A stretch of DNA of 64,000 nt, taken from assembly GCA_946405435.1 (NCBI GenBank), contig CAMJHF010000008.1:1-64000 (forward strand), in the 5' to 3' direction. The notes below the pieces were generated by a model. It had not been told where the DNA came from. It saw only the letters and a program-made list of their open reading frames with translations, and did no database searches. Position numbers and translations under genes: made by a program. Numbering within the stretch: position 1 is the stretch's first letter; each line of letters begins with the position of its first letter. Of this stretch, positions 1 to 64,000 are shown piece after piece. Source of the DNA: an uncultured Bacteroidales bacterium (lineage in GTDB: Bacteria; Bacteroidota; Bacteroidia; Bacteroidales; UBA932).

Positions 1-125
1 TCGCGGATGATGCCGATGGCTTTCTCGAAGTTGCCTTCAGCCTCTTCGAGGGCCTTCTTGCAGTCCATCATACCGGCGGAAGTCATCTTGCGTAACTTCA
101 TTACGTCTGCTGCTGTAATTGCCAT
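1..125 (-). CDS. tsf: Elongation factor Ts, N-terminal part (cut by window edge)
   Basis: Only the first 41 codons are present; the gene runs off the left edge. The ATG lies at 123-125 and the protein opens [20 protein letters not shown], followed by DCKKAL. This is the UBA-like N-terminal helix bundle of EF-Ts with its signature around residues 10-25. EF-Ts catalyses GDP/GTP exchange on EF-Tu in the cytoplasm. It lies 29 bases downstream of rpsB, the usual rpsB-tsf order, and is probably transcribed with it. Confidence 0.97.
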
Positions 126-154
126 TGTTGTATCTCTTTAAGTGTTAATGGAAC

Positions 155-1018
155 TTATTCTGCCGCGGGAGCTTCGGCTGCTTTGGGCTCCTCGGCGATT
201 TCTACCTTCTCGGCTGCCTCGGGGGCTGCTTCCTCGGACTTGCCGCCCTTGCGTGCACGGAGCTTGCGGCTTGCTGCCTTGGGCTCGGCGTCGCCTGCCT
301 CTTCGGCGGGGGCTTCCTTGTCCTTCTCGAGTTTGCGCTCCTCAAGACCTTCGGCGATGGCTTTGCAGAGGATTGTCATGATGCACTCGATGGACTTTGC
401 CGCGTCGTCATTTGCCGGAATCACATAATCAATGGGTGTGGGATCGCAACAAGTATCAACCATTGCGAATACCGGAATGTTGAGACGGTTGGCTTCCTTG
501 ACGGCGTTGGCCTCTTTCTGTACGTCGATCACGAAGATCGCGGAGGGGAGGCGGCTCATGTCGCGGATGGAGCCGAGGTTCTTCTCGAGTTTGGCCCTCT
601 GGCGGTCGACCTGCAGGCGCTCACGCTTGGCGAGCTTGTCGAAGGTGCCGTCTTCTTTCATCTTGTCGATGGTGCCCATCTTCTTGATGGCCTTGCGGAT
701 GGTGGGGAAGTTGGTAAGCATACCGCCTGCCCAGCGCTCGGTTACGGAAGGCATGCCGACAGCGGCAGCTTTCTCGCTGACGATGTCCTTGGCCTGCTTC
801 TTGGTGGCCACGAAGAGAATCTTGCGTCCGCTCTTGGCGAGCATCTTCATTTCTTCTGCGGCCTCGTCTATCTTGACGATGGTCTTGTGCAGGTCGATGA
901 TGTGGGTACCCTTCTTCTGGTCGAAGATGTAGGGAGCCATCTTGGGGTTCCACTTGCGGGCAAGGTGTCCGAAGTGTACGCCTGCATCAAGCAGTTCTTG
1001 GAAATTTGTACGTGACAT
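155..1018 (-). CDS. rpsB: 30S ribosomal protein S2
   Basis: The 287-residue product starts MSRTNFQELLDAGVHFGH, the S2 signature opening, and continues with the conserved KWNPKMAPYIF stretch. Residues from about 225 on form an Ala/Glu/Lys-rich tail that is longer than in E. coli S2, a common Bacteroidota trait. S2 joins late in small-subunit assembly and is needed for S1 binding. The gene lies between rpsI and tsf on the same strand. The 158-base gap upstream holds hairpins that could be a control leader. ATG start at 1016-1018. Confidence 0.98.
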   Translation of the reverse strand: MSRTNFQELLDAGVHFGHLARKWNPKMAPYIFDQKKGTHIIDLHKTIVKIDEAAEEMKMLAKSGRKILFVATKKQAKDIVSEKAAAVGMPSVTERWAGGMLTNFPTIRKAIKKMGTIDKMKEDGTFDKLAKRERLQVDRQRAKLEKNLGSIRDMSRLPSAIFVIDVQKEANAVKEANRLNIPVFAMVDTCCDPTPIDYVIPANDDAAKSIECIMTILCKAIAEGLEERKLEKDKEAPAEEAGDAEPKAASRKLRARKGGKSEEAAPEAAEKVEIAEEPKAAEAPAAE

Positions 1019-1176
1019 TTTGTTTTGTTCTGTTTTGTTTTTAACTGTGCCCGTCTTCGGGCCTCTTTACTTCAAGGCGGAGTAGCGGAGTGTCCGGTCT
1101 CCGGCCTTTTCCGCAGGGTGGCAACGATCCCGAGGGGACGTTTAGAACCACCACTGTGCCGTAAATCAACAAATAA
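1019..1176 (-). promoter_or_regulatory. rpsI-rpsB intergenic leader with hairpins
   Basis: This 158-base gap is long for an otherwise tight ribosomal operon. On the minus strand, just before rpsB, it carries a perfect GCCCG/CGGGC stem with a 4-base loop (1049-1062). A second CCGG/CCGG mini-stem lies near 1097-1109, and a T/C-rich run precedes the rpsB ATG. S2 is autoregulated through its mRNA leader in many bacteria, so a leader structure here is plausible. No run of U follows the stems, so this is not an obvious intrinsic terminator. Any regulatory role is inference. Confidence 0.35.
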
Positions 1177-1566
1177 CTAACGTTTGCTGAACTGGAAGCG
1201 TCTGCGGGCTCCGGGCTGACCGGGCTTCTTGCGCTCGACCTCGCGGGCGTCGCGGGTGAGGAAGCCGGCGGCTTTGAGAGCGGGACGGTATGCTTCCTTG
1301 TCAACCTCACACAGTGCGCGGGAAATGCCCAGGCGGATAGCCTCGGCCTGTCCTTTGGTGCCGCCGCCGCAGATGGTGACTTTGATGTCGAACTGTCCTG
1401 CGGTGCCGGTGACCTCGAAAGGCTGGTTCACCACGTAACGGAGGGTCTCGGCGGGGAAGTAGTTCTCCAGGGGACGGTCGTTGATGGTGATGTTGCCTTT
1501 GCCGGCGGTGAGATAAACGCGAGCCACAGCTGCTTTACGTCTTCCAAGGGCGTTTGTCTGTTCCAT
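1177..1566 (-). CDS. rpsI: 30S ribosomal protein S9
   Basis: The 129-residue product begins [19 protein letters not shown] and ends RRRFQFSKR. That is the S9 pattern of a GRRK..ARV opening and a basic SKR tail reaching the P-site tRNA. The middle holds the family motif [19 protein letters not shown]. It follows rplM after 9 bases, the near-universal rplM-rpsI pair, and is presumably co-transcribed from the promoter ahead of rplM. Length is normal for the family. Confidence 0.98.
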
Positions 1567-1575
1567 TTGCTCTGT

Positions 1576-2028
1576 TTAAATTTCGTTTAACTTGATGGTT
1601 TTGGGATTCTGTGCCTGGTGCGGATGCTCGGGACCTGCGTAAACGTGCAGGTTGCCAAGTATCTTGGAACCAAGACGATTCTTGGGGAGCATGCCTCTGA
1701 CGGCTCTCCTCACGAGTTCGGCAGGCCTCTTCTCGAGGATCTCCTTGGGCGTAGTGAAACGCTGTCCGCCGGGATATCCGGTGTAGCGTGTGTAAACGCG
1801 GTCGGTCATCTTCTTGCCGCCGAGGGCAACCTTCTCTGCGTTGATTACGATGACGTTGTCGCCGCAATCCACGTTGGGAGTGAAGCCGGGCTTGGTCTTG
1901 CCACGGAGGACAAGGGCCACGCGGGAGGCCAGACGACCAAGTGCGAGATCCGTCGCGTCAATGACCACCCACTCTTTGTTTACAGTGCCCTTGTTCAGGG
2001 AGACTGTTTTGTAGCTTTGTGTGTCCAC
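1576..2028 (-). CDS. rplM: 50S ribosomal protein L13 (GTG start)
   Basis: The 150-residue protein starts DTQSYKTVSLNKGTVNKEW after the initiator and contains the L13 core VIDATDLALGRLAS plus FTPNVDCGDNVIVINAEK. The start codon is GTG (2026-2028), since no in-frame ATG gives a full N terminus. L13 is an early-assembly 23S-binding protein. It heads the rplM-rpsI-rpsB-tsf series. A clear Bacteroidota-type promoter lies 60-90 bases upstream (2088-2118). Confidence 0.97.
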   Translation of the reverse strand: MDTQSYKTVSLNKGTVNKEWVVIDATDLALGRLASRVALVLRGKTKPGFTPNVDCGDNVIVINAEKVALGGKKMTDRVYTRYTGYPGGQRFTTPKEILEKRPAELVRRAVRGMLPKNRLGSKILGNLHVYAGPEHPHQAQNPKTIKLNEI

Positions 2029-2087
2029 TGTCTTGATCTTTAAATGGTTAATAATAATATTGCGATCCCCGTAAAAATTGGGGGACG

Positions 2088-2118
2088 CAAAGGTAGAAAT
2101 TATTTCTCAAATATCAAA
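2088..2118 (-). promoter_or_regulatory. Promoter of the rplM operon
   Basis: Read on the minus strand there is TTTG at 2118-2115, a 19-base spacer, then TACCTTTG at 2095-2088. This matches the Bacteroidota -33 TTTG and -7 TAnnTTTG consensus. Transcription would begin near 2081 and run about 50 bases to the rplM GTG. The very start of the leader can form a C4/G4 hairpin with an A/T-rich loop (about 2067-2083). Confidence 0.65.
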
Positions 2119-2125
2119 GTTTATG

Positions 2126-2156
2126 CTTGCTATTTCAATTTTTTACCCTATCTTTG
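2126..2156 (+). promoter_or_regulatory. Promoter of the tRNA gene
   Basis: TATCTTTG at 2149-2156 fits the Bacteroidota -7 box. CTTG lies 19 bases upstream at 2126-2129 as a near-match -33 element. Transcription would start near 2163, about 34 bases before the mature tRNA. It diverges from the rplM promoter only about 10 bases away. Confidence 0.55.
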
Positions 2157-2196
2157 CAGTCCGTTCTTCGTCCGGGTTTTGTTCCCGGCCAGTGAC

Positions 2197-2270
2197 GGCG
2201 GGGTAGCTCAGCTGGTTAGAGCGTCGGATTCATAATCCGGAGGTCGTGGGATCATGCCCCACCCCCGCTA
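2197..2270 (+). tRNA. tRNA-Met (CAT anticodon)
   Basis: The 74 bases fold into a full cloverleaf. The acceptor is GGCGGGG/CCCCGCT with a terminal G-U pair. The D stem is GCTC/GAGC, the anticodon stem TCGGA/TCCGG around loop TTCATAA (anticodon 2231-2233), and the T stem GTGGG/CCCAC. The discriminator base is A and CCA is not encoded. The D stem is of elongator type. The anticodon stem carries two of the three G-C pairs typical of initiators, and the first acceptor pair is weak, so the elongator assignment is likely but not certain; tRNA-Ile2 (CAT read by lysidine) is also possible. The T loop reads ATCATGC instead of the usual TTCRANN. Confidence 0.85.
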
Positions 2271-2283
2271 CGATATTATTAAA

Positions 2284-2330
2284 ACAGAATCCACGGGTTT
2301 CAGGCTCGTGGATTCTGTCGTTTTATTTGA
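2284..2330. terminator. Bidirectional intrinsic terminator
   Basis: A perfect 12-base-pair stem (ACAGAATCCACG at 2284-2295 with its complement at 2307-2318) encloses an 11-base loop. On the plus strand CGTTTTATTT follows, which would end the tRNA transcript. On the minus strand the stem is followed by TTTTAATAAT, which would end the exported-protein gene at 2348. Confidence 0.85.
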
Positions 2331-2347
2331 CCAACGGGTAACCTGCC

Positions 2348-3943
2348 TCAGAATGACCACCTGATGCCAAGTCCGAGGCCTAGGCGGCTCTTGTGGGGGG
2401 ACTCCAGCAGGACGGTGTTGTGGTTTTCGCCGCTGAGTATGTCGAAGAAGGCTTTCGCATAAACCGAGAAAGGATAGTAATTGACGGCAAAGCGCGCTCC
2501 TGGCTCGAATAAGAATGCTCCATTGGCGGCGAAAGACTCTTTCTTGACGGCAAGCCAGTCCATGCCGACCACGGCATAGGGTGTGAGTTCGAACATGCGC
2601 GTGAACCTGAATGCATATCCGGCGCCGGCGCTGAATATCAGATTATAAGTGTTGAAACCCTTTTCAAAGTGCCAGGCGGCGGGATCGACGCCTAAATTGA
2701 AGAGGCCGTAAAGGGTGTTCCCGTTTTCGAAGATATGGAACAGGTAGTCCATGCCTATATTGACCGAGAACTTGGACACGCCGCCAACCCTGGGCTCCAG
2801 GGCGAGGCTCATCTTTGAGTCGTTGCTCTGCTTTATGGTCCAGCCTTCCTGGATGTTTTCCAGACCGGAAATCTGGCAGAACTCGGATGTTACACTGTTT
2901 CCGGTCGCAACGCCAATGTTGTCTACGATCTTGATGACGCGCAGGTATCCTCTTGGCTGGGAAACCAGTTTGCCGTCCTTGTCTTCGGCATAGCTGTAGG
3001 CACGATAGCGCTGTCCGTTCCTTATTCCCTCCTTGTCGCCGATCTTGGCCCTGATGGGGTTGGTTGAGATGACGGGAACGGCCACGTTCCACTGCGGAAT
3101 CTTTTTCTCCAGGCTGTACATTATATTGGTGTACGCTTCATTCATGGCTCCGTTCATGGTGAGGTTCGTATTGCCTTTCAGAGTAATGATGGAGGCTATT
3201 GCAGCCATTGCGGACTCCCTGCCGGAGTTTGTCTCCATTACCGAGGCGACCGGGGTGAAGCCTACGTGGAGATTGTCAAACCATTTCCTGGCTGCGGCTT
3301 TCTGGCTTGGAGACGAGTCGGGATCAGCCCAGGCGTTGCGGTAGAACTCATCCAGCTTCTGCCCGTCGAAGTCAATCTTGTAGGCGTAAGCGTCAATCCA
3401 TGCATAATAATGGTCACCGGCGTTTTGACTATGGTCTTTGCTCAGGTTCCAAAAGTCCAGGACGAGTATATAGCTGTTGTCGACCAGTTTCTCTCCCCAT
3501 GCAAGACGCTGGTCATGGATCTTTGCAGCTGCGGCGTTGAGGATGTCCTGGTCCTTGGCATTGTACAAGCCCCTGTCCACGATGCGGGAAGCATCCATGG
3601 AACCGTCCGGCTGGCGGTTGAAGATGTATGCCAGAACTTGTTTCATGACACCGCTCTCTTCCACCAGGGAGTTTGCCATCTCCTGGCCGATTGGATCGGA
3701 ACGGTTGGGATTGTTGACGCTGAACTTCTTGATGGGAATATCGTTGATGTCAAATTTTTCGCTGATTTCAAGCCCCGAGAGGAAATTGTTGATTTCGCCG
3801 TCCCATTTGTCCCCGCGGTTTACGACGATTATGGACAGGCTGCTCCTGTCGTAGTAATCGGGCTCTACAGCATTGGTTCCGGGCTGGCTGAATGCCATCA
3901 TAGGGCAGATGGCAATGAGAATACTTAGGAATAGTTTCTTCAT
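2348..3943 (-). CDS. Exported protein with barrel-like C-terminal region, function unknown
   Basis: The start was set at the ATG at 3943, giving a typical signal peptide (MKKLFLSILIAICPMMAFSQ) and a 531-residue protein. The longer frame only adds 22 residues of leader-like sequence. The N-terminal 280 residues are soluble and mixed alpha/beta, with recurring Trp and Asp. The last 170 residues show alternating hydrophobic strands and Gly/aromatic turns, and the chain ends LGLGIRWSF with a terminal Phe, as in outer-membrane barrels. I recognise no family. It has its own promoter (4014-4044) and ends at a bidirectional terminator, so it is probably monocistronic. An outer-membrane location is inferred. 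Confidence 0.8.
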   Translation of the reverse strand: MKKLFLSILIAICPMMAFSQPGTNAVEPDYYDRSSLSIIVVNRGDKWDGEINNFLSGLEISEKFDINDIPIKKFSVNNPNRSDPIGQEMANSLVEESGVMKQVLAYIFNRQPDGSMDASRIVDRGLYNAKDQDILNAAAAKIHDQRLAWGEKLVDNSYILVLDFWNLSKDHSQNAGDHYYAWIDAYAYKIDFDGQKLDEFYRNAWADPDSSPSQKAAARKWFDNLHVGFTPVASVMETNSGRESAMAAIASIITLKGNTNLTMNGAMNEAYTNIMYSLEKKIPQWNVAVPVISTNPIRAKIGDKEGIRNGQRYRAYSYAEDKDGKLVSQPRGYLRVIKIVDNIGVATGNSVTSEFCQISGLENIQEGWTIKQSNDSKMSLALEPRVGGVSKFSVNIGMDYLFHIFENGNTLYGLFNLGVDPAAWHFEKGFNTYNLIFSAGAGYAFRFTRMFELTPYAVVGMDWLAVKKESFAANGAFLFEPGARFAVNYYPFSVYAKAFFDILSGENHNTVLLESPHKSRLGLGLGIRWSF

Positions 3944-4013
3944 GAGCTGGTAGAGTGTTATTAAGTAGTAAGGGTGTATTCTGATTATTTGAAGTGCAAC
4001 ACACTTCAAAAGT

Positions 4014-4044
4014 CAAAGTTATACAATTGTTTACAATATTCCAA
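4014..4044 (-). promoter_or_regulatory. Promoter of the exported barrel-like protein gene
   Basis: On the minus strand TAACTTTG (4021-4014) is a full -7 box. TTGG at 4044-4041 sits 19 bases upstream as a partial -33 element. The predicted leader is about 65 bases long. Confidence 0.5.
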
Positions 4045-4092
4045 CGGAGTCCTGTGCCCCGGCGGCTTACTGGGCCTTTAGCTCCTGGGGAC

Positions 4093-4797
4093 TTATCGGA
4101 GGACCTTCAATATCTGGGTGCGGCTCGCGCTCGGGAACAGGCCGGCAATGTGGCTGATAAGCAGATCGAGGGATTCCTCGGGAGTGTGGCCGGTGTGGAG
4201 CGTGAGGCCGCTGCCTGCGTCGGAGAATCCGGGGAACCCGGGAAAGTCGGCGAATGCCGCATCGGTTTCGAACAGGGATTCAGGCGTGCAGAAGGACGCC
4301 CGTTGCCAGCCTTTGTAGCTGAGGTTCGGCCCGCCGTACACCCGGGAGATGTCTCCGGTGACCATGCGGCACTGGTGCATGAGCTTGCCCATGGCTGCGT
4401 CGGCGGCGCCTTTCTTGACATCGAGCAGGGTGCGGACCTCCTTTATGGAAACGGCCCCCTGTCTGGCGGCAAGGTCAAGGATTTTGAGCCCGGCGGCATC
4501 GGGCTCGTGTGCCGCCCTCCTTATGTTCATCAGTTCCCTGTACCAGCGGATGGTGGCAAAGGCCGCCTTGCCGCCGCAGAGGAATTTGCCGTAAGCTATA
4601 TCGCCGGCCCTGACGCACTCTATCTTCCAGTCCCACGGGCCAAGCGTGCCTTCTTCATCGCCGAACCAATATCCCTGCATGGTGAGCTCCTGGATGGAGT
4701 ATCCCGGTATGGCGCAAGGGAAGAACGGAATGATTCCCGCTTCCCTCACGGCCTGCTCCATGCTCTGGGCGCTGCATATCCGGGCGAACAACGGCAT
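4093..4797 (-). CDS. Winged-helix protein, YcaQ/AlkZ-related
   Basis: The 234-residue soluble protein has an IPFF/GYSIQELT N-terminal segment, then a GPWDWK...DIAYGKFL stretch and a helix-turn-helix-like region around residues 100-145 (GAVSIKEVRTLLDVKKGAADAA). I recall this pattern from short Bacteroidales proteins labelled AlkZ-related or winged-helix proteins. It is shorter than true YcaQ/AlkZ interstrand-crosslink glycosylases (about 400 residues), and their catalytic motif cannot be confirmed here. It ends the transporter operon: its start is 12 bases after the stop of the upstream gene. A DNA-related role is inference from a remembered resemblance. Confidence 0.6.
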   Translation of the reverse strand: MPLFARICSAQSMEQAVREAGIIPFFPCAIPGYSIQELTMQGYWFGDEEGTLGPWDWKIECVRAGDIAYGKFLCGGKAAFATIRWYRELMNIRRAAHEPDAAGLKILDLAARQGAVSIKEVRTLLDVKKGAADAAMGKLMHQCRMVTGDISRVYGGPNLSYKGWQRASFCTPESLFETDAAFADFPGFPGFSDAGSGLTLHTGHTPEESLDLLISHIAGLFPSASRTQILKVLR

Positions 4798-4809
4798 GCC
4801 TTGCAGGAT

Positions 4810-6468
4810 CTAGACCGCCAGCAGGATCAGCAGCTGCGCCGAAAGAACCTGCAGGAACAGGGCGAAGGGGTAGACCGCCGAATAGGCTATCGACGGCGCC
4901 TGGTTGCCGAATGCTTGACGGGAGAAGTCCAGGGCGAAAGGATTTGTCGTGGCTCCCGACAGCAGGCCGCAGATGTTGTAGAAGTTCTGCTTGAGGACCA
5001 GCCTGGCGAAGATTCCTGTTAGCAGCATGGGCACGAAGGCTATGAGAGCGCTGTAGAGCATGATGTTCCATCCACCGGAAACGAAAGTCCCGGGGAAAGC
5101 GCTGCCGGCGCCCAGACCCACTGTGGCCAGGAAGATGCACAGGCCGATTTCCCTTACGATACGGAGGGCGCTGGTGCTGGTATAGGTCGAGAACTTCCAT
5201 CGGGGGCCGAAGTGACCTATTATTATTCCTATGATGAGAGGGCCTGCGGCCAGACCGAAATGAATGGCATGGCTCATTCCGGGGAATCGCAGAGGCACGG
5301 CACCCAGTATGAGTCCGAGTCCAAGTCCGATGAATACCGGGGCGAGGTTCGGCTTGTCCAGCTCGGAGCTATTGTTGCCGGCGGCATCGGCGAACTTGCG
5401 GATGCCTTCTTCGTCGCCCACCACCCTCAGGCCGTCGCCTATCTGGATGTACATATCACCGATCGCCACCAGTTCGACTCCTGAGCGGAGTATCCGCACC
5501 ACGGATATGCCGTACTCGGTGTCGAGGTTGAGGTCCTTGATCTTCTTGCCGGAAAGGGAAGTGTTGGTGACCAGGATCTTGCGTGAAGAAATGCTTTTCT
5601 GCTCGTTGATCTCCTTGCCGAAGCATATGCCCAGCATCCGGCGTTCCGACCTCATCAGGTCTATGCTGACGCAGTCTCCCGCTGCAAGGACGGGGTTGTC
5701 TGCGACTGAAAAACTGTCCTGGCCCCGCGTTACTCCGGTCACCGTGTATTTGCCAGGGAAACGGTCCAGGATTTCGGAAAGATGTTTTCCCGCGATCGCC
5801 GGATTAACGACCTCGAAGCGCATGGAAAGCGGTGCGTTGCCCTGCTCCGCAGTGTCCTGGATAGCTGAGGCTTCTTTCTTGAGGTCTACCCGGAAGACGG
5901 CTTTGAGCAGCAGCATTGCCAGCACTGCAGCAAGCAGGCCCACGGGATAGGCTATGGCAAAGTTGTTTGCTATAGCCGATGCGGTGTCGGGGTCGTCAAC
6001 CTCGGCAAGCAGGGTTCCGTAGGCTGCGTCGTACCAGGTTTGCTGGGCGGTGCCCATGCCGGGAGCATTTGTCACCGCCCCGGACATCGTGCCTACCATC
6101 TCGGGAAGGGGCTTGCCGGTTATGTTCCACAGCACGAGCGTAGTTATCACCACGAGGGAGATAAGCATCAGTGTCATCAGGTTGAATTTGAGGCCCTCTT
6201 TGCGGAAAGAGGAGAAGAAGCCCGGGCCGACCTGGAAACCTACCGTGAACACGAACAGCACAAGGCCGAATTCTTTGAGGAAATGGAGGAAAAGCGCGTC
6301 CGCCTTGACTCCGAGGGCGCCGAAGAGAATACCCACGAACAGCACCCAGATGGCTCCCAGGGAGGCTCCCTTGATTCGTATTTTCGAAAATATGAGGCCG
6401 ATTCCTATAACGAAACACAACATCATCAGCGAATGGCCGGTTCCTGATGAAAAGAATAAATCATACAT
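4810..6468 (-). CDS. YidE/YbjL/AspT-family transporter with two RCK_C (TrkA-C) domains
   Basis: The 552 residues match the family layout. About five membrane helices come first (residues 10-190, with FTVGFQVGPGFFSSFR and SGAVTNAPGMGTAQQ). Two soluble RCK_C regulatory domains follow (about 205-375). A second membrane half has a matching FLATVGLGAGSAFPGTF and SGATTNPFAL repeat. AspT-type members exchange aspartate for alanine and others are uncharacterised anion antiporters, so the substrate is unknown. The repeated SGA-T-N-P motif in both halves supports inverted halves. It has its own promoter just beyond the end of the polysaccharide locus. Confidence 0.9.
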   Translation of the reverse strand: MYDLFFSSGTGHSLMMLCFVIGIGLIFSKIRIKGASLGAIWVLFVGILFGALGVKADALFLHFLKEFGLVLFVFTVGFQVGPGFFSSFRKEGLKFNLMTLMLISLVVITTLVLWNITGKPLPEMVGTMSGAVTNAPGMGTAQQTWYDAAYGTLLAEVDDPDTASAIANNFAIAYPVGLLAAVLAMLLLKAVFRVDLKKEASAIQDTAEQGNAPLSMRFEVVNPAIAGKHLSEILDRFPGKYTVTGVTRGQDSFSVADNPVLAAGDCVSIDLMRSERRMLGICFGKEINEQKSISSRKILVTNTSLSGKKIKDLNLDTEYGISVVRILRSGVELVAIGDMYIQIGDGLRVVGDEEGIRKFADAAGNNSSELDKPNLAPVFIGLGLGLILGAVPLRFPGMSHAIHFGLAAGPLIIGIIIGHFGPRWKFSTYTSTSALRIVREIGLCIFLATVGLGAGSAFPGTFVSGGWNIMLYSALIAFVPMLLTGIFARLVLKQNFYNICGLLSGATTNPFALDFSRQAFGNQAPSIAYSAVYPFALFLQVLSAQLLILLAV

Positions 6469-6490
6469 CTCCGATGTTTTTTGAAGGCCG

Positions 6491-6522
6491 CAAAGTTCGT
6501 CATTATCTTCGAAACCGCCAAA
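6491..6522 (-). promoter_or_regulatory. Promoter of the transporter operon
   Basis: On the minus strand TTTG (6522-6519), a 20-base spacer and GAACTTTG (6498-6491) resemble the Bacteroidota consensus with one mismatch in the -7 box. It lies between the last polysaccharide gene (stop at 6539) and the transporter ATG (6468). This suggests a separate transcription unit. Confidence 0.45.
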
Positions 6523-6538
6523 CTGAAGTCTCCGAAGT

Positions 6539-7435
6539 TCAAAGAAACGCGGGGCCTTCAGCGGTGCTCAATTTCCTGTTCCGGAGTATCGTACCGGTGC
6601 GGCCGGCCATTTCGAGAAATAGTTTCTGTGGATAAAGTGAGTGATACAGCCAAGGAGCCTTGATAAACAAGTTGAAGAAGGCCGATAACCACACTGTCGG
6701 ACCTTTGCTTCCCGGAGCGCTGATGGCCCTTGAGTGTTGAATTGCCAGGAGTTGAATCATTTCTTTCTTGGAACGGACCCGTTCCGCCCTGTCATGGACG
6801 GCAGTGGCTCCGGGCACTATTCCGGCCTGCAGTCCATGGAAACGGACGCGGTCTACATAGTTATCGTCTTCGCCATACTGAAAAAAAGTCGGAGAAAAAC
6901 CTCCGACTTTTTCAATGCACCGCCGTGTCATGAGCCAGTGGGCGGCCATGACATTGGTTACAGTGTATGCCTCGGCCAGCCTCCCCGCATACATGTCTTC
7001 AAACAATTCCCGATTTGAGTGCCATGAGCATACGTTGTACGTGAAGGCTTTGTCGATATGCCGGCCGTCCGCACTCATCTGGAAGGGGCTAAGTACCCCA
7101 TAATCAGGATTGTGGGAACTCACGGCCACAAGCTTGCCGATAGTGTCCGGTTCTATCCAGGCGTCCTGGTTCAGAAGATAGACATACTCATACCCTTTGG
7201 CCAGGGCATAACGCAGGCCTATGTTGTTTGCCTGGCCGAAGCCTATGTTATGCTCCATACGGCGCAGAATCACGCCTGGGAAATGCTCTTCAATATAATC
7301 GGCCGTACCATCGATGGATGCGTTGTCAACCACGAATACATCCGAAGCCGTCACTGATGCCAGAGCGCTGCCAAGACACCGGTCCGCCCACTTCATAGCA
7401 TTGTAGGTTACAATGATTACAAGTGTCTTTGACAT
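6539..7435 (-). CDS. Family 2 glycosyltransferase, rhamnosyltransferase-like
   Basis: Start chosen at the ATG at 7435 (MSKTLVIIVTYN), 4 bases after the upstream stop; the longer frame only adds junk. The 298-residue protein has the GT2 opening IVTYN, VVDNASIDGT (residues 35-44) and an LLNQDAW segment (about 90-96) in place of the usual DxD. That segment is typical of WsaF/RfbN-like rhamnosyltransferases. A C-terminal HDRAERVR follows. It is the last gene of the polysaccharide locus. The sugar is not predictable; rhamnose is a family-based guess. Confidence 0.85.
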   Translation of the reverse strand: MSKTLVIIVTYNAMKWADRCLGSALASVTASDVFVVDNASIDGTADYIEEHFPGVILRRMEHNIGFGQANNIGLRYALAKGYEYVYLLNQDAWIEPDTIGKLVAVSSHNPDYGVLSPFQMSADGRHIDKAFTYNVCSWHSNRELFEDMYAGRLAEAYTVTNVMAAHWLMTRRCIEKVGGFSPTFFQYGEDDNYVDRVRFHGLQAGIVPGATAVHDRAERVRSKKEMIQLLAIQHSRAISAPGSKGPTVWLSAFFNLFIKAPWLYHSLYPQKLFLEMAGRTGTILRNRKLSTAEGPAFL

Positions 7436-7439
7436 GTGT

Positions 7440-8372
7440 TTACAACCTCCCTCTGAAATACTTGATAACCTGGTCCAGACCATCGTCCAGAGATACAGTA
7501 GGGGCCCAGCCCAGTTTGCTGCATGCGAGAGTAATATCGGGCCTTCGCATTTTTGGGTCGTCGGAAGGGAGGGGCTTGAAGACGATACGGCTCCGGCTGC
7601 CGGTTTTCTCGATTACTTTTTTCGCCAGCTCCAGCATGGAGAACTCTCCTGGATTTCCGATATTGACAGGACCGGTAAAAGAATCATCGGTCGCCATCAT
7701 TCTCAGCAAGCCTTCAATAAGGTCCGAAACATATTGGAAGGAACGGGTTTGAGATCCGTCTCCATAAATGGTGATATCCTCTCCTTTCAGGGCTTGAACC
7801 ACGAAATTTGAAACTACCCGGCCGTCATTTTCCGCCATTCTTGGGCCATAGGTATTGAAAATCCTTACTACTTTTATCCTTACGCCATGGATTCTGTGGT
7901 AATCGAAGCACAAAGACTCTGCAACACGCTTGCCTTCATCATAGCATGAACGTATCCCGATCGGATTTACATTGCCCCAATATGACTCAGTCTGGGGGTG
8001 AATGGCCGGGTCGCCATATACTTCGGAGGTGGAAGCCAGGAGTATTTTGGCCTTTGTCCTTTTTGCCAGACCGAGCAGATGAAAAGTCCCGAAGACGGAC
8101 GTCTTGGTGGTTTGAATCGGGTCCGTTTGATAATATACGGGCGAAGCCGGACACGCAAGATTATAGATTTCGTCAATTTCCGCCCTGTACGGTTGCGTTA
8201 CGTCATGGCGGATAAGCTCGAAGTTGGGATTCTTCAACAGGTGGACCACATTCTCTCTTCTGCCGCTGTAAAAATTGTCGATGCAGACAACCGAGTTGCC
8301 CTCGTCCAACAGTCGTTCGCATAAGTGGGATCCGATAAATCCGGCGCCTCCGGCTACAAGTATTTGTTTCAT
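7440..8372 (-). CDS. uxs: UDP-glucuronate decarboxylase (UDP-xylose synthase)
   Basis: The 310-residue short-chain dehydrogenase has the NAD-binding GGAGFIG (8-14) and a catalytic STSEVYG...Y144xxxK148. It also carries the UXS-specific [14 protein letters not shown], which separates this family from dTDP-glucose dehydratases. It converts UDP-glucuronate to UDP-xylose through a 4-keto intermediate in the cytoplasm. It sits between two glycosyltransferases near the end of the locus, which suggests xylose or a xylose-derived pentose in the glycan. No UDP-glucose dehydrogenase is in this window, so UDP-glucuronate must come from elsewhere. Confidence 0.92.
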
Positions 8373-8407
8373 AATATGTTATTAGTTGTAAATAGCAATG
8401 ATAACGC

Positions 8408-9376
8408 TTACTTTCGGCATCGGGAAAACAATTCTGCACACGCAGATGCAAAGTCATCTACGTGGTGACTGACTGCAAGATAAAGCCGCGGATACCGTTT
8501 TAGAAAGTGCAGAAGATCAGAGTAGGGATACAGCAGGAATCCTTTAAATGACTTCTTTCTATATATGCCTATCCCATATTTATTAGGATTTGCGGCTATT
8601 TCAAGGGCAAATCCATCGAGACGGCCTCCATTCTCTTTTACATGCTTTTTAATTATGCTTTCATCGTATGTATGCATGCTCGAGTAGCTGTGGATGATTA
8701 TTCCTTTCTTGAAATAATGGACTGCTGCATCATAGCATGTCTGTACATTCCACTCGCACGGGAGTTCATGAATCATTAATCCCATTTCGAGGTTCGTTTT
8801 GAAGAGTGATGCCTGGTCAAACGGCGGTACGCCTTCATTTACCATCTTCAGCCAGTTGGAGTGCCACAGGGAAAAGAAAGCATGTGCGGCCGGAGTATCC
8901 CTTACGTAAAACACACCCCCGTTGTAGTATGGGCCATCAACTATATCATGGAGCCCCGCGGCATCGAGTTTCCGACGCTCGCCCCTGTCCACGAACAACG
9001 ATTGTCCGTTTCCGTCGATCACCGCCGCAATGTCTGCATCCACATGGTCTATATCAGACAACGGCTTTGCCACGAGCGTATCAGTATCGAGATACAGGAA
9101 GTTACCGTCAATAAACTCTCGTATTCTGGTTTTAATCCACCTTGAGTTATAGAATCCTCCTTTGCCGCCGCCGGGAATGTCGATTTTCTTTATGAGCACC
9201 TTCACAGGCAGCTTGTCTTCTTGTGCCTGCAGACGACGGTACGTACTGCTGTCTGTCAGGATTACAACGTCGCAGCCGGGATTATTAAAACCCAGCGACG
9301 TCAGTGAGAGGAGAAGCTGTTCAAAATAACAATCCTCATCACAGCTGCTTAGCACATATACGATCTTGGCTTTCAT
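8408..9376 (-). CDS. GT8-like glycosyltransferase (copy A)
   Basis: ATG at 9376 (MKAKIVYVLSS) is preferred, as the longer frame begins with TTG. The 322-residue protein has a nucleotide-sugar fold with FLYLDTDTLV (DTD at 97-99, metal site) and YYNGGVFYVRD, as in GT8-type retaining transferases. It is closely related to the gene at 17909-18835. Both share the EWN.Q.C...A.HYF....IIH.YS block and similar spacing. The substrate is unknown. A 170-base stretch with a 48-codon frame lies upstream. Confidence 0.82.
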   Translation of the reverse strand: MKAKIVYVLSSCDEDCYFEQLLLSLTSLGFNNPGCDVVILTDSSTYRRLQAQEDKLPVKVLIKKIDIPGGGKGGFYNSRWIKTRIREFIDGNFLYLDTDTLVAKPLSDIDHVDADIAAVIDGNGQSLFVDRGERRKLDAAGLHDIVDGPYYNGGVFYVRDTPAAHAFFSLWHSNWLKMVNEGVPPFDQASLFKTNLEMGLMIHELPCEWNVQTCYDAAVHYFKKGIIIHSYSSMHTYDESIIKKHVKENGGRLDGFALEIAANPNKYGIGIYRKKSFKGFLLYPYSDLLHFLKRYPRLYLAVSHHVDDFASACAELFSRCRK

Positions 9377-9424
9377 CAGACGGTTCCAGTTACCTTTAAA
9401 GCCTGACAAATGGAATTCCTCCGA

Positions 9425-9571
9425 CTATTGCGACGTACCGCGGATACTGCGTTTTATATAGACAAGCGGGAGGAAAGCCATCGCCATTAAGTATTGAGTA
9501 TTTTTTACGGGACTGCGGCATATACCGAGCATTCTATTATACGATGGCGGGAATGGCTTTGGTCCATTCAT
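9425..9571 (-). CDS. Possible small ORF or gene remnant, 48 residues
   Basis: Between the GT4 stop (9581) and the GT8-like start is an unusually large gap for this locus. One open frame of 49 codons fills most of it, from ATG at 9571 to TAG at 9425. It encodes a basic peptide with a hydrophobic stretch (LMAMAFLPLVYIKRSI). There is no clear ribosome-binding site and I recognise no family. It could be the tail of a decayed membrane-associated gene or a chance frame. Confidence 0.25.
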   Translation of the reverse strand: MNGPKPFPPSYNRMLGICRSPVKNTQYLMAMAFLPLVYIKRSIRGTSQ

Positions 9572-9580
9572 CCGGCAGGT

Positions 9581-10648
9581 TCAATTCAAAAGACTCTCCC
9601 ATAGCGGAATGATGTTTTCCGGTGAATATTTCTTGGCGAATTCTGCACCTTTTGAAGCGAGTTCTTTGCGTTTCTTTTCATCATCAGCAAGCTCCTGCAT
9701 TGCATCGCAGAGCGATAATTCATCTCCGACGGGTGTGAGAAGGCAAGAACCGCTTTGGCCGAAAAACTCTTCCGCACCCTGAAACCCCGTTGAAATACAT
9801 GGAATACCCATCATCATTGCCTCCAGAAGGGCATTCGGCATCCCCTCGTAGTCGGAGCTCATCACAAAGAACTCGGCATCGCGAATGGCCGAATGCACAT
9901 CGCGCAAAAACCCTTCAAGAAACACGCGTCCGTCCAGCGACAAACTGGTTATGAGCCTTTCGGTTTCCTCCCTCATCTCCCCGTCTCCATAAATATGCAG
10001 GGAATAGTCGGGATGGTCGGTGATAAAAAGGGCAAACGCCCTGATAAGCAAGGCGTGATTCTTCTGGGGATGCAGGCGCCCAACGCTTACAATCTTTCCA
10101 TGTCCGGGCGAACTTGCCATCAACGGAACCTCAATAGGGTTCGGGATGACGACGCCTTTCTTTTTTATCGACTCGGGAAACATGTTTTTAACTGTTTCAG
10201 ACTGGAAGACCACGGTGTCGGCCCTGTCATATATCCAACAGGCCTCAGCAAAGTACCCCGGCTCTTTGCCGGAAGGATTGTTTCTTTCCGATACAATCTT
10301 TTTCCCTTTGCCTGGGGTCCTTATGCTCCATCGGTCCGCTTCGCGGAGGAAGCTTATTGTGGCAACGGTGTTTTTTAATGTCCTGAGCAAGAAGATATAG
10401 AAGAAAGCATAGATTGTGGCAAGTCTATGAGAATACCGGCCAAAAGGCTGTTTCTGCAAAATGTAGGGTACCCGCCAGGGTAAAAGCTTTACCTTGTCGG
10501 ATAAAGGATAGTCTTTCTCCTTCAATAAGGTCAGGAAGAATACAACATACTTCTCCGACAGGGCGTTGGCCAGCCTTGCGGCTACGCGCTGGGCGCCTCC
10601 ATGAGTCAAATGCTGGGTGAATATTATAATGCTCTTCTTCTTTTTCAT
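9581..10648 (-). CDS. Family 4 glycosyltransferase (copy A)
   Basis: ATG at 10648 (MKKKKSIIIFTQHLTHGG) aligns with the start of its paralogue at 21509-22585; an upstream ATG at 10687 would overlap the previous gene by 28 bases. The 355-residue GT-B protein has GGAQRV near the start, a donor-site VGRLHPQKNH and the EAMMMGIPCISTGFQGAEE signature. The two paralogues share SERNNP, VVIPNP, RLxPQKNHxLLIxAFALF, PNALLEAMMMG and IPLWxxLL. A retaining transferase adding a sugar to the lipid-linked oligosaccharide; sugar unknown. Confidence 0.9.
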   Translation of the reverse strand: MKKKKSIIIFTQHLTHGGAQRVAARLANALSEKYVVFFLTLLKEKDYPLSDKVKLLPWRVPYILQKQPFGRYSHRLATIYAFFYIFLLRTLKNTVATISFLREADRWSIRTPGKGKKIVSERNNPSGKEPGYFAEACWIYDRADTVVFQSETVKNMFPESIKKKGVVIPNPIEVPLMASSPGHGKIVSVGRLHPQKNHALLIRAFALFITDHPDYSLHIYGDGEMREETERLITSLSLDGRVFLEGFLRDVHSAIRDAEFFVMSSDYEGMPNALLEAMMMGIPCISTGFQGAEEFFGQSGSCLLTPVGDELSLCDAMQELADDEKKRKELASKGAEFAKKYSPENIIPLWESLLN

Positions 10649-10659
10649 CGCCCTGTGCT

Positions 10660-11574
10660 TTACTGGCGTTGCGGCAGTTCCATCCATTCCTGCAGATCGC
10701 TGGCGAGGACTTTCGAGAAGACTTCAGCCCCCTTCCGGTTGAGGTGATTAGGATCCACAAAATTGGTGCTGTCTTTGGAAATATCGGAAAAGTAATAGTT
10801 CAAGAGCGGAATACTGTCTTTTTTGCAGATAGCCGTGTAGTAATCCAGCATCTCGTCCAGCGCCCGGATACGCCTGGCCTTTTCGTAATACATCGGAGGC
10901 AGGACAAAAACCAGTCTTACCCCTTCTTTTACCGCGTTGTCAACAAACTGCTCGAACATGGCCTGTAAGTGTTCTTCTTTTTCAAACGGTACGGAGTTGA
11001 TTTCGGGAGAATTCCATTGCTGGTCAATTGCCAAAAAGCCCTTCCGCAAGGATTTGGGATAAATCTTAATAATGCCGAGCAAATCGTTGGAATAATAGCG
11101 GTACAGAGGGATGAATCTCTCGGAGGGCGTGAAATGTATAAGCGGAAAGATTCTATCCCTGAATCTCCGATCCCAGAAAAAAGGAAAATACTGTTCCCGC
11201 ATGACAACTCTCTTTGTCGGAAGCAAGGAGAACACATCAATACAAAAGAGGATTACATTCGGTTTCTTATTGTGAGAGCGGTACAGATCGTATTGTGCCG
11301 CCTGCAAGTCGAACTTGGTCCCGCTCATCCCAAGATTATAGGCATTTGTATGCAAGACTGTGTCCAGAATTTCCGGGTCGATGTGATTTTTCGCACGGGA
11401 ACTACCTACGATGACAAGGTCCGCGTCAATCTGCCTGTACATCAAATCGTGCCAACTCTCTATGCAGGGACGCGACGAATTCTGCACCCATTTGGAGAAC
11501 AAAAAATCAAAAAGCGAAAGTAGTACCGCCAGCAAAAGCAGGAACAAACAGGAATGCTTCAAGAACAGACGCAT
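10660..11574 (-). CDS. SGNH-fold exported acyltransferase/esterase, MBOAT partner
   Basis: The 304-residue protein has one N-terminal membrane anchor (residues 8-27), then an SGNH/GDSL-type domain facing the periplasm. The nucleophile block is VIVGSSR (Ser58) and the catalytic D-x-x-H block is VDPNHLN (Asp274, His277). DltD- and AlgX/AlgJ-type proteins with this layout take an acyl group delivered by a membrane-bound O-acyltransferase and place it on a polymer. Its gene follows the MBOAT gene after 3 bases, strongly implying a two-protein acylation machine. Acetyl is the most likely group; this is inference. Confidence 0.85.
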   Translation of the reverse strand: MRLFLKHSCLFLLLLAVLLSLFDFLFSKWVQNSSRPCIESWHDLMYRQIDADLVIVGSSRAKNHIDPEILDTVLHTNAYNLGMSGTKFDLQAAQYDLYRSHNKKPNVILFCIDVFSLLPTKRVVMREQYFPFFWDRRFRDRIFPLIHFTPSERFIPLYRYYSNDLLGIIKIYPKSLRKGFLAIDQQWNSPEINSVPFEKEEHLQAMFEQFVDNAVKEGVRLVFVLPPMYYEKARRIRALDEMLDYYTAICKKDSIPLLNYYFSDISKDSTNFVDPNHLNRKGAEVFSKVLASDLQEWMELPQRQ

Positions 11575-11577
11575 CGC

Positions 11578-13023
11578 TCAGAACTGGAAGTAAATAAAAT
11601 TTGGAGACGAGTTGTCGGAGAAAAGGATTATCAGCGCAACGAGGGCGACATAGACGGCATAGCGCGCCAATCGGGAGTGGATTGCGTCCAACGACAGCAC
11701 GTGGCTGCCGGAACTGCTTAGCCATTCCACGATTGCCAAAACCGCAATCCAGAAAAACCGGTACAAGAATGTCCCCGAAAGCAGGAAGTCGAGGCCGGTT
11801 CCCGGACCCCATTGCCACATTTTGAGGAAATAAGCGGCCGCATCGGCAAGAGTGTCCGAGCGGAACAGAATCCAGCCCAGCATTACCATAAAGAATGTAA
11901 GCATTATCCGGAGGCAGTCTTTCCAGGATGGCAGCAGACGCCTTGGGGAGATGTCGTCCCGGAACTTCCGCGTATTGCCGCTCAAGATCAGCGGGATGAA
12001 CAACAGGGCATTGTAGGCACCCCAGGCCACGTAGGTCCAGTTAGCGCCGTGCCAGAGTCCGCTCAGCAGAAAAACGATGAAGGTATTGCGGATGACTTTT
12101 AACTTGGAACCCCGGCTTCCGCCCAGCGGGATATACAAATAATCCCGGAACCAGGTCATCAGGGATATATGCCAGCGACGCCAGAACTCGGCAATACTCC
12201 TGCTGAAATAGGGCGTCCGGAAGTTCTGTGTCAGCCGGATGCCGAAGAGTTTTGCAGTGCCGATGGCTATATCGGAATAACCGGAGAAATCCCCGTAAAT
12301 CTGAAACGCGAAGAAAAAGGCGCCGGCAATCAGCTCCATCCCGGAGAAACTCTGGGTATGGGCGAAAACATCATCGACATAGACTGCGCAGGTATCAGCG
12401 ACGACAATTTTCTTGAAATAGCCCCAGAGTATTTGCCGAAGGCCGTCCACGGCAAGGGAGTACTCGAAGGTCCTTGGACGTCCGAACTGCGGAAGCAGAT
12501 TCGCAGCACGTTCGATGGGCCCCGCCACCAGTTGCGGGAAGAAGCTCACATAGGCGAAGAACTGCACGACGTCCCGTACCGGCTCGATTCTGCCCCTGTA
12601 AACGTCAATGGAATAGCTCAAGGCCTGGAAAGTATAGAAACTGATGCCGACAGGAAGGATCAGGTTAAGGAGGAGCCCCTCGGAACGCCCGCCAAGGAAC
12701 AGGTCGGCAAATGACTGGGCGAAAAAGTCATAATACTTGAAAATGGCGAGGATGCCCAGGTTGATGATGATATTGGCAACGCTGACTGCCCGGGCTTTCC
12801 GGGGAGCATTTCGGAATCTCCCGATCAGGATGCCGCACGACCAGCTGCATATCGAGGTGAACGCGATCAAACCAAGGAACCGCCAGTCCCACCAGCCATA
12901 GAAAATATATGAAGCCAGGACTACGAATACGTTCTGCCAACGATAGTTGCGCCCGAAAACGAACCAGTAGAGGCAAAAAGCAATCGCTAGAAAAGCAGGA
13001 AAGACAAGTGAAGTGAAACTCAT
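11578..13023 (-). CDS. MBOAT-family membrane O-acyltransferase (AlgI/DltB-like)
   Basis: The 481-residue multi-helix membrane protein carries the MBOAT signatures WRRWHISL (His285) and SGLWHGANW (His325, the presumed catalytic His). It also has AlgI-like FPQLVAGPIER, YGDFSGYSDIA and NFRTPYFSRS blocks. AlgI-type members move acetyl groups from the cytoplasm across the membrane to an extracytoplasmic acetyltransferase. Here that partner is the SGNH protein directly downstream. Full family length, intact. Expected role: O-acetylation of the exported glycan. Confidence 0.93.
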   Translation of the reverse strand: MSFTSLVFPAFLAIAFCLYWFVFGRNYRWQNVFVVLASYIFYGWWDWRFLGLIAFTSICSWSCGILIGRFRNAPRKARAVSVANIIINLGILAIFKYYDFFAQSFADLFLGGRSEGLLLNLILPVGISFYTFQALSYSIDVYRGRIEPVRDVVQFFAYVSFFPQLVAGPIERAANLLPQFGRPRTFEYSLAVDGLRQILWGYFKKIVVADTCAVYVDDVFAHTQSFSGMELIAGAFFFAFQIYGDFSGYSDIAIGTAKLFGIRLTQNFRTPYFSRSIAEFWRRWHISLMTWFRDYLYIPLGGSRGSKLKVIRNTFIVFLLSGLWHGANWTYVAWGAYNALLFIPLILSGNTRKFRDDISPRRLLPSWKDCLRIMLTFFMVMLGWILFRSDTLADAAAYFLKMWQWGPGTGLDFLLSGTFLYRFFWIAVLAIVEWLSSSGSHVLSLDAIHSRLARYAVYVALVALIILFSDNSSPNFIYFQF

Positions 13024-13035
13024 TCCGACAACTCT

Positions 13036-14049
13036 TTATTTCCCTTTGATCACGGCCAGTAAATCATCCATGTTCCGGGGTTCATCGGCTCCATCTGTCG
13101 TATGATGCATCTGCAGGAACATGTCACAGCGCTGGAGATTATCGCCCAGGACCCCGATTGTGCGGGGCGGTATTCCCATGAGCCACAAGCAGTCAATCAG
13201 CGAAATCTGGTCTCTGCGAGAATTCGCGAAGAAGGATTCCCACCATGCCTCCATCAATTCTACGCACGCCGGATCCATGTGTCGCCTGGCAATTACGCTT
13301 GCCTCCAGCAGTCCCCAATGTTCAGGTACTCCGTGTGAGCGGAGCAACTTCTCATGGGCGCGCAACGACTCCGGAGTCCCTTTTCCCTGCCCGATTACGG
13401 CCGCAATCTCCTCGTATACACAGTTCCGCTTCTTATGCAGGAACATCGCCGTCGGGAAGTGATCCAGGCCGGCTGTAAGAGGCGTCAGATCCGACAGCAC
13501 CCAGATGTTCGCGTCAACATACACGCTGAAAGCATATTCAGGGAACAGCCGGTGCGGATGCATCTTGCACCAGCGGTTGGCAAGGACCGGATCGGATGCA
13601 ACTTCTTCCGGCAGAATTTGAAGGGGAAGTTGCTTCCACAAGCTCTCTTCCGGAACAGGCTGGTCTGTCAAGATGTAATAATCGATATTGTCCGGCTGAA
13701 GCAGCGGCTCCCGCAGCTGGTCATAAGGGCCGAAAAATGCAGTGTAAACCGCAATCCGTTCATCCCGGACATACAGTTCCTTCCGTTCGGCCGCACTGTG
13801 CGAATCGAGCGCCAGAAAACCTTCCGGCCGCGAGCCGGAGAAGCCGGTACCGGGCCCGGTTCCGGCCAACGAAGACTTGAAAAGCCTTCCTGCCCGACAA
13901 GCCAGATAATTCCATACAAGGACCACGAACGGGTACTTCTGCCGTTCCTGTGCTCGACGTTGCCGCCGAAGAACGTTCCGGTACTTTTCTGCCAGCGATT
14001 CCTTTGCAAGAATTTGCTTAAAGCCCACTTCAAAACCCTGCCCCGTCAT
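13036..14049 (-). CDS. TOD1/MUCI70-type (DUF616) glycosyltransferase-like protein
   Basis: The 337-residue soluble protein has a conserved core with VYTAFFGPYDQLREP (102-116), YILTDQ, and KMHPHRLFPEYAFSVYVDANI (162-182) with a DxN-type metal site at Asp179. It also has RRHMDP and a DQISLIDCLW block. These are the marks of the DUF616/TOD1 family, to which plant MUCI70 (linked to pectin and mucilage synthesis) belongs. The plus-side neighbour overlaps by 4 bases (ATGA). In this context it most likely transfers a sugar; the donor is unknown. It lies near two pectin-type lyases. Confidence 0.75.
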   Translation of the reverse strand: MTGQGFEVGFKQILAKESLAEKYRNVLRRQRRAQERQKYPFVVLVWNYLACRAGRLFKSSLAGTGPGTGFSGSRPEGFLALDSHSAAERKELYVRDERIAVYTAFFGPYDQLREPLLQPDNIDYYILTDQPVPEESLWKQLPLQILPEEVASDPVLANRWCKMHPHRLFPEYAFSVYVDANIWVLSDLTPLTAGLDHFPTAMFLHKKRNCVYEEIAAVIGQGKGTPESLRAHEKLLRSHGVPEHWGLLEASVIARRHMDPACVELMEAWWESFFANSRRDQISLIDCLWLMGIPPRTIGVLGDNLQRCDMFLQMHHTTDGADEPRNMDDLLAVIKGK

Positions 14050-14948
14050 AATGACTCATCAAAACGTTTGAGCCAGTTGGAAAGCAGATAGCCGTCCCTG
14101 ACTTCAGGCAATACCTCGGTTCCCGGGCACTCCACAAACTCCCTCAGCGTCCGATTGTCATGCCCGAGCACATAAATATTCGACGGCGAATAAAAATCAG
14201 CAGAAAGAATTTCGCTGTTGTTAGTAATCAGTTTCTTCCCGAAGAACAATGCCTCCATCGGCCTGAGGGACAAGCCGCTGGCTGGGTTCAGGCTGTAATC
14301 CACAAGTATGTCCGCACCCATAGCCATGTCGACGACCTCAGAATAAGGCATCAGTTTTTCACGGATGCTGACATAACGGCCTTCCGGGCGCCGCACAATC
14401 CGAAAGTCCGGCTCCACACCGGCTTCCCTGAGTTGCATTGCAAGTGTATTCAAATCCCCGGCACGCCCCTTCTCACGCCCGATGAACAGTGCCTTCGGAA
14501 CTGAATTGCGCGCCTTTCTTGTCCGGCACAACTCTGCCTTTGCGGAAAGACAGTCGAAAAAGAACTGGGTGTTGTACCGAAAACCAAATTTCTTGCAATC
14601 TTCCTTGGAATAGGACCAGAACTCCACCCTCTTCGGAACCCGTTCCCTGAGCCCTGAGCCGTTGACCGGATTCCAATACCAGAAGATGATTCGTTTGTCC
14701 GGCCATTTCTTGCAAAGCCAGTCAACCAGCCTCGGCTTAGAATAAGTATCGAATATAATTATTTTGTCATCCCCTTTCGTGAACTTGGGTGTGGAGTAGA
14801 ACAGTGAGGAAGGCAGGCGGTAAAAACCCGGGAAAGACATCGCACGCAACATGAACGGACTCCTGAATTGGTTGCGGTGTATTACTCCGCTCTTCTCGAA
14901 CATCGGCTTGAATACACTGGTCCTATGTATGTCGAAATAATAAATCAT
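14046..14948 (-). CDS. Predicted GT-B-like glycosyltransferase
   Basis: Start at ATG 14948 (MIYYFDIHRTSVF). It overlaps the lyase stop by 4 bases, whereas the longer frame reads into the lyase antisense of codons. The 300-residue protein ends with a sugar-nucleotide-binding-like block, YSLNPASGLSLRPMEALFFGKK, then LITNNSE and a DFYSPSNIYVLG segment. That resembles the second Rossmann half of GT-B enzymes. The N-terminal half (KIIIFDTYSKPRLVDWL, IFWYWNPV) is atypical. I cannot place it in a numbered GT family. The tight coupling with its neighbours supports a role in the same glycan. Confidence 0.62.
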   Translation of the reverse strand: MIYYFDIHRTSVFKPMFEKSGVIHRNQFRSPFMLRAMSFPGFYRLPSSLFYSTPKFTKGDDKIIIFDTYSKPRLVDWLCKKWPDKRIIFWYWNPVNGSGLRERVPKRVEFWSYSKEDCKKFGFRYNTQFFFDCLSAKAELCRTRKARNSVPKALFIGREKGRAGDLNTLAMQLREAGVEPDFRIVRRPEGRYVSIREKLMPYSEVVDMAMGADILVDYSLNPASGLSLRPMEALFFGKKLITNNSEILSADFYSPSNIYVLGHDNRTLREFVECPGTEVLPEVRDGYLLSNWLKRFDESL

Positions 14949-16900
14949 AACGATTCCCTCAAACAGAATCCTATATGCGGTGGCTGATTGTATGCCGACG
15001 GCTCCGCGGCAACTCCTGCCCTGTAAACCGGGTCGTGCATAAGTGTTTTGAATGAATATTTCGTGGGAATGTCGGAAACGAATACCCGGAGGGCATTGTT
15101 GTCCTCCCGCGCCATGATGATCTCCTCCCTCCAGTCTCCTAGGATATCTGCCTGCAGGCATGGAACGGCTTTGGTCCCGTTGATTGACACGCAACCCTCA
15201 GTCCTGAAAATACTTTCCATCATCTCTCCGTTCCAGGATGTCACATCCAGAGGGCCGCCACACTCACCGTCGAGCAACTCGTCGTACAAGTCTCCGTCCC
15301 AGAATATTCTGAAGTTGGTTGAAACATTTGGAATATCAATTGGCTCGAACCCATCGTCCGTTCTGGCGAAAGGCCCGACCATCACACGCTCGTCACTTCC
15401 TTCAACTTCAGAGATTCCCCAGAATTGATACCAACCCCCGGCCCCCACGTCAGCCATCATCCCCCTGCCCATGTCGCCCGGAGATGCTTGATGGAAAAGC
15501 ATCCGGCCAGTGCGGGCGTCCAGAACGGAAAAACCGAAGTCCATTTTAAAAGACTCACAGAATGGATGCTTGCTTCCGCATTCGTGAACCGTAAATAAAT
15601 CGTAGCCTCGGTGATGCGGACGATATGCTCCGATATGCAAGGCGTCTCCGTGGCCTCTAAAAGTGCACCATTTAACTCTCAGCCGTTTCCATCTGCTCAG
15701 CTTGTAACAAAGGGCCCCAGTGATAATTTCTTCTCTTCCATCCCGGTCAACGTCGGCCACTGCGCAATTGTGGTTACCCTCGCCAATGTACTTATAATTC
15801 CCCCAATGATAGCCCTTCACGCCTTTGTATCTGCCTTTGGACGTGAAACTGGAAGAAGAACTACGTTCCTTATAATCCCGTAAGTCAAATGTGTCGAAAC
15901 TATTGCGGCACTTCAGTCGAGTTCCGTCAAAAGTAACGGCACATGCGCATTGCCGTCCCCTCATCCGGATTTTTCTTCCCCAATAATAACCGCGCATAAG
16001 AAAGGCATAAGGCCTTTTCCCGTCCAGCCACGCGACGGCGGCGGTATATCTCTCCGACCTGTTGCCATCATCATCCCCCCAGATTCTGGAATCTATCCGC
16101 TGGTTGGGATAATAAATTGTATCCAAAGCCGCTCCGTCCCCGCCTCGGAATACGGTCAGGAACTCGTCGCCATCCAGAACCATTCCCAGGGAATCCCTGT
16201 AATCTTTGGCATTATCGGTTTGTCTGATCGCGGGAACACCGCTTGCCATATTAACGAACCGCCCCTTGCCATCTTTCGATCCAGGAGCGGTTTTCAGGAT
16301 AATCTCACTCTTTCCGTCCTGGTCGAAATCATAGACCAGGACCTGAGTGTAATGGGCTCCGGCACGGATATTCACTCCGAGGTCCACAGGGTGTTCCCAG
16401 AGACATGTACCGTCAAGTTTATAAGCGTCCAGCAGTACATTCCCGGTCTTTCCGGGAATGCTGTTGTCCTTGCCGGCACTATCCCATTTGACCACAAATT
16501 CATATTCTCCGTCCCCGTCGAGATCCCCGACGGACACATCGCTGATCGTGTACGGCCCGTAAGGACTGTCCGCAGGCCTGGCCAATGGTATGTCGAACCA
16601 ATTCTTGCCGGAAGGGAAGGGACGGACGGGCTTTGATTCGCCGCCGTCCGTAGTCATTACCGCATACTCGGAGTCCATAGCCCCGTCCTGATCTAGGTAG
16701 TTTGTCTTCCCGCTCAGTTCAGCAATCTGCTTCCCGTCACGGACCACCATGAATGTCAAAGGCTCTTTTGCGGTCCCGAACACGGGATCCTCCCAATCGA
16801 AGATACGCCAGGAAAGAAATACTCCGCCCGCGGTTTTCATCGCTACAAGGCCACGGTCGAGCCGCTCGAAACGCTCGTCGGGCGCAAAATATCGCCCCAT
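14945..16900 (-). CDS. PL11-type rhamnogalacturonan lyase-like protein without signal peptide
   Basis: The 651 residues follow the PL11 (YesW/YesX) plan. An N-terminal FERLDRGLVAMKTAGGVFLSW opening leads into a fibronectin-like domain. An eight-bladed-propeller-type region follows, with calcium-binding loops DLDGDGEYEFVVKWD, DFDQDGKSEIILKTA and DVDRDGREEIITGA, then a NHNCAVADVD segment. PL11 enzymes cleave the GalA-rhamnose backbone of rhamnogalacturonan I by beta-elimination. The chain begins directly at the mature domain (ATG 16900) with no signal peptide, and no better start exists before the upstream gene. That is odd for a secreted lyase. The location inside an exopolysaccharide operon suggests a substrate made by the cell itself. 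Confidence 0.85.
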   Translation of the reverse strand: MGRYFAPDERFERLDRGLVAMKTAGGVFLSWRIFDWEDPVFGTAKEPLTFMVVRDGKQIAELSGKTNYLDQDGAMDSEYAVMTTDGGESKPVRPFPSGKNWFDIPLARPADSPYGPYTISDVSVGDLDGDGEYEFVVKWDSAGKDNSIPGKTGNVLLDAYKLDGTCLWEHPVDLGVNIRAGAHYTQVLVYDFDQDGKSEIILKTAPGSKDGKGRFVNMASGVPAIRQTDNAKDYRDSLGMVLDGDEFLTVFRGGDGAALDTIYYPNQRIDSRIWGDDDGNRSERYTAAVAWLDGKRPYAFLMRGYYWGRKIRMRGRQCACAVTFDGTRLKCRNSFDTFDLRDYKERSSSSSFTSKGRYKGVKGYHWGNYKYIGEGNHNCAVADVDRDGREEIITGALCYKLSRWKRLRVKWCTFRGHGDALHIGAYRPHHRGYDLFTVHECGSKHPFCESFKMDFGFSVLDARTGRMLFHQASPGDMGRGMMADVGAGGWYQFWGISEVEGSDERVMVGPFARTDDGFEPIDIPNVSTNFRIFWDGDLYDELLDGECGGPLDVTSWNGEMMESIFRTEGCVSINGTKAVPCLQADILGDWREEIIMAREDNNALRVFVSDIPTKYSFKTLMHDPVYRAGVAAEPSAYNQPPHIGFCLRESL

Positions 16901-16913
16901 CTTCAGTTCTGTA

Positions 16914-17912
16914 TTAAGCTGTATTGTGTGATAAAACCGTCCACATCCTGGTCAAAGGCGGACAATGGAGAAACAGCAAAACAGCCATCTTTGAAAAGAG
17001 GCCGACGTTCCTGCAGGTAATATAGTCCCGGAGCGTCTCGCGTTCATACACGCGGCAAGCATCAAAAACCTCTTTTTGCCGGCATGTACGCCAAGCACAA
17101 TTTTTATAGAAGACCATTCTCCGGAACAAATAATGCAGGAATAAGTGTCTGTAATTCATCTGTTCCTCAGACAGGGCCTTATAGTTTGCAAATGTCATCT
17201 CCACATTGCTTTTGTACTGCAGGAATGCAGAATCGCCAGTAGAAGACAGACTGCCGCACCTTTGCCGCCAGTAATAAAGCGGCGCTTCAACCAAGACTGC
17301 AGATTCTATCATAGTATAAAGCCGCATCTGATAATCGCGGTCTTGCCCCCTGGCGTAGTTTCTGGAGCGTAATCCGTTCACTTCCGATGCCCTATACAGT
17401 TTATTCCACTGGTTCTGAGGAAACAGACCAGGGAAGTCAGAAGAGGACAGAACTCCTTCAAGCAACTGTGCGGCTGGAATCTCACGAAACACAGGTTTTG
17501 CTTCCGGTCTGATTATCTCATCCGCTTTCCAAAATTTCAAGCCAAGGCAGATTGCTAAAGGATATGACTTTCCATTCAAATGGATTGCTTCGACAAGAAG
17601 ACGGATAGTATCTTTGTGAAAACAGTCGTCAGCATCAGGGAAGAACAGGTATGTTCCTGATGCAGCATCCTGCCCTGCGTTTCTGGCCGCCCATAGTCCC
17701 TGGTTACTTTGATGAATGACCTTGGTCCGCGCGTCGCATTCTGCGTATGCATCACACAAGCCGGCGGAACCGTCCGTGGATCCGTCATCAACCAGGATAA
17801 TCTCCAGATTACGATAACTCTGCTCCCCGATGGAATGAAGGCACTCTGGCAAATAATCCTCTACGTTGTATACCGGGACTATGACGCTGACAAGTTCTGG
17901 CTCTCCAGTCAT
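16914..17912 (-). CDS. Family 2 glycosyltransferase (copy A of a paralogous pair)
   Basis: The 332-residue GT-A protein opens SVIVPVYN, has ILVDDGSTDGS (about 39-49) and an LFFPDADD metal site (about 90-97). It shares long blocks with the gene at 22596-23564: VIHQ....GLWAARN, YLFFPDADD.FHKD, YPLAIC, and a QWNKLYR-type acceptor region. Overlap by 4 bases with the upstream GT8-like gene (ATGA) points to translational coupling. Sugar specificity cannot be read from the sequence. Confidence 0.9.
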   Translation of the reverse strand: MTGEPELVSVIVPVYNVEDYLPECLHSIGEQSYRNLEIILVDDGSTDGSAGLCDAYAECDARTKVIHQSNQGLWAARNAGQDAASGTYLFFPDADDCFHKDTIRLLVEAIHLNGKSYPLAICLGLKFWKADEIIRPEAKPVFREIPAAQLLEGVLSSSDFPGLFPQNQWNKLYRASEVNGLRSRNYARGQDRDYQMRLYTMIESAVLVEAPLYYWRQRCGSLSSTGDSAFLQYKSNVEMTFANYKALSEEQMNYRHLFLHYLFRRMVFYKNCAWRTCRQKEVFDACRVYERETLRDYITCRNVGLFSKMAVLLFLHCPPLTRMWTVLSHNTA

Positions 17913-18835
17913 TTCCTCAACCTTTCTATTTTTCCAGGTAAAGACTTGATATAGCGGAATATGCGCTGATTATTCCGGAATATATACAAAAACTCGCTCA
18001 CAAATCTTGAAAAACGCCTGTGCTTTGTATAATAGAAGCGAAAACCGCTCTTGATGGGGTCGGCCGCCAATGCCAATGCAGTATTATCCGGGCATCCGTT
18101 TATGAAATGAGGCGTCACGAAGCGATCCGGAAAACAACTGATGTCTGAATAGTAATGAATGATTCTGGCATTCCGGAAGTAATGAATTGCTGCAGAACAA
18201 CATATCTGGCAATTCCACTCGGCGGCCAATTCCCTGACGGGACGCCCCAGCCTTTCATTAGCCTCAAGCAGTGCCATCTGATCCCTGCCAATCCCCTTGC
18301 CGGCCATAGCTTTCCAGAGCATATGCCACTGTTCATAAAAGACATACGATGACTGGACATCCCTTACGAACATAACTCCTGAATTGAAATAGGGTTTCCC
18401 CATCGGAGAGGGAATCCCTGCACGGACGCACAATTCAGCCTCACTTTCATTCCATAGTCCTGCAGGCCCGTTTCCGTCAGGGACTGCGGCCAAATCCGCG
18501 TCCGTATAATCAAGCTTTTCCAAATTTCCCGAAATCAACGTATCTACGTCAAGATACAGATAATCGCCGCCGGTCAGAGTCCGTAATTTGGTTTTCAGAT
18601 ATCGGGATTTTTGTTTTTCCCATTCCTGAGGGACATCAACGTTTATCAATTTTACACCTTTGGGCACAGTCTGGCCTGTCTCGCAGAGGCTTGCATAGCT
18701 CACGTTATCGATTATCAGCTCTATCCGGGCGTCGGGCTGATGCAACCTCAATGATTCCACCGACAGATGGAACATCTCAAAGAAGCGCAGTCCGCCGTCT
18801 CTCAGCGTGACGATATATACTACTTTTGTCTTCAT
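17909..18835 (-). CDS. GT8-like glycosyltransferase (copy B)
   Basis: The 308-residue protein has YLYLDVDTLISGNL (DVD at 96-98), YFNSGVMFVRD, GRDQMALLEAN and an EWNCQICCSAAIHYF block. It is a diverged duplicate of the 8408-9376 product. It lies 12 bases after the PL9-like gene and overlaps the next GT2 gene by 4 bases. Its tail after residue 260 is basic and aromatic, compatible with membrane contact. A retaining transferase with a metal-bound UDP-sugar is expected. Confidence 0.82.
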   Translation of the reverse strand: MKTKVVYIVTLRDGGLRFFEMFHLSVESLRLHQPDARIELIIDNVSYASLCETGQTVPKGVKLINVDVPQEWEKQKSRYLKTKLRTLTGGDYLYLDVDTLISGNLEKLDYTDADLAAVPDGNGPAGLWNESEAELCVRAGIPSPMGKPYFNSGVMFVRDVQSSYVFYEQWHMLWKAMAGKGIGRDQMALLEANERLGRPVRELAAEWNCQICCSAAIHYFRNARIIHYYSDISCFPDRFVTPHFINGCPDNTALALAADPIKSGFRFYYTKHRRFSRFVSEFLYIFRNNQRIFRYIKSLPGKIERLRK

Positions 18836-18847
18836 TCCGGTTCCTTG

Positions 18848-20410
18848 TCAAGCAGGTCCGTTGCCCCATTCCTTACAGCCGAACAGTAAACTCAAGGGGT
18901 TCGTATTCCGGTGGAAACCGATCCGGGCATTGTTATGCGCCGAACAGGCAATCAGAATATGACTGACCGGAACATCCTCTCCTCCAAGTTTAAATCCGCA
19001 GCCGCACCTAGCCGGCCTGCCCGGCATCGGTTCATCCGGCAACCAGCCGTTTGAAAAAGCCTCGCAATTAATAAAGATTACCGGTCCGATAGGCCCCAGG
19101 GGCTGTTTCGTATAAAGATCAAAGCCGTCGTCAATGTTGTTGAAGGCCCTGCAGGAGCGGAACACGTTCCTCCACCCTACAGAAAGCTTGGCGCCAAAAC
19201 CATCGGCATTGCATCGCACTGTATCGCAATTGCAGTAGGAAGAACACGATTCAATGAGATTATTGTTCGGCCACTCTTTTCGGGATACGCCCGGGAACGC
19301 GCACAGCAGTATTCCCGTATCGCCGTTCCAGCAAGCATCGCAATTATTCACCCTGTTGTGTGAACCGCATATGAACAATCCTGATGAGGGGGCTCCCCTA
19401 AAAATCAATCCTTCTATGACCCACCAGTCCGCGCGCAGCGTCATTGCCGGTAATTTCACACTGATTGCAGATCCGTCCAAGACAGCCTTCCCGGGATGTT
19501 CGGCCCTAAGGATAACCGGCTTTCTCTTAGTGCCCGAATATGATTTGGGTACGTAATAAGCCTCACGGGCAGTATAGATTCCGTCCTTAAGGACAATCTC
19601 ACACCCGGGACCGGCCATCCGGATAGCGGCGTCAAGGGTCAATGAGTCCCCAGTTGCCGACACGACCAACTTCTGTCCGGAAAGCTTCGCAATCCCCTTC
19701 CGGTCCGGGTCTTTCAACATTTCCCTGCTGAAAGGATAATCCGGGATAAAGTTCCTTATAGCATCTTCGGGCGTATGGCTCAGTACTCCCGCCGACTTTT
19801 CAAACGTTATATCGGAAAGATTAAGCTTTATTTTCCCCGCAACTGCAAAGCCGACATAAACGGAACTCTTATCCTGCCGCAACAAAAAATCACAGCCGGG
19901 GAAGCGAATTGTTTCCACGCCGGAGTCCGTAATCAGGCTCGCCTCGAGTCCTTCATCTGTCTTTATCAAGCGTAAATGATGCCGGTCGCCCTTTTTCAGA
20001 GAATCCTCAGACGGCTGCATTCTGAAGGTCCGCGAAGGGTCCAGGCGGCGCTGACGGCGCCGTGCATAAGCCAAGGGATTTGTATAACCGCCTACTACCC
20101 GAAGCTGAAGTCCGTAATTCTGCCCGTTCAGCGTCCGTGAGCGCCCCACCATCGCGTAATTTCTGTGGCAGGAGCCCTTGTCCGGGGTCTCGACGGTATC
20201 CGCGACCATTATCCCGTATCCAGTCTGGAAGTCGGCTTGCGATGCGTCAGCGACCTCAAACGTGGCAGACAGGCAAAAGTTCTCCGTCCTGGGATTGACG
20301 CATCTGAAATAGAAAAAAAATTTATCCAGACTGTCCGCAAACTTTGTATTACTGCTGCATCCCAAATTACGGAACTGCCATCCTTCCTCTACCAGACTTT
20401 CCAAATCCAT
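18848..20410 (-). CDS. PL9-type pectate lyase-like protein without signal peptide
   Basis: The 520-residue protein has two parts. Residues 1-205 look like a jelly-roll/laminin-G-type domain. Residues 210-520 form a right-handed parallel beta-helix with N-rich turns. The helix holds the PL9 active-site pattern: NADGFGAKLSVGWRNVF with Asp403 and putative catalytic Lys408, followed by NNIDDGFDLYTK (calcium Asp427, 428, 431). PL9 enzymes cleave polygalacturonate or rhamnogalacturonan. No signal peptide precedes MDLESLVEEGWQF, so the protein looks cytoplasmic. The catalytic residues appear kept, so it is not merely decayed. Its neighbours are a radical SAM gene (2 bases upstream) and glycosyltransferases. 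Confidence 0.83.
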   Translation of the reverse strand: MDLESLVEEGWQFRNLGCSSNTKFADSLDKFFFYFRCVNPRTENFCLSATFEVADASQADFQTGYGIMVADTVETPDKGSCHRNYAMVGRSRTLNGQNYGLQLRVVGGYTNPLAYARRRQRRLDPSRTFRMQPSEDSLKKGDRHHLRLIKTDEGLEASLITDSGVETIRFPGCDFLLRQDKSSVYVGFAVAGKIKLNLSDITFEKSAGVLSHTPEDAIRNFIPDYPFSREMLKDPDRKGIAKLSGQKLVVSATGDSLTLDAAIRMAGPGCEIVLKDGIYTAREAYYVPKSYSGTKRKPVILRAEHPGKAVLDGSAISVKLPAMTLRADWWVIEGLIFRGAPSSGLFICGSHNRVNNCDACWNGDTGILLCAFPGVSRKEWPNNNLIESCSSYCNCDTVRCNADGFGAKLSVGWRNVFRSCRAFNNIDDGFDLYTKQPLGPIGPVIFINCEAFSNGWLPDEPMPGRPARCGCGFKLGGEDVPVSHILIACSAHNNARIGFHRNTNPLSLLFGCKEWGNGPA

Positions 20411-20412
20411 CC

Positions 20413-21516
20413 TTACTTCTTTCTGATTGTTTTAAATGAATTACAAGAGCAATGACCGGAGTGGCATACGGCGGATTTGTCCAGCAAACGGAAAGAATCG
20501 TCCGTTATGTTGCCAAGATAAAAATCATCGGGAGCATCGATTGTGGGGCAACGCAAGACTCTCCCGTCAGGAGCGATGGACATACTGTTGCAGCCGGCAT
20601 CACAAAGATATCCGTAAGGACAAAACTTGCCTGCATCGGATATATGATTCCCAAGATTCGGCATATTGCTGAAATACATCTTCCGTCCATCAGCCAGCTT
20701 GACTTCGAGGCTGTTCCCGGCCGGTGAGCCGGAAGCTCCGTTTGTTTTCAATGCCGCTCGTATACTGTCCGACAAAGCTACAGGATAATTCCTTATTATG
20801 ATAGGAAATACCTGCCTGGCATATCTACCATAGTCCTTCTGGAATTGACGGAAATCCCGGTAACTGTCATCATCCAGAATGGGCCAGCCTACAGAGATGA
20901 ATACATTCTGCCAATTCTTGAAGAACGGCTTGCGTCCGGGAATGAAAGATAACAATCTTTGTCTCAATCTGAAATAACGCTTGACAGGTTTGTCCGTCTC
21001 CTCAAAAAGAGCGCGCAGCTTTTTCCCGAAAGCGTCTGGAGCAGTATATCGCCTGTAAAAACTTGCAGACACGAAAAGAGCCCTGTCCGACCGCCCGTGA
21101 AACAATTCAAACAGATCGGAAAAGTAGCGGGAGGGACGGGAGAAATTAGTTGTAATGCGAATAATGATTATGCCCCGGAAATTGCAGTTGACAATTTCAG
21201 CGAGATTATCTTTGAAATCCGGCAGCGCCGTTATCTCTCCGCCTATCAAAGAAATCTCTACAATCTTGCCGGCAGGAATGAACCGCTCGATATATCTGGC
21301 AATGGAAGCCGCTATCATCTTTCTCCTTTCGCCCGACTCTGATTGAAAGGCTTTAAGATGACTCTCGTGCGAGCCCTGGACGCAGAAGTCACAGGAGTAA
21401 TTGCAGAAACGTGTGAGTTCCCACCTGATTACAAAAGAATTCAGTTGATACCGTCCTAAATTCTTTACTTGAGCAACTTCATCGTTGTTCATACTTGTCG
21501 CTCTATTTTCATTCAA
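20413..21516 (-). CDS. Radical SAM protein with SPASM-like C terminus
   Basis: Cys38, Cys42 and Cys45 (CNYSCDFC) form the CX3CX2C site that binds the SAM-cleaving 4Fe-4S cluster. An SLIGGEITAL segment resembles the GGE motif. The last 70 residues have seven further Cys (FCPYGYLCDAGC...RC...C...HCSC) around APDGRVLRCPT, as in SPASM/twitch domains with auxiliary clusters. Known SPASM enzymes modify peptides, mature other enzymes or oxidise/epimerise sugars (BtrN- and NeoN-like aminoglycoside enzymes). In this operon a sugar or glycan substrate is plausible. Start could also be the Met nine residues in (21492), which would avoid the 8-base overlap with the upstream gene. Confidence 0.85.
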   Translation of the reverse strand: MNENRATSMNNDEVAQVKNLGRYQLNSFVIRWELTRFCNYSCDFCVQGSHESHLKAFQSESGERRKMIAASIARYIERFIPAGKIVEISLIGGEITALPDFKDNLAEIVNCNFRGIIIIRITTNFSRPSRYFSDLFELFHGRSDRALFVSASFYRRYTAPDAFGKKLRALFEETDKPVKRYFRLRQRLLSFIPGRKPFFKNWQNVFISVGWPILDDDSYRDFRQFQKDYGRYARQVFPIIIRNYPVALSDSIRAALKTNGASGSPAGNSLEVKLADGRKMYFSNMPNLGNHISDAGKFCPYGYLCDAGCNSMSIAPDGRVLRCPTIDAPDDFYLGNITDDSFRLLDKSAVCHSGHCSCNSFKTIRKK

Positions 21517-22585
21517 ACAAGGCTTTGTGCCACAGCGGAATTACTTTTTCCAAAGAAAAAGCCTTGGCAAAAGCTTGCCCGCGAAGCGCATACCCTCTCC
21601 TGCATTCTTCATCGTCTGCCATACGAGTCATTGCTTCCGCAAGCTCTTTTTCATTGCCCATATCGGTCAGGAGGCACGCGTCGCTGTCTTTGAACAATTC
21701 GTCCGCGCCTTCGAATCTTGTCGAGATACAAGGCAAACCCATCATCATCGCTTCCAGCAAGGCATTGGGCTCACCTTCGAAGTTAGAGGAAAGTACAAAT
21801 TGTTCGGCAGTCGCTATCTCTTTGTGAACTTCAGTTTTATGGCCCTCAAGGAAGACCCGGCCGCTCAGTGACAACTGTTCAATCAGGGCAGGATAGCCGA
21901 CTTCATCACGTTCATACCCCCTCCCGTAAATATAAAGCGAATATTGAGGGTGAGTTTCCGCAAACAGCGCAAAGGCCTTGATAAGAAGCTGATGGTTCTT
22001 CTGGGGCCTCAATCTCCCCATTGTTACGATCCGATGACTGCCGCCTACAGCCATACAATCGGCACGGACAGGATTGGGAACGACAACTCCTTTCCGACGG
22101 ACAATCCAAGGAAACATTTTCATAACGGCCCTGGATTGAAATACAATCCTGTCCGCCAACAGATATGAGAACAATCCCTGCAGATAATACTTGGCACCTT
22201 TTTTCTTGGGGTTATTACGCTCCGACATAACAGTCCGGCATCCTCTTGTCCGGGTCAAGGCATTCAGTAAGTTCGGCTTCGACAAGAAACTGATAACCGT
22301 ATCCGGATGCTCGCGCTCTTTTACATCAATGAGTTGCCTGCATAATGCAGTATAATGCCGGAAAACATAAACAACGGTACCAAGGATTCCTTTGTATCCT
22401 GTGAGCAGATCTGGCTCCTTGAAACAATATTGGCGTATTCTGTCGGACAGCGGGTACGAATTCTCCATAGAAAAAGTCATAATGACCACATCAACACTCC
22501 CTGCCAGTGCATTGGACAAACGACTGACTACCCGCTGTGCACCACCGCCATAAAGATTGTCAATGAGAATCAATACTTTTTTCAT
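21509..22585 (-). CDS. Family 4 glycosyltransferase (copy B)
   Basis: The 358-residue GT-B protein has YGGGAQRVVSRLSNAL at the N terminus, MGRLRPQKNHQLL at the donor site and NALLEAMMMGLPCISTRFEG as the GT4 signature. It is a clear paralogue of the 9581-10648 gene over its whole length, including the shared SERNNP and VVVPNP blocks. It overlaps the radical SAM gene by 8 bases and follows the GT2 gene by 10 bases. Typical family length, no lesion seen. Confidence 0.92.
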   Translation of the reverse strand: MKKVLILIDNLYGGGAQRVVSRLSNALAGSVDVVIMTFSMENSYPLSDRIRQYCFKEPDLLTGYKGILGTVVYVFRHYTALCRQLIDVKEREHPDTVISFLSKPNLLNALTRTRGCRTVMSERNNPKKKGAKYYLQGLFSYLLADRIVFQSRAVMKMFPWIVRRKGVVVPNPVRADCMAVGGSHRIVTMGRLRPQKNHQLLIKAFALFAETHPQYSLYIYGRGYERDEVGYPALIEQLSLSGRVFLEGHKTEVHKEIATAEQFVLSSNFEGEPNALLEAMMMGLPCISTRFEGADELFKDSDACLLTDMGNEKELAEAMTRMADDEECRRGYALRGQAFAKAFSLEKVIPLWHKALFE

Positions 22586-22595
22586 TACAAAGAAC

Positions 22596-23564
22596 TCAGT
22601 TTCCGCTTGTCTTGATTAAAACCCTTGCCAGATGCGGCGTGTAGTTCAGAAAGGCCACCAAATACTTGTATAGCCCGAAATGCCCGCAAGAAAGATAATC
22701 GTTAATTGTGTCCTTCCGATATTTCCGGCAAAGGGAGAAAACCTCTTCCTTATTGCCGCTGTCCATGACGTAATTCTTATAAAGCAGCATCCGCTTGAAT
22801 AAAAAATGAAGCAGGTAATGCCCTATACTCCTGCGCTTGTCCTGCGGCAATTCCATATAATTCCTGTAAGCCATTCTGACTGTGCAGTCATAAGTCTTTT
22901 GCAGAGAGTCCGCCTGCTTCGTAAGCGAGGAAGGATGCTGGACCCAATAGTAAAGATCAGCATCAACCAATACTGCGCTGCTGATGACAGAATACAGACG
23001 CATATTGAAATCAAGGTCCTGGGCCCTCTCATAGTCACGGGACCTCATTCCGGTGATGCAGGATGTCCTGTATAGCTTGTCCCACTGCATCTCCTTGCTA
23101 CCACGGCCGAAGATGGACGAAAACAACTCGTCCTGCGAGAGAACGGAAAAAGCGGAGCGTACAGGACTGTCAGTGTCCTCGTCCATCCGCTCGGTTTTCT
23201 TGTAGCCGCAAATGGCCAACGGGTATTCGATCCCGCCCAAGTTGATTGCCTTGCACAGCATCCGCAGCATATCCTTGTGGAAATAGTCGTCCGCATCGGG
23301 GAAGAATAGATAGACTCCTGTGGATTCTTCCATTCCCCTGTTACGAGCGGCCCACAACCCGCTATGTTTCTGATGAATAACTCGGGCCCTGGCATCGGAA
23401 GCTGCGAATTGATCGCACAGCCTTGCGGAAGCATCGGATGAACCGTCATCAATCAGGATTATCTCCAGATTCTGCCAGCTCTGGGCCGTTATCGCTTCAA
23501 GGCAGTACGGTAAATAATGCTCTGCGTTATATACCGGAACTATGACACTTATAAGGGCATCCAC
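22596..23564 (-). CDS. Family 2 glycosyltransferase (copy B; probable GTG start)
   Basis: The GT2 domain begins LISVIVPVYNAEHYLPYC, so the GTG at 23562-23564 gives a normal 322-residue enzyme. An upstream ATG at 23636 would add 24 residues encoded by the terminator hairpin of the preceding gene, so I reject it. Motifs are ILIDDGSSDAS and LFFPDADD. It is paralogous to the 16914-17912 gene. This is the first gene after the OmpA gene and its hairpin, so its expression probably needs read-through or antitermination. Confidence 0.87.
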   Translation of the reverse strand: MDALISVIVPVYNAEHYLPYCLEAITAQSWQNLEIILIDDGSSDASARLCDQFAASDARARVIHQKHSGLWAARNRGMEESTGVYLFFPDADDYFHKDMLRMLCKAINLGGIEYPLAICGYKKTERMDEDTDSPVRSAFSVLSQDELFSSIFGRGSKEMQWDKLYRTSCITGMRSRDYERAQDLDFNMRLYSVISSAVLVDADLYYWVQHPSSLTKQADSLQKTYDCTVRMAYRNYMELPQDKRRSIGHYLLHFLFKRMLLYKNYVMDSGNKEEVFSLCRKYRKDTINDYLSCGHFGLYKYLVAFLNYTPHLARVLIKTSGN

Positions 23565-23594
23565 AAATCCGACATTCCGAAAAACTACAATAAA

Positions 23595-23650
23595 CCCCTG
23601 CGCGATGAGCTTCTCCGCCGGATGATGGAGAGGCATCGTCGCAACAGGGG
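23595..23650 (-). terminator. Stem-loop after the OmpA-family gene
   Basis: On the minus strand, 17 bases past the OmpA stop, CCCCTG (23650-23645) pairs with CAGGGG (23600-23595). Inner segments CGATG/CATCG extend the stem. TTTATTGTAGTTTT follows. The loop is long (over 20 bases), so strength is uncertain. It lies inside the polysaccharide locus and would stop about 17 kb of downstream genes unless overridden. Confidence 0.55.
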
Positions 23651-23667
23651 AAGCGGTTCGCGCTAAA

Positions 23668-25530
23668 TTACTGCATCATATACTGGATCCTTACCTTCAC
23701 GCAGCGGCCAAGCTTGGCGTTGAGGCCGCGGGTACTCTTGTCGGTGACGGTGCGGATACCTCCGTTCATATTGCCCACGAGATATATCTGCGACGAAGCA
23801 TCTTTGAGGCTGGGATCTTGCTTGAGCCATGATATGACGGTGTTGGCACGGTTTTGCGACAGAGCGGTGTTGCGCTCGGTGCCGATGCGCTTGGCGTCGT
23901 TGCCGGAGTAGTTGTCCTGGCTGGTGGCGAGTCCCTCTACCTGAATCAGCAGAACTATTCCCTCGTCCAGAATCTGACGCACGCGGGCCACGGTGGCCTC
24001 GTCGGTGAAGCGTGAAATGTATCCTTCATTGGACTTGAGGGCGGCATACACGTCGGCAAAGCTTACCAGCTCGTCATTTGCATCAACTCCCATGTTGTTG
24101 CGTATGAGCTCCAGCCCGCTGTGGGCGTTGAGTCCGTAGGAGTTGGTCTCGGTGTAGTTCTGTCCGCTGAGCAGCTGCTGGCGCAGGGTGGCGTCGTCGA
24201 TACGGTACTGCCATACGTTCAGGCCGTCCCAGATAGGAGCGTAGAAGTAGCCCGCCTTATCCTTGAATGATTTCATGTCTGAGGGCTTGAGACTGAGGGA
24301 GATAGGCTGATCGGAGAGCATCTCGTAACCGCGCGGGACGAAATCGATGGCGAAGTCCTGGTTGGCAGCCTCGGTGGGGAGGTCCACAGCCTGCAGGCCG
24401 TTCAGGGATGCATTTGCTTTCATGCGCTCTTCCACCGCTTCGTTGTTGGCATACTGCTTCTGGGTAAAGATACCGCCGGCAAGATAGTCAAGGGCGTTGA
24501 CTGGAGCGTCCTCAATAAGCGGAGCGTCGTTTCGTCCGGAATAGTTGTTGGGATAGAAAACGTAGAATGAAAGGATGCCGTGCTTGGCATTCTTGGGCTT
24601 TATGACCTCTTCTTCCTTGACCTTTACAACCTGAATCTCGCGCTCGCGGTATTCGTTGCGGTACATTGTGGCGGCTCCGGTGCTCCAGCCATTGTTGCGC
24701 TGGTTGCCCAGGTAGAAGGTGAAGCCTATATCGAGCCCCAGGTTGTTGTCGAATTTGTGCGCCGCACGGTCGCGCTGGCCGTACTGCAGGTCATGGTTGG
24801 TCTGATAGAGGATGTCACGGGCCTTGATGTCCAGGGACACGCGCTTGTTCTTGTTGAAGAACTGGCTGTACTGGATCTCAAAGTGACCGGCCCACTCGTT
24901 GTCGGAGCCGTATGCGTGGTTATAACCGAAGTGATGGATGCCGCTGAAACCTATGTTGGCCATCCACTGGCCCATCATGCGGTCCGATCCGTAACCTTCG
25001 TAACCATTGAACAGCCGGGAAAGGTTGAGACTAACAAGAGCGCCCAGGTCGATCCACGGTGTTTTCATGCGGCGGTAGGGTGTACCGTCATGAGTACCTA
25101 TCTGCCCGCCGTAGCCGTAACCTTCGTTGGCATTCATGAATTCGGTGTATCCGCGCGAGTTGGAATAGATGGCCTCGACTTTAAGTGCGAGTCCGGGAAT
25201 AAACCACTTGCCAAAGCCGATGCTCACATCAGGAGTAACTGTGCCCCAGAAAGGTCCCCAGCTGGAGTAGTCGCCGCGGAAAGAGTGGGCGCCGACGGTC
25301 CCATAAACGAACCAGTTGCGGCCGAACGAGTTGGACATGACCCTCTGGGGATCGATCAACGTGTCTTTTTGGGCCACGATTTCGGTCCGGGGCTGGGCGG
25401 TTACCGTATCGCGGTACACCTCACGGTAATCTTTGTACTTGTCGTCAATCTGGGCCCATGACGGGGCTGCGACCGACAATCCCAGGGCGAGCGCTAGCAA
25501 AGCCCAGGCAGTTTTAATCGTTTTTCTCAT
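23668..25530 (-). CDS. OmpA-family outer-membrane protein
   Basis: The 620-residue protein has a signal peptide (residues 1-26, ending APSWAQ). A long beta-barrel-like region rich in Gly and aromatics with paired strands covers about 70-290. A linker follows. A C-terminal OmpA-like peptidoglycan-binding domain has GLATSQDNYSGNDAKRIGTERN, LSQNRANTVISWL and RGLNAKLGRCVKVRI. It would tie the outer membrane to the cell wall. It follows the GNAT gene by 15 bases and is followed by a hairpin. Why an OmpA gene lies inside a glycosyltransferase operon is not clear. Confidence 0.88.
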   Translation of the reverse strand: MRKTIKTAWALLALALGLSVAAPSWAQIDDKYKDYREVYRDTVTAQPRTEIVAQKDTLIDPQRVMSNSFGRNWFVYGTVGAHSFRGDYSSWGPFWGTVTPDVSIGFGKWFIPGLALKVEAIYSNSRGYTEFMNANEGYGYGGQIGTHDGTPYRRMKTPWIDLGALVSLNLSRLFNGYEGYGSDRMMGQWMANIGFSGIHHFGYNHAYGSDNEWAGHFEIQYSQFFNKNKRVSLDIKARDILYQTNHDLQYGQRDRAAHKFDNNLGLDIGFTFYLGNQRNNGWSTGAATMYRNEYREREIQVVKVKEEEVIKPKNAKHGILSFYVFYPNNYSGRNDAPLIEDAPVNALDYLAGGIFTQKQYANNEAVEERMKANASLNGLQAVDLPTEAANQDFAIDFVPRGYEMLSDQPISLSLKPSDMKSFKDKAGYFYAPIWDGLNVWQYRIDDATLRQQLLSGQNYTETNSYGLNAHSGLELIRNNMGVDANDELVSFADVYAALKSNEGYISRFTDEATVARVRQILDEGIVLLIQVEGLATSQDNYSGNDAKRIGTERNTALSQNRANTVISWLKQDPSLKDASSQIYLVGNMNGGIRTVTDKSTRGLNAKLGRCVKVRIQYMMQ

Positions 25531-25545
25531 AATTTTGAATGATAT

Positions 25546-26148
25546 TTATTGTTTGTGTTTTTCTTTGCACTCGACGAGCATATACCCGTTTCTCATCCGC
25601 TTGCGTACAACCATCTCGTTTACGTTGCCGCAGGACTTGAGGGACGGGATGTTGTCTTTGGATATTGTTGCAAACATCCTGAATTTCAGCTTCTTGCTGA
25701 TTCGCATCAGGCTCTCCCACATGGCAGTGCCTATGCCGTGGTTCCGGTATTCATCTCCGACTATCAGTCCGGCGACGCTGACGCCCACGAAAAAGCACCG
25801 CAGGAAGAAGTATCCGGTAATGGTGCCGTCTTCCTTTTTGGTCGCCTTCATCATCAGGAAAGACGGATTGCGCCAAAGCCTGCGCAGGGCCTTTTCTTTG
25901 AAAGAGTGCGGAGTAAAATACTTGAGACTCTCGTCGGGAATGGCTGTAAGGAAGGACGAAAGAGAGGGAATCTCTTCTTCCTTTACCATGGAGAATTGGT
26001 ATCCATCCGGGGCTTCATTCTTGATCATTACGGCCGCCAGGTCAAATACACGACGTGTAATCAAGCTGAAGATCAGGCCGTTTATATATTCAGCAACGTT
26101 CCAAAGCCACGGGAACGCGTGTTTTATAGCAAGCAGTAGCTTAACCAT
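25546..26148 (-). CDS. GNAT-family N-acetyltransferase
   Basis: The 200-residue protein has an N-terminal amphipathic stretch followed by a GNAT fold. Its acetyl-CoA pyrophosphate loop is VGDEYRNHGIGTAMWESL (about residues 133-150). The C terminus lacks the usual Tyr motif in clear form. It is coupled to the GT4 gene upstream by a TAATG overlap. Acetylation of an amino sugar such as the product of the DegT aminotransferase is plausible from context, but the acceptor cannot be determined. Confidence 0.8.
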   Translation of the reverse strand: MVKLLLAIKHAFPWLWNVAEYINGLIFSLITRRVFDLAAVMIKNEAPDGYQFSMVKEEEIPSLSSFLTAIPDESLKYFTPHSFKEKALRRLWRNPSFLMMKATKKEDGTITGYFFLRCFFVGVSVAGLIVGDEYRNHGIGTAMWESLMRISKKLKFRMFATISKDNIPSLKSCGNVNEMVVRKRMRNGYMLVECKEKHKQ

Positions 26149-27296
26149 TATAATATGCTGTGATAGAATTCTTTAAGGCAATTGCGCACATATCCTTGCT
26201 CGAATCTTCCTGCAACCATTTCCCTGGATTTCAGAGACATTCTTGCAACCGCCATCGGGTGTTTTGCGAAAGATTTCATAGCTTTGTATAACTCGGCCTC
26301 GCTTTTCGGGGCCACGATGATTCCATTTACGCCATCCGTAATTATCTCCCGCGAGCCGTTGATGTCCGTGACAATGCAGGGGAGGCCCATAGCCCCGGCC
26401 TCCAGGACGGTGTTCGGGAAGCCCTCCCGGTAAGAGGGCAGGACAAAAGCGTCGGATGCAGCCAGCCAGGGGCGGATGTCTTCCTGCCAGCCGTCCGAGG
26501 AATGTATGTTCGGATTTGAGTCAATCTTTGCGAGCACGTCCTCCGGCAGCGGGTCCTGCTGCGGCTCCATTTCTCCTACCAGGAACAGATGAACGTCGGA
26601 TTCGGAACTCAGGCGGCTGAATGCGTTTACAAGTTCACACAAGCCCTTGTCTCGAACGAGCCTTCCAATGAATGCGAAAGTGAAGGCATTCTTGCCTATA
26701 GAGTATCTGCGCCTTATAGACTGTGCAGCCGCATCCGTGGCGGCATTGCGGGCATACCATGACATGTCGACGCCCCGAACGTTCCCGTGGCCCAGGATAG
26801 TCACCCTTTTCCTTGTGATTCCATTGGACTCGATGTCTTTCTTGATTCCCTGGCCTTCAGCCAATACGTGGGTGGCGCATGACGCCGTGATCCTGTCGGT
26901 AGTTTTAAGTACCAGCCTTTTAAGACCTTTCGAGCTGGGGAAAACAAGTCCGGTGAAAGTGTGGACGCGCACCGGAACCCCCGCCAGCCGGGCCGCCGCC
27001 ATGGACAGAAGGCCTGCCTTGGGAGTCATTGAATGAACCATGTCGGGGCGCTCTTCGCGGAACAGGCGGGTGAGCCGGGCCAGCGCCTTGAGGTCCTTGA
27101 CGGGCGACGGGCGGCGCTCCATCGGAACGGCCACGGTCCTGACGCCTTCTCTTTCCGCCACTTTGTCAAGCAGGGGGCCGGGAGAAGAGACGGCCAGCAC
27201 ATCGTACTCTTCCGACAACTCTTTGAGCAGCCCACGGCAGAAAATGTCCAGGGACAGCGGAACCGTTGTTATGCGTATAATCTTCTTGCGGTTCAA
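26148..27296 (-). CDS. Family 4 glycosyltransferase (TTG start likely)
   Basis: The domain starts at NRKKIIRITTVPLSLDIFCRG, directly after a TTG at 27294-27296 that lies 4 bases past the upstream stop. A start at 27344 would overlap the exported-protein gene by 44 bases. The 382-residue enzyme has HSMTPKAGLLSM, FAFIGRLVRDKGL and GFPNTVLEAGAMGLPCIVTD, as in PglA/CapM-like transferases that add GalNAc- or fucosamine-type sugars early in assembly. That specificity is only suggestive. Confidence 0.88.
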   Translation of the reverse strand: MNRKKIIRITTVPLSLDIFCRGLLKELSEEYDVLAVSSPGPLLDKVAEREGVRTVAVPMERRPSPVKDLKALARLTRLFREERPDMVHSMTPKAGLLSMAAARLAGVPVRVHTFTGLVFPSSKGLKRLVLKTTDRITASCATHVLAEGQGIKKDIESNGITRKRVTILGHGNVRGVDMSWYARNAATDAAAQSIRRRYSIGKNAFTFAFIGRLVRDKGLCELVNAFSRLSSESDVHLFLVGEMEPQQDPLPEDVLAKIDSNPNIHSSDGWQEDIRPWLAASDAFVLPSYREGFPNTVLEAGAMGLPCIVTDINGSREIITDGVNGIIVAPKSEAELYKAMKSFAKHPMAVARMSLKSREMVAGRFEQGYVRNCLKEFYHSIL

Positions 27297-27300
27297 TTTA

Positions 27301-28167
27301 TCAGAAGCTGTAGGTAAGACCGATACCGTATGCGGAAGGACCAAGTGTGAGCTGTCCGCCTTGTGGATCGGTTACTTTGACGCGCGCGGAGCCTTCGGAG
27401 AGGGCGGCGTCCAGCAGACCGTAGAGGTAGAGTCCGGCCATGACCCCTATGCAAGCGTTGCGGGAGACCTTGTAGGAGTCGACCTTGCTCTGCCAGCTGT
27501 CGACGTTGGATATCCCTTTGACAACGTTGTCATAAGCCACATTCTTCTTGTATTGATAGATTGCCATGCCTGTGGCGAAGGCCAGTTCGCCGCCCAGAAT
27601 GGCTGCTCCGCGGCCGTTTGCCCCCTTGTAGAACTGCCCGGCGCTGGGGATAAGCGACAGGAGGGTCGCTTTGGTGTTGTTGCACTCCTGGACTTCAAAG
27701 GTGTCGAATATCGGCAAGGCGTTTTTGTCGGTAACGGCAAACAGCTGGTAGAACTCGAATCCATACTCATTGTCGGAGTAGTCCTCGAAAGAGGAGTAGC
27801 TGTCCACCAGCCGGGCGTATACAGTAGATTCCTGATTCTGTCCGAAGCTGACGCAGTAAGTGGTTGACTCTCCGGGGCCTGCAGCCAGACTGTCGAGCTG
27901 CATGGTCATGGGGTCGGCTCCGTACTTCTGGCGCACATAGGTAAGGAGGGGCTCGAAGCGCTTTTCCTTCAGCTTGGAAAAATCCGCATCGAAGGTATGG
28001 AATACCTTGAATTCGTAATTTGAGCTCTTGCGCTTCTTGTTCATAAACTCTTCACCTTTGCGAATCCACTGTGGCTTGATTGCAGATGAAGCCCGGACTT
28101 CCAAACTTGAGGAAAGACCAGCCAGTGCCATTGAAAGCAGCATGGCGAGGGTAAGTAATTTTTTCAT
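27301..28167 (-). CDS. Exported DUF5683-like protein, function unknown
   Basis: The 288-residue protein has a signal peptide (residues 1-27). The middle region has no recognised domain. The C-terminal part starts LSLIPSAGQFYKGANGRGAAIL, the P-x-x-GQFY-K-G pattern of DUF5683, with two hydrophobic segments (residues about 185-205 and 235-255). DUF5683 proteins are common in Bacteroidota and uncharacterised. It overlaps the upstream GT4 gene by 4 bases (ATGA), so it is translated with glycan genes. Envelope location is inferred. Confidence 0.7.
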   Translation of the reverse strand: MKKLLTLAMLLSMALAGLSSSLEVRASSAIKPQWIRKGEEFMNKKRKSSNYEFKVFHTFDADFSKLKEKRFEPLLTYVRQKYGADPMTMQLDSLAAGPGESTTYCVSFGQNQESTVYARLVDSYSSFEDYSDNEYGFEFYQLFAVTDKNALPIFDTFEVQECNNTKATLLSLIPSAGQFYKGANGRGAAILGGELAFATGMAIYQYKKNVAYDNVVKGISNVDSWQSKVDSYKVSRNACIGVMAGLYLYGLLDAALSEGSARVKVTDPQGGQLTLGPSAYGIGLTYSF

Positions 28168-29276
28168 TGCTGTATTATTGTTTTGTTTATTCTCGAGTAT
28201 ATTTTAAGGTAGCCGGCCGCGGTGGAAGAAATGTCATAGTCGTTGGCCCGTTCAAGGCACAGGGCACCGGTTTTCGCCGCGTCTTCCGGATTTTCGCAAA
28301 GGTGCCTTATTTCAGAGGCCAGTGCAGCCGAATCTCCTTCGGGGAACAGCACTCCGGCACCTTGTACCATGTCATGGACGCCGTTCACGTCGCTGGCCAC
28401 AAGAGGCTTTCCCATTGACATGGCTTCGAGTATGGATAAGGATACCCCCTCGAAATGAGTTGACATCACCACCACGTCAGCGGCTTTCAGCAGCTCCGGG
28501 ACATCGCTCCGGACACCAAGGAAGCGGACCCTGCCGTCGACGCCAAGCTCTGACACCAGGGAACGGCAGCCCTCAAGATACTTGCGGTCAGCATCTGTTT
28601 CTGCGCCCCCGGCCAGGAACAGGGTGTAGTTACGGGGCAGAAGGCTCATGGCCCGAATCAGGGTGCCATGGTCTTTCTGTGGCCTGAAGGCGGAAACCAT
28701 AAGAATTGTATAACCTTCGGAACTTGCGATTTCCCGGGCAGGGGAGACGGTGGAATAGTCTCGCAGCACTACTCCGTTCTTTACCGTGAATGTCTTGCCT
28801 TTGACTGAAGGTACGCTGGCAGCCAGAGCCTTCTCGGTTTCGTCGCCCACGCAGATTACGGCCTTGTAACGGCCGTACATCCAGCGGTCTATGGGGCGGT
28901 ACCAGGCCCATGTACGTCTGCGGTTGCTGGTGTTGTGTTCGGTAGTTACGAGTTTTGTCTTGTTGAAAATCCCTGCAACGGCTGCAAGAATCTGGCATGA
29001 AGTATTGTGCGTGTGCACTATGTCAAAATGGTTCCTGCCAAGGAATCCGATGAGTTTTGGCAGCGCCATGGGGTTTCTCATCGCCTTCCATCCTTCCGAG
29101 AGAGCTGATATTCTGATACCTTGTCCTTCCAGTTCTGAAAACAGCGGCGTTCTGGTTCCGTCCATGAGCAGCACCTCCACCTCGTTGCCCATGTCCCGCA
29201 GGCGCGGTGTCAGGTCGCATACAAGGCGCTCGGCTCCTCCGGTGCGAAGGGAAGTTATGAAATGCAGAATCTTCAT
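28164..29276 (-). CDS. Family 4 glycosyltransferase
   Basis: The 370-residue GT-B protein opens MKILHFITSLRTGGAERL. It has HTHNTSCQ in the acceptor half, MVSAFRPQKDHGTLIRA at the donor site and EGVSLSILEAMSMGKPLVASD as the signature Glu-rich motif. Start and stop overlap neighbours by 4 bases at both ends, which suggests strict coupling. It resembles WcaL/GtfA-like enzymes; the sugar is unknown. Confidence 0.92.
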   Translation of the reverse strand: MKILHFITSLRTGGAERLVCDLTPRLRDMGNEVEVLLMDGTRTPLFSELEGQGIRISALSEGWKAMRNPMALPKLIGFLGRNHFDIVHTHNTSCQILAAVAGIFNKTKLVTTEHNTSNRRRTWAWYRPIDRWMYGRYKAVICVGDETEKALAASVPSVKGKTFTVKNGVVLRDYSTVSPAREIASSEGYTILMVSAFRPQKDHGTLIRAMSLLPRNYTLFLAGGAETDADRKYLEGCRSLVSELGVDGRVRFLGVRSDVPELLKAADVVVMSTHFEGVSLSILEAMSMGKPLVASDVNGVHDMVQGAGVLFPEGDSAALASEIRHLCENPEDAAKTGALCLERANDYDISSTAAGYLKIYSRINKTIIQQ

Positions 29277-30256
29277 TTAGCGTTCAGAACGTAGGGCGGC
29301 AGGCTCCTGAATGGCTCCGAATGGACTGCTTTGCGGCCTTCTGAAAGGCCCTTTATGAAAGCATGGACGTTTCCTTTGGTCTTAATGAAAGGGGCGGCGA
29401 GGCAGAGGCCGGTGAATATCCAGGCCATTTTGAGTCCGAATGCCGCGGCAGCCAGTGAGCGGGACCACGCGTTGTCCGCGCCGTTTCGGTAGAGGCTGCG
29501 GTACCAAGTCATATACATCGCCTGGGTGCGGATCCTGAATCTTTCCGGGCTGCGCTTGTAGGAGCCGCTGGACGTACCGGCGTCGAGGTTTGTGATTCCG
29601 GAGCCGTATAGCACTCCCAAGCGTCCGCCGTTGGCATGCAGTTTATAAGACTCAAGAGCGTCGTCTCCGTAGGCAAATCCAAGGGCGTCAAGCCAAAGTT
29701 CATCCTGCATGCTCATGCGCAGGAAAGCATCTTTTCGCCAGAGCATCGCAGGACCTCCGCAGGTATGCGAGGGACAGAAGCCGCCGGCGGGCTTTGACTG
29801 ATAAGAAAAGGATCCGTTCCGGTGCTGCTTGAAAGCCCACTTCTTGTCGCAGTGCGGAAATACAAGGTTGGTAAGAGCGGCGCTTATCTTGGTGCGCAGC
29901 GGCATTTTGTGATTCTGGAAGATATCCGCCCCCACGCAGTCGGCGCCGTTGTCTTGCAAGGCCTCAATCATTCTTTCGGCACTGTCGGGAGCGAGCAGTA
30001 CATCATCGTCAAGCATCAGGATGCAGTCGCTGTCGATTTCGTCGTATTGGAGCGCCCGCTGGGCAACCATGCCTTTCCGGACATAGACATATTCTTCGTT
30101 GCCGATCTGGAATTCCGGCCTTTTGTACCCTTGGGCGATATATGCTATCACCCTTTGTGGCTGCACGCTCTGCCGGGCAATCGTCTCCAGCTCCCGGCGG
30201 AACTTGTCTCCGGCGGTGCCGAGGGTGCGGATGGCTATGGAGTAGCTGATTGCCAT
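29273..30256 (-). CDS. Family 2 glycosyltransferase with C-terminal membrane segment
   Basis: The 327-residue protein is a GT-A enzyme with YSIAIRTLG at the N terminus, CILMLDDDVLLAPD (about 81-94) as metal site and GGPAMLWRKDAF before a GDDALESYKLH acceptor block. It has a hydrophobic segment near residues 270-290 (FGLKMAWIFTGLCLAAPF), so membrane association is likely. It differs from the SVIVPVYN-type GT2 proteins of this locus and is closer to the LDDD type. Start overlaps the upstream stop by one base (TAATG). Confidence 0.85.
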   Translation of the reverse strand: MAISYSIAIRTLGTAGDKFRRELETIARQSVQPQRVIAYIAQGYKRPEFQIGNEEYVYVRKGMVAQRALQYDEIDSDCILMLDDDVLLAPDSAERMIEALQDNGADCVGADIFQNHKMPLRTKISAALTNLVFPHCDKKWAFKQHRNGSFSYQSKPAGGFCPSHTCGGPAMLWRKDAFLRMSMQDELWLDALGFAYGDDALESYKLHANGGRLGVLYGSGITNLDAGTSSGSYKRSPERFRIRTQAMYMTWYRSLYRNGADNAWSRSLAAAAFGLKMAWIFTGLCLAAPFIKTKGNVHAFIKGLSEGRKAVHSEPFRSLPPYVLNAK

Positions 30257-31422
30257 TAGTTTCTATGTCTTGCCTCTATTTCACCCGAAACCTGGTGGAA
30301 TAGATCCATCCACTGCCGGATTATACTTTCAATAGCATATTCACGGGCATTTTCCTGCGCGGCTGCACCCATCTCCTTCCGAAGCGCCTCGTTCTCTATC
30401 AGCTTGCAAATCCTCTCGGAGAGCATGGTTTCATCTCCCTGAGGGACCAGATAGCCGTCGACTCCGTCGGAGATGAGATCCAGAGGGCCGCATGGACAAG
30501 CATACGACACAACGGGCAGACCAGCTTGCATAGCCTCCAGGATGACCATCCCAAAACCTTCATACATCGAGGTCAGGACAAATACGGAAGCGGCTGAAAG
30601 CATGGAAGACAGGTCTTGGGTATATCCCATAAGCCGGACCGTATCGGCAAGATCGTTACGGTCGATCTGTTCCTGAAGATCATCCTTCATGCACCCATCC
30701 CCCCAGATTTCAAGCCGCCAGTCTGAATAACGCCGGTGAACGCTTTCCCAGGCCCGGACAAGGGATGCGAAATTCTTTTGCTGGACAAGCCGTCCGGCTG
30801 CAATGGCTGTGTGTGCATCCAATGGCGCGCGCCCCCAGGTTCCCCCGATTATCGGATTGGGAATAACTGAAACATTGGCGGCATGTGACCAATTTCTTTC
30901 CTTGTCTTCCTGCGTCAAGATTACTACTTTATCATAGCGGGCACAACAGACATGATAGTCCCAGTAGTCGCTCACATAGGTGGAAAGCCTGGACAGCAGG
31001 TCTTTCGTTCCAAAATGCCGGAAATTTTTGGGAAAATGAATTTCCCTGATGTAAGCGCCTCCCGCAGCGGTGCGAAGAAGCGGCAGGAAATACTTTTCGG
31101 AAGTTCCTGTAGAGATGACTACATCGGGACCGACTGCCTCAAGAAAGGCCTTCAACCTGCGCCGATGTGTCCTGCGTTTGAATACAATCCCTTTCAACAG
31201 GCTCCACCTGGATTTCCAGTCATCCTCATAATAATTCACCCCGAGGTTCTCTACATGTACTTTGTCGGACACTTTGATGACTGGTTCGTGGACAGGCTGC
31301 TCCGTCACGGCAATCCAGACCTCGTTCCCCTCTATTTCCGCCAGGGCGTTTGCCTTGGCGATGGTGACCTTCTGGATGCCGCCATGATGCCACAAAGTGT
31401 CTGTGCAGTAGATGATTTTCAT
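30256..31422 (-). CDS. Family 4 glycosyltransferase
   Basis: ATG at 31422 (MKIIYCTDTLWHHGGIQK) is chosen; the longer frame opens with TTG at 31467. The 388-residue enzyme has the GGIQKV acceptor loop, AAGRLVQQKNFASLV and YEGFGMVILEAMQAGLPVVSY followed by CPCGPLDLI. That tail resembles WaaB/GtfA- and Amylovoran AmsD-like galactosyltransferases. Galactose transfer is a family-level guess. Confidence 0.9.
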   Translation of the reverse strand: MKIIYCTDTLWHHGGIQKVTIAKANALAEIEGNEVWIAVTEQPVHEPVIKVSDKVHVENLGVNYYEDDWKSRWSLLKGIVFKRRTHRRRLKAFLEAVGPDVVISTGTSEKYFLPLLRTAAGGAYIREIHFPKNFRHFGTKDLLSRLSTYVSDYWDYHVCCARYDKVVILTQEDKERNWSHAANVSVIPNPIIGGTWGRAPLDAHTAIAAGRLVQQKNFASLVRAWESVHRRYSDWRLEIWGDGCMKDDLQEQIDRNDLADTVRLMGYTQDLSSMLSAASVFVLTSMYEGFGMVILEAMQAGLPVVSYACPCGPLDLISDGVDGYLVPQGDETMLSERICKLIENEALRKEMGAAAQENAREYAIESIIRQWMDLFHQVSGEIEARHRN

Positions 31423-31463
31423 CTTCTTGACGGATTTCGGTTTCTGAAGTGGCAGCCTGTCAT

Positions 31464-32408
31464 TCAATGACGACGCCTGAAGAATGTTCTCACGGCGATA
31501 TAAAGCAATTTCTCCTTGAGAGGCACGGACATGTCTGTCAGAAACGTCTTCCTGCTCTCTTTAATAATAGATTTACACAGGTTTCGGTGCGTCTCACGCT
31601 CTGCTGCGGGAATGTCGGATTCCTTTGCCATGTATAAAGAAAACAAGATTCTTCGATATATCTTGACGAGCAGAAAGGAGCGCAGCCGCCGCCTGCTTTC
31701 TGGTATGTGCCCGTATAGTTTCCACAGCACCGGAACTGTCTTGTAATAACCGATATAGGAGATATTCTTGCTGAGGGAGCCCTGCCTGTCGTAGTAACGG
31801 TAAAGCGATTCACTCAGAAAAATGATTCTGGAAACATTGAGGTATAGTTCAGAGCAGAAAAGAAAATCTTCCTGAGCAATCGGTTCAAATCGCAACCTGT
31901 CAACCAAAGACCTTTGTATCAGTTTGTTCCAGCAGGTATACCATATGGTTTCACCGTCATTCAGCATCCGTCGTATAATCTCTTCTCCGTCGAAAACCGA
32001 AGGCTCTTGTCCGGGGAAGAGATACATATCGCGTTCGTTGTCGTGCCCTATGAAAGTGTAACCGGATGAAGCGATATCATATTTCCCTCCGTCCATTGCA
32101 AGGACGAGGTGCTCGAGCGTTTCCGGCACTAAAGCATCGTCGCTGTCCAGAAAAAAAACATAATCGCCCGACGCTATGTCAAGTCCACGGTTCCTGGCCG
32201 CCGCGACGCCATTGTTGGCGGTGTGGACCGACTTGAAGCGGCTGTCGCGCAGGCTCCATTCATCACATATCTTCCCTGAAGAATCGCTGGAACCGTCATC
32301 TATGAGCAAAACTTCGAAATCTCGGAAAGTCTGAGCCTCGATGCTTTTAAGGCACGCACGAAGATATGATTCTGAATTATAAACCGGAACGATGATACTT
32401 ACCATCAT
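31464..32408 (-). CDS. Family 2 glycosyltransferase
   Basis: The 314-residue protein opens MMVSIIVPVYNSESYLRAC, has LLIDDGSSDSS and FFLDSDDALVPE. It ends with a basic, hydrophobic tail (LLYIAVRTFFRRRH) that could touch the membrane. It carries the W.NKL acceptor-region pattern shared by the SVIVPVYN-type enzymes of the locus. It lies 18 bases after the ParB/Srx-like gene. Confidence 0.9.
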   Translation of the reverse strand: MMVSIIVPVYNSESYLRACLKSIEAQTFRDFEVLLIDDGSSDSSGKICDEWSLRDSRFKSVHTANNGVAAARNRGLDIASGDYVFFLDSDDALVPETLEHLVLAMDGGKYDIASSGYTFIGHDNERDMYLFPGQEPSVFDGEEIIRRMLNDGETIWYTCWNKLIQRSLVDRLRFEPIAQEDFLFCSELYLNVSRIIFLSESLYRYYDRQGSLSKNISYIGYYKTVPVLWKLYGHIPESRRRLRSFLLVKIYRRILFSLYMAKESDIPAAERETHRNLCKSIIKESRKTFLTDMSVPLKEKLLYIAVRTFFRRRH

Positions 32409-32426
32409 ATTTAATTTGACCGACCT

Positions 32427-33437
32427 TTATCTGTCCCGCACCCACAACTTGCTGACAACTCCGTACAGGGACAACAAGAATTTGTTGTTGCTCTGTTCTA
32501 TCTTGTCCTTCAGATGTTTACGGGCACGAAACTGTTTGCGGTATTTAAAAAAAGTCCTGTTCGCGCTTATTGTATCTGCAAAGCGTATGAAAGGCAGGAC
32601 CATCCAATAGGCAATACTGCAGGGATAGTACCATCCGGCACGCCCTTCGTCGCTTAGAACGGCGTTTGCGATGCGGTTGGTACGCACCGGGTCGCAAATC
32701 CCATCTGTATTCTTGTAGAAGATGAATCGTACCGTTATCTTCTTTGTACCCTCGCCGATTGTGGGCGCCTCACAATCTATTGCTTCCCGCAATCGTCTGC
32801 ATGCACCCGATTTGAGAGAAAACGCACGGACGTACAGAATGTCGCCATGGATATCATCGTTATCCGAAGGCCAAACACATTTGACACTTATATCGTCCTG
32901 CCGTAGAATGCACTCCGACATTGTCAAGTCTGCCGCGTACCTGGACATCCCCCTTGCCATGAAATAGTCATGCCCATAATGGCATACGGGTTGGTCGAAC
33001 CGGCATACCGTCACTTGCTTGTCATAAAAAGCGAGAATGGACACACGGTGGGCTCCGTCTATTACAGTATAATTGCCGTCAACCGGGACGATGGATACTG
33101 AACGGTCGAAGTCTTCGGATGCAAAAGTATCGATCAGAGTGTTGAATTCTTGTATGTGTTTTGCAAAACTGCTTTTATCCGTCTCCTTGCCCCACTCTTT
33201 CCCGAACGGTACAAAAGCGCGTAGACTTTCAAGATATACTCTGCGCGCCAGATGCGGCCGCCGTTTCCTGTTGCGGACGTAGAACAACTTGCTGAAAAGG
33301 TCGAAACGGCTCAGAAGGTCCCGTGCGGGCAAGGACATAATCTCATGATTCATCCCGTCCAGATGATACGTCTTGATGAAGTAGGGTTCGATCAAAGACA
33401 GCGGATCTTGGCTATTTTCGACGGCAGTGGATTTCAA
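32427..33437 (-). CDS. ParB/Srx-like fold protein in glycan operon, function unknown
   Basis: The 336-residue protein has no transferase motif. Residues 115-146 read SIVPVDGNYTVIDGAHRVSI then LAFYDKQVTV, the ParB/sulfiredoxin-type strand-DGxHR-helix pattern. The start is TTG (33437), with a stop only a few codons upstream; an internal ATG at 33353 is the alternative. The C-terminal half is rich in Lys and aromatics. Members of this fold include DNA partition CTPases, sulfiredoxin and the free-serine kinase SerK. Proteins with a DGxHR motif also occur in lipopolysaccharide clusters, from memory. A kinase acting on a sugar or serine is possible but unproven. Confidence 0.6.
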   Translation of the reverse strand: MKSTAVENSQDPLSLIEPYFIKTYHLDGMNHEIMSLPARDLLSRFDLFSKLFYVRNRKRRPHLARRVYLESLRAFVPFGKEWGKETDKSSFAKHIQEFNTLIDTFASEDFDRSVSIVPVDGNYTVIDGAHRVSILAFYDKQVTVCRFDQPVCHYGHDYFMARGMSRYAADLTMSECILRQDDISVKCVWPSDNDDIHGDILYVRAFSLKSGACRRLREAIDCEAPTIGEGTKKITVRFIFYKNTDGICDPVRTNRIANAVLSDEGRAGWYYPCSIAYWMVLPFIRFADTISANRTFFKYRKQFRARKHLKDKIEQSNNKFLLSLYGVVSKLWVRDR

Positions 33438-33475
33438 AGTACTGACTTATGAAAGATAAAGAGCGGTCCGGGGCT

Positions 33476-34465
33476 CTAATTTCCGAGCAATTTGAAAAAT
33501 AACTTTCCGATATGCGGGAAATGCCAGGCGACGAGGATGGCGAGCCGTTCTGTCAAAGGAATCATCTTGGTGGAAGCATATTCCCGCAGAGTATTCTTTC
33601 TGACGTCTTTGCACAGGGCGGAGAACTCCGGATAAAAGTCAGTACCCATCAGGCTGTAGCAAGCCGTCTGCATTTGTCTGTATGTTAATCCGAGCAGCCG
33701 CCCTCTGAAAGGAATATCATTGTCCGGTCCCGTCAGAGACAACAGCGACGCGAGGTGGGTTATACTCTCAAACACCTGCTTTGCAAAATCGGTATGCGTT
33801 GCGGAACCGGAGTGTTGGCGCCATAAGTAAAGTGTTTGGCACAAATGTGCGGTCCGCCGTGTCTTTTGAAGCAGGATAAAATTAAAGCCGAAATCTTCGT
33901 AGTAACAGGCGTGTATAAAACGCAGACCGCCCACCAGTGACCGGCTGTAAAGTTTATTCCAAATTGCACTGGGATACGTTTGCGAATGATTCGAGGAGCC
34001 TGTAAGAAACTGCAGCCGTTCGAAGGAATCATATTCCCGGATATGACTGCCGGCGGCATCCCCGGGAATAGTGTCCGTCGGTTTTCCTTGCGCATCGATC
34101 CTGGCTGCATTCCACGAAACCCAGTCGTAGGCGCCGGATTGTATCAACGTTGCTGCAGCCTGTAGCATTCCGGGGAGCACGACGTCATCGCTGTCGATAA
34201 ATTGGATATATGTCCCCCTGGCCTGGTCCAGGCCGCGGTTGCGCGCAAATCCAACCCCGCTGTTCTCCTGGTGGATAACCCTGAACCGGGAATCTTTCCT
34301 GCAGAAATCATCGCATATGGCTCCGGATGAATCCGTAGAACCGTCGTCGACCAGGATACACTCGAAACCGGTGTATGTCTGTGCGGCGATGCTTTCCAGG
34401 CACTCCTCAAGGTACGGAGCTGCGTTGTATACCGGAACGATGATACTGATCAGCTCTTCCTGCAT
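33476..34465 (-). CDS. Family 2 glycosyltransferase
   Basis: The 329-residue enzyme has ISIIVPVYNAAPYLEECL, CILVDDGSTDSSG and YIQFIDSDDVVLPG. A SAIWNKLYSRSLV acceptor segment and an LYLWRQHSGSATH block follow. It overlaps the start of the upstream GT2 gene's stop by 16 bases (34450-34465). It is one of the SVIVPVYN-type set. No lesion seen. Confidence 0.9.
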   Translation of the reverse strand: MQEELISIIVPVYNAAPYLEECLESIAAQTYTGFECILVDDGSTDSSGAICDDFCRKDSRFRVIHQENSGVGFARNRGLDQARGTYIQFIDSDDVVLPGMLQAAATLIQSGAYDWVSWNAARIDAQGKPTDTIPGDAAGSHIREYDSFERLQFLTGSSNHSQTYPSAIWNKLYSRSLVGGLRFIHACYYEDFGFNFILLQKTRRTAHLCQTLYLWRQHSGSATHTDFAKQVFESITHLASLLSLTGPDNDIPFRGRLLGLTYRQMQTACYSLMGTDFYPEFSALCKDVRKNTLREYASTKMIPLTERLAILVAWHFPHIGKLFFKLLGN

Positions 34466-35265
34466 AATGTGTAAACGAAAAAAGCGATGACACTCTCAGC
34501 CATGTAATGCAAGGCGCTGCGGCAGCGGTTCAGGGGAGTGCTGCGCTTGAGATGCATTTCCAACCGGCGCATTTTGGCAAAACTGCGGGGGCTGTCGAAG
34601 TATTGGCGCCAGATGTTGCGGGACATGCTGTCGTTCTGCTGATATTCCACCAGGCAAAGCGGCTTGTTGGCCACCAGCAGGGGATAGTCGTCGCATACCT
34701 GCAGCAGCATGTAGATGGGGTTGAAGTTTTTCTCGCCGGGGAAACCCACCTGCGGAGCCACCCGCTTCATAAGGTCGGTGCGCATTACCTGCTTGGAATC
34801 CCCGCGATGTATACGTTTGGCGTAAAGATCAAGCAGATAGCATTCTGCCATGCCTTCCGGGAAGAAGCCGCCTATGGGCTTTCCGCCGTCCATGTCAACA
34901 TCCAGCCCGATAAGGCCGGCAACGCTCTCCGACCCCCTGCTCTGCCACTCCGAAAGAATAATCTCCACGGCATCCGGCGGCATGGCATCGTCGCTGTCTA
35001 TGCATACGTTAAGCTCGGTCCGTATGGCCTCGTATGCTGTGTTATACCCTGTGTAAAGGCCGCCGTTCTCTTTGTAGATGTACTGGATGGGTATCACGCC
35101 TTCGGCAATGAAAGAATGCACAAGCTCAGCTGTATTGTCCGTAGACCCGTCGTCCACCACAAGCCAGTCGAAGTCCTTGCAAGTCTGGCAGCAAAGGCTC
35201 TTGTAGAGGCGGGGGAGGGTGTGGGCCCTGTTGTATGTGGGGGTAAAAACAGTCAGCTTGTTCAT
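34450..35265 (-). CDS. Family 2 glycosyltransferase, short type
   Basis: ATG at 35265 (MNKLTVFTPTYNRAHTL) overlaps the EpsG stop by one base (TAATG). The 271-residue protein has LVVDDGSTDNT, NVCIDSDDAMPPDA and a NEGLYTGYNTAY-like loop (read as NGGLYTGYNTAY). It matches the compact GT2 group with FTPTYNR openings common in Bacteroidetes capsule loci. The C-terminal helix ESVIAFFVYTLCRKS is hydrophobic. Confidence 0.9.
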   Translation of the reverse strand: MNKLTVFTPTYNRAHTLPRLYKSLCCQTCKDFDWLVVDDGSTDNTAELVHSFIAEGVIPIQYIYKENGGLYTGYNTAYEAIRTELNVCIDSDDAMPPDAVEIILSEWQSRGSESVAGLIGLDVDMDGGKPIGGFFPEGMAECYLLDLYAKRIHRGDSKQVMRTDLMKRVAPQVGFPGEKNFNPIYMLLQVCDDYPLLVANKPLCLVEYQQNDSMSRNIWRQYFDSPRSFAKMRRLEMHLKRSTPLNRCRSALHYMAESVIAFFVYTLCRKS

Positions 35266-36350
35266 TACCAGAAGACAAACCACATGAACATCGAGAAAGC
35301 CGAGTATGCCAGCAGCACCAGCCCCGTAAACCTGTCCTGATCATAGCGTATTTCCAGATTGACCAGGGGGTAAGCTATTACGATCGGGTATAGAAACCAC
35401 GAAAGGTAGGCGAAGCGGTTGCTGAAAGCGGAGCGTATGACCATGATCCAGAATGCATTGCAGAGCAGGTAAACCGTGCATATAACATCGTACCAGTTGT
35501 CGGAAGCCTGCTGCTTTATGCAAACATACCAAGCCATGAGGACCGGAAGTGAACTGTACAGAAGAAAATCCCAGCGGAATCCCTCGTGTGAAAATTCGTT
35601 GGACACGAGAGTTGTGTACTGCGTCATTCTGTCATCGAAGCCCAGGCTGGCAAAGAAGCTTTCAAACGTGCCGCCCGCAATCAGTGAAATCAATATCGAG
35701 GCAAGCCAGAATACAATGAATTTTTTGACGTTACGCGACAGGAACAGAGCCGTGACGAGTGCTACAATTGGCAGCATTACGCTTCTGTGAATGCCGAATG
35801 CCATCAGCGAAACCAATATCCCGGGCAACCATTTGTCTTTGAGCATGAATGCCATAGCCAACAGAAACAGATGGCAGGCAAGCCCGTTCCTTAGACCGTT
35901 GGTGGCAAAAGGGAAAAACATCAGAGATGCAAGCACGAAAACTGTTCCGAGCATCGGGTCGTCAGGCATCAGACTCTTTACGGCACACAGTGCTGACATG
36001 ACATAACCTGCAGCTATTATGGTAAAGAAGGCATGAATGCTCAATCCGGCAGCCTTGCAGCCGTTCTTGAGCAATTCCCACACCCACTCACTGCTCCAGT
36101 TGACATGTACCGAGTAAGGATCGAGCCTGGCATATTCCAAGGCATAATTGGTGGTATCTCCGAATGCTGAACTTACTGGCCGGAGGCCAATCCATAAAAC
36201 GAACCACGCGCATAATAAGACGGGAAGGATTAAAGAACTTCCTTGTTCTTGATGCTTATAGTTATCAGAAGCAAGCCTTGGTAATGCAATGACAGTGGAT
36301 AGTGCCATCATTGCCCCTGTAAAAACCTTCTGATAAAGAAACGGGCTCAT
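35265..36350 (-). CDS. epsG: EpsG-family membrane protein, probable polysaccharide polymerase
   Basis: The 361-residue protein has about ten membrane helices. It carries the EpsG marks: a D-T-x-NY periplasmic motif (GDTTNYALEY), a helix with FFPFATNGLRNGLA, and FGIHRSVMLP. EpsG proteins are Wzy-like polymerases that join lipid-linked repeat units outside the membrane. It is flanked by GT32 and GT2 genes with 4- and 1-base overlaps. A polymerase in a locus that also has a Wzm/Wzt exporter is unusual. Confidence 0.85.
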   Translation of the reverse strand: MSPFLYQKVFTGAMMALSTVIALPRLASDNYKHQEQGSSLILPVLLCAWFVLWIGLRPVSSAFGDTTNYALEYARLDPYSVHVNWSSEWVWELLKNGCKAAGLSIHAFFTIIAAGYVMSALCAVKSLMPDDPMLGTVFVLASLMFFPFATNGLRNGLACHLFLLAMAFMLKDKWLPGILVSLMAFGIHRSVMLPIVALVTALFLSRNVKKFIVFWLASILISLIAGGTFESFFASLGFDDRMTQYTTLVSNEFSHEGFRWDFLLYSSLPVLMAWYVCIKQQASDNWYDVICTVYLLCNAFWIMVIRSAFSNRFAYLSWFLYPIVIAYPLVNLEIRYDQDRFTGLVLLAYSAFSMFMWFVFW

Positions 36351-37081
36351 TTAAAAAGCTTTCCGATGCGTGAAATAAAACCGACGCCGAATAATCTGCG
36401 TGCCAGGCGTTTTGCTGTGACTGTCAGTTTTGATTCCCGGGTCATCCAAGACTTGGAATACCAATGTATAGAACGTGTATTCACGGTTTTATTGAGCCTT
36501 CCGGTAGCATCGTCAAACGGATTGAACCATTCCGGGGGATAAACAAAAAAGCCGGCTGCACTTTCTATGTCACCATTCCCATTCAAGCCGCGGTCAAGCA
36601 GCATCTGAGTCACCATAGGAATCATGGTGACTGGATTCATTCTGCCGTCGGGCAAGAACATTGTCAGGGATTCATAACGCAGTAAAATATCTGCAAACAA
36701 TTCCATTCCGGCTTCGGCCGCCATACCGAGACCTGGTGCGACGGCAATCGTTGAGTTTTTTCCTAAACTCTCGAAACCCATGTACGGCCCCCTGCTCAAA
36801 ATGTCATCCATGGGCTTGATTACTTCTACATCCGTGTCAAAGTACACGCCGCCATGGTCATACAGCACCCTGAAACGGGCGTAGTCGCTTACAAAAGCAT
36901 ATTTGCCTGCCGCATAAGCATCTCTGGTATAGGAGATGATGTTGACGTCGAAATTGCTCTCGTCCCAACGGCATATTTCATAGTCCGGAAGATACCGCTT
37001 CCAACTGGCGATGCACTTGCAGGCCAGCTCCGTCAGAGGCTTGCCGCCGAACCAGAAATAGTGTATGACTTTAGGTATCAT
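36347..37081 (-). CDS. GT32-type glycosyltransferase (DXD)
   Basis: ATG at 37081 (MIPKVIHYFWFGGKPL) overlaps the upstream stop by 4 bases. The 244-residue protein has the GT32 opening IPKVIHYFWFGG, KYAFVSDYARFRVLYDHGG and YFDTDVEV (metal-binding DTD), as in capsular sugar transferases with the Gly_transf_sug domain. In Bacteroidetes these often add mannose or galactose. Intact and of usual length. Confidence 0.93.
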   Translation of the reverse strand: MIPKVIHYFWFGGKPLTELACKCIASWKRYLPDYEICRWDESNFDVNIISYTRDAYAAGKYAFVSDYARFRVLYDHGGVYFDTDVEVIKPMDDILSRGPYMGFESLGKNSTIAVAPGLGMAAEAGMELFADILLRYESLTMFLPDGRMNPVTMIPMVTQMLLDRGLNGNGDIESAAGFFVYPPEWFNPFDDATGRLNKTVNTRSIHWYSKSWMTRESKLTVTAKRLARRLFGVGFISRIGKLFK

Positions 37082-38214
37082 CGGGCTTTTATTATTGATG
37101 CGATCGCTGCGGCGCATCCTGGATTGTCGAGGGGCACTATAGTGGCATTGCCTATGGAGTCGGCAACATCGGCTACGGTGGGGAAGTTGGTGAGAATGAC
37201 GGATTTGCCAAGAGCCGCAGCCTCATGAACGGTGACCGGGTCGCCTTCGTATCGCGAGGGCTGCACATATAGGTCGCAGGCCTTCATGTAGGGGTATGGG
37301 TTGTCTTTCTTGCCCAGGATGACCACCTGCCCTCCTGAACCCTCCTTATCTATTTTTTCCCTGATCAGCGCCTCGTCGGGTCCGTAGCCGATAAGATACC
37401 ACACTGCTGACAGCCCTTGGGGATTCAATTGCACGTTGAGCCTGCGGCAGATATCCGGCACGTTGTCGTAATTCTTGGCGTGGCAGAAGCGGCCCACGGA
37501 CAGCAGGTTGACTGTGTTTTCCCGGCGGGGCATTTCCACTTCTACAATGTCTTTCGGCATACTGTCGGCACGCGAAGCTATATATCTGCGGGGCAGCAGG
37601 TTCGCCTTGACTTCAATCTTGTCGTCAAGTTCGGGGAAGCGCGTCAGGAAGGCTTTGCGGACGCTTTCCGTAATGGCCACGATGCGGTCGTAGGCTCCCC
37701 ATACAGGCGCCTCGATTGATGCATCTACATCCACTTCGGAGTAGTCGGTATGAATCCAGCATATCTTTTTCTTTGCCTTGACCTTCTGCAGCACATAGTC
37801 GTGTGGCGCAAGCCAGCTTATGGCCATGTCGTATTCTTTCCGGGGGTTGATTGCCGGCATCAGCGGGGCAACCTTGCGGGCAACATATTGGAATACGGCA
37901 GATCCGTCCCGCGGGTGTGTCCGCCTTGCATATCGCTTATACTCGTATCTTCCACGTAGCCTTGCTGCTGCAATTCTAAAGTAGCCCGACTTGACCACAT
38001 CCTTCAGCGGCCTTTCAAGCTGCGCGTATTCGGGTATCTCGGGCAGCAAATGTACCGGTGTCGGAATGGCGCCCATCAACTCTCCACGATGAGAGTACAC
38101 AAACAGGTCCACATCATACTTGCCATAGTCCAACGACTCCAGCAGCCCTATAAGGCTGTTCTCGGCGCCGCCAAGTTCAAGATAGTGAATGGCAAAGAGG
38201 AGACTCTGCTTCAT
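37078..38214 (-). CDS. Family 4 glycosyltransferase
   Basis: ATG at 38214 (MKQSLLFAIHYLELGGAENSL) overlaps the next gene by 4 bases; the longer frame is an N-terminal artefact. The 378-residue enzyme has LGGAENSLIGLL, CWIHTDYSEVDVD, LSVGRFCHAKNYDNV at the donor site and YEGDPVTVHEAAALGKSVI. The HEAAALG form is typical of a subgroup of Bacteroidetes capsule GT4 enzymes. The sugar is unknown. Confidence 0.9.
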   Translation of the reverse strand: MKQSLLFAIHYLELGGAENSLIGLLESLDYGKYDVDLFVYSHRGELMGAIPTPVHLLPEIPEYAQLERPLKDVVKSGYFRIAAARLRGRYEYKRYARRTHPRDGSAVFQYVARKVAPLMPAINPRKEYDMAISWLAPHDYVLQKVKAKKKICWIHTDYSEVDVDASIEAPVWGAYDRIVAITESVRKAFLTRFPELDDKIEVKANLLPRRYIASRADSMPKDIVEVEMPRRENTVNLLSVGRFCHAKNYDNVPDICRRLNVQLNPQGLSAVWYLIGYGPDEALIREKIDKEGSGGQVVILGKKDNPYPYMKACDLYVQPSRYEGDPVTVHEAAALGKSVILTNFPTVADVADSIGNATIVPLDNPGCAAAIASIIKAR

Positions 38215-39167
38215 TTCCGGCAAAATTGCAGACGGGCGCAGTGCTGCAGCAGCCGCACTCCTTTCCATGGGTTGCGGGAATTCCAGATGACGCGGGAGAT
38301 AGCCCGCCACCTAGGGAAACCATACTGCGGCGCTGCGAGAAAACATCGGTCAAATGCTTCAGGATCCATCTTCAGCATTTCCCAGAAGTATTGCACCGTG
38401 ACTCTGGACCAGTTGCGTTTTCCGCGCCCAAGCAGCTTGTGAACTCGAAATTCGGCCATCGTCCGGCATTCCGCCTCGCCAGGCTTCCAGCCGATCCCGT
38501 ATGACAGTGAACCGGGCCGTTCTGTCAACGCGTACACGGCCTCGTGACATATTTCCACGGCGGATATGACCTGGGAAAGACGAGCTGCGAACATTACGTC
38601 GTTGGAAAACGGAATTTCTTCGAACCGGATTTCCGGATGCCGCCCGAGCAGGGCGCGGCGGATCATTTTGCAGCTTGGAATCTGGAAGTCGGCGCACAAT
38701 TCTGCTGAACGGTCGGCAGCCTTCGTGTCATCCAACAGCCGGTTGAAATGATTGAGGCGCTGCGAAGGGACGGAAGGGTCATCCGACATTACGGCTCTGA
38801 ACTTATAAAAAACGATGTCCGCAGGCGAATCCAAGTACTTGTCAAACGTATCCCATGCTCCCGGCAGGAAAAAATCGTCTGCATCGGCAAACATTACCCA
38901 GGTCCCGAAGGCATCCTGCAGACCCAGGTTTCTCGCATATCCTGCTCCGCCTCGCTTGGGAGCCCGGATCAGGCGGACGTTCCGTCGCCCAAGTTCCGGG
39001 AGGCGCTCGCTGTATTCATCTGCGCCCGGACTGTTGTCGTCTACGACAAGTACCTGAATATCATTTCGCTGCGGAATGGAAAGAAGACACCGTGAAAGCA
39101 AATCTGGAATATTGTAATGCGGAATTACAACAGTGTAGTTCGTAATATTTCCCTGCTTTGAGATCAT
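38211..39167 (-). CDS. Family 2 glycosyltransferase
   Basis: The 318-residue protein opens with TVVIPHYNIPDLLSRC, has QVLVVDDNSPG and WVMFADADDFFLPG (metal site). After that it diverges from the other GT2 enzymes, with FEEIPFSNDVMF and ERPGSLSYG blocks. That form is common for galactosyl- or rhamnosyltransferase-like proteins of Bacteroidales capsules. It follows the fimbrillin-like gene after 28 bases. Confidence 0.88.
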   Translation of the reverse strand: MISKQGNITNYTVVIPHYNIPDLLSRCLLSIPQRNDIQVLVVDDNSPGADEYSERLPELGRRNVRLIRAPKRGGAGYARNLGLQDAFGTWVMFADADDFFLPGAWDTFDKYLDSPADIVFYKFRAVMSDDPSVPSQRLNHFNRLLDDTKAADRSAELCADFQIPSCKMIRRALLGRHPEIRFEEIPFSNDVMFAARLSQVISAVEICHEAVYALTERPGSLSYGIGWKPGEAECRTMAEFRVHKLLGRGKRNWSRVTVQYFWEMLKMDPEAFDRCFLAAPQYGFPRWRAISRVIWNSRNPWKGVRLLQHCARLQFCRK

Positions 39168-39195
39168 ACCTTCACGATGCCCTTTTCAATCTATT

Positions 39196-40185
39196 TTATT
39201 GCTTCGTCATTTTAACTTCCACAGTGTAGAAGTTCTCATACATAAAAGTCACATTCTCCTTTTGGTATGTGTACGTTTCGCCACCTGCAGTTGCGGTGAG
39301 TTTGATTGTGGCGTCCTGTACGCCCGCCAATATGCCGGTACCGTTCATGTCGCCTGTGAGAGCCGCATAAATCACGTCAGTCGGAGCGGTAGGATTAATG
39401 ACCACGGCTCCGGTATGCAGGCAGGCGAGGTAAGGATTATCCTCCGGTGCCGGAAAAGCGGAAGGACCCGTAGGTATGGATGACATATACTCCAGCAACT
39501 TTTCTCCGTCAACCTTCAAGGGCTCGAATAGCGTGATGAAATGTCCCGGGCTGTTGACTGTGGAAATTTCCAGTCTGCTGGCATTTAGAGGGTTGCCCGA
39601 TTCATCTTTCAGGATGAACTTCACAATGGCCTGGTAGGCATGGAAATAAGGCTGGTAAGTGCCGGAAATAGTAGAACCGTTGATGCCGTAAATATGGTAG
39701 GTAGACTCGGCGTAGTCATATTTTCTGGCGATGGTTTCGAGGGTTCCGTCCTGCCCGGTATAATCGTAAACCAGGTCGGGCCTGTGCTGGTACGTCAGAA
39801 AGAGGTTCTGGCCGGCATAAAAAGTGCCTGACAGTTGGCCGACCAATGTTGTGACCGGGCCGGATGTGGTAGCGGTAAGCACTCCGACAGGCTTCATGAT
39901 GTCCTCGGGTTTGGCGTTGGCATAGTCGGCGGGGGTGCTGGGATTGGACATGACCAGCACTGTTTCCCCTGCAACCCATGAACTTGTTATTGTTTCTCCG
40001 TTGTCGGTAATCTGAACGTCCAGCCCCTTGGTATAGGGATTCACGAAGGAAGATGCGCCTTCCCTCGAGGCTTCAAAAGAAACTGAAAATGTTCCGGTCT
40101 GAGAGAAGATGGTCTCTTTTTGAGAGCATGAATTGATCATGCAGATTCCGCATACTACTGCGGCCATCAATACTGATTTCTTCAT
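39196..40185 (-). CDS. Fimbrillin-like lipoprotein
   Basis: The 329-residue product has a lipoprotein signal peptide ending at Cys20 (CMINSC). The mature part resembles the fimbrillin/Mfa-like family: an early FSVSFEAS strand, ITSSWVAGETVLVMSN (the W-x-x-GE/D-x-V pattern), VTTLVGQLSGTFYAGQNLFL, and a C-terminal ENFYTVEVKMTKQ strand that could be a donor strand. Such proteins form type V pili or coat the surface. Only one is present here, without an Mfa2/FimB-like anchor or assembly genes. It is preceded by a 58-codon gene. It may be a surface protein that binds or is linked to the glycan; that is inference. Confidence 0.75.
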   Translation of the reverse strand: MKKSVLMAAVVCGICMINSCSQKETIFSQTGTFSVSFEASREGASSFVNPYTKGLDVQITDNGETITSSWVAGETVLVMSNPSTPADYANAKPEDIMKPVGVLTATTSGPVTTLVGQLSGTFYAGQNLFLTYQHRPDLVYDYTGQDGTLETIARKYDYAESTYHIYGINGSTISGTYQPYFHAYQAIVKFILKDESGNPLNASRLEISTVNSPGHFITLFEPLKVDGEKLLEYMSSIPTGPSAFPAPEDNPYLACLHTGAVVINPTAPTDVIYAALTGDMNGTGILAGVQDATIKLTATAGGETYTYQKENVTFMYENFYTVEVKMTKQ

Positions 40186-40201
40186 GATACAGTTCTTTTA
40201 A

Positions 40202-40378
40202 TTAGTTCCACGTCTGAGATCCGTTGTTGTAGTATCTCTGGCCGTTTCTGACGTTGTTGATTGAAAGTGTAGGATCAGTGACACTTGCGCCTCCGCTGAC
40301 GCAGATAATGCCGCTGAACTCTGCCTCCAAATCCATTATGGACGGAGCGGCATAAAGAATTTTTTTGTTTTTTGTCAT
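40202..40378 (-). CDS. Small 58-residue peptide with N-terminal PxxxxLE-type segment and Gly-Gly
   Basis: A 59-codon frame from ATG 40378 to TAA 40202 fills the gap between the nucleotidyltransferase and the fimbrillin-like lipoprotein genes. It has a basic start (MTKNKKILY), an APSIMDLEAEFSGIICVSGG segment (residues 11-30) and a polar Asn/Thr-rich tail ending RYYNNGSQTWN. Many Bacteroidota carry 50-70-residue peptides with this PxI-x-x-LE...SG layout near surface-protein genes; their role is unknown. The Gly-Gly at 29-30 could be a leader-cleavage site, but no C39 peptidase or peptide exporter is in the window. The codon pattern and exact fit between flanking genes favour a real gene. Confidence 0.65.
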   Translation of the reverse strand: MTKNKKILYAAPSIMDLEAEFSGIICVSGGASVTDPTLSINNVRNGQRYYNNGSQTWN

Positions 40379-40396
40379 GATAAAAAATTTAAGTAG

Positions 40397-41578
40397 TTAA
40401 TATGAATGAAATAATGATTTGAATCTCAATATAATACGTTTGAATATGCGGTTGCTGGCAATCGGCTTGGCCATTTTTACCAACCCCAGCCAGCAATAGA
40501 CCAGGGGGCTCTGCTCAGTACGCAGTCTTGTGCCGACGGCAGTTCCTGCCATCTTGTCCCTTCCTGCCGACAGAACATTGCGCCTGAACTTGAAGTCGAC
40601 GAATAATATCTCCAAATCTTTGCTGTTTGCTCCCAGGCTTTCTATCCAGCCGCGAGGGAACAGTTCCGGCAGGTATCCGGCAAAAAAGCGGCAGACAATG
40701 TACAATTGACATCCGGTGCCTGTCAGCTCAGCGTCACTTTTGATTCTTGCCCAGTCAAGACCTGTATTTGCCGCGGTCAGGAACTTAAGGTCGAAAAAGG
40801 TGTTCAGTATGCTCTGCCCGGACTGCTTTTTCTGCAGGTTCTTGAATGTATTGACCAGCAATATGAAAACCAGATCCTCACGGCAGGGAATCAAGCCTCT
40901 TGTAGAAAACATGGGCATTTCTTCCGCCCTGGCAAACAATGGCCCGGTAAACCGTTCTTCCATGCCGGTCCCGAGGTCAAGCCGGCAGTGTATGTCGGCA
41001 ACGGCTGTCTGGCTTCCGGGAATATGCAGGTCGGTACTGTATCCGCATGCCATAGGGTCTCCGTACCCCAGGCCCGACGCAAGACGGATGGACTTTCCGT
41101 AATCATTCTCGCCGACTATCAGGTCGATATCCGTCATCCATCTTGGCATGTCCGGGTTTAGCAGTTTCATCGCCGCCCCTTTTATCAATATGAAGGGGAT
41201 GTTATTATCGCTCAATGCAGAGGCGATACGTGAAAAGTGCTTTGCAATTGTTGCATTATGCAGTTCGGCAACGGCCTCTCCGCCTTTAAGTCTCGGCAGC
41301 AGTGTGTCCGGAACCGAAAAATCAGAACGCTCGCCAAGGACATGGCAGACGAGAAGCACACTTTTGAGCGAAGCGTTTGCGGCGTCCCAGGACTTCAGAA
41401 AAGCATCGAAGTCCGCCTGTGTTTTGCTTTTGTCGAACGCCAGGGTCAAAAGCAGATTGTCTTCCGCCTCCAGCAGCGAGCTGTAAATATCTTCGATCCT
41501 ATCCTGCTTGAAAGGAACCAGTCCGGCCACAAGGACGGCAGCAAGCAGCAGGAGAATGAATGTCAGGACAATTGGCAT
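40397..41578 (-). CDS. PF14907-like nucleotidyltransferase family protein
   Basis: The 393-residue protein has the NTP_transf_5 pattern FILIKGAAMKLL (KGA at 133-135) followed by RWMTDIDLIVGENDY with metal-site Asp150 and Asp152. An ILNTFFDL helical block lies near residue 260. The first 22 residues are very hydrophobic, so either it is membrane-anchored or translation starts further in; the ATG at 41578 overlaps the aminotransferase gene by 16 bases. PF14907 proteins occur with peptide-natural-product and polysaccharide genes, and some are thought to modify a small molecule or peptide. Here the next gene is a small peptide. Confidence 0.72.
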   Translation of the reverse strand: MPIVLTFILLLLAAVLVAGLVPFKQDRIEDIYSSLLEAEDNLLLTLAFDKSKTQADFDAFLKSWDAANASLKSVLLVCHVLGERSDFSVPDTLLPRLKGGEAVAELHNATIAKHFSRIASALSDNNIPFILIKGAAMKLLNPDMPRWMTDIDLIVGENDYGKSIRLASGLGYGDPMACGYSTDLHIPGSQTAVADIHCRLDLGTGMEERFTGPLFARAEEMPMFSTRGLIPCREDLVFILLVNTFKNLQKKQSGQSILNTFFDLKFLTAANTGLDWARIKSDAELTGTGCQLYIVCRFFAGYLPELFPRGWIESLGANSKDLEILFVDFKFRRNVLSAGRDKMAGTAVGTRLRTEQSPLVYCWLGLVKMAKPIASNRIFKRIILRFKSLFHSY

Positions 41579-42759
41579 GAACTCTTGATTATGTCACAGA
41601 TATAATGGACATCTTCCTTGCTGACAAGCGGTCCGCTTGGAAGGCAGAGACCGGTGCGGAACAGGTTTTCAGCCACTTTTCCCCCATAATAAGGGACATT
41701 TGAATACAAGGGTTGCAGATGCATTGGTTTCCAGAGCGGCCGGGATTCTACGCACCGGGCCTCGAGACATCGGCGAAGAGCCTCTACATTGGCGTTCGGT
41801 GCGTCGCCTGGGTCAACGGCAAAGGGTTCTATGCTCTCCTGGCCTTTGATATGCAGCTCGGGATTCAAAGAAATGACGCTCAGCCAGTAGTTGCTTTGAA
41901 TCCTTTCCGCCGGACTGAGGTGGACCTTTATTCCTGGCATGTCATTGAGCAGCTCTGAATAAAGCCTGGCCACCATTATGTGATGAGCCAGATGGTCTTT
42001 CAGTACGGTCATCTGGCCGCGCCCTATACCGGCGCTGATATTTGACATTCGGTAGTTGTAGCCCAGTTGCTTGTGCTGATAGAATGGATACGGCTCGCGG
42101 GACTGGGTGGCATAGCGGAACATCTTTTCCTTTGTCTCTGCATCCGGACAGATAAGTGCGCCGCCGCCGGATGTGGTGATCATCTTGTTGCCGTTGAAAC
42201 TCAGCACACCGAAACGACCGAAGGTTCCGAGGCTCTGGCCATCAAAGCGGCTTCCGAGCGCTTCGGCGCTGTCCTCTACTACGGCAATACCGTAATGGTC
42301 AGCGATTTGCATGATCTTATCAATATGATAGGGCATGCCGTATAGAGACACCGGCACGATGGCTTTGGGCGCGCGCCCGGTTTTGTGGATCCGGTCTAGA
42401 ATGGCTTCTTCCAGAAGGTCAGTATCCATATTCCAGGTGGCGCTCTCGCTGTCTATCAGCACTGGTTTTGCTCCTTGGTAGAGGATGGGATTGACGGAGG
42501 CGCAGAAGGTAAAGCTCTGTGCTATGACTTCATCGCCTGAGTCCACGCCGCAGCCTATCAGCCCAAGGTGAACGGCGGCAGTGCCTGACGATACGGCCAG
42601 CACTTCTTTCTTTCCTCCCAGGAATGCCTTAAGGTCTTCTTCAAAACCGTCCACATTGGGCCCGAGCGGCACCACCCAGTTTTCGTCGAAGGCTTGCTGT
42701 ATGTATTTTTGCTCGGCTCCGCTCATGTGAGCGAGGCAGAGGATGATTTTCTTATCCAT
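41563..42759 (-). CDS. DegT/DnrJ/EryC1-family sugar aminotransferase
   Basis: The 398-residue PLP enzyme has SSGTAAVHLGL (57-67, phosphate cup), VVEDSAEALGS (160-170) and the Schiff-base Lys192 in FNGNKMITTSGGGAL. This subgroup transfers an amino group to a 4-keto (or 3-keto) UDP- or dTDP-sugar. EpsN/PglE/WecE-like members make 4-amino-4,6-dideoxy sugars. The matching 4,6-dehydratase is not in the window. Its product could be acetylated by the GNAT protein at 25.5 kb. A 14-codon frame overlaps its start (see separate entry). Confidence 0.93.
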   Translation of the reverse strand: MDKKIILCLAHMSGAEQKYIQQAFDENWVVPLGPNVDGFEEDLKAFLGGKKEVLAVSSGTAAVHLGLIGCGVDSGDEVIAQSFTFCASVNPILYQGAKPVLIDSESATWNMDTDLLEEAILDRIHKTGRAPKAIVPVSLYGMPYHIDKIMQIADHYGIAVVEDSAEALGSRFDGQSLGTFGRFGVLSFNGNKMITTSGGGALICPDAETKEKMFRYATQSREPYPFYQHKQLGYNYRMSNISAGIGRGQMTVLKDHLAHHIMVARLYSELLNDMPGIKVHLSPAERIQSNYWLSVISLNPELHIKGQESIEPFAVDPGDAPNANVEALRRCLEARCVESRPLWKPMHLQPLYSNVPYYGGKVAENLFRTGLCLPSGPLVSKEDVHYICDIIKSSCQLS

Positions 42760-42796
42760 TTATTTGTTCAATCAAATCTATCATGCGTTCCTTCAT
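42752..42796 (-). pseudogene. Micro-ORF or remnant ahead of the DegT gene
   Basis: A frame MKERMIDLIEQING ends 8 bases into the DegT coding sequence. It can be read back without stop through RYLNHSTANG into the 3' end of the neighbouring GT2 gene (to about 42830). The composition resembles the C-terminal helix of a globular enzyme rather than a leader peptide. It may be what remains of a deleted gene or a translation-coupling mini-cistron. I cannot name the parent protein. Confidence 0.25.
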
Positions 42797-42809
42797 GCCA
42801 TTCGCAGTA

Positions 42810-43865
42810 CTATGGTTTAAATATCTTCCTGAGGCCATTGAACGACCATCTTAAAAACGAAATAGCAGGATAACAACGGGCACGATATGCTGCTAAGAAC
42901 AGGCGGTTCTCTATCCCAAAGTGGTTGTTGGCCGATATGAAATCCAGACAATGGACAACTTTGGGACGCGAAAGGATTCGAAGCACTTCTTCCCGTTTCC
43001 ATTTGCGTGAAGATGGCGCATCCGGATGGAATGTGTTGAAAAGGATTGAGGTTTCGATGCCTTGATAAAAACGCCAGTAAGCGTTGGACTCCAGTCGCTT
43101 TTCTTCCAACTGCCAGTCTTTCATGAAATTGCGGATTCCGTCGTAGACGGATTCGTAGATTAGAATCCGGTCGGGAATGTAACGGGAACGGTTGTTACCG
43201 CTGTCGTAAAAATAGTAATGATATAGTGGCAAGGATGAGACATATACCCTTTCCGCAAAGGGATAGAGCTTGAGGTTGAACAGCTCATCCTGTTGTATTC
43301 TCTGTCCGCCGAACCTGGCTCCTGTACGTTCTATGAAAGACCGCCGGTAGAACTTGTTCCACGCAAAGCCGTTGCCGTTCGGGACAAGGAAGAGTTCGTC
43401 AAGGAAGACCGCCTTCAGTTCCGCGTTGCTTTCCAGCAGCCTTTCCTTGAAGTGCGAAGTCTCTGTCTTTCCGCTTTCAGAATACGTGAACCGGATGCCA
43501 AAAATGTTCATATCCGTACTGTATTCCTGCATCCACCTGACGTTCTTCTCAACAAGATCCAAGTCGGCGTCATCATCGACGTCATAGAACCAGACAAAGT
43601 CGCCCAGGGCCACGTCCAGCCCTGCGTTGCGGGCGCTTCCGAGACCGCCGTTGGCCTTATTAACAATCCGGATACGTGGGTCCTCTGCAGCCAGTTTGTT
43701 GCAGATGTCAGGCGTCTCATCGGTAGAGCCGTCATTGACGAGAATGATCTCAAGGTCATGCCAAGTCTGATTCCGCACGCAGGAGAGCCCCTTATCCAGA
43801 AGGTAACGAGCCACGTCGTACAGGCAGATGATGACACTGACCTTGCCGTTATCTTCGAAATCCAT
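42810..43865 (-). CDS. Family 2 glycosyltransferase
   Basis: The chosen Met (MDFEDNGKVSVIICLYD, 43865) gives 351 residues and a 17-base overlap with the previous gene; a start at 43892 is possible. Motifs are SVIICLYDVARYLL, ILVNDGSTDET and FVWFYDVDDDADL, where an extra Asp precedes the metal site. A FAWNKFYRRSF acceptor segment follows. It closes the run of five GT2 genes that ends at 47868. The Asp-rich DVDDDAD is unlike the FIDSDD of its neighbours. Confidence 0.88.
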   Translation of the reverse strand: MDFEDNGKVSVIICLYDVARYLLDKGLSCVRNQTWHDLEIILVNDGSTDETPDICNKLAAEDPRIRIVNKANGGLGSARNAGLDVALGDFVWFYDVDDDADLDLVEKNVRWMQEYSTDMNIFGIRFTYSESGKTETSHFKERLLESNAELKAVFLDELFLVPNGNGFAWNKFYRRSFIERTGARFGGQRIQQDELFNLKLYPFAERVYVSSLPLYHYYFYDSGNNRSRYIPDRILIYESVYDGIRNFMKDWQLEEKRLESNAYWRFYQGIETSILFNTFHPDAPSSRKWKREEVLRILSRPKVVHCLDFISANNHFGIENRLFLAAYRARCYPAISFLRWSFNGLRKIFKP

Positions 43866-44883
43866 GGAGTCTGGTCTTTTTGACTTTGGCATATATGTAT
43901 AGCTTCCGCAGAGTGAGCAGCAACGATAAAGATGCCGTCTTGCCGGACAAGATCATTTCCTTGATGCGTTCCGAGCGCGTCCGGCTCGATCTTAATGCTG
44001 CCGAACAATACCTGCTGTCCTGAATAAAAGCAATGCAGTCCCTGATCTGGTCACAACAAGGCCTGTCAAGTTCAAGGAACAGCGAGATGGACAGGTTGGC
44101 TATGGCTTGGAATACAAGCTGCCGGTTGCCGTACGTCATTGCATCTTCGGATTCCAGGAGTCCGGCGCATCTGGAATGGACATTGATAAGATGCCGATAA
44201 GATGCGCAGTTTCGTTTAGCCTTCCCACGCTCGGAGTGAAAATAATGGTAGCCGGTCTCTGGGAAACAGTAGAAACTCTCGCTATGAGCGAAACAACCGA
44301 GGAAGAAATCGTAATCTTCCATAAGCGACATCCCTTCGTCAAATCTGAGCCGGAATCTGTCCAGAATGCTTTTGCGTACCGCTTTGTTCGTAGCGAAACC
44401 GAACAGGCCTTTCCGTTCGCCGTATTGGTCAGAAGGGAATGCCGTAAGGAATTCTTTCCTGCTATAGAAGCCGTTCAATCTGGGGTTGGAGGCGACGGCC
44501 CTTCCATCAGGATAACAGTGCATGATTCCCCAGACAATCATATCCGCGCCTGAAGACTTGGCCTTTGCGGCTATATGAGGAAGGTAATCCTCGTCAATCA
44601 CATCGTCGGCATCGATGAATACGACATACTCTCCACGGGCCAGGTCAAGCCCGGAATTTCTGGCGGAGGATACACCTGAATGCGGTTGCCGGACATAATG
44701 GATCCATTGTGCTTCTGCAGCAGCCTGTTTCACATCCTCGCCGGTTCCGTCGGTAGAACCGTCGTCGACCAGGATAACCTCAAGGTCGCGGAACGGTTGG
44801 GCCCGAAGAGATTTCAGGCACCTGGTTACCGTCCCGGACATGTTGTAGACAGGTATAATGACACTGATGAAAACGGGATTCAT
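43849..44883 (-). CDS. Family 2 glycosyltransferase
   Basis: ATG at 44883 (MNPVFISVIIPVYNMSG) overlaps the upstream stop by 4 bases; the longer frame is out of line with family starts. The 344-residue enzyme has ILVDDGSTDGTG and VVFIDADDVIDED. An MSLMEDYDFFLGCF segment follows, the ED-x-x-F acceptor/base region of GT2 enzymes. A Lys/Arg-rich tail follows a hydrophobic helix. Confidence 0.9.
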   Translation of the reverse strand: MNPVFISVIIPVYNMSGTVTRCLKSLRAQPFRDLEVILVDDGSTDGTGEDVKQAAAEAQWIHYVRQPHSGVSSARNSGLDLARGEYVVFIDADDVIDEDYLPHIAAKAKSSGADMIVWGIMHCYPDGRAVASNPRLNGFYSRKEFLTAFPSDQYGERKGLFGFATNKAVRKSILDRFRLRFDEGMSLMEDYDFFLGCFAHSESFYCFPETGYHYFHSERGKAKRNCASYRHLINVHSRCAGLLESEDAMTYGNRQLVFQAIANLSISLFLELDRPCCDQIRDCIAFIQDSRYCSAALRSSRTRSERIKEMILSGKTASLSLLLTLRKLYIYAKVKKTRLHGFRR

Positions 44884-45857
44884 TTCGTCTTCTGGAGAAA
44901 GGAATATATCCGTACAGCGACTGCATACCAAGTCTTGCCTTTGTCTGCCGCAGCCAGCAACTGCCTCTGTGCAGGTGAAAGAGATGGATTCTTTTTATTG
45001 TCAGGGTAGTATTTCCGTATGATACGGAAAAGCATTTCCCGTTGTGCTCCATAGGTATGGGCCAACTGTCCCTCAGTTTTCAACAATAGTCCGACACAAC
45101 ATGAGAGCAGGTTGCCGGCAGCCCATGCCGAGGATTCAGGATGCCGTTCCCGGATAAAGGCGTAAACATCTTCAGCATTGACAACTTGATCAAAGGAATG
45201 CGGGTTCAGGGAAGATGTGGTGATGCTGCCTGGACGGCGCCGATAAGCATAAAGCGCGTTGTGATTGATTGCGATGCGGTCGCAGCGGTCAAATATACGC
45301 ATGGTCACCGGATAATCTTCGTTGTTCCGTCCGTCAGGATAGCGGATACCGTCAAAGAGCGACCGGTGATATAATTTGGTCCAAGCCGAGTACCATTTAT
45401 TGTTCTTCAGAGCTTCTGCAATGACATTACCGCTCGGCTTGCACTCAGACTCGGCGGAAATACAGGGGAACGATGTGTTTTCACCCTTAAACAAAAGGGC
45501 CTGGCAGAAAGACAGCCGTGTTCCGAACTCTGATATGTCTCCCAAAAGGCGTTCATACATCTGCGGATGAATGAAATCATCGCTGTCAACGAATCCGATG
45601 AATTCTCCGCTGCAAGCATCCAGCCCCGTGTTGCGGGCTACCGAGAGGCCACCGTTCTCCCGGTGTATTACCACCACCCGTTTATCCTCCGCGGCGATCC
45701 GGTCGCATATTGTTCCGCTTGCATCCGTAGAGCCATCATCGACAAGGATGATTTCGAGATTTCTGTATGTTTGGCGTCGAATGCTTGAAACACAGGTTTC
45801 CAGCCAGGGCTCGACTTGATAGACTGGAACTATGACGGAAACGAGAGGCCGAATCAT
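44880..45857 (-). CDS. Family 2 glycosyltransferase
   Basis: The 325-residue enzyme opens LVSVIVPVYQVEPWLETC, has ILVDDGSTDASG and FIGFVDSDDFIHPQMYE, then YSAWTKLYHRSLF and GRNNEDYPVTMRIFD (ED base motif). Overlaps of 4 bases at both ends tie it to the adjacent GT2 genes. In family terms it resembles WcaA/EpsJ-like beta-transferases; no sugar can be named. Confidence 0.92.
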   Translation of the reverse strand: MIRPLVSVIVPVYQVEPWLETCVSSIRRQTYRNLEIILVDDGSTDASGTICDRIAAEDKRVVVIHRENGGLSVARNTGLDACSGEFIGFVDSDDFIHPQMYERLLGDISEFGTRLSFCQALLFKGENTSFPCISAESECKPSGNVIAEALKNNKWYSAWTKLYHRSLFDGIRYPDGRNNEDYPVTMRIFDRCDRIAINHNALYAYRRRPGSITTSSLNPHSFDQVVNAEDVYAFIRERHPESSAWAAGNLLSCCVGLLLKTEGQLAHTYGAQREMLFRIIRKYYPDNKKNPSLSPAQRQLLAAADKGKTWYAVAVRIYSFLQKTK

Positions 45858-46888
45858 GAGATGGCTTTCTTATGACGTTCGAAGAGGACGCGTGAAACGA
45901 CCCGAAAATAGTAATAGGCATTTCTGTCTCCCATGGAAGGGTCGGCCCATTTCCAGGCCAGGAATGGCTTGATTCCAATCTCTTTTGTGGCCAGCAGGCG
46001 TCGTACGGGATAATAGAACAGTGAGTGATACTGCTTGAATGACTCCAAATCCATGGTCTTCAATTGGTTTGCCAGGAAGATTTCCGGAATGGTCTTCTCA
46101 AGATAAAACCGTGCAATCTTTGGGTGATTCTGCAGGCCACGCTCTGCAATATATTGTTTGTAGAGCACCATTAATGATAGAAAACGCTCTATTTTGACGA
46201 GGCCTTTATGCCGGCTTGTAATCGAGCCTTCGTGCAGGTGATACCGATACAATGCTTCCCGGACAGTGGCGAGCGAACCTGCACTTGTTGCCAACTTGAA
46301 ACTCCATAGCTCATCTTCAAAAATGTACCCCTCCGGAAAAAAGAGGCTGCATCCCAGAACAACGTCTCGTTTTATGAGTTTGTTCCAAGCCATAACATAC
46401 CATTTCCGGTCCAAATACAGGTCAAGGACCTTCTCGTTGCCGACAACGCTCTCCTGTGTAAATCCAAGTTCCGCCCGCTTTTCTTGCCCGCAGTTGACGA
46501 TGCAATGTTCACCTATAACTACGTCGGCATTAGTAGACAATGCACGTTCCATCAGTTTTTCGAGGCAGTCCTCAGTGATTTCATCATCGGCATCCAGAAA
46601 AAAGAGATATGACCCGCATGCGGCGTTGATGCCGGAGTTGCGGGCGGCCGATAGGCCCTTGCGCTGCTCGTGGTGGATGATAATTAAGCTGAAGTCGCCT
46701 TCCTCTCTACAGGAATGGATCGCCTTTTCCGCCAGTTCGATGCTACTGTCGCCACAGGCATCGTCAACCAGGATTAGTTCTATATTCTGATATTGCTGAT
46801 GAATTACAGACAGAACGCAGCGTTCAATATATTCTTCCGCCCGGAAAACGGGTACGATGACAGAGATTTTAGGACGAGATTGGGGCAT
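45854..46888 (-). CDS. Family 2 glycosyltransferase
   Basis: Met at 46888 (MPQSRPKISVIVPVFRAEEYI) leaves a 5-base gap to the upstream stop; another Met six codons earlier is possible. The 344-residue protein has ILVDDACGDSS in place of DDGSTD, LFFLDADDEITED, and WYVMAWNKLIKRD. The first part of the Asp-Asp motif is therefore atypical (DDACGDS), as in its neighbour (DDCGTDDS), which suggests these two are closest relatives. Confidence 0.9.
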   Translation of the reverse strand: MPQSRPKISVIVPVFRAEEYIERCVLSVIHQQYQNIELILVDDACGDSSIELAEKAIHSCREEGDFSLIIIHHEQRKGLSAARNSGINAACGSYLFFLDADDEITEDCLEKLMERALSTNADVVIGEHCIVNCGQEKRAELGFTQESVVGNEKVLDLYLDRKWYVMAWNKLIKRDVVLGCSLFFPEGYIFEDELWSFKLATSAGSLATVREALYRYHLHEGSITSRHKGLVKIERFLSLMVLYKQYIAERGLQNHPKIARFYLEKTIPEIFLANQLKTMDLESFKQYHSLFYYPVRRLLATKEIGIKPFLAWKWADPSMGDRNAYYYFRVVSRVLFERHKKAIS

Positions 46889-46893
46889 GAAAG

Positions 46894-47868
46894 CTAGCGG
46901 CGGCAAATCCTGTAGTAAACAGGGGAGATGTATTTCATCAGGAGATATGCTTTGAAGTTATCTGCACAGATATGTCTCGCTTTTCGGTAGGGGAGCCTCC
47001 AAAGCCGGGCGCAGTAGGTGTAGAAAGCCTTCTTATCGCCATTTTGGGCAATTGCGATTATGCATTTTAACAGCAATTGGTAATACTTGGATTCCACCTC
47101 TTTTACGCATGGATGGCTAACTTCTTTCAGCGAACTCAGAATTCCCCGTAGATTTGCCTCCGCCTCCAAAACAAATAACCTGTCCTTATTTGTGGTAATG
47201 CTGTTTTCTCGCGCTCGGTAATAGTAGAGGCGATCGGGGATGAATATGGTTTTATACTGTTTGCTCTCGATAACAGGATACAAAGAGAACATCAACAGGG
47301 TATCTTCACCGTTTCGGCCTTCGACGAATCGAATATCCTGAAACAAGGAGGAACGGAAAAGCTTCGCCCAAACAACATTGCTGATCCGGTCAGCAAGGAA
47401 AGCCCCCGCGAAATCTTCCGGCGGGATGACCGTCTTTCCCTTGCCAAGAGTTGCCGTCGATCCGAATCTGGGCCACGTCGCTTCCGTCTTGCAGCAGCAG
47501 CCCAGGATGGCGACATTGTCGTCTTCATCCTGTATCGCCCTCACCAGCGTTTCGTACAGGGTAGGCATGACATAATCGTCGCTGTCGATAAAACTGATAA
47601 AGTCGCCATGGCAAGCATCAATTCCAGTATTCCGTGCCGCGGAAAGGCCGCGGTTGCGGTCGTGATGCAGGATGGAAAAGGATATCTCCCCTGCGTAGTC
47701 CTGAAGCATTCTTTCCACTTTCTCCATGCTGTCGTCCGTGCCGCAATCGTCCACGATAATCACTTCCAGGCGCTTGTAGGTCTGGTCCATGACGGACTTA
47801 AGGCACTCCTCGACGTAAGGAGATACATTATAAACAGGTATAATGACGGAAACCAGCGGATCAATCAT
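46894..47868 (-). CDS. Family 2 glycosyltransferase
   Basis: Met at 47868 (MIDPLVSVIIPVYNVSPYV) overlaps the Wzt stop by 8 bases; a longer start at 47889 is less likely. The 324-residue enzyme has VIIVDDCGTDDSM, FISFIDSDDYVMPTLYE and NVVWAKLFRSSLF, then GRNGEDTLLMFSLYP. It is the first glycosyltransferase after the export genes. The DDCGTDDS motif is shared in form with the next gene. Confidence 0.9.
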   Translation of the reverse strand: MIDPLVSVIIPVYNVSPYVEECLKSVMDQTYKRLEVIIVDDCGTDDSMEKVERMLQDYAGEISFSILHHDRNRGLSAARNTGIDACHGDFISFIDSDDYVMPTLYETLVRAIQDEDDNVAILGCCCKTEATWPRFGSTATLGKGKTVIPPEDFAGAFLADRISNVVWAKLFRSSLFQDIRFVEGRNGEDTLLMFSLYPVIESKQYKTIFIPDRLYYYRARENSITTNKDRLFVLEAEANLRGILSSLKEVSHPCVKEVESKYYQLLLKCIIAIAQNGDKKAFYTYCARLWRLPYRKARHICADNFKAYLLMKYISPVYYRICRR

Positions 47869-49147
47869 ATTTCCAGTCGTAGCGTTCAAGAACCAGCTTG
47901 CCCCTAAGGTGAGCCGGGAAGTTCTGAATGTTGGGAAAAAAGAGTCCCGGCTTTACGGGAAAAGGTATTGCACAGTGTATATAATCGGCAACCCGGTGGT
48001 TGCAGTACGCCCACAGAAGAATCCGGTAGTCCCCCTCGGTCAGGGGAAGGCTGTCAAGCCGGACCTCGAAATAATGATGCCCGCTTTCAAAGGTGCGGTT
48101 GTCTTCGGTAAAACGCGAATCGAAATACACGAGAGGATGCTCATACATGTCGTGGATCTCCATGGTAAGCTGGCTGCTGTGCGCAGTGACGCCTTCCGGC
48201 ACTTCAAAGCCGACTCTAATGGTCAAGGGAGAACCGCATTGCGGCTCGACCGGCCTTCCCGCATCGTCGAGATATTCTATAGAATCATAGCGGATGTCGC
48301 CCGAAGTGCGGCCATAGCGCGGCAGCTGCGCCACCGGTATATCCTTGACGCTGACGAACGAGGTCTTGAGATATTGGTCCACTGCGTCTTCAACATCCCC
48401 GTCGAACACCATCCCGCCATTGTCGAGAACGATGCCCCGCTGGCAGAGACTGCGGACTGCGGACATATTGTGGCTCACGAACAGCACTGTCCTTCCTTCG
48501 CCGCGGGAGACGTCCTGCATCTTTCCGATGGCCTTTTTCTGGAACTCCGCATCGCCCACGGCGAGCACTTCGTCCACGACTAGGATCTCGGGCTCCAGGA
48601 ACGCGGCCACGGCGAAGCCGAGGCGTACGGTCATGCCGCTGGAGTAGCGTTTGACCGGTGTGTCAATATATCGTGCCACGCCCGAGAAGTCCACTATATC
48701 ATCCAGTTTGGCATTGATCTCCGAGCGCGTCATGCCCATGATGGAGCCGTTCATGTAGATGTTCTCGCGTCCCGTCATCTCGCCGTGGAAGCCGGTGCCG
48801 ACCTCCAGCAGCGAAGCAATGCGTCCGCGGGCGCGTATCTCGCCTGTGGTGGGTGCAGTCACGCGCGACAGCAGTTTCAGGAGTGTGGATTTTCCGGCTC
48901 CGTTCTTGCCTATGATACCCACAACCTCGCCCTCTTCCACATTGAACGAAATGTTCCGGAGCGCCCACACAAAGTCCGACGAACCCTTGCTCGCACGGTC
49001 GTTGACCTCGCCCACCTTGAGGTATGGGTCTTCGCGGCGCAGGATTTTGGTCTGCCACCAGCGGTTGAGGTCATGGGAGAGCGTTCCCGTGCCCACGAGG
49101 CCCAGGTGGTAAAGCTTGCCTATGTTTTCGAATTCTATGGCGTTCAT
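47861..49147 (-). CDS. wzt: Polysaccharide ABC exporter ATP-binding protein with C-terminal glycan-binding domain
   Basis: The 428 residues hold a nucleotide-binding domain, then an extra C-terminal domain. The first has Walker A GKNGAGKST at 80-88, signature YSSGM at 168-172, Walker B ILVVDE at 188-193 and the H-loop SHN. The second spans about 255-428 and has immunoglobulin-like strands (TIRVGFEVPEGV, TMEIHDMYE). In O9a/O12-type systems Wzt-C recognises a terminal modification on the finished chain before export. That predicts a capped or modified end on this glycan. It pairs with the permease directly upstream (no gap). Confidence 0.95.
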   Translation of the reverse strand: MNAIEFENIGKLYHLGLVGTGTLSHDLNRWWQTKILRREDPYLKVGEVNDRASKGSSDFVWALRNISFNVEEGEVVGIIGKNGAGKSTLLKLLSRVTAPTTGEIRARGRIASLLEVGTGFHGEMTGRENIYMNGSIMGMTRSEINAKLDDIVDFSGVARYIDTPVKRYSSGMTVRLGFAVAAFLEPEILVVDEVLAVGDAEFQKKAIGKMQDVSRGEGRTVLFVSHNMSAVRSLCQRGIVLDNGGMVFDGDVEDAVDQYLKTSFVSVKDIPVAQLPRYGRTSGDIRYDSIEYLDDAGRPVEPQCGSPLTIRVGFEVPEGVTAHSSQLTMEIHDMYEHPLVYFDSRFTEDNRTFESGHHYFEVRLDSLPLTEGDYRILLWAYCNHRVADYIHCAIPFPVKPGLFFPNIQNFPAHLRGKLVLERYDWKYD

Positions 49148-49990
49148 CTACACGGTATCCATAAACGTCTGCTCGGTGCGGTTGAAAACGATCACCGATA
49201 CAAACAGCACGACTATCATGAATACGGCACTGTACAGAAGGCCGCTCCAGGAAAAGCTTCCGCATCCCAGACACCCGTATTTGAAGGCCTCGAACACGGG
49301 CGTGAGAGGATTGAGCTCAAGTACCCAGCGGTATTTCTCGCCGGCAACGCTGAGCGGATAGATGATGGGCGTGGCATACATGAATAGCTGGAGGCCGAAG
49401 GAAACCAGGAAGTTTAGGTCGCGGTACTTGGCCGTCAGCGCAGAAACAATGAGTCCCCAGGACATGGCGTGAAATGCCAGCAGCAGGACGTAGTAAGGGA
49501 ACAGCAGCAATGTCCAGTTGATGCTCAGACTCTGGCCGGCAATGAGGTACCCCACATACACCGCTATGAACAGCAGCATCTGGATCAACATCTTCAGCAG
49601 GTTGGATGTCAGGCCTGCAAGAGGTACCACCAACCTTGGGAAATACACCTTGCCGAACACCGAGGCATTGCCGGAGAACACGTTGGAAGAAGCTGCAAAT
49701 GAACTTGAGAAGTAGTTCCAAAGCATGATGCCTGACAGGTAGAACAGCGGCTGGGGTGCACCGTCGGTGGAAATGCCGGCCAGCCCGCCGAACACGAACA
49801 TATACATGACCGTGGTGAATACTGGCTGGATAAAGAACCACAGGGGGCCAAGTATGGTCTGTTTGTAGTAAGTGATAATGTCCCGCTTGACATACATCCA
49901 CCACAGGTCGCGGTAGCGCCAGAGAGCCTTGAGGTCAATGTCCAAAAGGCGTCTGCGGGGACGTATTATGAGACTCCAGTCTTCTTGCAT
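49148..49990 (-). CDS. wzm: Polysaccharide ABC exporter permease
   Basis: The 280-residue ABC-2-type protein has six membrane helices. It shows the family pattern DIITYYKQTILGPLWFFIQPVFTTV near the N terminus and LNPLTPVFEAFKYG near the C terminus. It forms the channel with Wzt that moves lipid-linked glycan across the inner membrane. It shares one base with the Wzc stop (TAATG) and abuts wzt exactly, as expected for a two-part exporter. Confidence 0.95.
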   Translation of the reverse strand: MQEDWSLIIRPRRRLLDIDLKALWRYRDLWWMYVKRDIITYYKQTILGPLWFFIQPVFTTVMYMFVFGGLAGISTDGAPQPLFYLSGIMLWNYFSSSFAASSNVFSGNASVFGKVYFPRLVVPLAGLTSNLLKMLIQMLLFIAVYVGYLIAGQSLSINWTLLLFPYYVLLLAFHAMSWGLIVSALTAKYRDLNFLVSFGLQLFMYATPIIYPLSVAGEKYRWVLELNPLTPVFEAFKYGCLGCGSFSWSGLLYSAVFMIVVLFVSVIVFNRTEQTFMDTV

Positions 49991-52380
49991 TACTTTTTGC
50001 TTGAGCCGTAATAGCTGTAGCCGTAGCGGTGATACCCGTACCTATGATAACCGTAGCGGCCGCTCTTGGTGTCCGTGCCGTTGAGGAAGAGCACCATATT
50101 GTTGAATTTATGCTCGGTGTACCAGGCGTCAATCTCGGGCAGCAGCGACTTCTCCATTACCCCTGCCCTCACCACGAACACTGTAAGGTCGGCGTAACGG
50201 TTGATTATTGAAGGGTCGGCTACCATCTCCACAGGCGGACAGTCGAGGAACACATAGTCGTATTCCTGTTTTACGGCGTTCATAAGATCTGCAAAGCGCT
50301 GGGTATAAAGCAATTCCGAAGGATTGGGAGGCAATGCGCCGCAGGGGAGTATGTCGAAGTTGTCGAGATGTACGATCAGCTGGTGGTAGTCGTCAAACTG
50401 GCCGCTCAGGAAGCCGGAAACGCCCTTGTGAGGCCTTTCGGCATAGCCGGACAGGCTTGCGCGGCGCATGTCGAGGTCTATGGCCAGCACCTTCTTGCCC
50501 TTGAGGCCGATAACGGTGGAAAGATTGGCCGTTATGAAGGTCTTCCCGCTGCCGGGGTCCATGGAGGTAAGCATGATGGCTTTGTGGGTGGCCTCATACC
50601 CAAGCAGGAATTCAAGGTTGCTGCGCACCACGCGGAACGCCTCGTTCATCATGTCGCGTCCGGAGTCGGTTACTACTACTTTCTGACTGTCGTGCTCCTT
50701 CTTGTCCTTTTTCTTCGGTTTCTTCTTGCCTGCCTGCGGAATTTCGCCTGCGAAAGGAATGCGCAGCCCCTTTATGTCGCTGCGGCCCTGCACGGTAGTC
50801 GTAAGTACTTCTTTTGCAAAAATAATCAGTACCGGAAGCGCCAGGCCCAGCAGCAGGGCGATCATGTATATGTTGCTTGCCACGGGCTCTATGGGGGTCC
50901 ATGAGCCGTGTGCGGGTTCTATAAGCTGGGTGTTATATGCTGTGAATGCCTGCGACAGTTCATTTTCCTCACGCTTCTGGAGGAGGAAGAGGTACAGCGA
51001 CTCTTTTACTTTCTGTTGCCTTTCTACCGAAAGCAAGTGATTGGCTTGCTGTGGGTTGCGGGCCACGCGCCCGATGGCCTCGCGCCGTGAGGCCTGAATG
51101 GCCGACTGCTGCGATTGGAGCGTGGCAATCTCGCTGGAAATCATCTGGATAAGAGTTTGCTTGATGCCGGCAAGCTGCTGGTTGAGGTCCTGCACGAGGG
51201 GGTTTTGCGCCGACGAGAAGGAAAGGTGGTTGTTGCGTGTAAGCACCAGTGAATTGTACTCCGCCAGGCGCTGCAGTATCATTCCGTTTTCTATGCCGGA
51301 AGAAAATGGAATCTGCTGACTGTTGTCTGTCGTGCCCACCAGATAGTCGTACAGCGAACGCAACTGGCTTATCCGGCTCCTCATGGCGGCGTCCTGCTTT
51401 GCGGTTTCGCTGGCTTCGGCCACTGCCATGGCTCCGGCCTGGCTTACATCCGGAATAAGGTTCTCGGATTTATAGGTGGAGATGTTCTGATCCACGCTGC
51501 CAAGCTCGTCTTCTATTACCGCAAGCCTGTCGCGGATAAAATCGTTCGTGCTGATTATCTGCTTGTTGCGCTCGTTCATCCACTGCTCGTTGTACACTGT
51601 CACAAGGGTGTTGAGGATATCATCAGCCCTGTTGAGCGAAACATCCCTGTAGCGTATGTCGATGATGGACGAGTTGCGGTCCCGCAAACTGGCGTTGATG
51701 TGCCAGCGCACGAATTCTGTTGCAGAGTACAAATTGTTGCGTACAATAGTGTATTGGTTGCGCCTTTCGGGGGTCCAGGACGGAGTGAACTGCAGCACTA
51801 TTCGCCCCAGAGGACTCTGCAGGGTGTCTCCGTTGTGTGCGATCAGACTGAGGCCCAAGTCCGCCGGCTGGCCGGAGAACCTGCTCAGAACCACAGTGCT
51901 GTCGGACTGAAGGGATGCCGTAAGGCTCACCCGGTCGTTGTCGTTGAGGTCAAGGAAAAACACGTTGACAGGCAGCTGGATGCCGTAGATGGTCCTGTCG
52001 TAGAAGGGCCCTTCTTCGTAGTAGTTAACGTCAAGGTGCAGCCGCCGCACCACTTCTTCGGCCACTACGCTGGAGTTCATCAGCAGAATCTCGTTGACCA
52101 GGTTGGTGGAGGCCTGAGGCACGCCAAGTTCCTTGAGCGTCCTGTCCATGCCGTCGCCGGACTGCTTGATCATAATGGATGCGGAGCGCAGGTACACTGG
52201 TTCCTTGCTCTTTACATAGAACCATGCGCCGGCCCCGAAGACGGCAAGCGAAATGACGAACCAGTACCAGTTGCGGAATACAAGCCCCAGTACTTTCTTT
52301 ATGAGGTCGGCCGGCGACGATGTGGCGCCTGTAGTCTGGCGCCTTGCGCCCTGGGCTTGGGTGTTGGGTGTTCTTTCCAT
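49990..52380 (-). CDS. wzc: Wzc-like chain-length regulator and BY tyrosine kinase
   Basis: The 796-residue protein joins a Wzz domain (membrane segment 36-54, periplasmic coiled coil to about 490, second helix 503-523) to a cytoplasmic tyrosine kinase. The kinase has Walker A SMDPGSGKT with Lys613, Walker A' VLAIDLDMRR at 631-640 and Walker B YVFLDCPP. The last 18 residues contain eight Tyr in YGYHR-type repeats, the autophosphorylation cluster. Wzc controls polymerisation and opens Wza. Bacteroidota versions carry both parts in one chain, as here. The Wza gene is 2 bases upstream. Confidence 0.95.
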   Translation of the reverse strand: MERTPNTQAQGARRQTTGATSSPADLIKKVLGLVFRNWYWFVISLAVFGAGAWFYVKSKEPVYLRSASIMIKQSGDGMDRTLKELGVPQASTNLVNEILLMNSSVVAEEVVRRLHLDVNYYEEGPFYDRTIYGIQLPVNVFFLDLNDNDRVSLTASLQSDSTVVLSRFSGQPADLGLSLIAHNGDTLQSPLGRIVLQFTPSWTPERRNQYTIVRNNLYSATEFVRWHINASLRDRNSSIIDIRYRDVSLNRADDILNTLVTVYNEQWMNERNKQIISTNDFIRDRLAVIEDELGSVDQNISTYKSENLIPDVSQAGAMAVAEASETAKQDAAMRSRISQLRSLYDYLVGTTDNSQQIPFSSGIENGMILQRLAEYNSLVLTRNNHLSFSSAQNPLVQDLNQQLAGIKQTLIQMISSEIATLQSQQSAIQASRREAIGRVARNPQQANHLLSVERQQKVKESLYLFLLQKREENELSQAFTAYNTQLIEPAHGSWTPIEPVASNIYMIALLLGLALPVLIIFAKEVLTTTVQGRSDIKGLRIPFAGEIPQAGKKKPKKKDKKEHDSQKVVVTDSGRDMMNEAFRVVRSNLEFLLGYEATHKAIMLTSMDPGSGKTFITANLSTVIGLKGKKVLAIDLDMRRASLSGYAERPHKGVSGFLSGQFDDYHQLIVHLDNFDILPCGALPPNPSELLYTQRFADLMNAVKQEYDYVFLDCPPVEMVADPSIINRYADLTVFVVRAGVMEKSLLPEIDAWYTEHKFNNMVLFLNGTDTKSGRYGYHRYGYHRYGYSYYGSSKK

Positions 52381-52382
52381 GG

Positions 52383-53174
52383 TTATTTACCCTCGGTAAG
52401 GCGGAGTATCAGCAAAACCATCGAGGTTACACCGGAAATGGTCGAGAACCAGAAGCCCGGAGTGCGGACCTGGTTGGCCAGAAGTTCTGACTGGTTGGCT
52501 CTCTGCAGATTTGGCTCCACGTAAATTATGTCATTTTGCTGGAGGTTGAAGACAGGTGAGGAGTATACGCTGGCAGTATTGGTGAGATCCAGCGTATATG
52601 CGTTCTGGATACCGTTTTCCATGCGCAGCACGAGCACATTGTCGCGGCGGCCGTTGATGGTAAGGTCGCCGGCCAGGGCTATGGCCTCAAGTATATTGAT
52701 CTGGTCGCGCGGAATTGGGATACGGCCGGTGTGGCCTACCTCGCCCAGGGCGTAAAAGGACATGTCGGCATAGTCCACGATGACTGTAGGATCGTTTAGC
52801 ATCTGGGCGGCAAGGAGTTTGTACTTTATCTGCGTCGCGAGTTCCAGGCGGGTAAGCCCGGCCACATGCTGCATCCCGATGATTGGCATATCTATAAAGC
52901 CTTCATTGTCAATGGTATAAGGCAGATAGCTGTTCTGTCCCGAGTTGCCGTTGTTTTCAAACAGGTTGAAAAGGCTCGCAAGCTCGCGGTCACGGCTGAA
53001 CACGTGTATGCGCAGACGGTCTCCAGGTTTGAGAGTAAGTTGTTTGAACTCCTGCAGCGCAAGGGTTTCTCCGGGATGAATGTCCCTAAGGTATCCGACC
53101 TTCTCTACTGTGCGGCATGAGGCTGCAGCCAGTACGAGCAGTGCCAGTGCAATGTATTTCAACACATTATTCAT
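52383..53174 (-). CDS. wza: Wza-like polysaccharide export lipoprotein
   Basis: The 263-residue protein has a lipoprotein signal peptide ending at Cys20 (LAAASC). A polysaccharide-export domain follows with LTLKPGDRLRIHVFSRD and NEGFIDMPIIGMQHVAGLT, then one SLBB domain (FYALGEVGHTGRIPIP, ILEAIALAGDLTINGRRDNV). It ends with a hydrophobic helix (STISGVTSMVLLILRLTEG) in place of the long barrel helix of E. coli Wza. Bacteroidota Wza proteins commonly have this shorter form. It works with Wzc in outer-membrane export. Confidence 0.93.
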   Translation of the reverse strand: MNNVLKYIALALLVLAAASCRTVEKVGYLRDIHPGETLALQEFKQLTLKPGDRLRIHVFSRDRELASLFNLFENNGNSGQNSYLPYTIDNEGFIDMPIIGMQHVAGLTRLELATQIKYKLLAAQMLNDPTVIVDYADMSFYALGEVGHTGRIPIPRDQINILEAIALAGDLTINGRRDNVLVLRMENGIQNAYTLDLTNTASVYSSPVFNLQQNDIIYVEPNLQRANQSELLANQVRTPGFWFSTISGVTSMVLLILRLTEGK

Positions 53175-53182
53175 AAAACGAT

Positions 53183-53794
53183 TTATATGGTTTCGCCGCC
53201 GTAGCGGATGGTTTTCCCGGCCACGGTGGCATAGATTATCTCAAGGTCAGTCAGAAACGAATAGTGATGCAGATAGTATCTGTTTATGCGTACCTTGTCT
53301 GGGTAGATGACGGTATCGTTGTATTCAAGCGGATTGTCTGCCGACGCCAGAAGCTCTTCTTCCGAACGGTATTTCAGTGAGGCTGGCCCCGTTATTCCGG
53401 GGCGGAGTTGAAGTATTTCCCGGTCTTCTCCTGTGAGGTTGTCGGCATATCCGGGTACGTCTGGTCTCGGTCCTACGAAACTCATTTTGCCGGTGAGTAC
53501 GTTCCAAAGCTGAGGAAGTTCGTCCAGTTTGTACTTGCGTACGAAACGCACGAAGCCGGGAACTTGCTTAGTCTCACGGTCTTCCTGACTGACGAACATC
53601 GTGCGCAACTTGATGATTTTGAATGGCCTGGCGTCTTTTCCGATCCGCGTCTGCACAAAGAAAGGCGGACCGTCAGGCATTACCAAGGCAATTATGGCTG
53701 CGATAGACAGAATCAGCGGCCACAAAAACAGCAGTGCCGCCAGGGAGACCGTTCTGTCGAACAGGAATTTCAGCGCTCTGTCGGTTGTGGACAC
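53183..53794 (-). CDS. Short phosphoglycosyl transferase (PglC/WcaJ-C-like), GTG start
   Basis: The 203-residue protein has one re-entrant membrane helix (residues 12-38), then the monotopic phosphoglycosyl transferase core with FKIIKLRTM, YKLDELPQLWNVLTGKMSFVGPRPDVP and QLRPGITGPASLKYR. These hold the Asp-Glu catalytic pair of the family (KLDELPQ). It attaches the first phospho-sugar to undecaprenyl phosphate and so primes the glycan. The GTG start (53792-53794) lies 25 bases inside the UpxY gene, so translation is probably coupled. Confidence 0.95.
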   Translation of the reverse strand: MSTTDRALKFLFDRTVSLAALLFLWPLILSIAAIIALVMPDGPPFFVQTRIGKDARPFKIIKLRTMFVSQEDRETKQVPGFVRFVRKYKLDELPQLWNVLTGKMSFVGPRPDVPGYADNLTGEDREILQLRPGITGPASLKYRSEEELLASADNPLEYNDTVIYPDKVRINRYYLHHYSFLTDLEIIYATVAGKTIRYGGETI

Positions 53795-54354
53795 GTCTTA
53801 TTGATTATTTCGATGTATTCTGGCGCGACTTCGACAGCCGCAGCTATTAGGTTGGGAATCTCCACCAGCACCTTTCTCTTTCTGGCCCCGCGCAGGCTGA
53901 GGATATGCCCGGTAAATCCGTTCATGGGGCCTCCGATTATCCTCACCATTTTGCCTATCATGGCGGGGGAGAGTTCCTGCGGTGAGATAAAAGTATGTGA
54001 ATAACCAGACATTACTGCCGTCATGAAGTCTTCCATCTGCTTGTCGGGGACGAACATCGGCTCCATGTAGCCCATGCCTTTGGCAAAGCGGTACTGAAGT
54101 GTTGGTGTCTTGTTCACTACCGGATCGAGCGCGACACGTGTGGATTTAACAAATAGAAGGTCCTGTATGTAAGGGCGGAGAATCCTGCGGTGTTTCCCCT
54201 GGACAACAGTCAGAACTTCCTCCATTGGGGTAAAGACCTCGAATCCTGCATCGGAAAGCATTTTCCATGCGGGGAGGCAGGCATTCCTGCGCTTCAAATC
54301 TCTCATCACAAACCACGTCGGCTCTGCCAGACCGCGGCGCCTCGGCTTTTTCAA
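53770..54354 (-). CDS. upxY: UpxY-type NusG-paralogue antiterminator (TTG start)
   Basis: The 194-residue protein has a NusG N-terminal domain with TWFVMRDLKRRN...LSDAGFEVFTPMEEVL and IQDLLFVKSTR. A C-terminal KOW-like segment follows, MIGKMVRIIGGPMNGFTGHIL (residues 135-155). In Bacteroides fragilis, UpxY proteins act on the 5' leader of their own capsule operon to prevent premature stop. No in-frame ATG precedes the NusG domain; TTG at 54354 is the best start. It is the first gene of the 48-kb locus. An UpxZ-like inhibitor, usual in B. fragilis, is absent. Confidence 0.9.
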   Translation of the reverse strand: MKKPRRRGLAEPTWFVMRDLKRRNACLPAWKMLSDAGFEVFTPMEEVLTVVQGKHRRILRPYIQDLLFVKSTRVALDPVVNKTPTLQYRFAKGMGYMEPMFVPDKQMEDFMTAVMSGYSHTFISPQELSPAMIGKMVRIIGGPMNGFTGHILSLRGARKRKVLVEIPNLIAAAVEVAPEYIEIINKTCPQPTER

Positions 54355-54493
54355 GGGTAAATAACTGGTTAGAACCGTATAGGTACAATTCTCCTAGTCC
54401 AGAAAGGTTGACAAAAAATGTTGAAAACCAATCTGTTACAAACAGTTTTGAGTGAGATTTGTCCAAAGTTTAGGCGAAACTATGACTCAATAG
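54355..54493 (-). promoter_or_regulatory. 5' leader of the polysaccharide operon, likely UpxY target
   Basis: About 140 transcribed but untranslated bases lie between the predicted start site (near 54493) and the TTG of upxY. They include a small CTGTT/AACAG hairpin (54433-54445) and A/T-rich runs. UpxY-type factors need such a leader to load on RNA polymerase, from work in B. fragilis. No intrinsic terminator is visible inside it. Confidence 0.4.
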
Positions 54494-54499
54494 AGTGCC

Positions 54500-54530
54500 C
54501 AAAAGTAGGTAAAATAAAAATAAAAAACAA
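54500..54530 (-). promoter_or_regulatory. Promoter of the polysaccharide operon
   Basis: On the minus strand TACTTTTG (54507-54500) fits the -7 box and CTTG (54531-54528) lies about 20 bases upstream as a weak -33 box within a T-rich stretch. I find no pair of inverted repeats flanking it, so this promoter does not look like an invertible, phase-variable one. It diverges from the metallopeptidase promoter. Confidence 0.5.
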
Positions 54531-54556
54531 GCCGCACATGGCCTTTTAAGCCACAT

Positions 54557-54588
54557 TTTGTAGATTTTCAGAAAAAGCACTAAATTCG
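54557..54588 (+). promoter_or_regulatory. Promoter of the M13 metallopeptidase gene
   Basis: TTTG at 54557-54560, a 20-base spacer and TAAATTCG at 54581-54588 match the Bacteroidota promoter with one mismatch. Transcription would start near 54595, giving a leader of only about 12 bases before the ATG at 54607. Confidence 0.55.
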
Positions 54589-54606
54589 CAGTTTAATTTC
54601 CTAATT

Positions 54607-56619
54607 ATGAAAAAGTTTTTGATGTTTATGGTTCCTGTAGTGATGCTGGCTGCCTGCCAGCCCAAGGAAAACAAGGTCCCGGCCCTCGATCCTACCGACA
54701 TGGATCTTGCCGTTGCCCCCGGCCAGGACTTCTACCGCTACGCCAACGGCGGATGGATGGCCAAGAATCCCCTCAAACCCGAGTATGCGCGCTTTGGCTC
54801 TTTTGACGTACTCCGCGAAAAGACAATCGAAAACCTCAACGAGCTGTTTGCCGGAATGACGAAGCTCAGCCCCGAGTCCGGCACGGTGGAGCAGAAAATA
54901 GTCGACCTGTACAAGCAGGGCCTCGATTCCACCCGCCTCAACGCAGAGGGCGCAGCACCCATTAAGAAATATCTTGACGAGCTGTACGCCGTGGCCGACA
55001 AGAAGGCCCTGGCTTCCTATCTGGGCAAGCTGAACCTCGTAGGCGAGGGCGGCTTCTTCGGCGGCTATGTGGAGGCTGACCTCATGGACAGCAAGACCCA
55101 GGTCTTCTACATAGGCCAGGGCGGCCTCGGCATGGGCGACCGCGACTACTATGTCGATCCGGCCAACGCCGGGCTTCGCAAAGGCTACGAGGCCATGCTC
55201 TGCAAGCTCTTCGGCCTGGCAGGTATGGACAATCCCGCACAGTGTGCCGCCAACGCCGCTTCGATAGAGGATAAGCTGGCAGAGTTCTCCTGGACCAGCG
55301 TCCAGAACCGCGACATCGCGAAGATCTACAATCCCATGAGTTCCGCCCAGATATTCAAGGCTTACCCCGGCTTTGACTTCAAGGCCTTCTGCGATGCCGT
55401 CGGCATTCCGGAACAGGACAAGATAGTGGTGGAGCAGCCCTCGTTCTTCGAGGGCTTCAGCAAGCTGTTTGCAGACAGCGAACTCGAAGTCCTCAAGGAC
55501 TACCTTGCAGCCCAGATAATCAACGGTGCCGCAGGTTCCCTGTCCGACGACTTCTATGCCGCCAGCTTCGACTTCTACAGCACCCAGATGAGCGGCATCA
55601 CCGAGCAGAAACCCCGCTGGAAGCGTGCCATGAGCGTGCCCAACGGCATACTGGGCGAGGCAGTGGGCCAGATGTACGTGGCCAAATACTTCCCCGAGAG
55701 CTCCAAGCAGAAGATGCTCGACCTGGTGCACAACCTCCAGGAATCCCTCGGCCAGCACATCGACTCGCTCGACTGGATGTCCGACGCCACCAAGGCCCGC
55801 GCCCGCGAAAAGCTTGCCGCCTTCACCGTCAAGATAGGCTATCCCGACAAATGGAAGGACTACAGCACCCTCAAGGTGGATCCCGAGCTGAGCTACTATG
55901 AGAACCTGCGTGCCGCCAGCGCCTGGCATGTTGCGGACAATCTATCCAAACTGGGCAAACCCACCGATCCCTCCGAGTGGGGCATGACGCCTCAGACGGT
56001 CAACGCCTACTATAATCCTACCACCAATGAGATATGCTTTCCTGCAGGCATTCTCCAGCCGCCGTTCTTCAACCCCGACGCCGACGATGCAGTCAACTAC
56101 GGCGCCATCGGAGTGGTCATCGGTCACGAAATGACCCATGGCTTCGACGACCAGGGCAGCCTGTTCGACAAGGACGGCAACATGAACGAGTGGTGGACAC
56201 CCGAAGACCGCGCCGCCTTCGAACAGAAGACTCACGTCCTCGTGGACCAGTTCAACGAGATTGAGATCCTGCCCGGCGTCAAGGCTAACGGCGAACTTAC
56301 ACTTGGCGAAAACATCGCCGACCACGGCGGCGTGAGCGTGGCCTGGACAGCATACCACAACGCCATAGGCGACAAGGTCCCCGCCCCTATCGACGGTCTC
56401 ACCGCCGACCAGCGTTTCTTCCTCGGCTACGCCCGCGTTTGGGGCCAGAACATCACCGATGAAGAGAAGGCGCGCCTCACCAAGCTGGATGTACACTCCC
56501 TGGGCGAGAACCGCGTAAATATGACACTGCGTAACTTCGACTCATTCTTCGAGGCCTTCGGCATCAAAGAAGGTGACGCCATGTGGCGTCCAGAGCAGGA
56601 GCGTGTGCATATCTGGTAG
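54607..56619 (+). CDS. pepO: M13-family (neprilysin/PepO-like) zinc metallopeptidase lipoprotein
   Basis: The 670-residue protein has a lipoprotein signal ending at Cys17 (LAAC) and then a full M13 layout. The N-terminal helical half begins DFYRYANGGWMAKNP. The catalytic half has NAYYNPTTNEICFPAGILQPPFF (split here for length), HEMTH at 507-511 (zinc His507 and His511) and GENIADHGG with Glu568 as third ligand and Asp572. The C terminus ERVHIW is the usual M13 end with a conserved Trp. It cleaves oligopeptides in the periplasm or at the surface. Oriented away from the polysaccharide locus; convergent with the GH3 fragment, which ends 2 bases away. Confidence 0.96.
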   Translation: MKKFLMFMVPVVMLAACQPKENKVPALDPTDMDLAVAPGQDFYRYANGGWMAKNPLKPEYARFGSFDVLREKTIENLNELFAGMTKLSPESGTVEQKIVDLYKQGLDSTRLNAEGAAPIKKYLDELYAVADKKALASYLGKLNLVGEGGFFGGYVEADLMDSKTQVFYIGQGGLGMGDRDYYVDPANAGLRKGYEAMLCKLFGLAGMDNPAQCAANAASIEDKLAEFSWTSVQNRDIAKIYNPMSSAQIFKAYPGFDFKAFCDAVGIPEQDKIVVEQPSFFEGFSKLFADSELEVLKDYLAAQIINGAAGSLSDDFYAASFDFYSTQMSGITEQKPRWKRAMSVPNGILGEAVGQMYVAKYFPESSKQKMLDLVHNLQESLGQHIDSLDWMSDATKARAREKLAAFTVKIGYPDKWKDYSTLKVDPELSYYENLRAASAWHVADNLSKLGKPTDPSEWGMTPQTVNAYYNPTTNEICFPAGILQPPFFNPDADDAVNYGAIGVVIGHEMTHGFDDQGSLFDKDGNMNEWWTPEDRAAFEQKTHVLVDQFNEIEILPGVKANGELTLGENIADHGGVSVAWTAYHNAIGDKVPAPIDGLTADQRFFLGYARVWGQNITDEEKARLTKLDVHSLGENRVNMTLRNFDSFFEAFGIKEGDAMWRPEQERVHIW

Positions 56620-56621
56620 AA

Positions 56622-57950
56622 TCAGCGGATTTCTACCGGCAGCGAACAACGTATATCCTCGGATGAGGAGCCGATAAGTACAGTCCAGGTGCCGGGGTCC
56701 ACGACCCAGCGGTGAGCCTGGGCATTGAAGCGGGAGAAAGCGCGGCGGGGAAGGGAAACCGATACCCGGGCGCTTTCTCCCGCTTTTATTGCCACCTTCT
56801 CGAAGCCTCGGAGTTCTTTCACGGGACGCTCTGCGCCTCCTGCCGGAGGTGCGATGTACACCTGGACAACCTCGGCGCCGTCGCGTTCCCCGGTGTTGCT
56901 TATGTTTACGCTTGCAGTCAGTACGGTGTCGCCGCCGGATTCGGTGTCAAAGCTGCCGGAACACTTGACGGAGGACTTGGAAAGGCGTGCACCGTCATAT
57001 CGGAAAGTGGTGTAACTGAGGCCGTGGCCGAAGGGGAACTGTACGGGGATGCCTTGGGAGGCGTACCAGCGGTAGCCTACGAATACGCCTTCGTCGTAAT
57101 ACTCCTGCCACCATTTCTTGCCCTCTTCCTGTATGCCGGGGTACTGCCTGTCGGTCTTGAGCGGGCCGTCGGCCACGCTCCGGGGGAAGGTGAACGGGAG
57201 CCTGCCCGAGGGATTGACCGCCCCGGTAAGTACGTACGCAAGGGCATGTCCGCTCTCGGAACCGCCGTACCACCCCTGCACTATGGCGTCGACCTTGTCC
57301 GCCCACGGCATGGCTACGGGCGAGCCGGAGATGTTGACCACTATCAGCGAGGGCACGGCGGCTGCAAGCGCTTCGATTACCTCGTCCTGGCGGTAGGGGA
57401 GGACTATGTCCAGCTTGTCGGTGCTTTCGTTGTCCTGGTTGGCGCTCTTGTTGAGGCCGCCGATGAATACTGCGGCATCGGCTCCGCGCACCTTGTCAAG
57501 GGCGTCCGAAAGCAACTGCTCAAAGCTCCGGGGGTCGGAGAGGTCCTGCCCGGTGTCAACCTTGTTGTACGAGGTGGAAGTGTCTCCTACGTAGGCCCTC
57601 TCCCATTCTACCGTGGCATCGGGGAATGCCTCCTGCAGCGCCTCCAGAGGGGTTATCTCATATTTTGTCTTGAGGTTGGAGCTACCGCCGCCCACTACCA
57701 TCTTCTTGATTGCATTCTCCCCCAGCACCACCAGCCTGCCCCCGGCGGGAACCTTCAGAGGGAGCGCTCCGCCGTTCTTGAGCAGGACGGTGCCTGCCGC
57801 CGCTATACGGCGGGCCGCCTCGTAGTGCTCCGGCGAATTGAAACTGCCCCAGTGGGCTTCGGAGCTCATGGAGGTGCGGAATATGGTCCGCAGGATGCGG
57901 CTTGCCTTGTCGTCGAGGTCCCTGGTGTCCGCCCTGCCGTTGGCCAGGGG
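56622..57950 (-). pseudogene. GH3 glycoside hydrolase, C-terminal part only
   Basis: The frame reads ANGRADTRDLDDKASRILRT just upstream of the first Met (57869), then TVLLKNGGALPLK and ADAAVFIGGLNKSANQD. GRLPFTFPRS, FPFGHGLSYTTF and a C-terminal fibronectin-like domain follow. These are the linker, alpha/beta sandwich and FnIII domains of GH3. The N-terminal TIM barrel with the catalytic nucleophile is missing. Homology stops abruptly at about 57950, where the frame hits a stop (57951-57953). About 420 of the usual 750 or so residues remain, so it should be inactive. The 3' part is intact, so the loss is recent or is an assembly join. Confidence 0.85.
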
Positions 57951-58194
57951 TTACCAGCCTACAAATGACGATGTGGTGCACTACAATAACGATATTACGG
58001 TTTTTCTCAAGGCAAACGTACCTAATCTTGACTTAAACAGCAAGACGCTTATTATGATCAACGACGATAAAGCGTCTTCGCTCAAGGGAGTAGAACTCAA
58101 GGATGTCAAGCTTATTTCGGTCCTTGACGCATCCAACGCCTCCATCCTCGGCTCCAGCACGTATAAAGGTGCCATTATCATCAAGAGGAAGTAA
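57950..58194 (+). pseudogene. Fragment of a plug-like domain protein
   Basis: From about 57950 the plus strand encodes YQPTNDDVVHYNNDITVFLK and continues to ISVLDASNASILGSSTYKGA ending IIIKRK. The final part copies the end of TonB-receptor plug-type domains (VLKDASATALYGSRGANGVIIIT pattern), which also occur as tails of M56/BlaR-like proteins. No start codon lies in this segment; reading back enters antisense of the GH3 gene. So the 5' part has been lost at the same point as that of the GH3 fragment. Confidence 0.6.
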
Positions 58195-58215
58195 TCTGCC
58201 CGTCCGGAAATACAA

Positions 58216-58239
58216 AACCGGCCCCGCAGAGGGCCGGTT
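58216..58239 (-). terminator. Terminator after the esterase gene
   Basis: AACCGGCCC (58216-58224) pairs with GGGCCGGTT (58231-58239) around a 6-base loop. On the minus strand TTGTATTTCC follows, a usable though imperfect U-rich run, 8 bases past the esterase stop. On the plus strand it also closes the plug-domain fragment. Confidence 0.65.
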
Positions 58240-58247
58240 AATCATAT

Positions 58248-59108
58248 CTAACGGTCAAAACTTCGTGACGCGAATGGAAGTGCTAGGCGCAGGGCCTGGT
58301 GCCAGTATTCCTGGGTATGGCCGCCGTCGCGGACACGGAACTCGCTCTTTATACGCTTGGCTTTCATCTTGCGGTGGAAGTCTTCGTTGAGCTCAAGGAG
58401 GAAGTCGTCGTCGCCGCAATCTATAAACCATTTGACGTTGCGCAACTCATTCAGAGTGGCCTCGGAAGCGTTGTCCAAAAAGTCGAGAGCCGAATGATCG
58501 CATACCGACTGGCAAACTATTTCGAGCTTATCCCCGCTTTTGTGGGCGCGGCCGACCTTGTTGTCCTTATTGTCCAGCCAGGCGCTCATCGCATAGCAGC
58601 TGGAGAACATATCCGGATGCCTCTGGGCATATACGGTGCATCCGCCGCCACCCATCGAAAGGCCCATGACGGCGCGGTGCCCCTTGTCTCCTATTCCCCT
58701 GTACTTTGCTTCCACGGCCGGAATCAATTCCTTGAAAAAGAAATCTTCGTAATTCCAGCCGGGCATGTTGAAGTATCCATTTTGCACATTGTGGGCGTCG
58801 GGGTGACCGGCATTGGGCATCACTATAATCATAGGTACGGCCTCTCCGGAAGCAATGAGCTCGTCGGCTATGCCTTTCATCTTCATATTCTCCACCCAAT
58901 TGGTGTAGGAGCCGTACAATCCGTGCAGAAGATACACCACGGGGTACTTGCGCGCCGACTTATCAAAGCCGTCGGGCAAATACACATTGAACTTGACCTG
59001 GGCGTCGAGTACCGCGCTGCGGAGGCTATCGGTAACTACCTTGCCTGCATTGACGCGTACTGCCGGCAGTGCCAGCAGTACTAATAGAACACAAACAAAA
59101 CGTTTCAT
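58248..59108 (-). CDS. Exported esterase, PF00756 (feruloyl esterase/esterase D-like)
   Basis: The 286-residue alpha/beta hydrolase has a signal peptide (residues 1-21). It also has YPVVYLLHGLYGSYTNW with the oxyanion-side HGLYG, a GLSMGGGG nucleophile elbow (Ser at about 152), and a C-terminal GGHTQEYW with the catalytic His. This CE1-like family removes acyl or feruloyl groups from sugars or acts on small esters. It overlaps the propeller-like gene by 4 bases (ATGA). Substrate unknown; in the periplasm it could deacylate a glycan. Confidence 0.9.
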   Translation of the reverse strand: MKRFVCVLLVLLALPAVRVNAGKVVTDSLRSAVLDAQVKFNVYLPDGFDKSARKYPVVYLLHGLYGSYTNWVENMKMKGIADELIASGEAVPMIIVMPNAGHPDAHNVQNGYFNMPGWNYEDFFFKELIPAVEAKYRGIGDKGHRAVMGLSMGGGGCTVYAQRHPDMFSSCYAMSAWLDNKDNKVGRAHKSGDKLEIVCQSVCDHSALDFLDNASEATLNELRNVKWFIDCGDDDFLLELNEDFHRKMKAKRIKSEFRVRDGGHTQEYWHQALRLALPFASRSFDR

Positions 59109-60013
59109 TTCTTGTACTTCATTTCAAACAGCCCGTCCTGACCCTGGACCAAGAAGCGCTTGCACTTGAAGTGCGCAAGGTCTTCCAGCTCGCCTGTGGT
59201 GCCGATGCTCATATCGAGCACCTCTACCGGGCGCTTGTTCTTGAGGTCCCACACAAACAGGTAGCTGGGATATTCGGGAGTGCCAAGTCCGGTGGGCATC
59301 ATAAGTTTGCCTTTCCAGATGTACAGGCCCTGGCCGATGGTGGCATAGGCAAGACCATGGTCTTCAACAACATAGGTGTCGATTATGTCATCTTTTGTGA
59401 ACACCACGTCCCCTTCGCTTATCTTGGGAAGACGGAACTTGATGACGCGGTGGCGGTTGCCCTCCACGTCTTTGTCTTTGGTGGTGTTGCCGTAGCCGTA
59501 GAGGACTTTGTGCTGGCGGTCCACTACCCACTGGAGGGCGTAGCCGTACAGGTTGTCCACATCGTCAAAGTGGATGGTCTGCACCAGTTCGGAACTTTGG
59601 AAGCCCGGCAGTATGCGCTCCACGAAGAGCACGTCCTTGCGGCCTTTGTAGGGCTGCTTGTGGCACTGGCTGACATAGATTACCGGCATAGGATCCTTGC
59701 GGTCGGCCTTCTCAACGCCGAACGAGCATACATTGGAGTGGTTCACTGGATCGTGCGTGGCGAGGTTGAAGCGGCCGAGTTTCTGAAGGCCGTCCTTGCC
59801 GTCGTATTTCCACACCGTGGCTATACCTGTGTGCTGGAGGCTCACTACAAAACTCTTGTAGCAGTCCATGCCCTGGTAGTTCGCCTTCTCGAATGCCGTG
59901 ATGTGCCTGTTCTCGAAGCTGTCGGTTGACAGGGGAACCGACACGAAACCCTTGTTCTGCGCTGCCAGCGTCACCGACAGCAGCAGAGTGGAAATGACTA
60001 TTATTCTTTTCAT
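59105..60013 (-). CDS. Exported beta-propeller-like protein, function unknown
   Basis: The 302-residue protein has a signal peptide (residues 1-18, ending LAAQ). The rest has repeating beta-strand units separated by about 45 residues with YVVED, GQGLYIWKGKLMMP and SYLFVWDLKNKRP patterns, as in WD-like or NHL-like propellers. No catalytic motif is evident. It lies between nucleoside hydrolase (7-base gap) and esterase (4-base overlap), so the three are one operon and may share a nutrient-scavenging task. Confidence 0.7.
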   Translation of the reverse strand: MKRIIVISTLLLSVTLAAQNKGFVSVPLSTDSFENRHITAFEKANYQGMDCYKSFVVSLQHTGIATVWKYDGKDGLQKLGRFNLATHDPVNHSNVCSFGVEKADRKDPMPVIYVSQCHKQPYKGRKDVLFVERILPGFQSSELVQTIHFDDVDNLYGYALQWVVDRQHKVLYGYGNTTKDKDVEGNRHRVIKFRLPKISEGDVVFTKDDIIDTYVVEDHGLAYATIGQGLYIWKGKLMMPTGLGTPEYPSYLFVWDLKNKRPVEVLDMSIGTTGELEDLAHFKCKRFLVQGQDGLFEMKYKK

Positions 60014-60020
60014 TTATCGA

Positions 60021-61382
60021 CTAATGCTGGATAGCCATGAGCCTCAAATACTTGAGGATCGTGTCGCACCATTCCTCGTCGCCGGGGAACTGGTAGCGTG
60101 CGTTGCCCTTGGGGTCGGGGGTGAAGATAGTTTCGCCGTTGGGGGTAAGTTCCACCCATCCGCGCTCGGAAAGGGTGTACAGGTCGTCGCCTTCCACGGC
60201 ATTGATGACTGCCAGAGGGTCCCACATCTTCTGGCCGGTGTCGCACTGGACGTTCTGGTAGATCCACTTGATGGGGTGGACGTCTGTCCAGTTCATATCC
60301 GAAATCACCAGCTCGGGCTTGTAGTCCAGGGGATCTCCGACCTCGCCGGGGGAGAAGATGATGTCAACCTCCTTGGGCCAAAGTTCAAAGAACTTGAGCG
60401 AGAAGTCGATGGCCTGGGTGAAGTTGTAGTCGGGCTCGACGGCCTCTCCGAAAACTCCGCCCATGGTGTAGATGGCTTTCACCTTGTTGCGCACGAGCTC
60501 GACTCCGTTCAGGGGCGAGTACTCGTCGGGTCCGGACTGAAGCAGGCGGGAAAGGGAGGTGACGAAGCCCACGGAGGCTATGGTGACGCTCTTGTCGGGC
60601 TGGGCTGCCAGCAGTTTGCGGTACAGCTTGTATCCTTCGGGATACTCATCCTTGCTCTTGTAGGTCTGCTTGAACATGGGATCGGAGTCCTCGGTGCGTG
60701 CGTATGCTACATTATGATAGGGGATGAACACCTTGGGATCCTTGATGCCGGCCCTCTCGAGGCCCACGGGGATGTCGGGGTAGCCGTAGAAGTTGTTGAG
60801 CACGTCAACTGCGTCGGCGTTGGCGGCACCCATGCGGTCCACCACCACGCCAAGCAGGTTGCAGCGCTTCATGTCCATGTAGCGGTACAGGAGCATGAGG
60901 GCGAAGAGGTCGTCGGTAGAGGAACCCATGTCGCAGTCGAAGATGATGCGGCAGTCCTTCTGCTCGTAGTTGGACTTGACGTTGATGCCCTTGGCCACGT
61001 CGTACACGGTGTGCTGTCCGTTCTCGCGGGCGAACGCCACCGCTGCAGCGAGGCTGTCCTCGGGGAAGCAGCGGGTGGAGTCGAAGTAGTACTTGCCGTT
61101 CTCGGGGTTGTACCATCCGCCCACCAGGCCGTTGTGTGCGCGAGCGTGCTTGACCACAGCCGCGATGCTCTTCTTGTCGAAGCTGTTCTGCGTGGCGGCG
61201 TAGGAGACCATGATGCCGCTGGTGGGCTGCTGGAGGGTGTTGATGTCGATGGTGAAGCCGTCCGGGTACATCTGTCCCATGGCCCATATGACATTGTAGA
61301 GCTCCTTGTCGGAAATCTTGTTCTGGGCCGAGGCGACGAGGCTCACGGCCAGAAGTGCGGTGGCGATCAATAACTTGCGCAT
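60021..61382 (-). CDS. Exported nucleoside hydrolase with extra N-terminal module
   Basis: The 453-residue protein has a signal peptide (1-20), then an extra module at about 25-130 and an inosine-uridine nucleoside hydrolase domain at about 143-450. The hydrolase domain has the calcium site IIFDCDMGSSTDDLFALM (Asp149, 151, 157, 158) and a YTMGGVFGE block. The extra module reads GFTIDINTLQQPTSG ... GLVGGWYNPENGKYYFDSTR ... NGQHTVYDV, resembling small domains of phage polyvalent proteins (from memory). Such enzymes cut the N-glycosidic bond of nucleosides. The export signal implies scavenging in the periplasm. It follows efp after 6 bases. Confidence 0.82.
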   Translation of the reverse strand: MRKLLIATALLAVSLVASAQNKISDKELYNVIWAMGQMYPDGFTIDINTLQQPTSGIMVSYAATQNSFDKKSIAAVVKHARAHNGLVGGWYNPENGKYYFDSTRCFPEDSLAAAVAFARENGQHTVYDVAKGINVKSNYEQKDCRIIFDCDMGSSTDDLFALMLLYRYMDMKRCNLLGVVVDRMGAANADAVDVLNNFYGYPDIPVGLERAGIKDPKVFIPYHNVAYARTEDSDPMFKQTYKSKDEYPEGYKLYRKLLAAQPDKSVTIASVGFVTSLSRLLQSGPDEYSPLNGVELVRNKVKAIYTMGGVFGEAVEPDYNFTQAIDFSLKFFELWPKEVDIIFSPGEVGDPLDYKPELVISDMNWTDVHPIKWIYQNVQCDTGQKMWDPLAVINAVEGDDLYTLSERGWVELTPNGETIFTPDPKGNARYQFPGDEEWCDTILKYLRLMAIQH

Positions 61383-61388
61383 ATCAAC

Positions 61389-61955
61389 TTAGACTCTCTG
61401 GCCGTAGGAACGGTCGGTGGTGTTGACAGTGATTTTCTCTCCGGCTTCAATGAACAGGGGCACCATGATCTTGGCGCCTGTCTCCAGGGTGACTTCCTTC
61501 TGGGCGTTGGAAGAGGCGGTGTTGCCCTTGACTGCGGGCTCGCTGTAGGTGACTTCCAGGGTTACGTAGGTAGGGAGTTCGCAGGTGAGGCACCTTTCGT
61601 CCTCTCCGGTGACGAACATCATCTCAACATGCTGGCCCTCTTTCATGAGGTCGGCGTTCTCGACTACGTCGTGGGGAAGGGTTATCTGCTCGTAGGTCTC
61701 TTCGTGCATGAAATTGAAAGACTCGCCGTCGTCGTAGAGGAACTGATAGGGGCGGCGCTCCACCTCGATGGTCTCGATTTTGGCGCCTGCGGTGAATGTG
61801 TTTTCAAGGATGCGTCCGTTTTCGAGGTTGCGGAGTTTGGTCTTCACGAAAGCGGGGCCCTTGCCGGGCTTGACGTGCTGGAACCAAACAATCATACAAG
61901 GTTTGTCGTTGAATTTGAGGTAAAGACCGTTTTTGAAATCTGCTGTTGTTGCCAT
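61389..61955 (-). CDS. efp: Elongation factor P
   Basis: The 188-residue protein has the three beta-domains of EF-P. The modification loop HVKPGKGPAF lies at 27-36 with Lys32 at the tip, and the C-terminal signature ends GEKITVNTTDRSYGQRV. It relieves ribosome stalling at proline runs. The window holds no EpmA/EarP-type modification gene. It has its own promoter (62026-62057) overlapping the end of ispH. Confidence 0.97.
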   Translation of the reverse strand: MATTADFKNGLYLKFNDKPCMIVWFQHVKPGKGPAFVKTKLRNLENGRILENTFTAGAKIETIEVERRPYQFLYDDGESFNFMHEETYEQITLPHDVVENADLMKEGQHVEMMFVTGEDERCLTCELPTYVTLEVTYSEPAVKGNTASSNAQKEVTLETGAKIMVPLFIEAGEKITVNTTDRSYGQRV

Positions 61956-61993
61956 ATAAGTGAAATTTTAGAGTTATCGTCCTGCGGCCGGTG

Positions 61994-62009
61994 GCTCTTT
62001 TGCAAGAGC
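61994..62009 (-). other. Hairpin in the efp leader
   Basis: A perfect 6-base stem (GCTCTT/AAGAGC) with a 4-base loop lies in the 5' leader, about 40 bases before the efp ATG. It is not followed by a U run. It may be a leftover terminator or a translational control element; function unknown. Confidence 0.3.
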
Positions 62010-62025
62010 GGTCGCTGATATCCTG

Positions 62026-62057
62026 CGAATATAGTTATAAAGCGGAATTATTGCAAA
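62026..62057 (-). promoter_or_regulatory. Promoter of efp
   Basis: On the minus strand TTTG (62057-62054), a 20-base spacer and TATATTCG (62033-62026) fit the Bacteroidota pattern with one mismatch, like the metallopeptidase promoter. It overlaps the ispH stop region and would start transcripts near 62019. Confidence 0.55.
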
Positions 62058-62910
62058 TTTTTATTTCTTCCGCCACCTTGTCCAGCAGCCATTTGGGCGT
62101 GGATGTGGCCCCGCACACGCCAGCGGCAGCGGCGGAGTCGAACCACTGCGGGTCGAGTTCCTGCGGACTGCTGATGAAGTAGGTGCGCGGATTCACGCTG
62201 CGGCACCACTGGTAGAGAACCTTCCCGTTCGAGCTGTCCCTGCCGGCTACGAACACCACTACGTCGTGCGCGGCAGCGAATTCCTTGAGTTCGCGATGGC
62301 GCGAGGCCACCTGGGCGCATATGCTTTCGTGGACCGTGAGCCGTTCGCCTGCAAAAGACCTGAGCTGAACTATGATTTCGGAGTAGGCCTCCGGGCTCAT
62401 GGTGGTCTGCGAGAAAAGCTCGACAGGGCCGCTCTGGCTAATGAGCCCGCCGTTCAGCATGTCCCTCAGGTTTGCGGTATTCTCCACCACGAGGGCCCTG
62501 CCGCCGGTTCGTCCCACCAGGCCGAGCACCTCGGGATGGCCCTTCTTCCCGAAAATCAGCACCTGGGCGCGCTCGGATGCCTTCTGGACGCTTGCTTGCA
62601 GGCGGAGCACGACGGGGCATGTGCAGTCGACGGTGTTGAGACCCAGTTCATCCAGGCGGACGTAGGTCGAAGGGGGCTCTCCATGGGCGCGGATGAGCAC
62701 CGAATCTCCTTTGTCGAGGGTGTCGAGGGTATCGGGTCCCACCCTTCCGAGCCCGCATGCCTCCAGGCGGCTCAGTTCCGCCTCATTGTGTACGATAGCA
62801 CCGAGAGAATACAGGCGGGCGCCTTCCGCAAGATACTTTTCAGCTGTTGAAATGGCCCGTATCACCCCTCCGCAGAATCCGGAATGGGGATCGATGTCAA
62901 CCTTTGTCAT
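62035..62910 (-). CDS. ispH: 4-hydroxy-3-methylbut-2-enyl diphosphate reductase
   Basis: The true start is the ATG at 62910 (MTKVDIDPHSGFCGGV), giving 291 residues. The three cluster ligands are present: Cys13 (FCGGV), Cys98 (DCTCPVV) and Cys198 (SICAQ). The substrate-binding His sits in IVHN, RAHGEPP and KGHPE. IspH makes IPP and DMAPP in the last step of the non-mevalonate pathway. It overlaps cmk by 4 bases (ATGA). This cmk-ispH order is common in Bacteroidota. Confidence 0.96.
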   Translation of the reverse strand: MTKVDIDPHSGFCGGVIRAISTAEKYLAEGARLYSLGAIVHNEAELSRLEACGLGRVGPDTLDTLDKGDSVLIRAHGEPPSTYVRLDELGLNTVDCTCPVVLRLQASVQKASERAQVLIFGKKGHPEVLGLVGRTGGRALVVENTANLRDMLNGGLISQSGPVELFSQTTMSPEAYSEIIVQLRSFAGERLTVHESICAQVASRHRELKEFAAAHDVVVFVAGRDSSNGKVLYQWCRSVNPRTYFISSPQELDPQWFDSAAAAGVCGATSTPKWLLDKVAEEIKICNNSAL

Positions 62911-63590
62911 AGGATGCCGAACTTGCCCTGAATGAGGCCCTGGACCCATGAGAGTTCTTCTTCGAAGGTCATGTCGGAGTTGTCCAGCTCGAAGGCGTCT
63001 TCCGCCCTGCGCAGGGGGTTGGTTTCCCGGTGGGAGTCGATGTAGTCGCGCTCGCGCAGGTTCTTTACGACCTCTTCCAGCAGGGGAGTCTCGCCTTTGG
63101 CTACCATCTCGTCGTAGCGTCGCTGGGCACGCACCTGCTCGCTTGCGGTCATGAATATCTTGAGCTGGGCGTCGGGGAATACGGCCGTGCCGATGTCGCG
63201 GCCGTCCATGACCACGCGGCCCTGCCTGCCGAAGGCGCGGAGCATTCGGTCCACCCATTCCCGCACATAAGGCACTGCAGCTATGGGACTTACCTGTGAA
63301 CTGACCTCGAGCGAACGGATTTGCTGCTCTATGCATCTCGGACCCATGTAGAGTTTGCCCTCGGCCCCGAAGTGCAGGTCGAGCCCTTCCAGGGCCTTCT
63401 TGAGATCGGGATTTATGATGCTGATCCGGCTGATGAGACCTTCTTCCTGCGCAAACAGCGTCACCCCGCGGTACAGGGCGCCGGAATCGAGGTACAGGAA
63501 ATTGAACTTGCGGGCTATTTTTTTTGCCAGCGTACTCTTGCCTGTGGAAGAGTAGCCGTCTATTGCGATAATGATGTCAGGAATCTTCAT
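62907..63590 (-). CDS. cmk: Cytidylate kinase
   Basis: ATG at 63590 (MKIPDIIIAIDGYSSTGKST) yields 227 residues. It carries the P-loop GYSSTGKST, YLDSGALYRGVTL, and the CMP-binding VVMDGRDIGTAVFPDA with the RRYDEM lid. It phosphorylates CMP and dCMP. The longer frame that reaches 63872 runs antisense into the response regulator gene and is not real. The divergent gene starts only 39 bases away. Confidence 0.95.
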   Translation of the reverse strand: MKIPDIIIAIDGYSSTGKSTLAKKIARKFNFLYLDSGALYRGVTLFAQEEGLISRISIINPDLKKALEGLDLHFGAEGKLYMGPRCIEQQIRSLEVSSQVSPIAAVPYVREWVDRMLRAFGRQGRVVMDGRDIGTAVFPDAQLKIFMTASEQVRAQRRYDEMVAKGETPLLEEVVKNLRERDYIDSHRETNPLRRAEDAFELDNSDMTFEEELSWVQGLIQGKFGIL

Positions 63591-63597
63591 GTCAGCA

Positions 63598-63605
63598 CAA
63601 ATGTA
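63598..63605 (-). promoter_or_regulatory. Possible -7 box of the cmk operon
   Basis: TACATTTG on the minus strand matches the Bacteroidota -7 element and sits 8 bases before the cmk ATG, implying a leaderless or near-leaderless transcript. No TTTG lies at the expected upstream distance. On the plus strand GATATTTG (63618-63625) is a partial -7 box for the response regulator. Confidence 0.3.
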
Positions 63606-63629
63606 GAAAAAAATAACGATATTTGCCGT

Positions 63630-64000
63630 ATGAAGATTCTTATTATTGACGACGAGCGCTCGATACGCAACTCCCTTGGGGAAATCCTCTCCGACGAAGG
63701 TTATACAGTGGACACGGCTGAAAATGGTTCCGAAGGCCTGGCAAAGGCTGCCCGGACCCATTACGATCTCATTTTCTGCGATATCAAAATGCCGGGAATG
63801 GACGGGCTTGAGGTACTTGAAAAACTCACCGACGAGGGCAACGAGGGGGCGGTGGTCATGATTTCCGGCCACGGCGACATCGAAACTGCCGTGGAGTGCA
63901 TCAAGAAGGGCGCCTTCGATTTTATCCAGAAGCCGCTTGACCTCAACCGTATCCTCATCACCATCAAGAACGCCACCGACAAGACCAAGCTGGTAAGCCA
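63630..64000 (+). CDS. Response regulator, NtrC-like receiver domain (cut by window edge)
   Basis: The first 123 codons are present. The receiver has acidic Asp7-Asp8, phosphorylation site Asp51 in FCDIKMPGMDG, Ser79 (switch) and Lys101 in FIQKPL. Helix 4 starts HGDIETAVECIKKGAFDF. The ISGHGDIETAV and GAFDFIQKPL motifs are typical of NtrC/AtoC-type sigma-54 regulators, so an AAA+ domain and HTH are expected beyond the edge. No sensor kinase is in the window. Confidence 0.93.
   Translation, partial: MKILIIDDERSIRNSLGEILSDEGYTVDTAENGSEGLAKAARTHYDLIFCDIKMPGMDGLEVLEKLTDEGNEGAVVMISGHGDIETAVECIKKGAFDFIQKPLDLNRILITIKNATDKTKLVS

What the first reader, a model, noticed from the sequence alone, without database searches (positions are those of the whole stretch)
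39196..41578. Nucleotidyltransferase, 58-residue peptide and fimbrillin-like lipoprotein form a compact cassette inside the glycan operon
Seen: a PF14907-like protein (KGA at 133-135, Asp150/Asp152), then a 58-residue peptide with an N-terminal PxI-x-x-LE segment and a Gly-Gly at 29-30, then a Cys20 lipoprotein with fimbrillin-like strands. Gaps between genes are 16-18 bases. Known: PF14907 proteins occur near peptide-product and polysaccharide genes; fimbrillins coat the surface. Inference: the trio may make a modified peptide or tether the capsule to a lipoprotein. I cannot identify the same combination from memory, so it may be undescribed.
Basis: partly seen in the sequence, partly recalled or inferred. 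Interest (0 to 1): 0.75.

Follow-up and report, generated by a model that had tools for sequence, protein, structure and literature searches.

The report
Modified-peptide cassette paired with fimbrillin
Three adjacent genes in a Bacteroidales genome (a nucleotidyltransferase-family enzyme, a 58-residue peptide and a predicted lipoprotein with a pilus-protein-like modelled fold) recur together in two related species, and the peptide belongs to a large family, mostly encoded just upstream of predicted lipoproteins, that is likely phosphorylated, trimmed and exported by a central machine resembling that of a peptide class published in 2026 whose biological role is unknown.

Summary
In detail: all three genes are at the stated places, with the residues named. 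The trio is more than chance: the same three genes, same order, 33-47% identical, recur in 2 of the other 399 same-genus genomes searched, in different surroundings. The peptide belongs to a many-copy family (46 of 61 same-genus genomes at E <= 0.05, up to 23 matches in one): invariant Tyr, YxxP in 81 of 82, a Ser usually 19 residues after the Tyr, variable tail. At least 83 of 90 unique members (66 of 73 outside the seed set) lie directly upstream of a Cys-lipoprotein gene. The only PqqD/RRE found in the genome lies in an operon with a kinase-like protein, an archaeal-signal-peptidase-like protein and an ABC exporter. In another family of the order a family peptide heads that operon, which there includes PF14907. 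This resembles the gene set of 'linear polyphosphorylated peptides' (LPP; Nat Commun 2026), called restricted to Bacillota. Best reading: the peptide is a precursor of an LPP-like modified peptide, PF14907 a tailoring enzyme, the fimbrillin-fold lipoprotein its surface partner. Chemistry and partnership are inferred; a capsule tether is untested.

The parts
40397..41578 (-). PF14907 (NTP_transf_5) protein, 393 aa, N-terminal hydrophobic helix; LppN/PsmN-like tailoring enzyme (function inferred)
   Evidence: Pfam 9.7e-20; D150, D152 and H197 invariant, K133, G134 and R146 at least 90%, in 23 aligned rows; NTase fold; helix 2-20 in the model
40202..40378 (-). 58-residue peptide of the YxxP...CxS family; predicted precursor
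   Evidence: profile E 1.8e-16 with A1, which includes it; 90 unique family members collected
40343..40354 (-). YxxP motif, residues 9-12 (predicted RRE-binding leader motif)
   Evidence: Y9 in 82 of 82, P12 in 81 of 82; YxxP is the RRE-binding motif of lasso and LPP leaders (passages of PMC13381572 and PMC6784204)
40295..40303 (-). C26-V27-S28: predicted core residues 1-3, S28 the predicted phosphorylation site; cleavage predicted after residue 25
   Evidence: S in 77 of 82, C in 63 of 82; Tyr-to-Ser spacing 19 in 74 of 77 against 18 in LPP, whose core Ser3 is phosphorylated; inferred
40205..40294 (-). variable tail, residues 29-58; D35, R48, Y49, G53 and W57 kept among the three trio peptides
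   Evidence: alignment of the three trio peptides
39196..40185 (-). Cys20 lipoprotein, 329 aa, fimbrillin-like modelled fold; predicted surface partner of the peptide
   Evidence: homologous lipoprotein in both other trios, 35% and 38%
41563..42759 (-). DegT/DnrJ aminotransferase directly upstream (glycan operon context)
   Evidence: Pfam 6.6e-87; DegT (73% identical) also precedes PF14907 in G256
26148..53794 (-). surrounding glycan operon: glycosyltransferases, EpsG-type protein, ABC-2 permease/ATPase, Wzc-like, Poly_export, Bac_transf
   Evidence: Pfam of 20 of its proteins

Best explanation
The trio is a conserved cassette whose 58-residue peptide is likely the precursor of a modified peptide of the linear-polyphosphorylated-peptide (LPP) sort, with PF14907 likely a tailoring enzyme acting on that peptide and the fimbrillin-fold lipoprotein its likely surface partner. 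Shown: the three genes and their recurrence; the peptide family, its YxxP and CxS positions and its pairing with predicted lipoproteins; the one PqqD/RRE operon found elsewhere in the genome (kinase-like, signal-peptidase-like, PqqD, ABC); a family peptide and PF14907 inside one such operon in another family. Inferred, step by step: (1) the central PqqD binds YxxP of the leader; (2) the HprK-like kinase phosphorylates S28; (3) the signal-peptidase-like protease cuts near residue 25, leaving a core that starts C26-V27-S28; (4) PF14907, membrane-anchored by its N-terminal helix, adds a nucleotidyl or sugar group, perhaps drawn from the surrounding glycan operon, to the phosphoserine; (5) the ABC exporter moves the product to the periplasm, where it joins the fimbrillin-like lipoprotein.
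For: Trio in G456 and G434 with homologous peptide (33/47%), lipoprotein (35/38%) and PF14907 (43/42%). Family in 46 of 61 same-genus genomes. 80 of 90 unique peptides are followed within 60 nt by a rule-called Cys-lipoprotein, 83 counting three by eye; outside the seed set 65 of 73 by rule, against 11 of 167 adjacent same-strand gene pairs. G054 (another family): peptide - HprK-like - signal-peptidase-like - PqqD - PF14907 - ABC in one operon; G068: peptide - lipoprotein - PqqD - PF14907 in tandem (PqqD, PF14907 and, in G054, the ABC ATPase over Pfam cut-offs). The peptidase's best NCBIfam match is archaeal-type signal peptidase I (1.8e-8 in G054, 8.1e-6 in L110, 0.002 own; under cut-off), the type named for LppS. 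Motifs kept across 13-14 loci: G.SM.P / HR / GDG; SGTGKSTH and NDD.P; PqqD LN and A..D. 23 of 73 PF14907 places lie within 5 kb of a PqqD hit. LPP has the same six kinds of gene and Tyr-to-Ser spacing 18; PsmN, annotated as a nucleotidyltransferase, is reported to add hexose to the phosphoserine of pseudomycoidin.
Against: No family peptide lies in the 20 kb fetched around the own-genome PqqD operon; of 20 PqqD loci examined 6 hold a peptide in the fetched stretch, and 4 of those 6 were fetched because one was known to be near. PqqD/peptide co-occurrence is weak: 42 of 52 PqqD+ against 4 of 9 PqqD- genomes, Fisher P 0.033 (genus); 8 of 95 against 1 of 53, P 0.16 (order). The middle of the LPP leader motif (VLxHQxIxFET) is not shared. 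Kinase and peptidase names rest on motifs and matches under the curated cut-offs. Window-type PF14907 mostly stands near PqqD (15 of 19 named loci) without a family peptide (0 of 19). Deleting lppN did not change the detectable products in the published LPP host. Fimbrillin fold was tested only for the window's lipoprotein.
Confidence: 0.6

Rival explanations
1. The peptide is a cytosolic small protein or leader ORF that controls expression or targeting of the lipoprotein encoded next to it, and is never modified or exported.
For: At least 83 of 90 peptides end within about 60 nt of a lipoprotein start and some overlap it, as an upstream regulatory ORF would; no signal peptide is seen in the peptide sequences (read by eye); in the own genome the PqqD operon has no family peptide within the 20 kb fetched.
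Against: Conservation sits in a YxxP...CxS segment with near-fixed spacing (74 of 77 at 19) while the tail varies; a family peptide heads the kinase-like/peptidase-like/PqqD/PF14907/ABC operon with no lipoprotein next to it (L244).
Confidence: 0.2
2. PF14907 here is a glycan-operon enzyme whose nearness to the peptide-lipoprotein pair is accidental; only the pair is functional.
For: No family peptide stands beside PF14907 of the window's clade in 19 named loci; the peptide-lipoprotein pair is far more common than the trio.
Against: The trio recurs in G456 and G434 with all three proteins homologous and in other surroundings; PF14907 stands in tandem with a family peptide in G054 and G068.
Confidence: 0.15
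3. The peptide is a lasso peptide precursor.
For: YxxP-type leader, RRE, HprK-like kinase, nucleotidyltransferase and ABC exporter all occur in kinase-bearing lasso clusters.
Against: Lasso peptidase B2 (PF13471) matched in 2 of 64 genomes, over cut-off in one, and not in the own genome; a Gly/Ala/Ser/Cys start with Asp/Glu at 7-9 in at most 16 of 82 tails. The cyclase was not searched.
Confidence: 0.03
4. The cassette is a nucleotidyltransferase toxin with a small antitoxin peptide, carried beside a lipoprotein.
For: The best Foldseek match of the PF14907 model is the MenT1 toxin (5.2e-5).
Against: Weaker matches to ANT(2''), LnuA and FKRP show that the fold is shared by non-toxins; family peptides stand mostly with lipoproteins, and beside PF14907 in few of the loci examined.
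Confidence: 0.03

Closest known systems
Linear polyphosphorylated peptides (LPP; Popov et al., Nat Commun 2026, PMC13381572)
   Same: Same kinds of gene (precursor, HprK-like kinase, discrete RRE, archaeal-type signal-peptidase-like protease, NTP transferase, MsbA-like exporter), YxxP leader, conserved Ser about 18-19 residues after Tyr, variable C-terminus, frequent seat in capsule loci.
   Different: Bacteroidales instead of Bacillota; precursors scattered (up to 23 profile matches in a genome) and mostly paired with Cys-lipoproteins; leader shares only YxxP and the Ser; spacing mostly 19, not 18; PF14907 absent from the own-genome operon and present in the cassette.
Kinase- and nucleotidyltransferase-bearing lasso peptides (paeninodin, pseudomycoidin; PadeK, PsmK, PsmN)
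   Same: HprK-like kinase and nucleotidyltransferase acting on a peptide; RRE (B1); [Y/W]xxP leader; ABC exporter.
   Different: Lasso B2 peptidase not found in the own genome (2 of 64 genomes searched); no lasso-ring pattern in most tails. The cyclase was not searched.
Type V fimbrillins and FimA-like Bacteroides adhesins
   Different: No Pfam fimbrillin hit; the next genes downstream are glycosyltransferases, not pilus anchor or tip genes; no upstream YxxP peptide was seen in the papers searched.

Membership tests
LPP (linear polyphosphorylated peptides) | Discrete RRE | tested here: met
   Own-genome PqqD 54.5 bits against 23.4; also in G054 and G068
LPP (linear polyphosphorylated peptides) | MsbA-like ABC exporter in the cluster | tested here: met
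   Own operon: ABC_membrane and ABC_tran over Pfam cut-offs; MsbA model 3.3e-66 among the best NCBIfam matches, under its curated cut-off
LPP (linear polyphosphorylated peptides) | HprK-like kinase | tested here: inconclusive
   P-loop SGTGKSTH and NDD.P invariant in 14 rows; HprK-related kinase A 5.9e-4 (G054) and 0.0088 (own), PEPCK_ATP 8.4e-5 (L114), all under cut-off
LPP (linear polyphosphorylated peptides) | Archaeal-type signal-peptidase-I-like leader peptidase | tested here: inconclusive
   TIGR02228 sigpep_I_arch best match: 1.8e-8 (G054), 8.1e-6 (L110), 0.002 (own), under cut-off; Ser, His, Asp motifs kept in 13 rows
LPP (linear polyphosphorylated peptides) | NTP transferase in the same cluster | tested here: inconclusive
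   Present in the operon in G054, absent from the own-genome operon; 23 of 70 PqqD hits have PF14907 within 5 kb. Whether LppN is PF14907 was not stated in what I read
LPP (linear polyphosphorylated peptides) | Precursor leader YxxPxVLxHQxIxFETxxS | tested here: not met
   YxxP 81 of 82 and Ser 77 of 82 kept, the middle of the motif not
LPP (linear polyphosphorylated peptides) | Phosphorylated core Ser3 and leader cleavage by mass spectrometry | not testable with these tools
   Needs expression
LPP (linear polyphosphorylated peptides) | RRE inside the LPP clade | not tested
   LppB sequences were not at hand
Lasso peptides | B2 transglutaminase-like peptidase (PF13471) | tested here: not met
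   Not in the own genome (85% complete); 2 of 64 genomes searched
Lasso peptides | Asp/Glu at core 7-9 behind a small first residue | tested here: not met
   16, 8 and 14 of 82 at three assumed starts
PF14907 NTP_transf_5 | Pfam score over cut-off and NTase active-site residues | tested here: met
   71.6 against 31.2 bits; D150, D152 and H197 invariant in 23 rows
Type V fimbrillin | Fimbrillin fold on a lipoprotein | tested here: met
Type V fimbrillin | Pfam fimbrillin family (PF13149, PF06321 and kin; names recalled) | tested here: not met
   No fimbrillin family listed at E <= 1
Type V fimbrillin | Polymerisation into a pilus | not testable with these tools
   Needs microscopy or biochemistry

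The most novel reading that the evidence does not exclude
Bacteroidales of this genus run one central LPP-like machine that phosphorylates, trims and exports a whole repertoire of scattered peptide precursors, each encoded with its own surface lipoprotein, so that every lipoprotein is delivered with a custom modified peptide; in the window's cassette the glycan operon's PF14907 links that peptide through its phosphoserine to a capsule sugar, making a phosphodiester peptide bridge between capsule and fimbrillin.
Probability: 0.2. Interest if true: 0.92.

Novelty: new variant of a known kind. Interest (0 to 1): 0.8.

Why it matters
The LPP paper says these peptides are restricted to Bacillota and that their biological role is unknown. 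Here a similar machine occurs in Bacteroidales next to, or in the same genomes as, a many-copy family of YxxP peptides, and most of those peptides are encoded beside a predicted lipoprotein (a fimbrillin fold was shown for the window's). If the link is real, the class gains a candidate job (a peptide ligand or modifier of surface lipoproteins) that can be tested pair by pair, and PF14907, whose LPP counterpart had no visible activity in the published host, gains natural substrates beside its gene and, in this window, a glycan operon that could supply a donor.

Tried and rejected
Led nowhere: the billion-protein search with the peptide found only near-identical copies (2); with P0002 it found 3, from a capped candidate list. 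Pfam and NCBIfam give no family over cut-off for the peptide or the lipoprotein. The own PqqD sequence finds TfuB1 (E 0.043) and unrelated proteins among solved structures; the peptidase only a chance-looking CYLD match (4.8e-4). The PF14907 tree does not separate PqqD-near from other copies (11 label changes on 42 labelled rows, shuffled mean 13.8); it puts the window protein in a six-row clade with P0110, two PqqD/HprK-type copies and two copies flanking a Wzt-like ATPase.

Considered and rejected: a GG-type (C39) leader, because the double Gly is not conserved; a lasso peptide; a trio restricted to this species, which I held after (0 of 19 loci) and gave up. Selection to be told: the regions of G033, G081, G035 and G054 were fetched because a peptide was already known near PqqD; G113, G143, G165, G167, G085 and G095 because the genome held a peptide somewhere; among the other PqqD loci of that call peptides turned up in G167 and G068:C6. 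The 19 seed peptides were picked from short-frame hits after I had seen their downstream genes; hence the separate count without them. Rows dropped: of 90 unique peptides 8 were left out of alignment A2 (five mis-called starts, one near copy, one contig-edge case, one oversight); one search used 73 PF14907 places retyped, without most second pieces and short partial hits. Peptides without a rule-called lipoprotein: 10 of 90; three are lipoproteins by eye, L065 lies 177 nt from a contig end, and L069, L091, L172, L191, L197 and L200 have none that I could call.
Full report

THE PEPTIDE FAMILY. A search of 5.8 billion clustered proteins sees only near-identical copies. A translated search of 61 related genomes (E <= 1) gave 30 fetched places; in 20 of them the hit lies in a short frame (35-83 codons), and 19 of those 20 have a Cys-lipoprotein gene next downstream (the twentieth, L033, is at a contig end); the other ten are in long or unrelated frames, one of them (L023) with a lipoprotein downstream too (read by eye). 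A profile of 19 such peptides hits 46 of 61 same-genus genomes at E <= 0.05, with up to 23 matches in one, and 13 places in the own genome at E <= 1. From the loci then held 90 unique peptides were collected. Of 90, 80 are followed on the same strand within 60 nt by a gene that my lipobox rule calls a Cys-lipoprotein; three more (the window, L078, L073) are plain by eye. Without the 17 seed peptides the rule count is 65 of 73. Comparison: among 167 adjacent same-strand gene pairs in the window and 25 other stretches, 11 downstream genes are called lipoprotein. In an alignment of 82, Tyr is invariant, Pro present in 81, Ser in 77, Cys two before the Ser in 63; the Tyr-to-Ser spacing is 19 in 74 of 77; tails vary (median 18.5 residues), are acidic (23% D/E, 2.5% K/R) and have W, F or Y within the last three residues in 52 of 82. 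With the 82-row profile at E <= 0.01 the own genome has 14 matches, and 7 genomes of other families among the 148 searched in the order have one or more, so the family is rare there or too diverged to see.

THE TRIO IS CONSERVED. A named-genome scan with the window's PF14907 clade gave 19 loci, all from Bacteroidales or Bacteroidia MAGs, 6 of them titled from goat, yak, water deer or buffalo stomachs: PqqD lies close in 15 of 19, an HprK-like gene in 12 of 19, a family peptide in 0 of 19. A wider search (400 same-genus genomes, 19 with a match at 1e-40, the own one included) then showed the exact trio in two more, G456 (L283/L304) and G434 (L286/L305). Peptides are 33% and 47% identical to the window's, with D35, R48, Y49, G53 and W57 of the tail kept; lipoproteins 35% and 38% (E 4e-47 and 2e-63); PF14907 43% and 42%. 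In G456 the trio directly follows a permease 77% identical to the window's ABC-2 permease; in G434 it follows a tricorn-type protease, and besides the lipoprotein no called neighbour matches a window protein at 1e-8. G256 has a like glycan operon (DegT 73%, permease 80%, ATPase 87% identical; later genes alike by eye), but there PF14907 is cut short, no peptide or lipoprotein follows, and another glycosyltransferase-like ORF stands in their place (replacement, deletion or assembly fault).

THE MACHINE. One PqqD/RRE was found in the own genome (85% complete), in an operon of a 299-aa protein with the P-loop SGTGKSTH, a 152-aa peptidase-like protein with Ser, His and Asp motifs (G.SM.P, HR, GDG), PqqD and an ABC exporter. 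The peptidase's best NCBIfam match is archaeal-type signal peptidase I and the kinase matches HprK-related kinase and PEP carboxykinase models, all under the curated cut-offs. Like operons recur in the genus, some with PF14907 between PqqD and the exporter; 52 of 61 genomes have PqqD and 37 of 61 PF14907. In G054, from another family, a family peptide is the first gene of peptide - HprK-like - peptidase-like - PqqD - PF14907 - ABC; in G068 the order is peptide - Cys-lipoprotein - PqqD - PF14907; in G035 a peptide-lipoprotein pair stands 319 bp from PqqD-PF14907; in G167 a pair ends 1.5 kb upstream of machine genes. In all, 6 of 20 PqqD loci examined hold a family peptide in the fetched stretch, 4 of them known beforehand. 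PqqD and peptides are associated in the genus (42 of 52 against 4 of 9, Fisher P 0.033); two of the four exceptions are genomes 61-63% complete. At order level 8 of 95 against 1 of 53 (P 0.16).

WHAT IT WORKS LIKE. In May 2026 Popov et al. (PMC13381572; I read the abstract, sections 6, 7 and 12, and passages) described linear polyphosphorylated peptides in Bacillota: precursor of 35-200 aa with YxxP leader and variable C-terminus, HprK-like kinase, discrete RRE, archaeal-type signal-peptidase-like protease, NTP transferase and MsbA-like exporter, first met in capsule loci. The kinase puts several phosphates on core Ser3, the peptidase leaves two residues before that Ser, and YxxP is needed for RRE binding; deleting the NTP transferase did not change the detectable products; the role is unknown; the class is called restricted to Bacillota. 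A review (PMC9266682, passages) reports that PsmN, annotated as a nucleotidyltransferase, puts hexoses on the phosphorylated Ser of pseudomycoidin. By analogy the window peptide would be cut near residue 25 to leave C26-V27-S28 at the front, with S28 phosphorylated and PF14907 adding the next group. The gene kinds and the YxxP-to-Ser geometry are tool results; the chemistry, the cut site, the export and the binding to the lipoprotein are inferences. I do not file it as an LPP: the middle of the LPP leader motif is not met, kinase and peptidase identities are under curated cut-offs, and the RRE clade was not tested.

NOVELTY. The searches of the open library (listings, plus passages of six papers) showed me no description of a YxxP peptide paired with lipoproteins, nor of LPP-type clusters in Bacteroidales. 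A Bacteroidales RiPP-mining paper (PMC10352776; three passages) has no word beginning fimbri- or lipoprotein, and its 'PqqD' and 'lasso' stand only in the reference list and glossary. RRE-Finder (PMC7470986, passages) and a rumen lasso survey (PMC7533575, passages) do not describe it in what I saw. Subscription papers are not in the library. No tool names the genus.

Noticed in passing
G000:C9 78000-87000 (L076:2810-6453): Two peptide-lipoprotein pairs stand in tandem within 4 kb of the own genome, the second peptide being a weak profile hit (E 0.13; layout).
   Followed up: partly
window 14945-16900, 18848-20410, 20413-21516: Among the glycosyltransferases lie a rhamnogalacturonan-lyase-like protein, a chondroitinase-B-like beta-helix protein and a radical SAM/SPASM protein.
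   Followed up: no
L263:8705-12086, L277, L279-L282: In some relatives a Wzt-like ATPase (82% identical over 261 residues to the window's in G017) is flanked by two PF14907 genes.
   Followed up: no
L264, L266-L276: PF14907, HprK-like and PqqD genes stand together among glycosyltransferase-like genes (by eye) with no family peptide in view; their substrate is not evident.
   Followed up: no
L306:9865-11269 (G256): A like glycan operon in which PF14907 is cut short, the peptide and lipoprotein are absent and another glycosyltransferase-like ORF follows.
   Followed up: partly
G013:C1 (L302 at 494687-495040; PqqD 488357; PF14907 495359): G013 alone has a lasso-type B2 peptidase hit over cut-off, near PqqD and PF14907: a possible true lasso cluster in this genus.
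   Followed up: no
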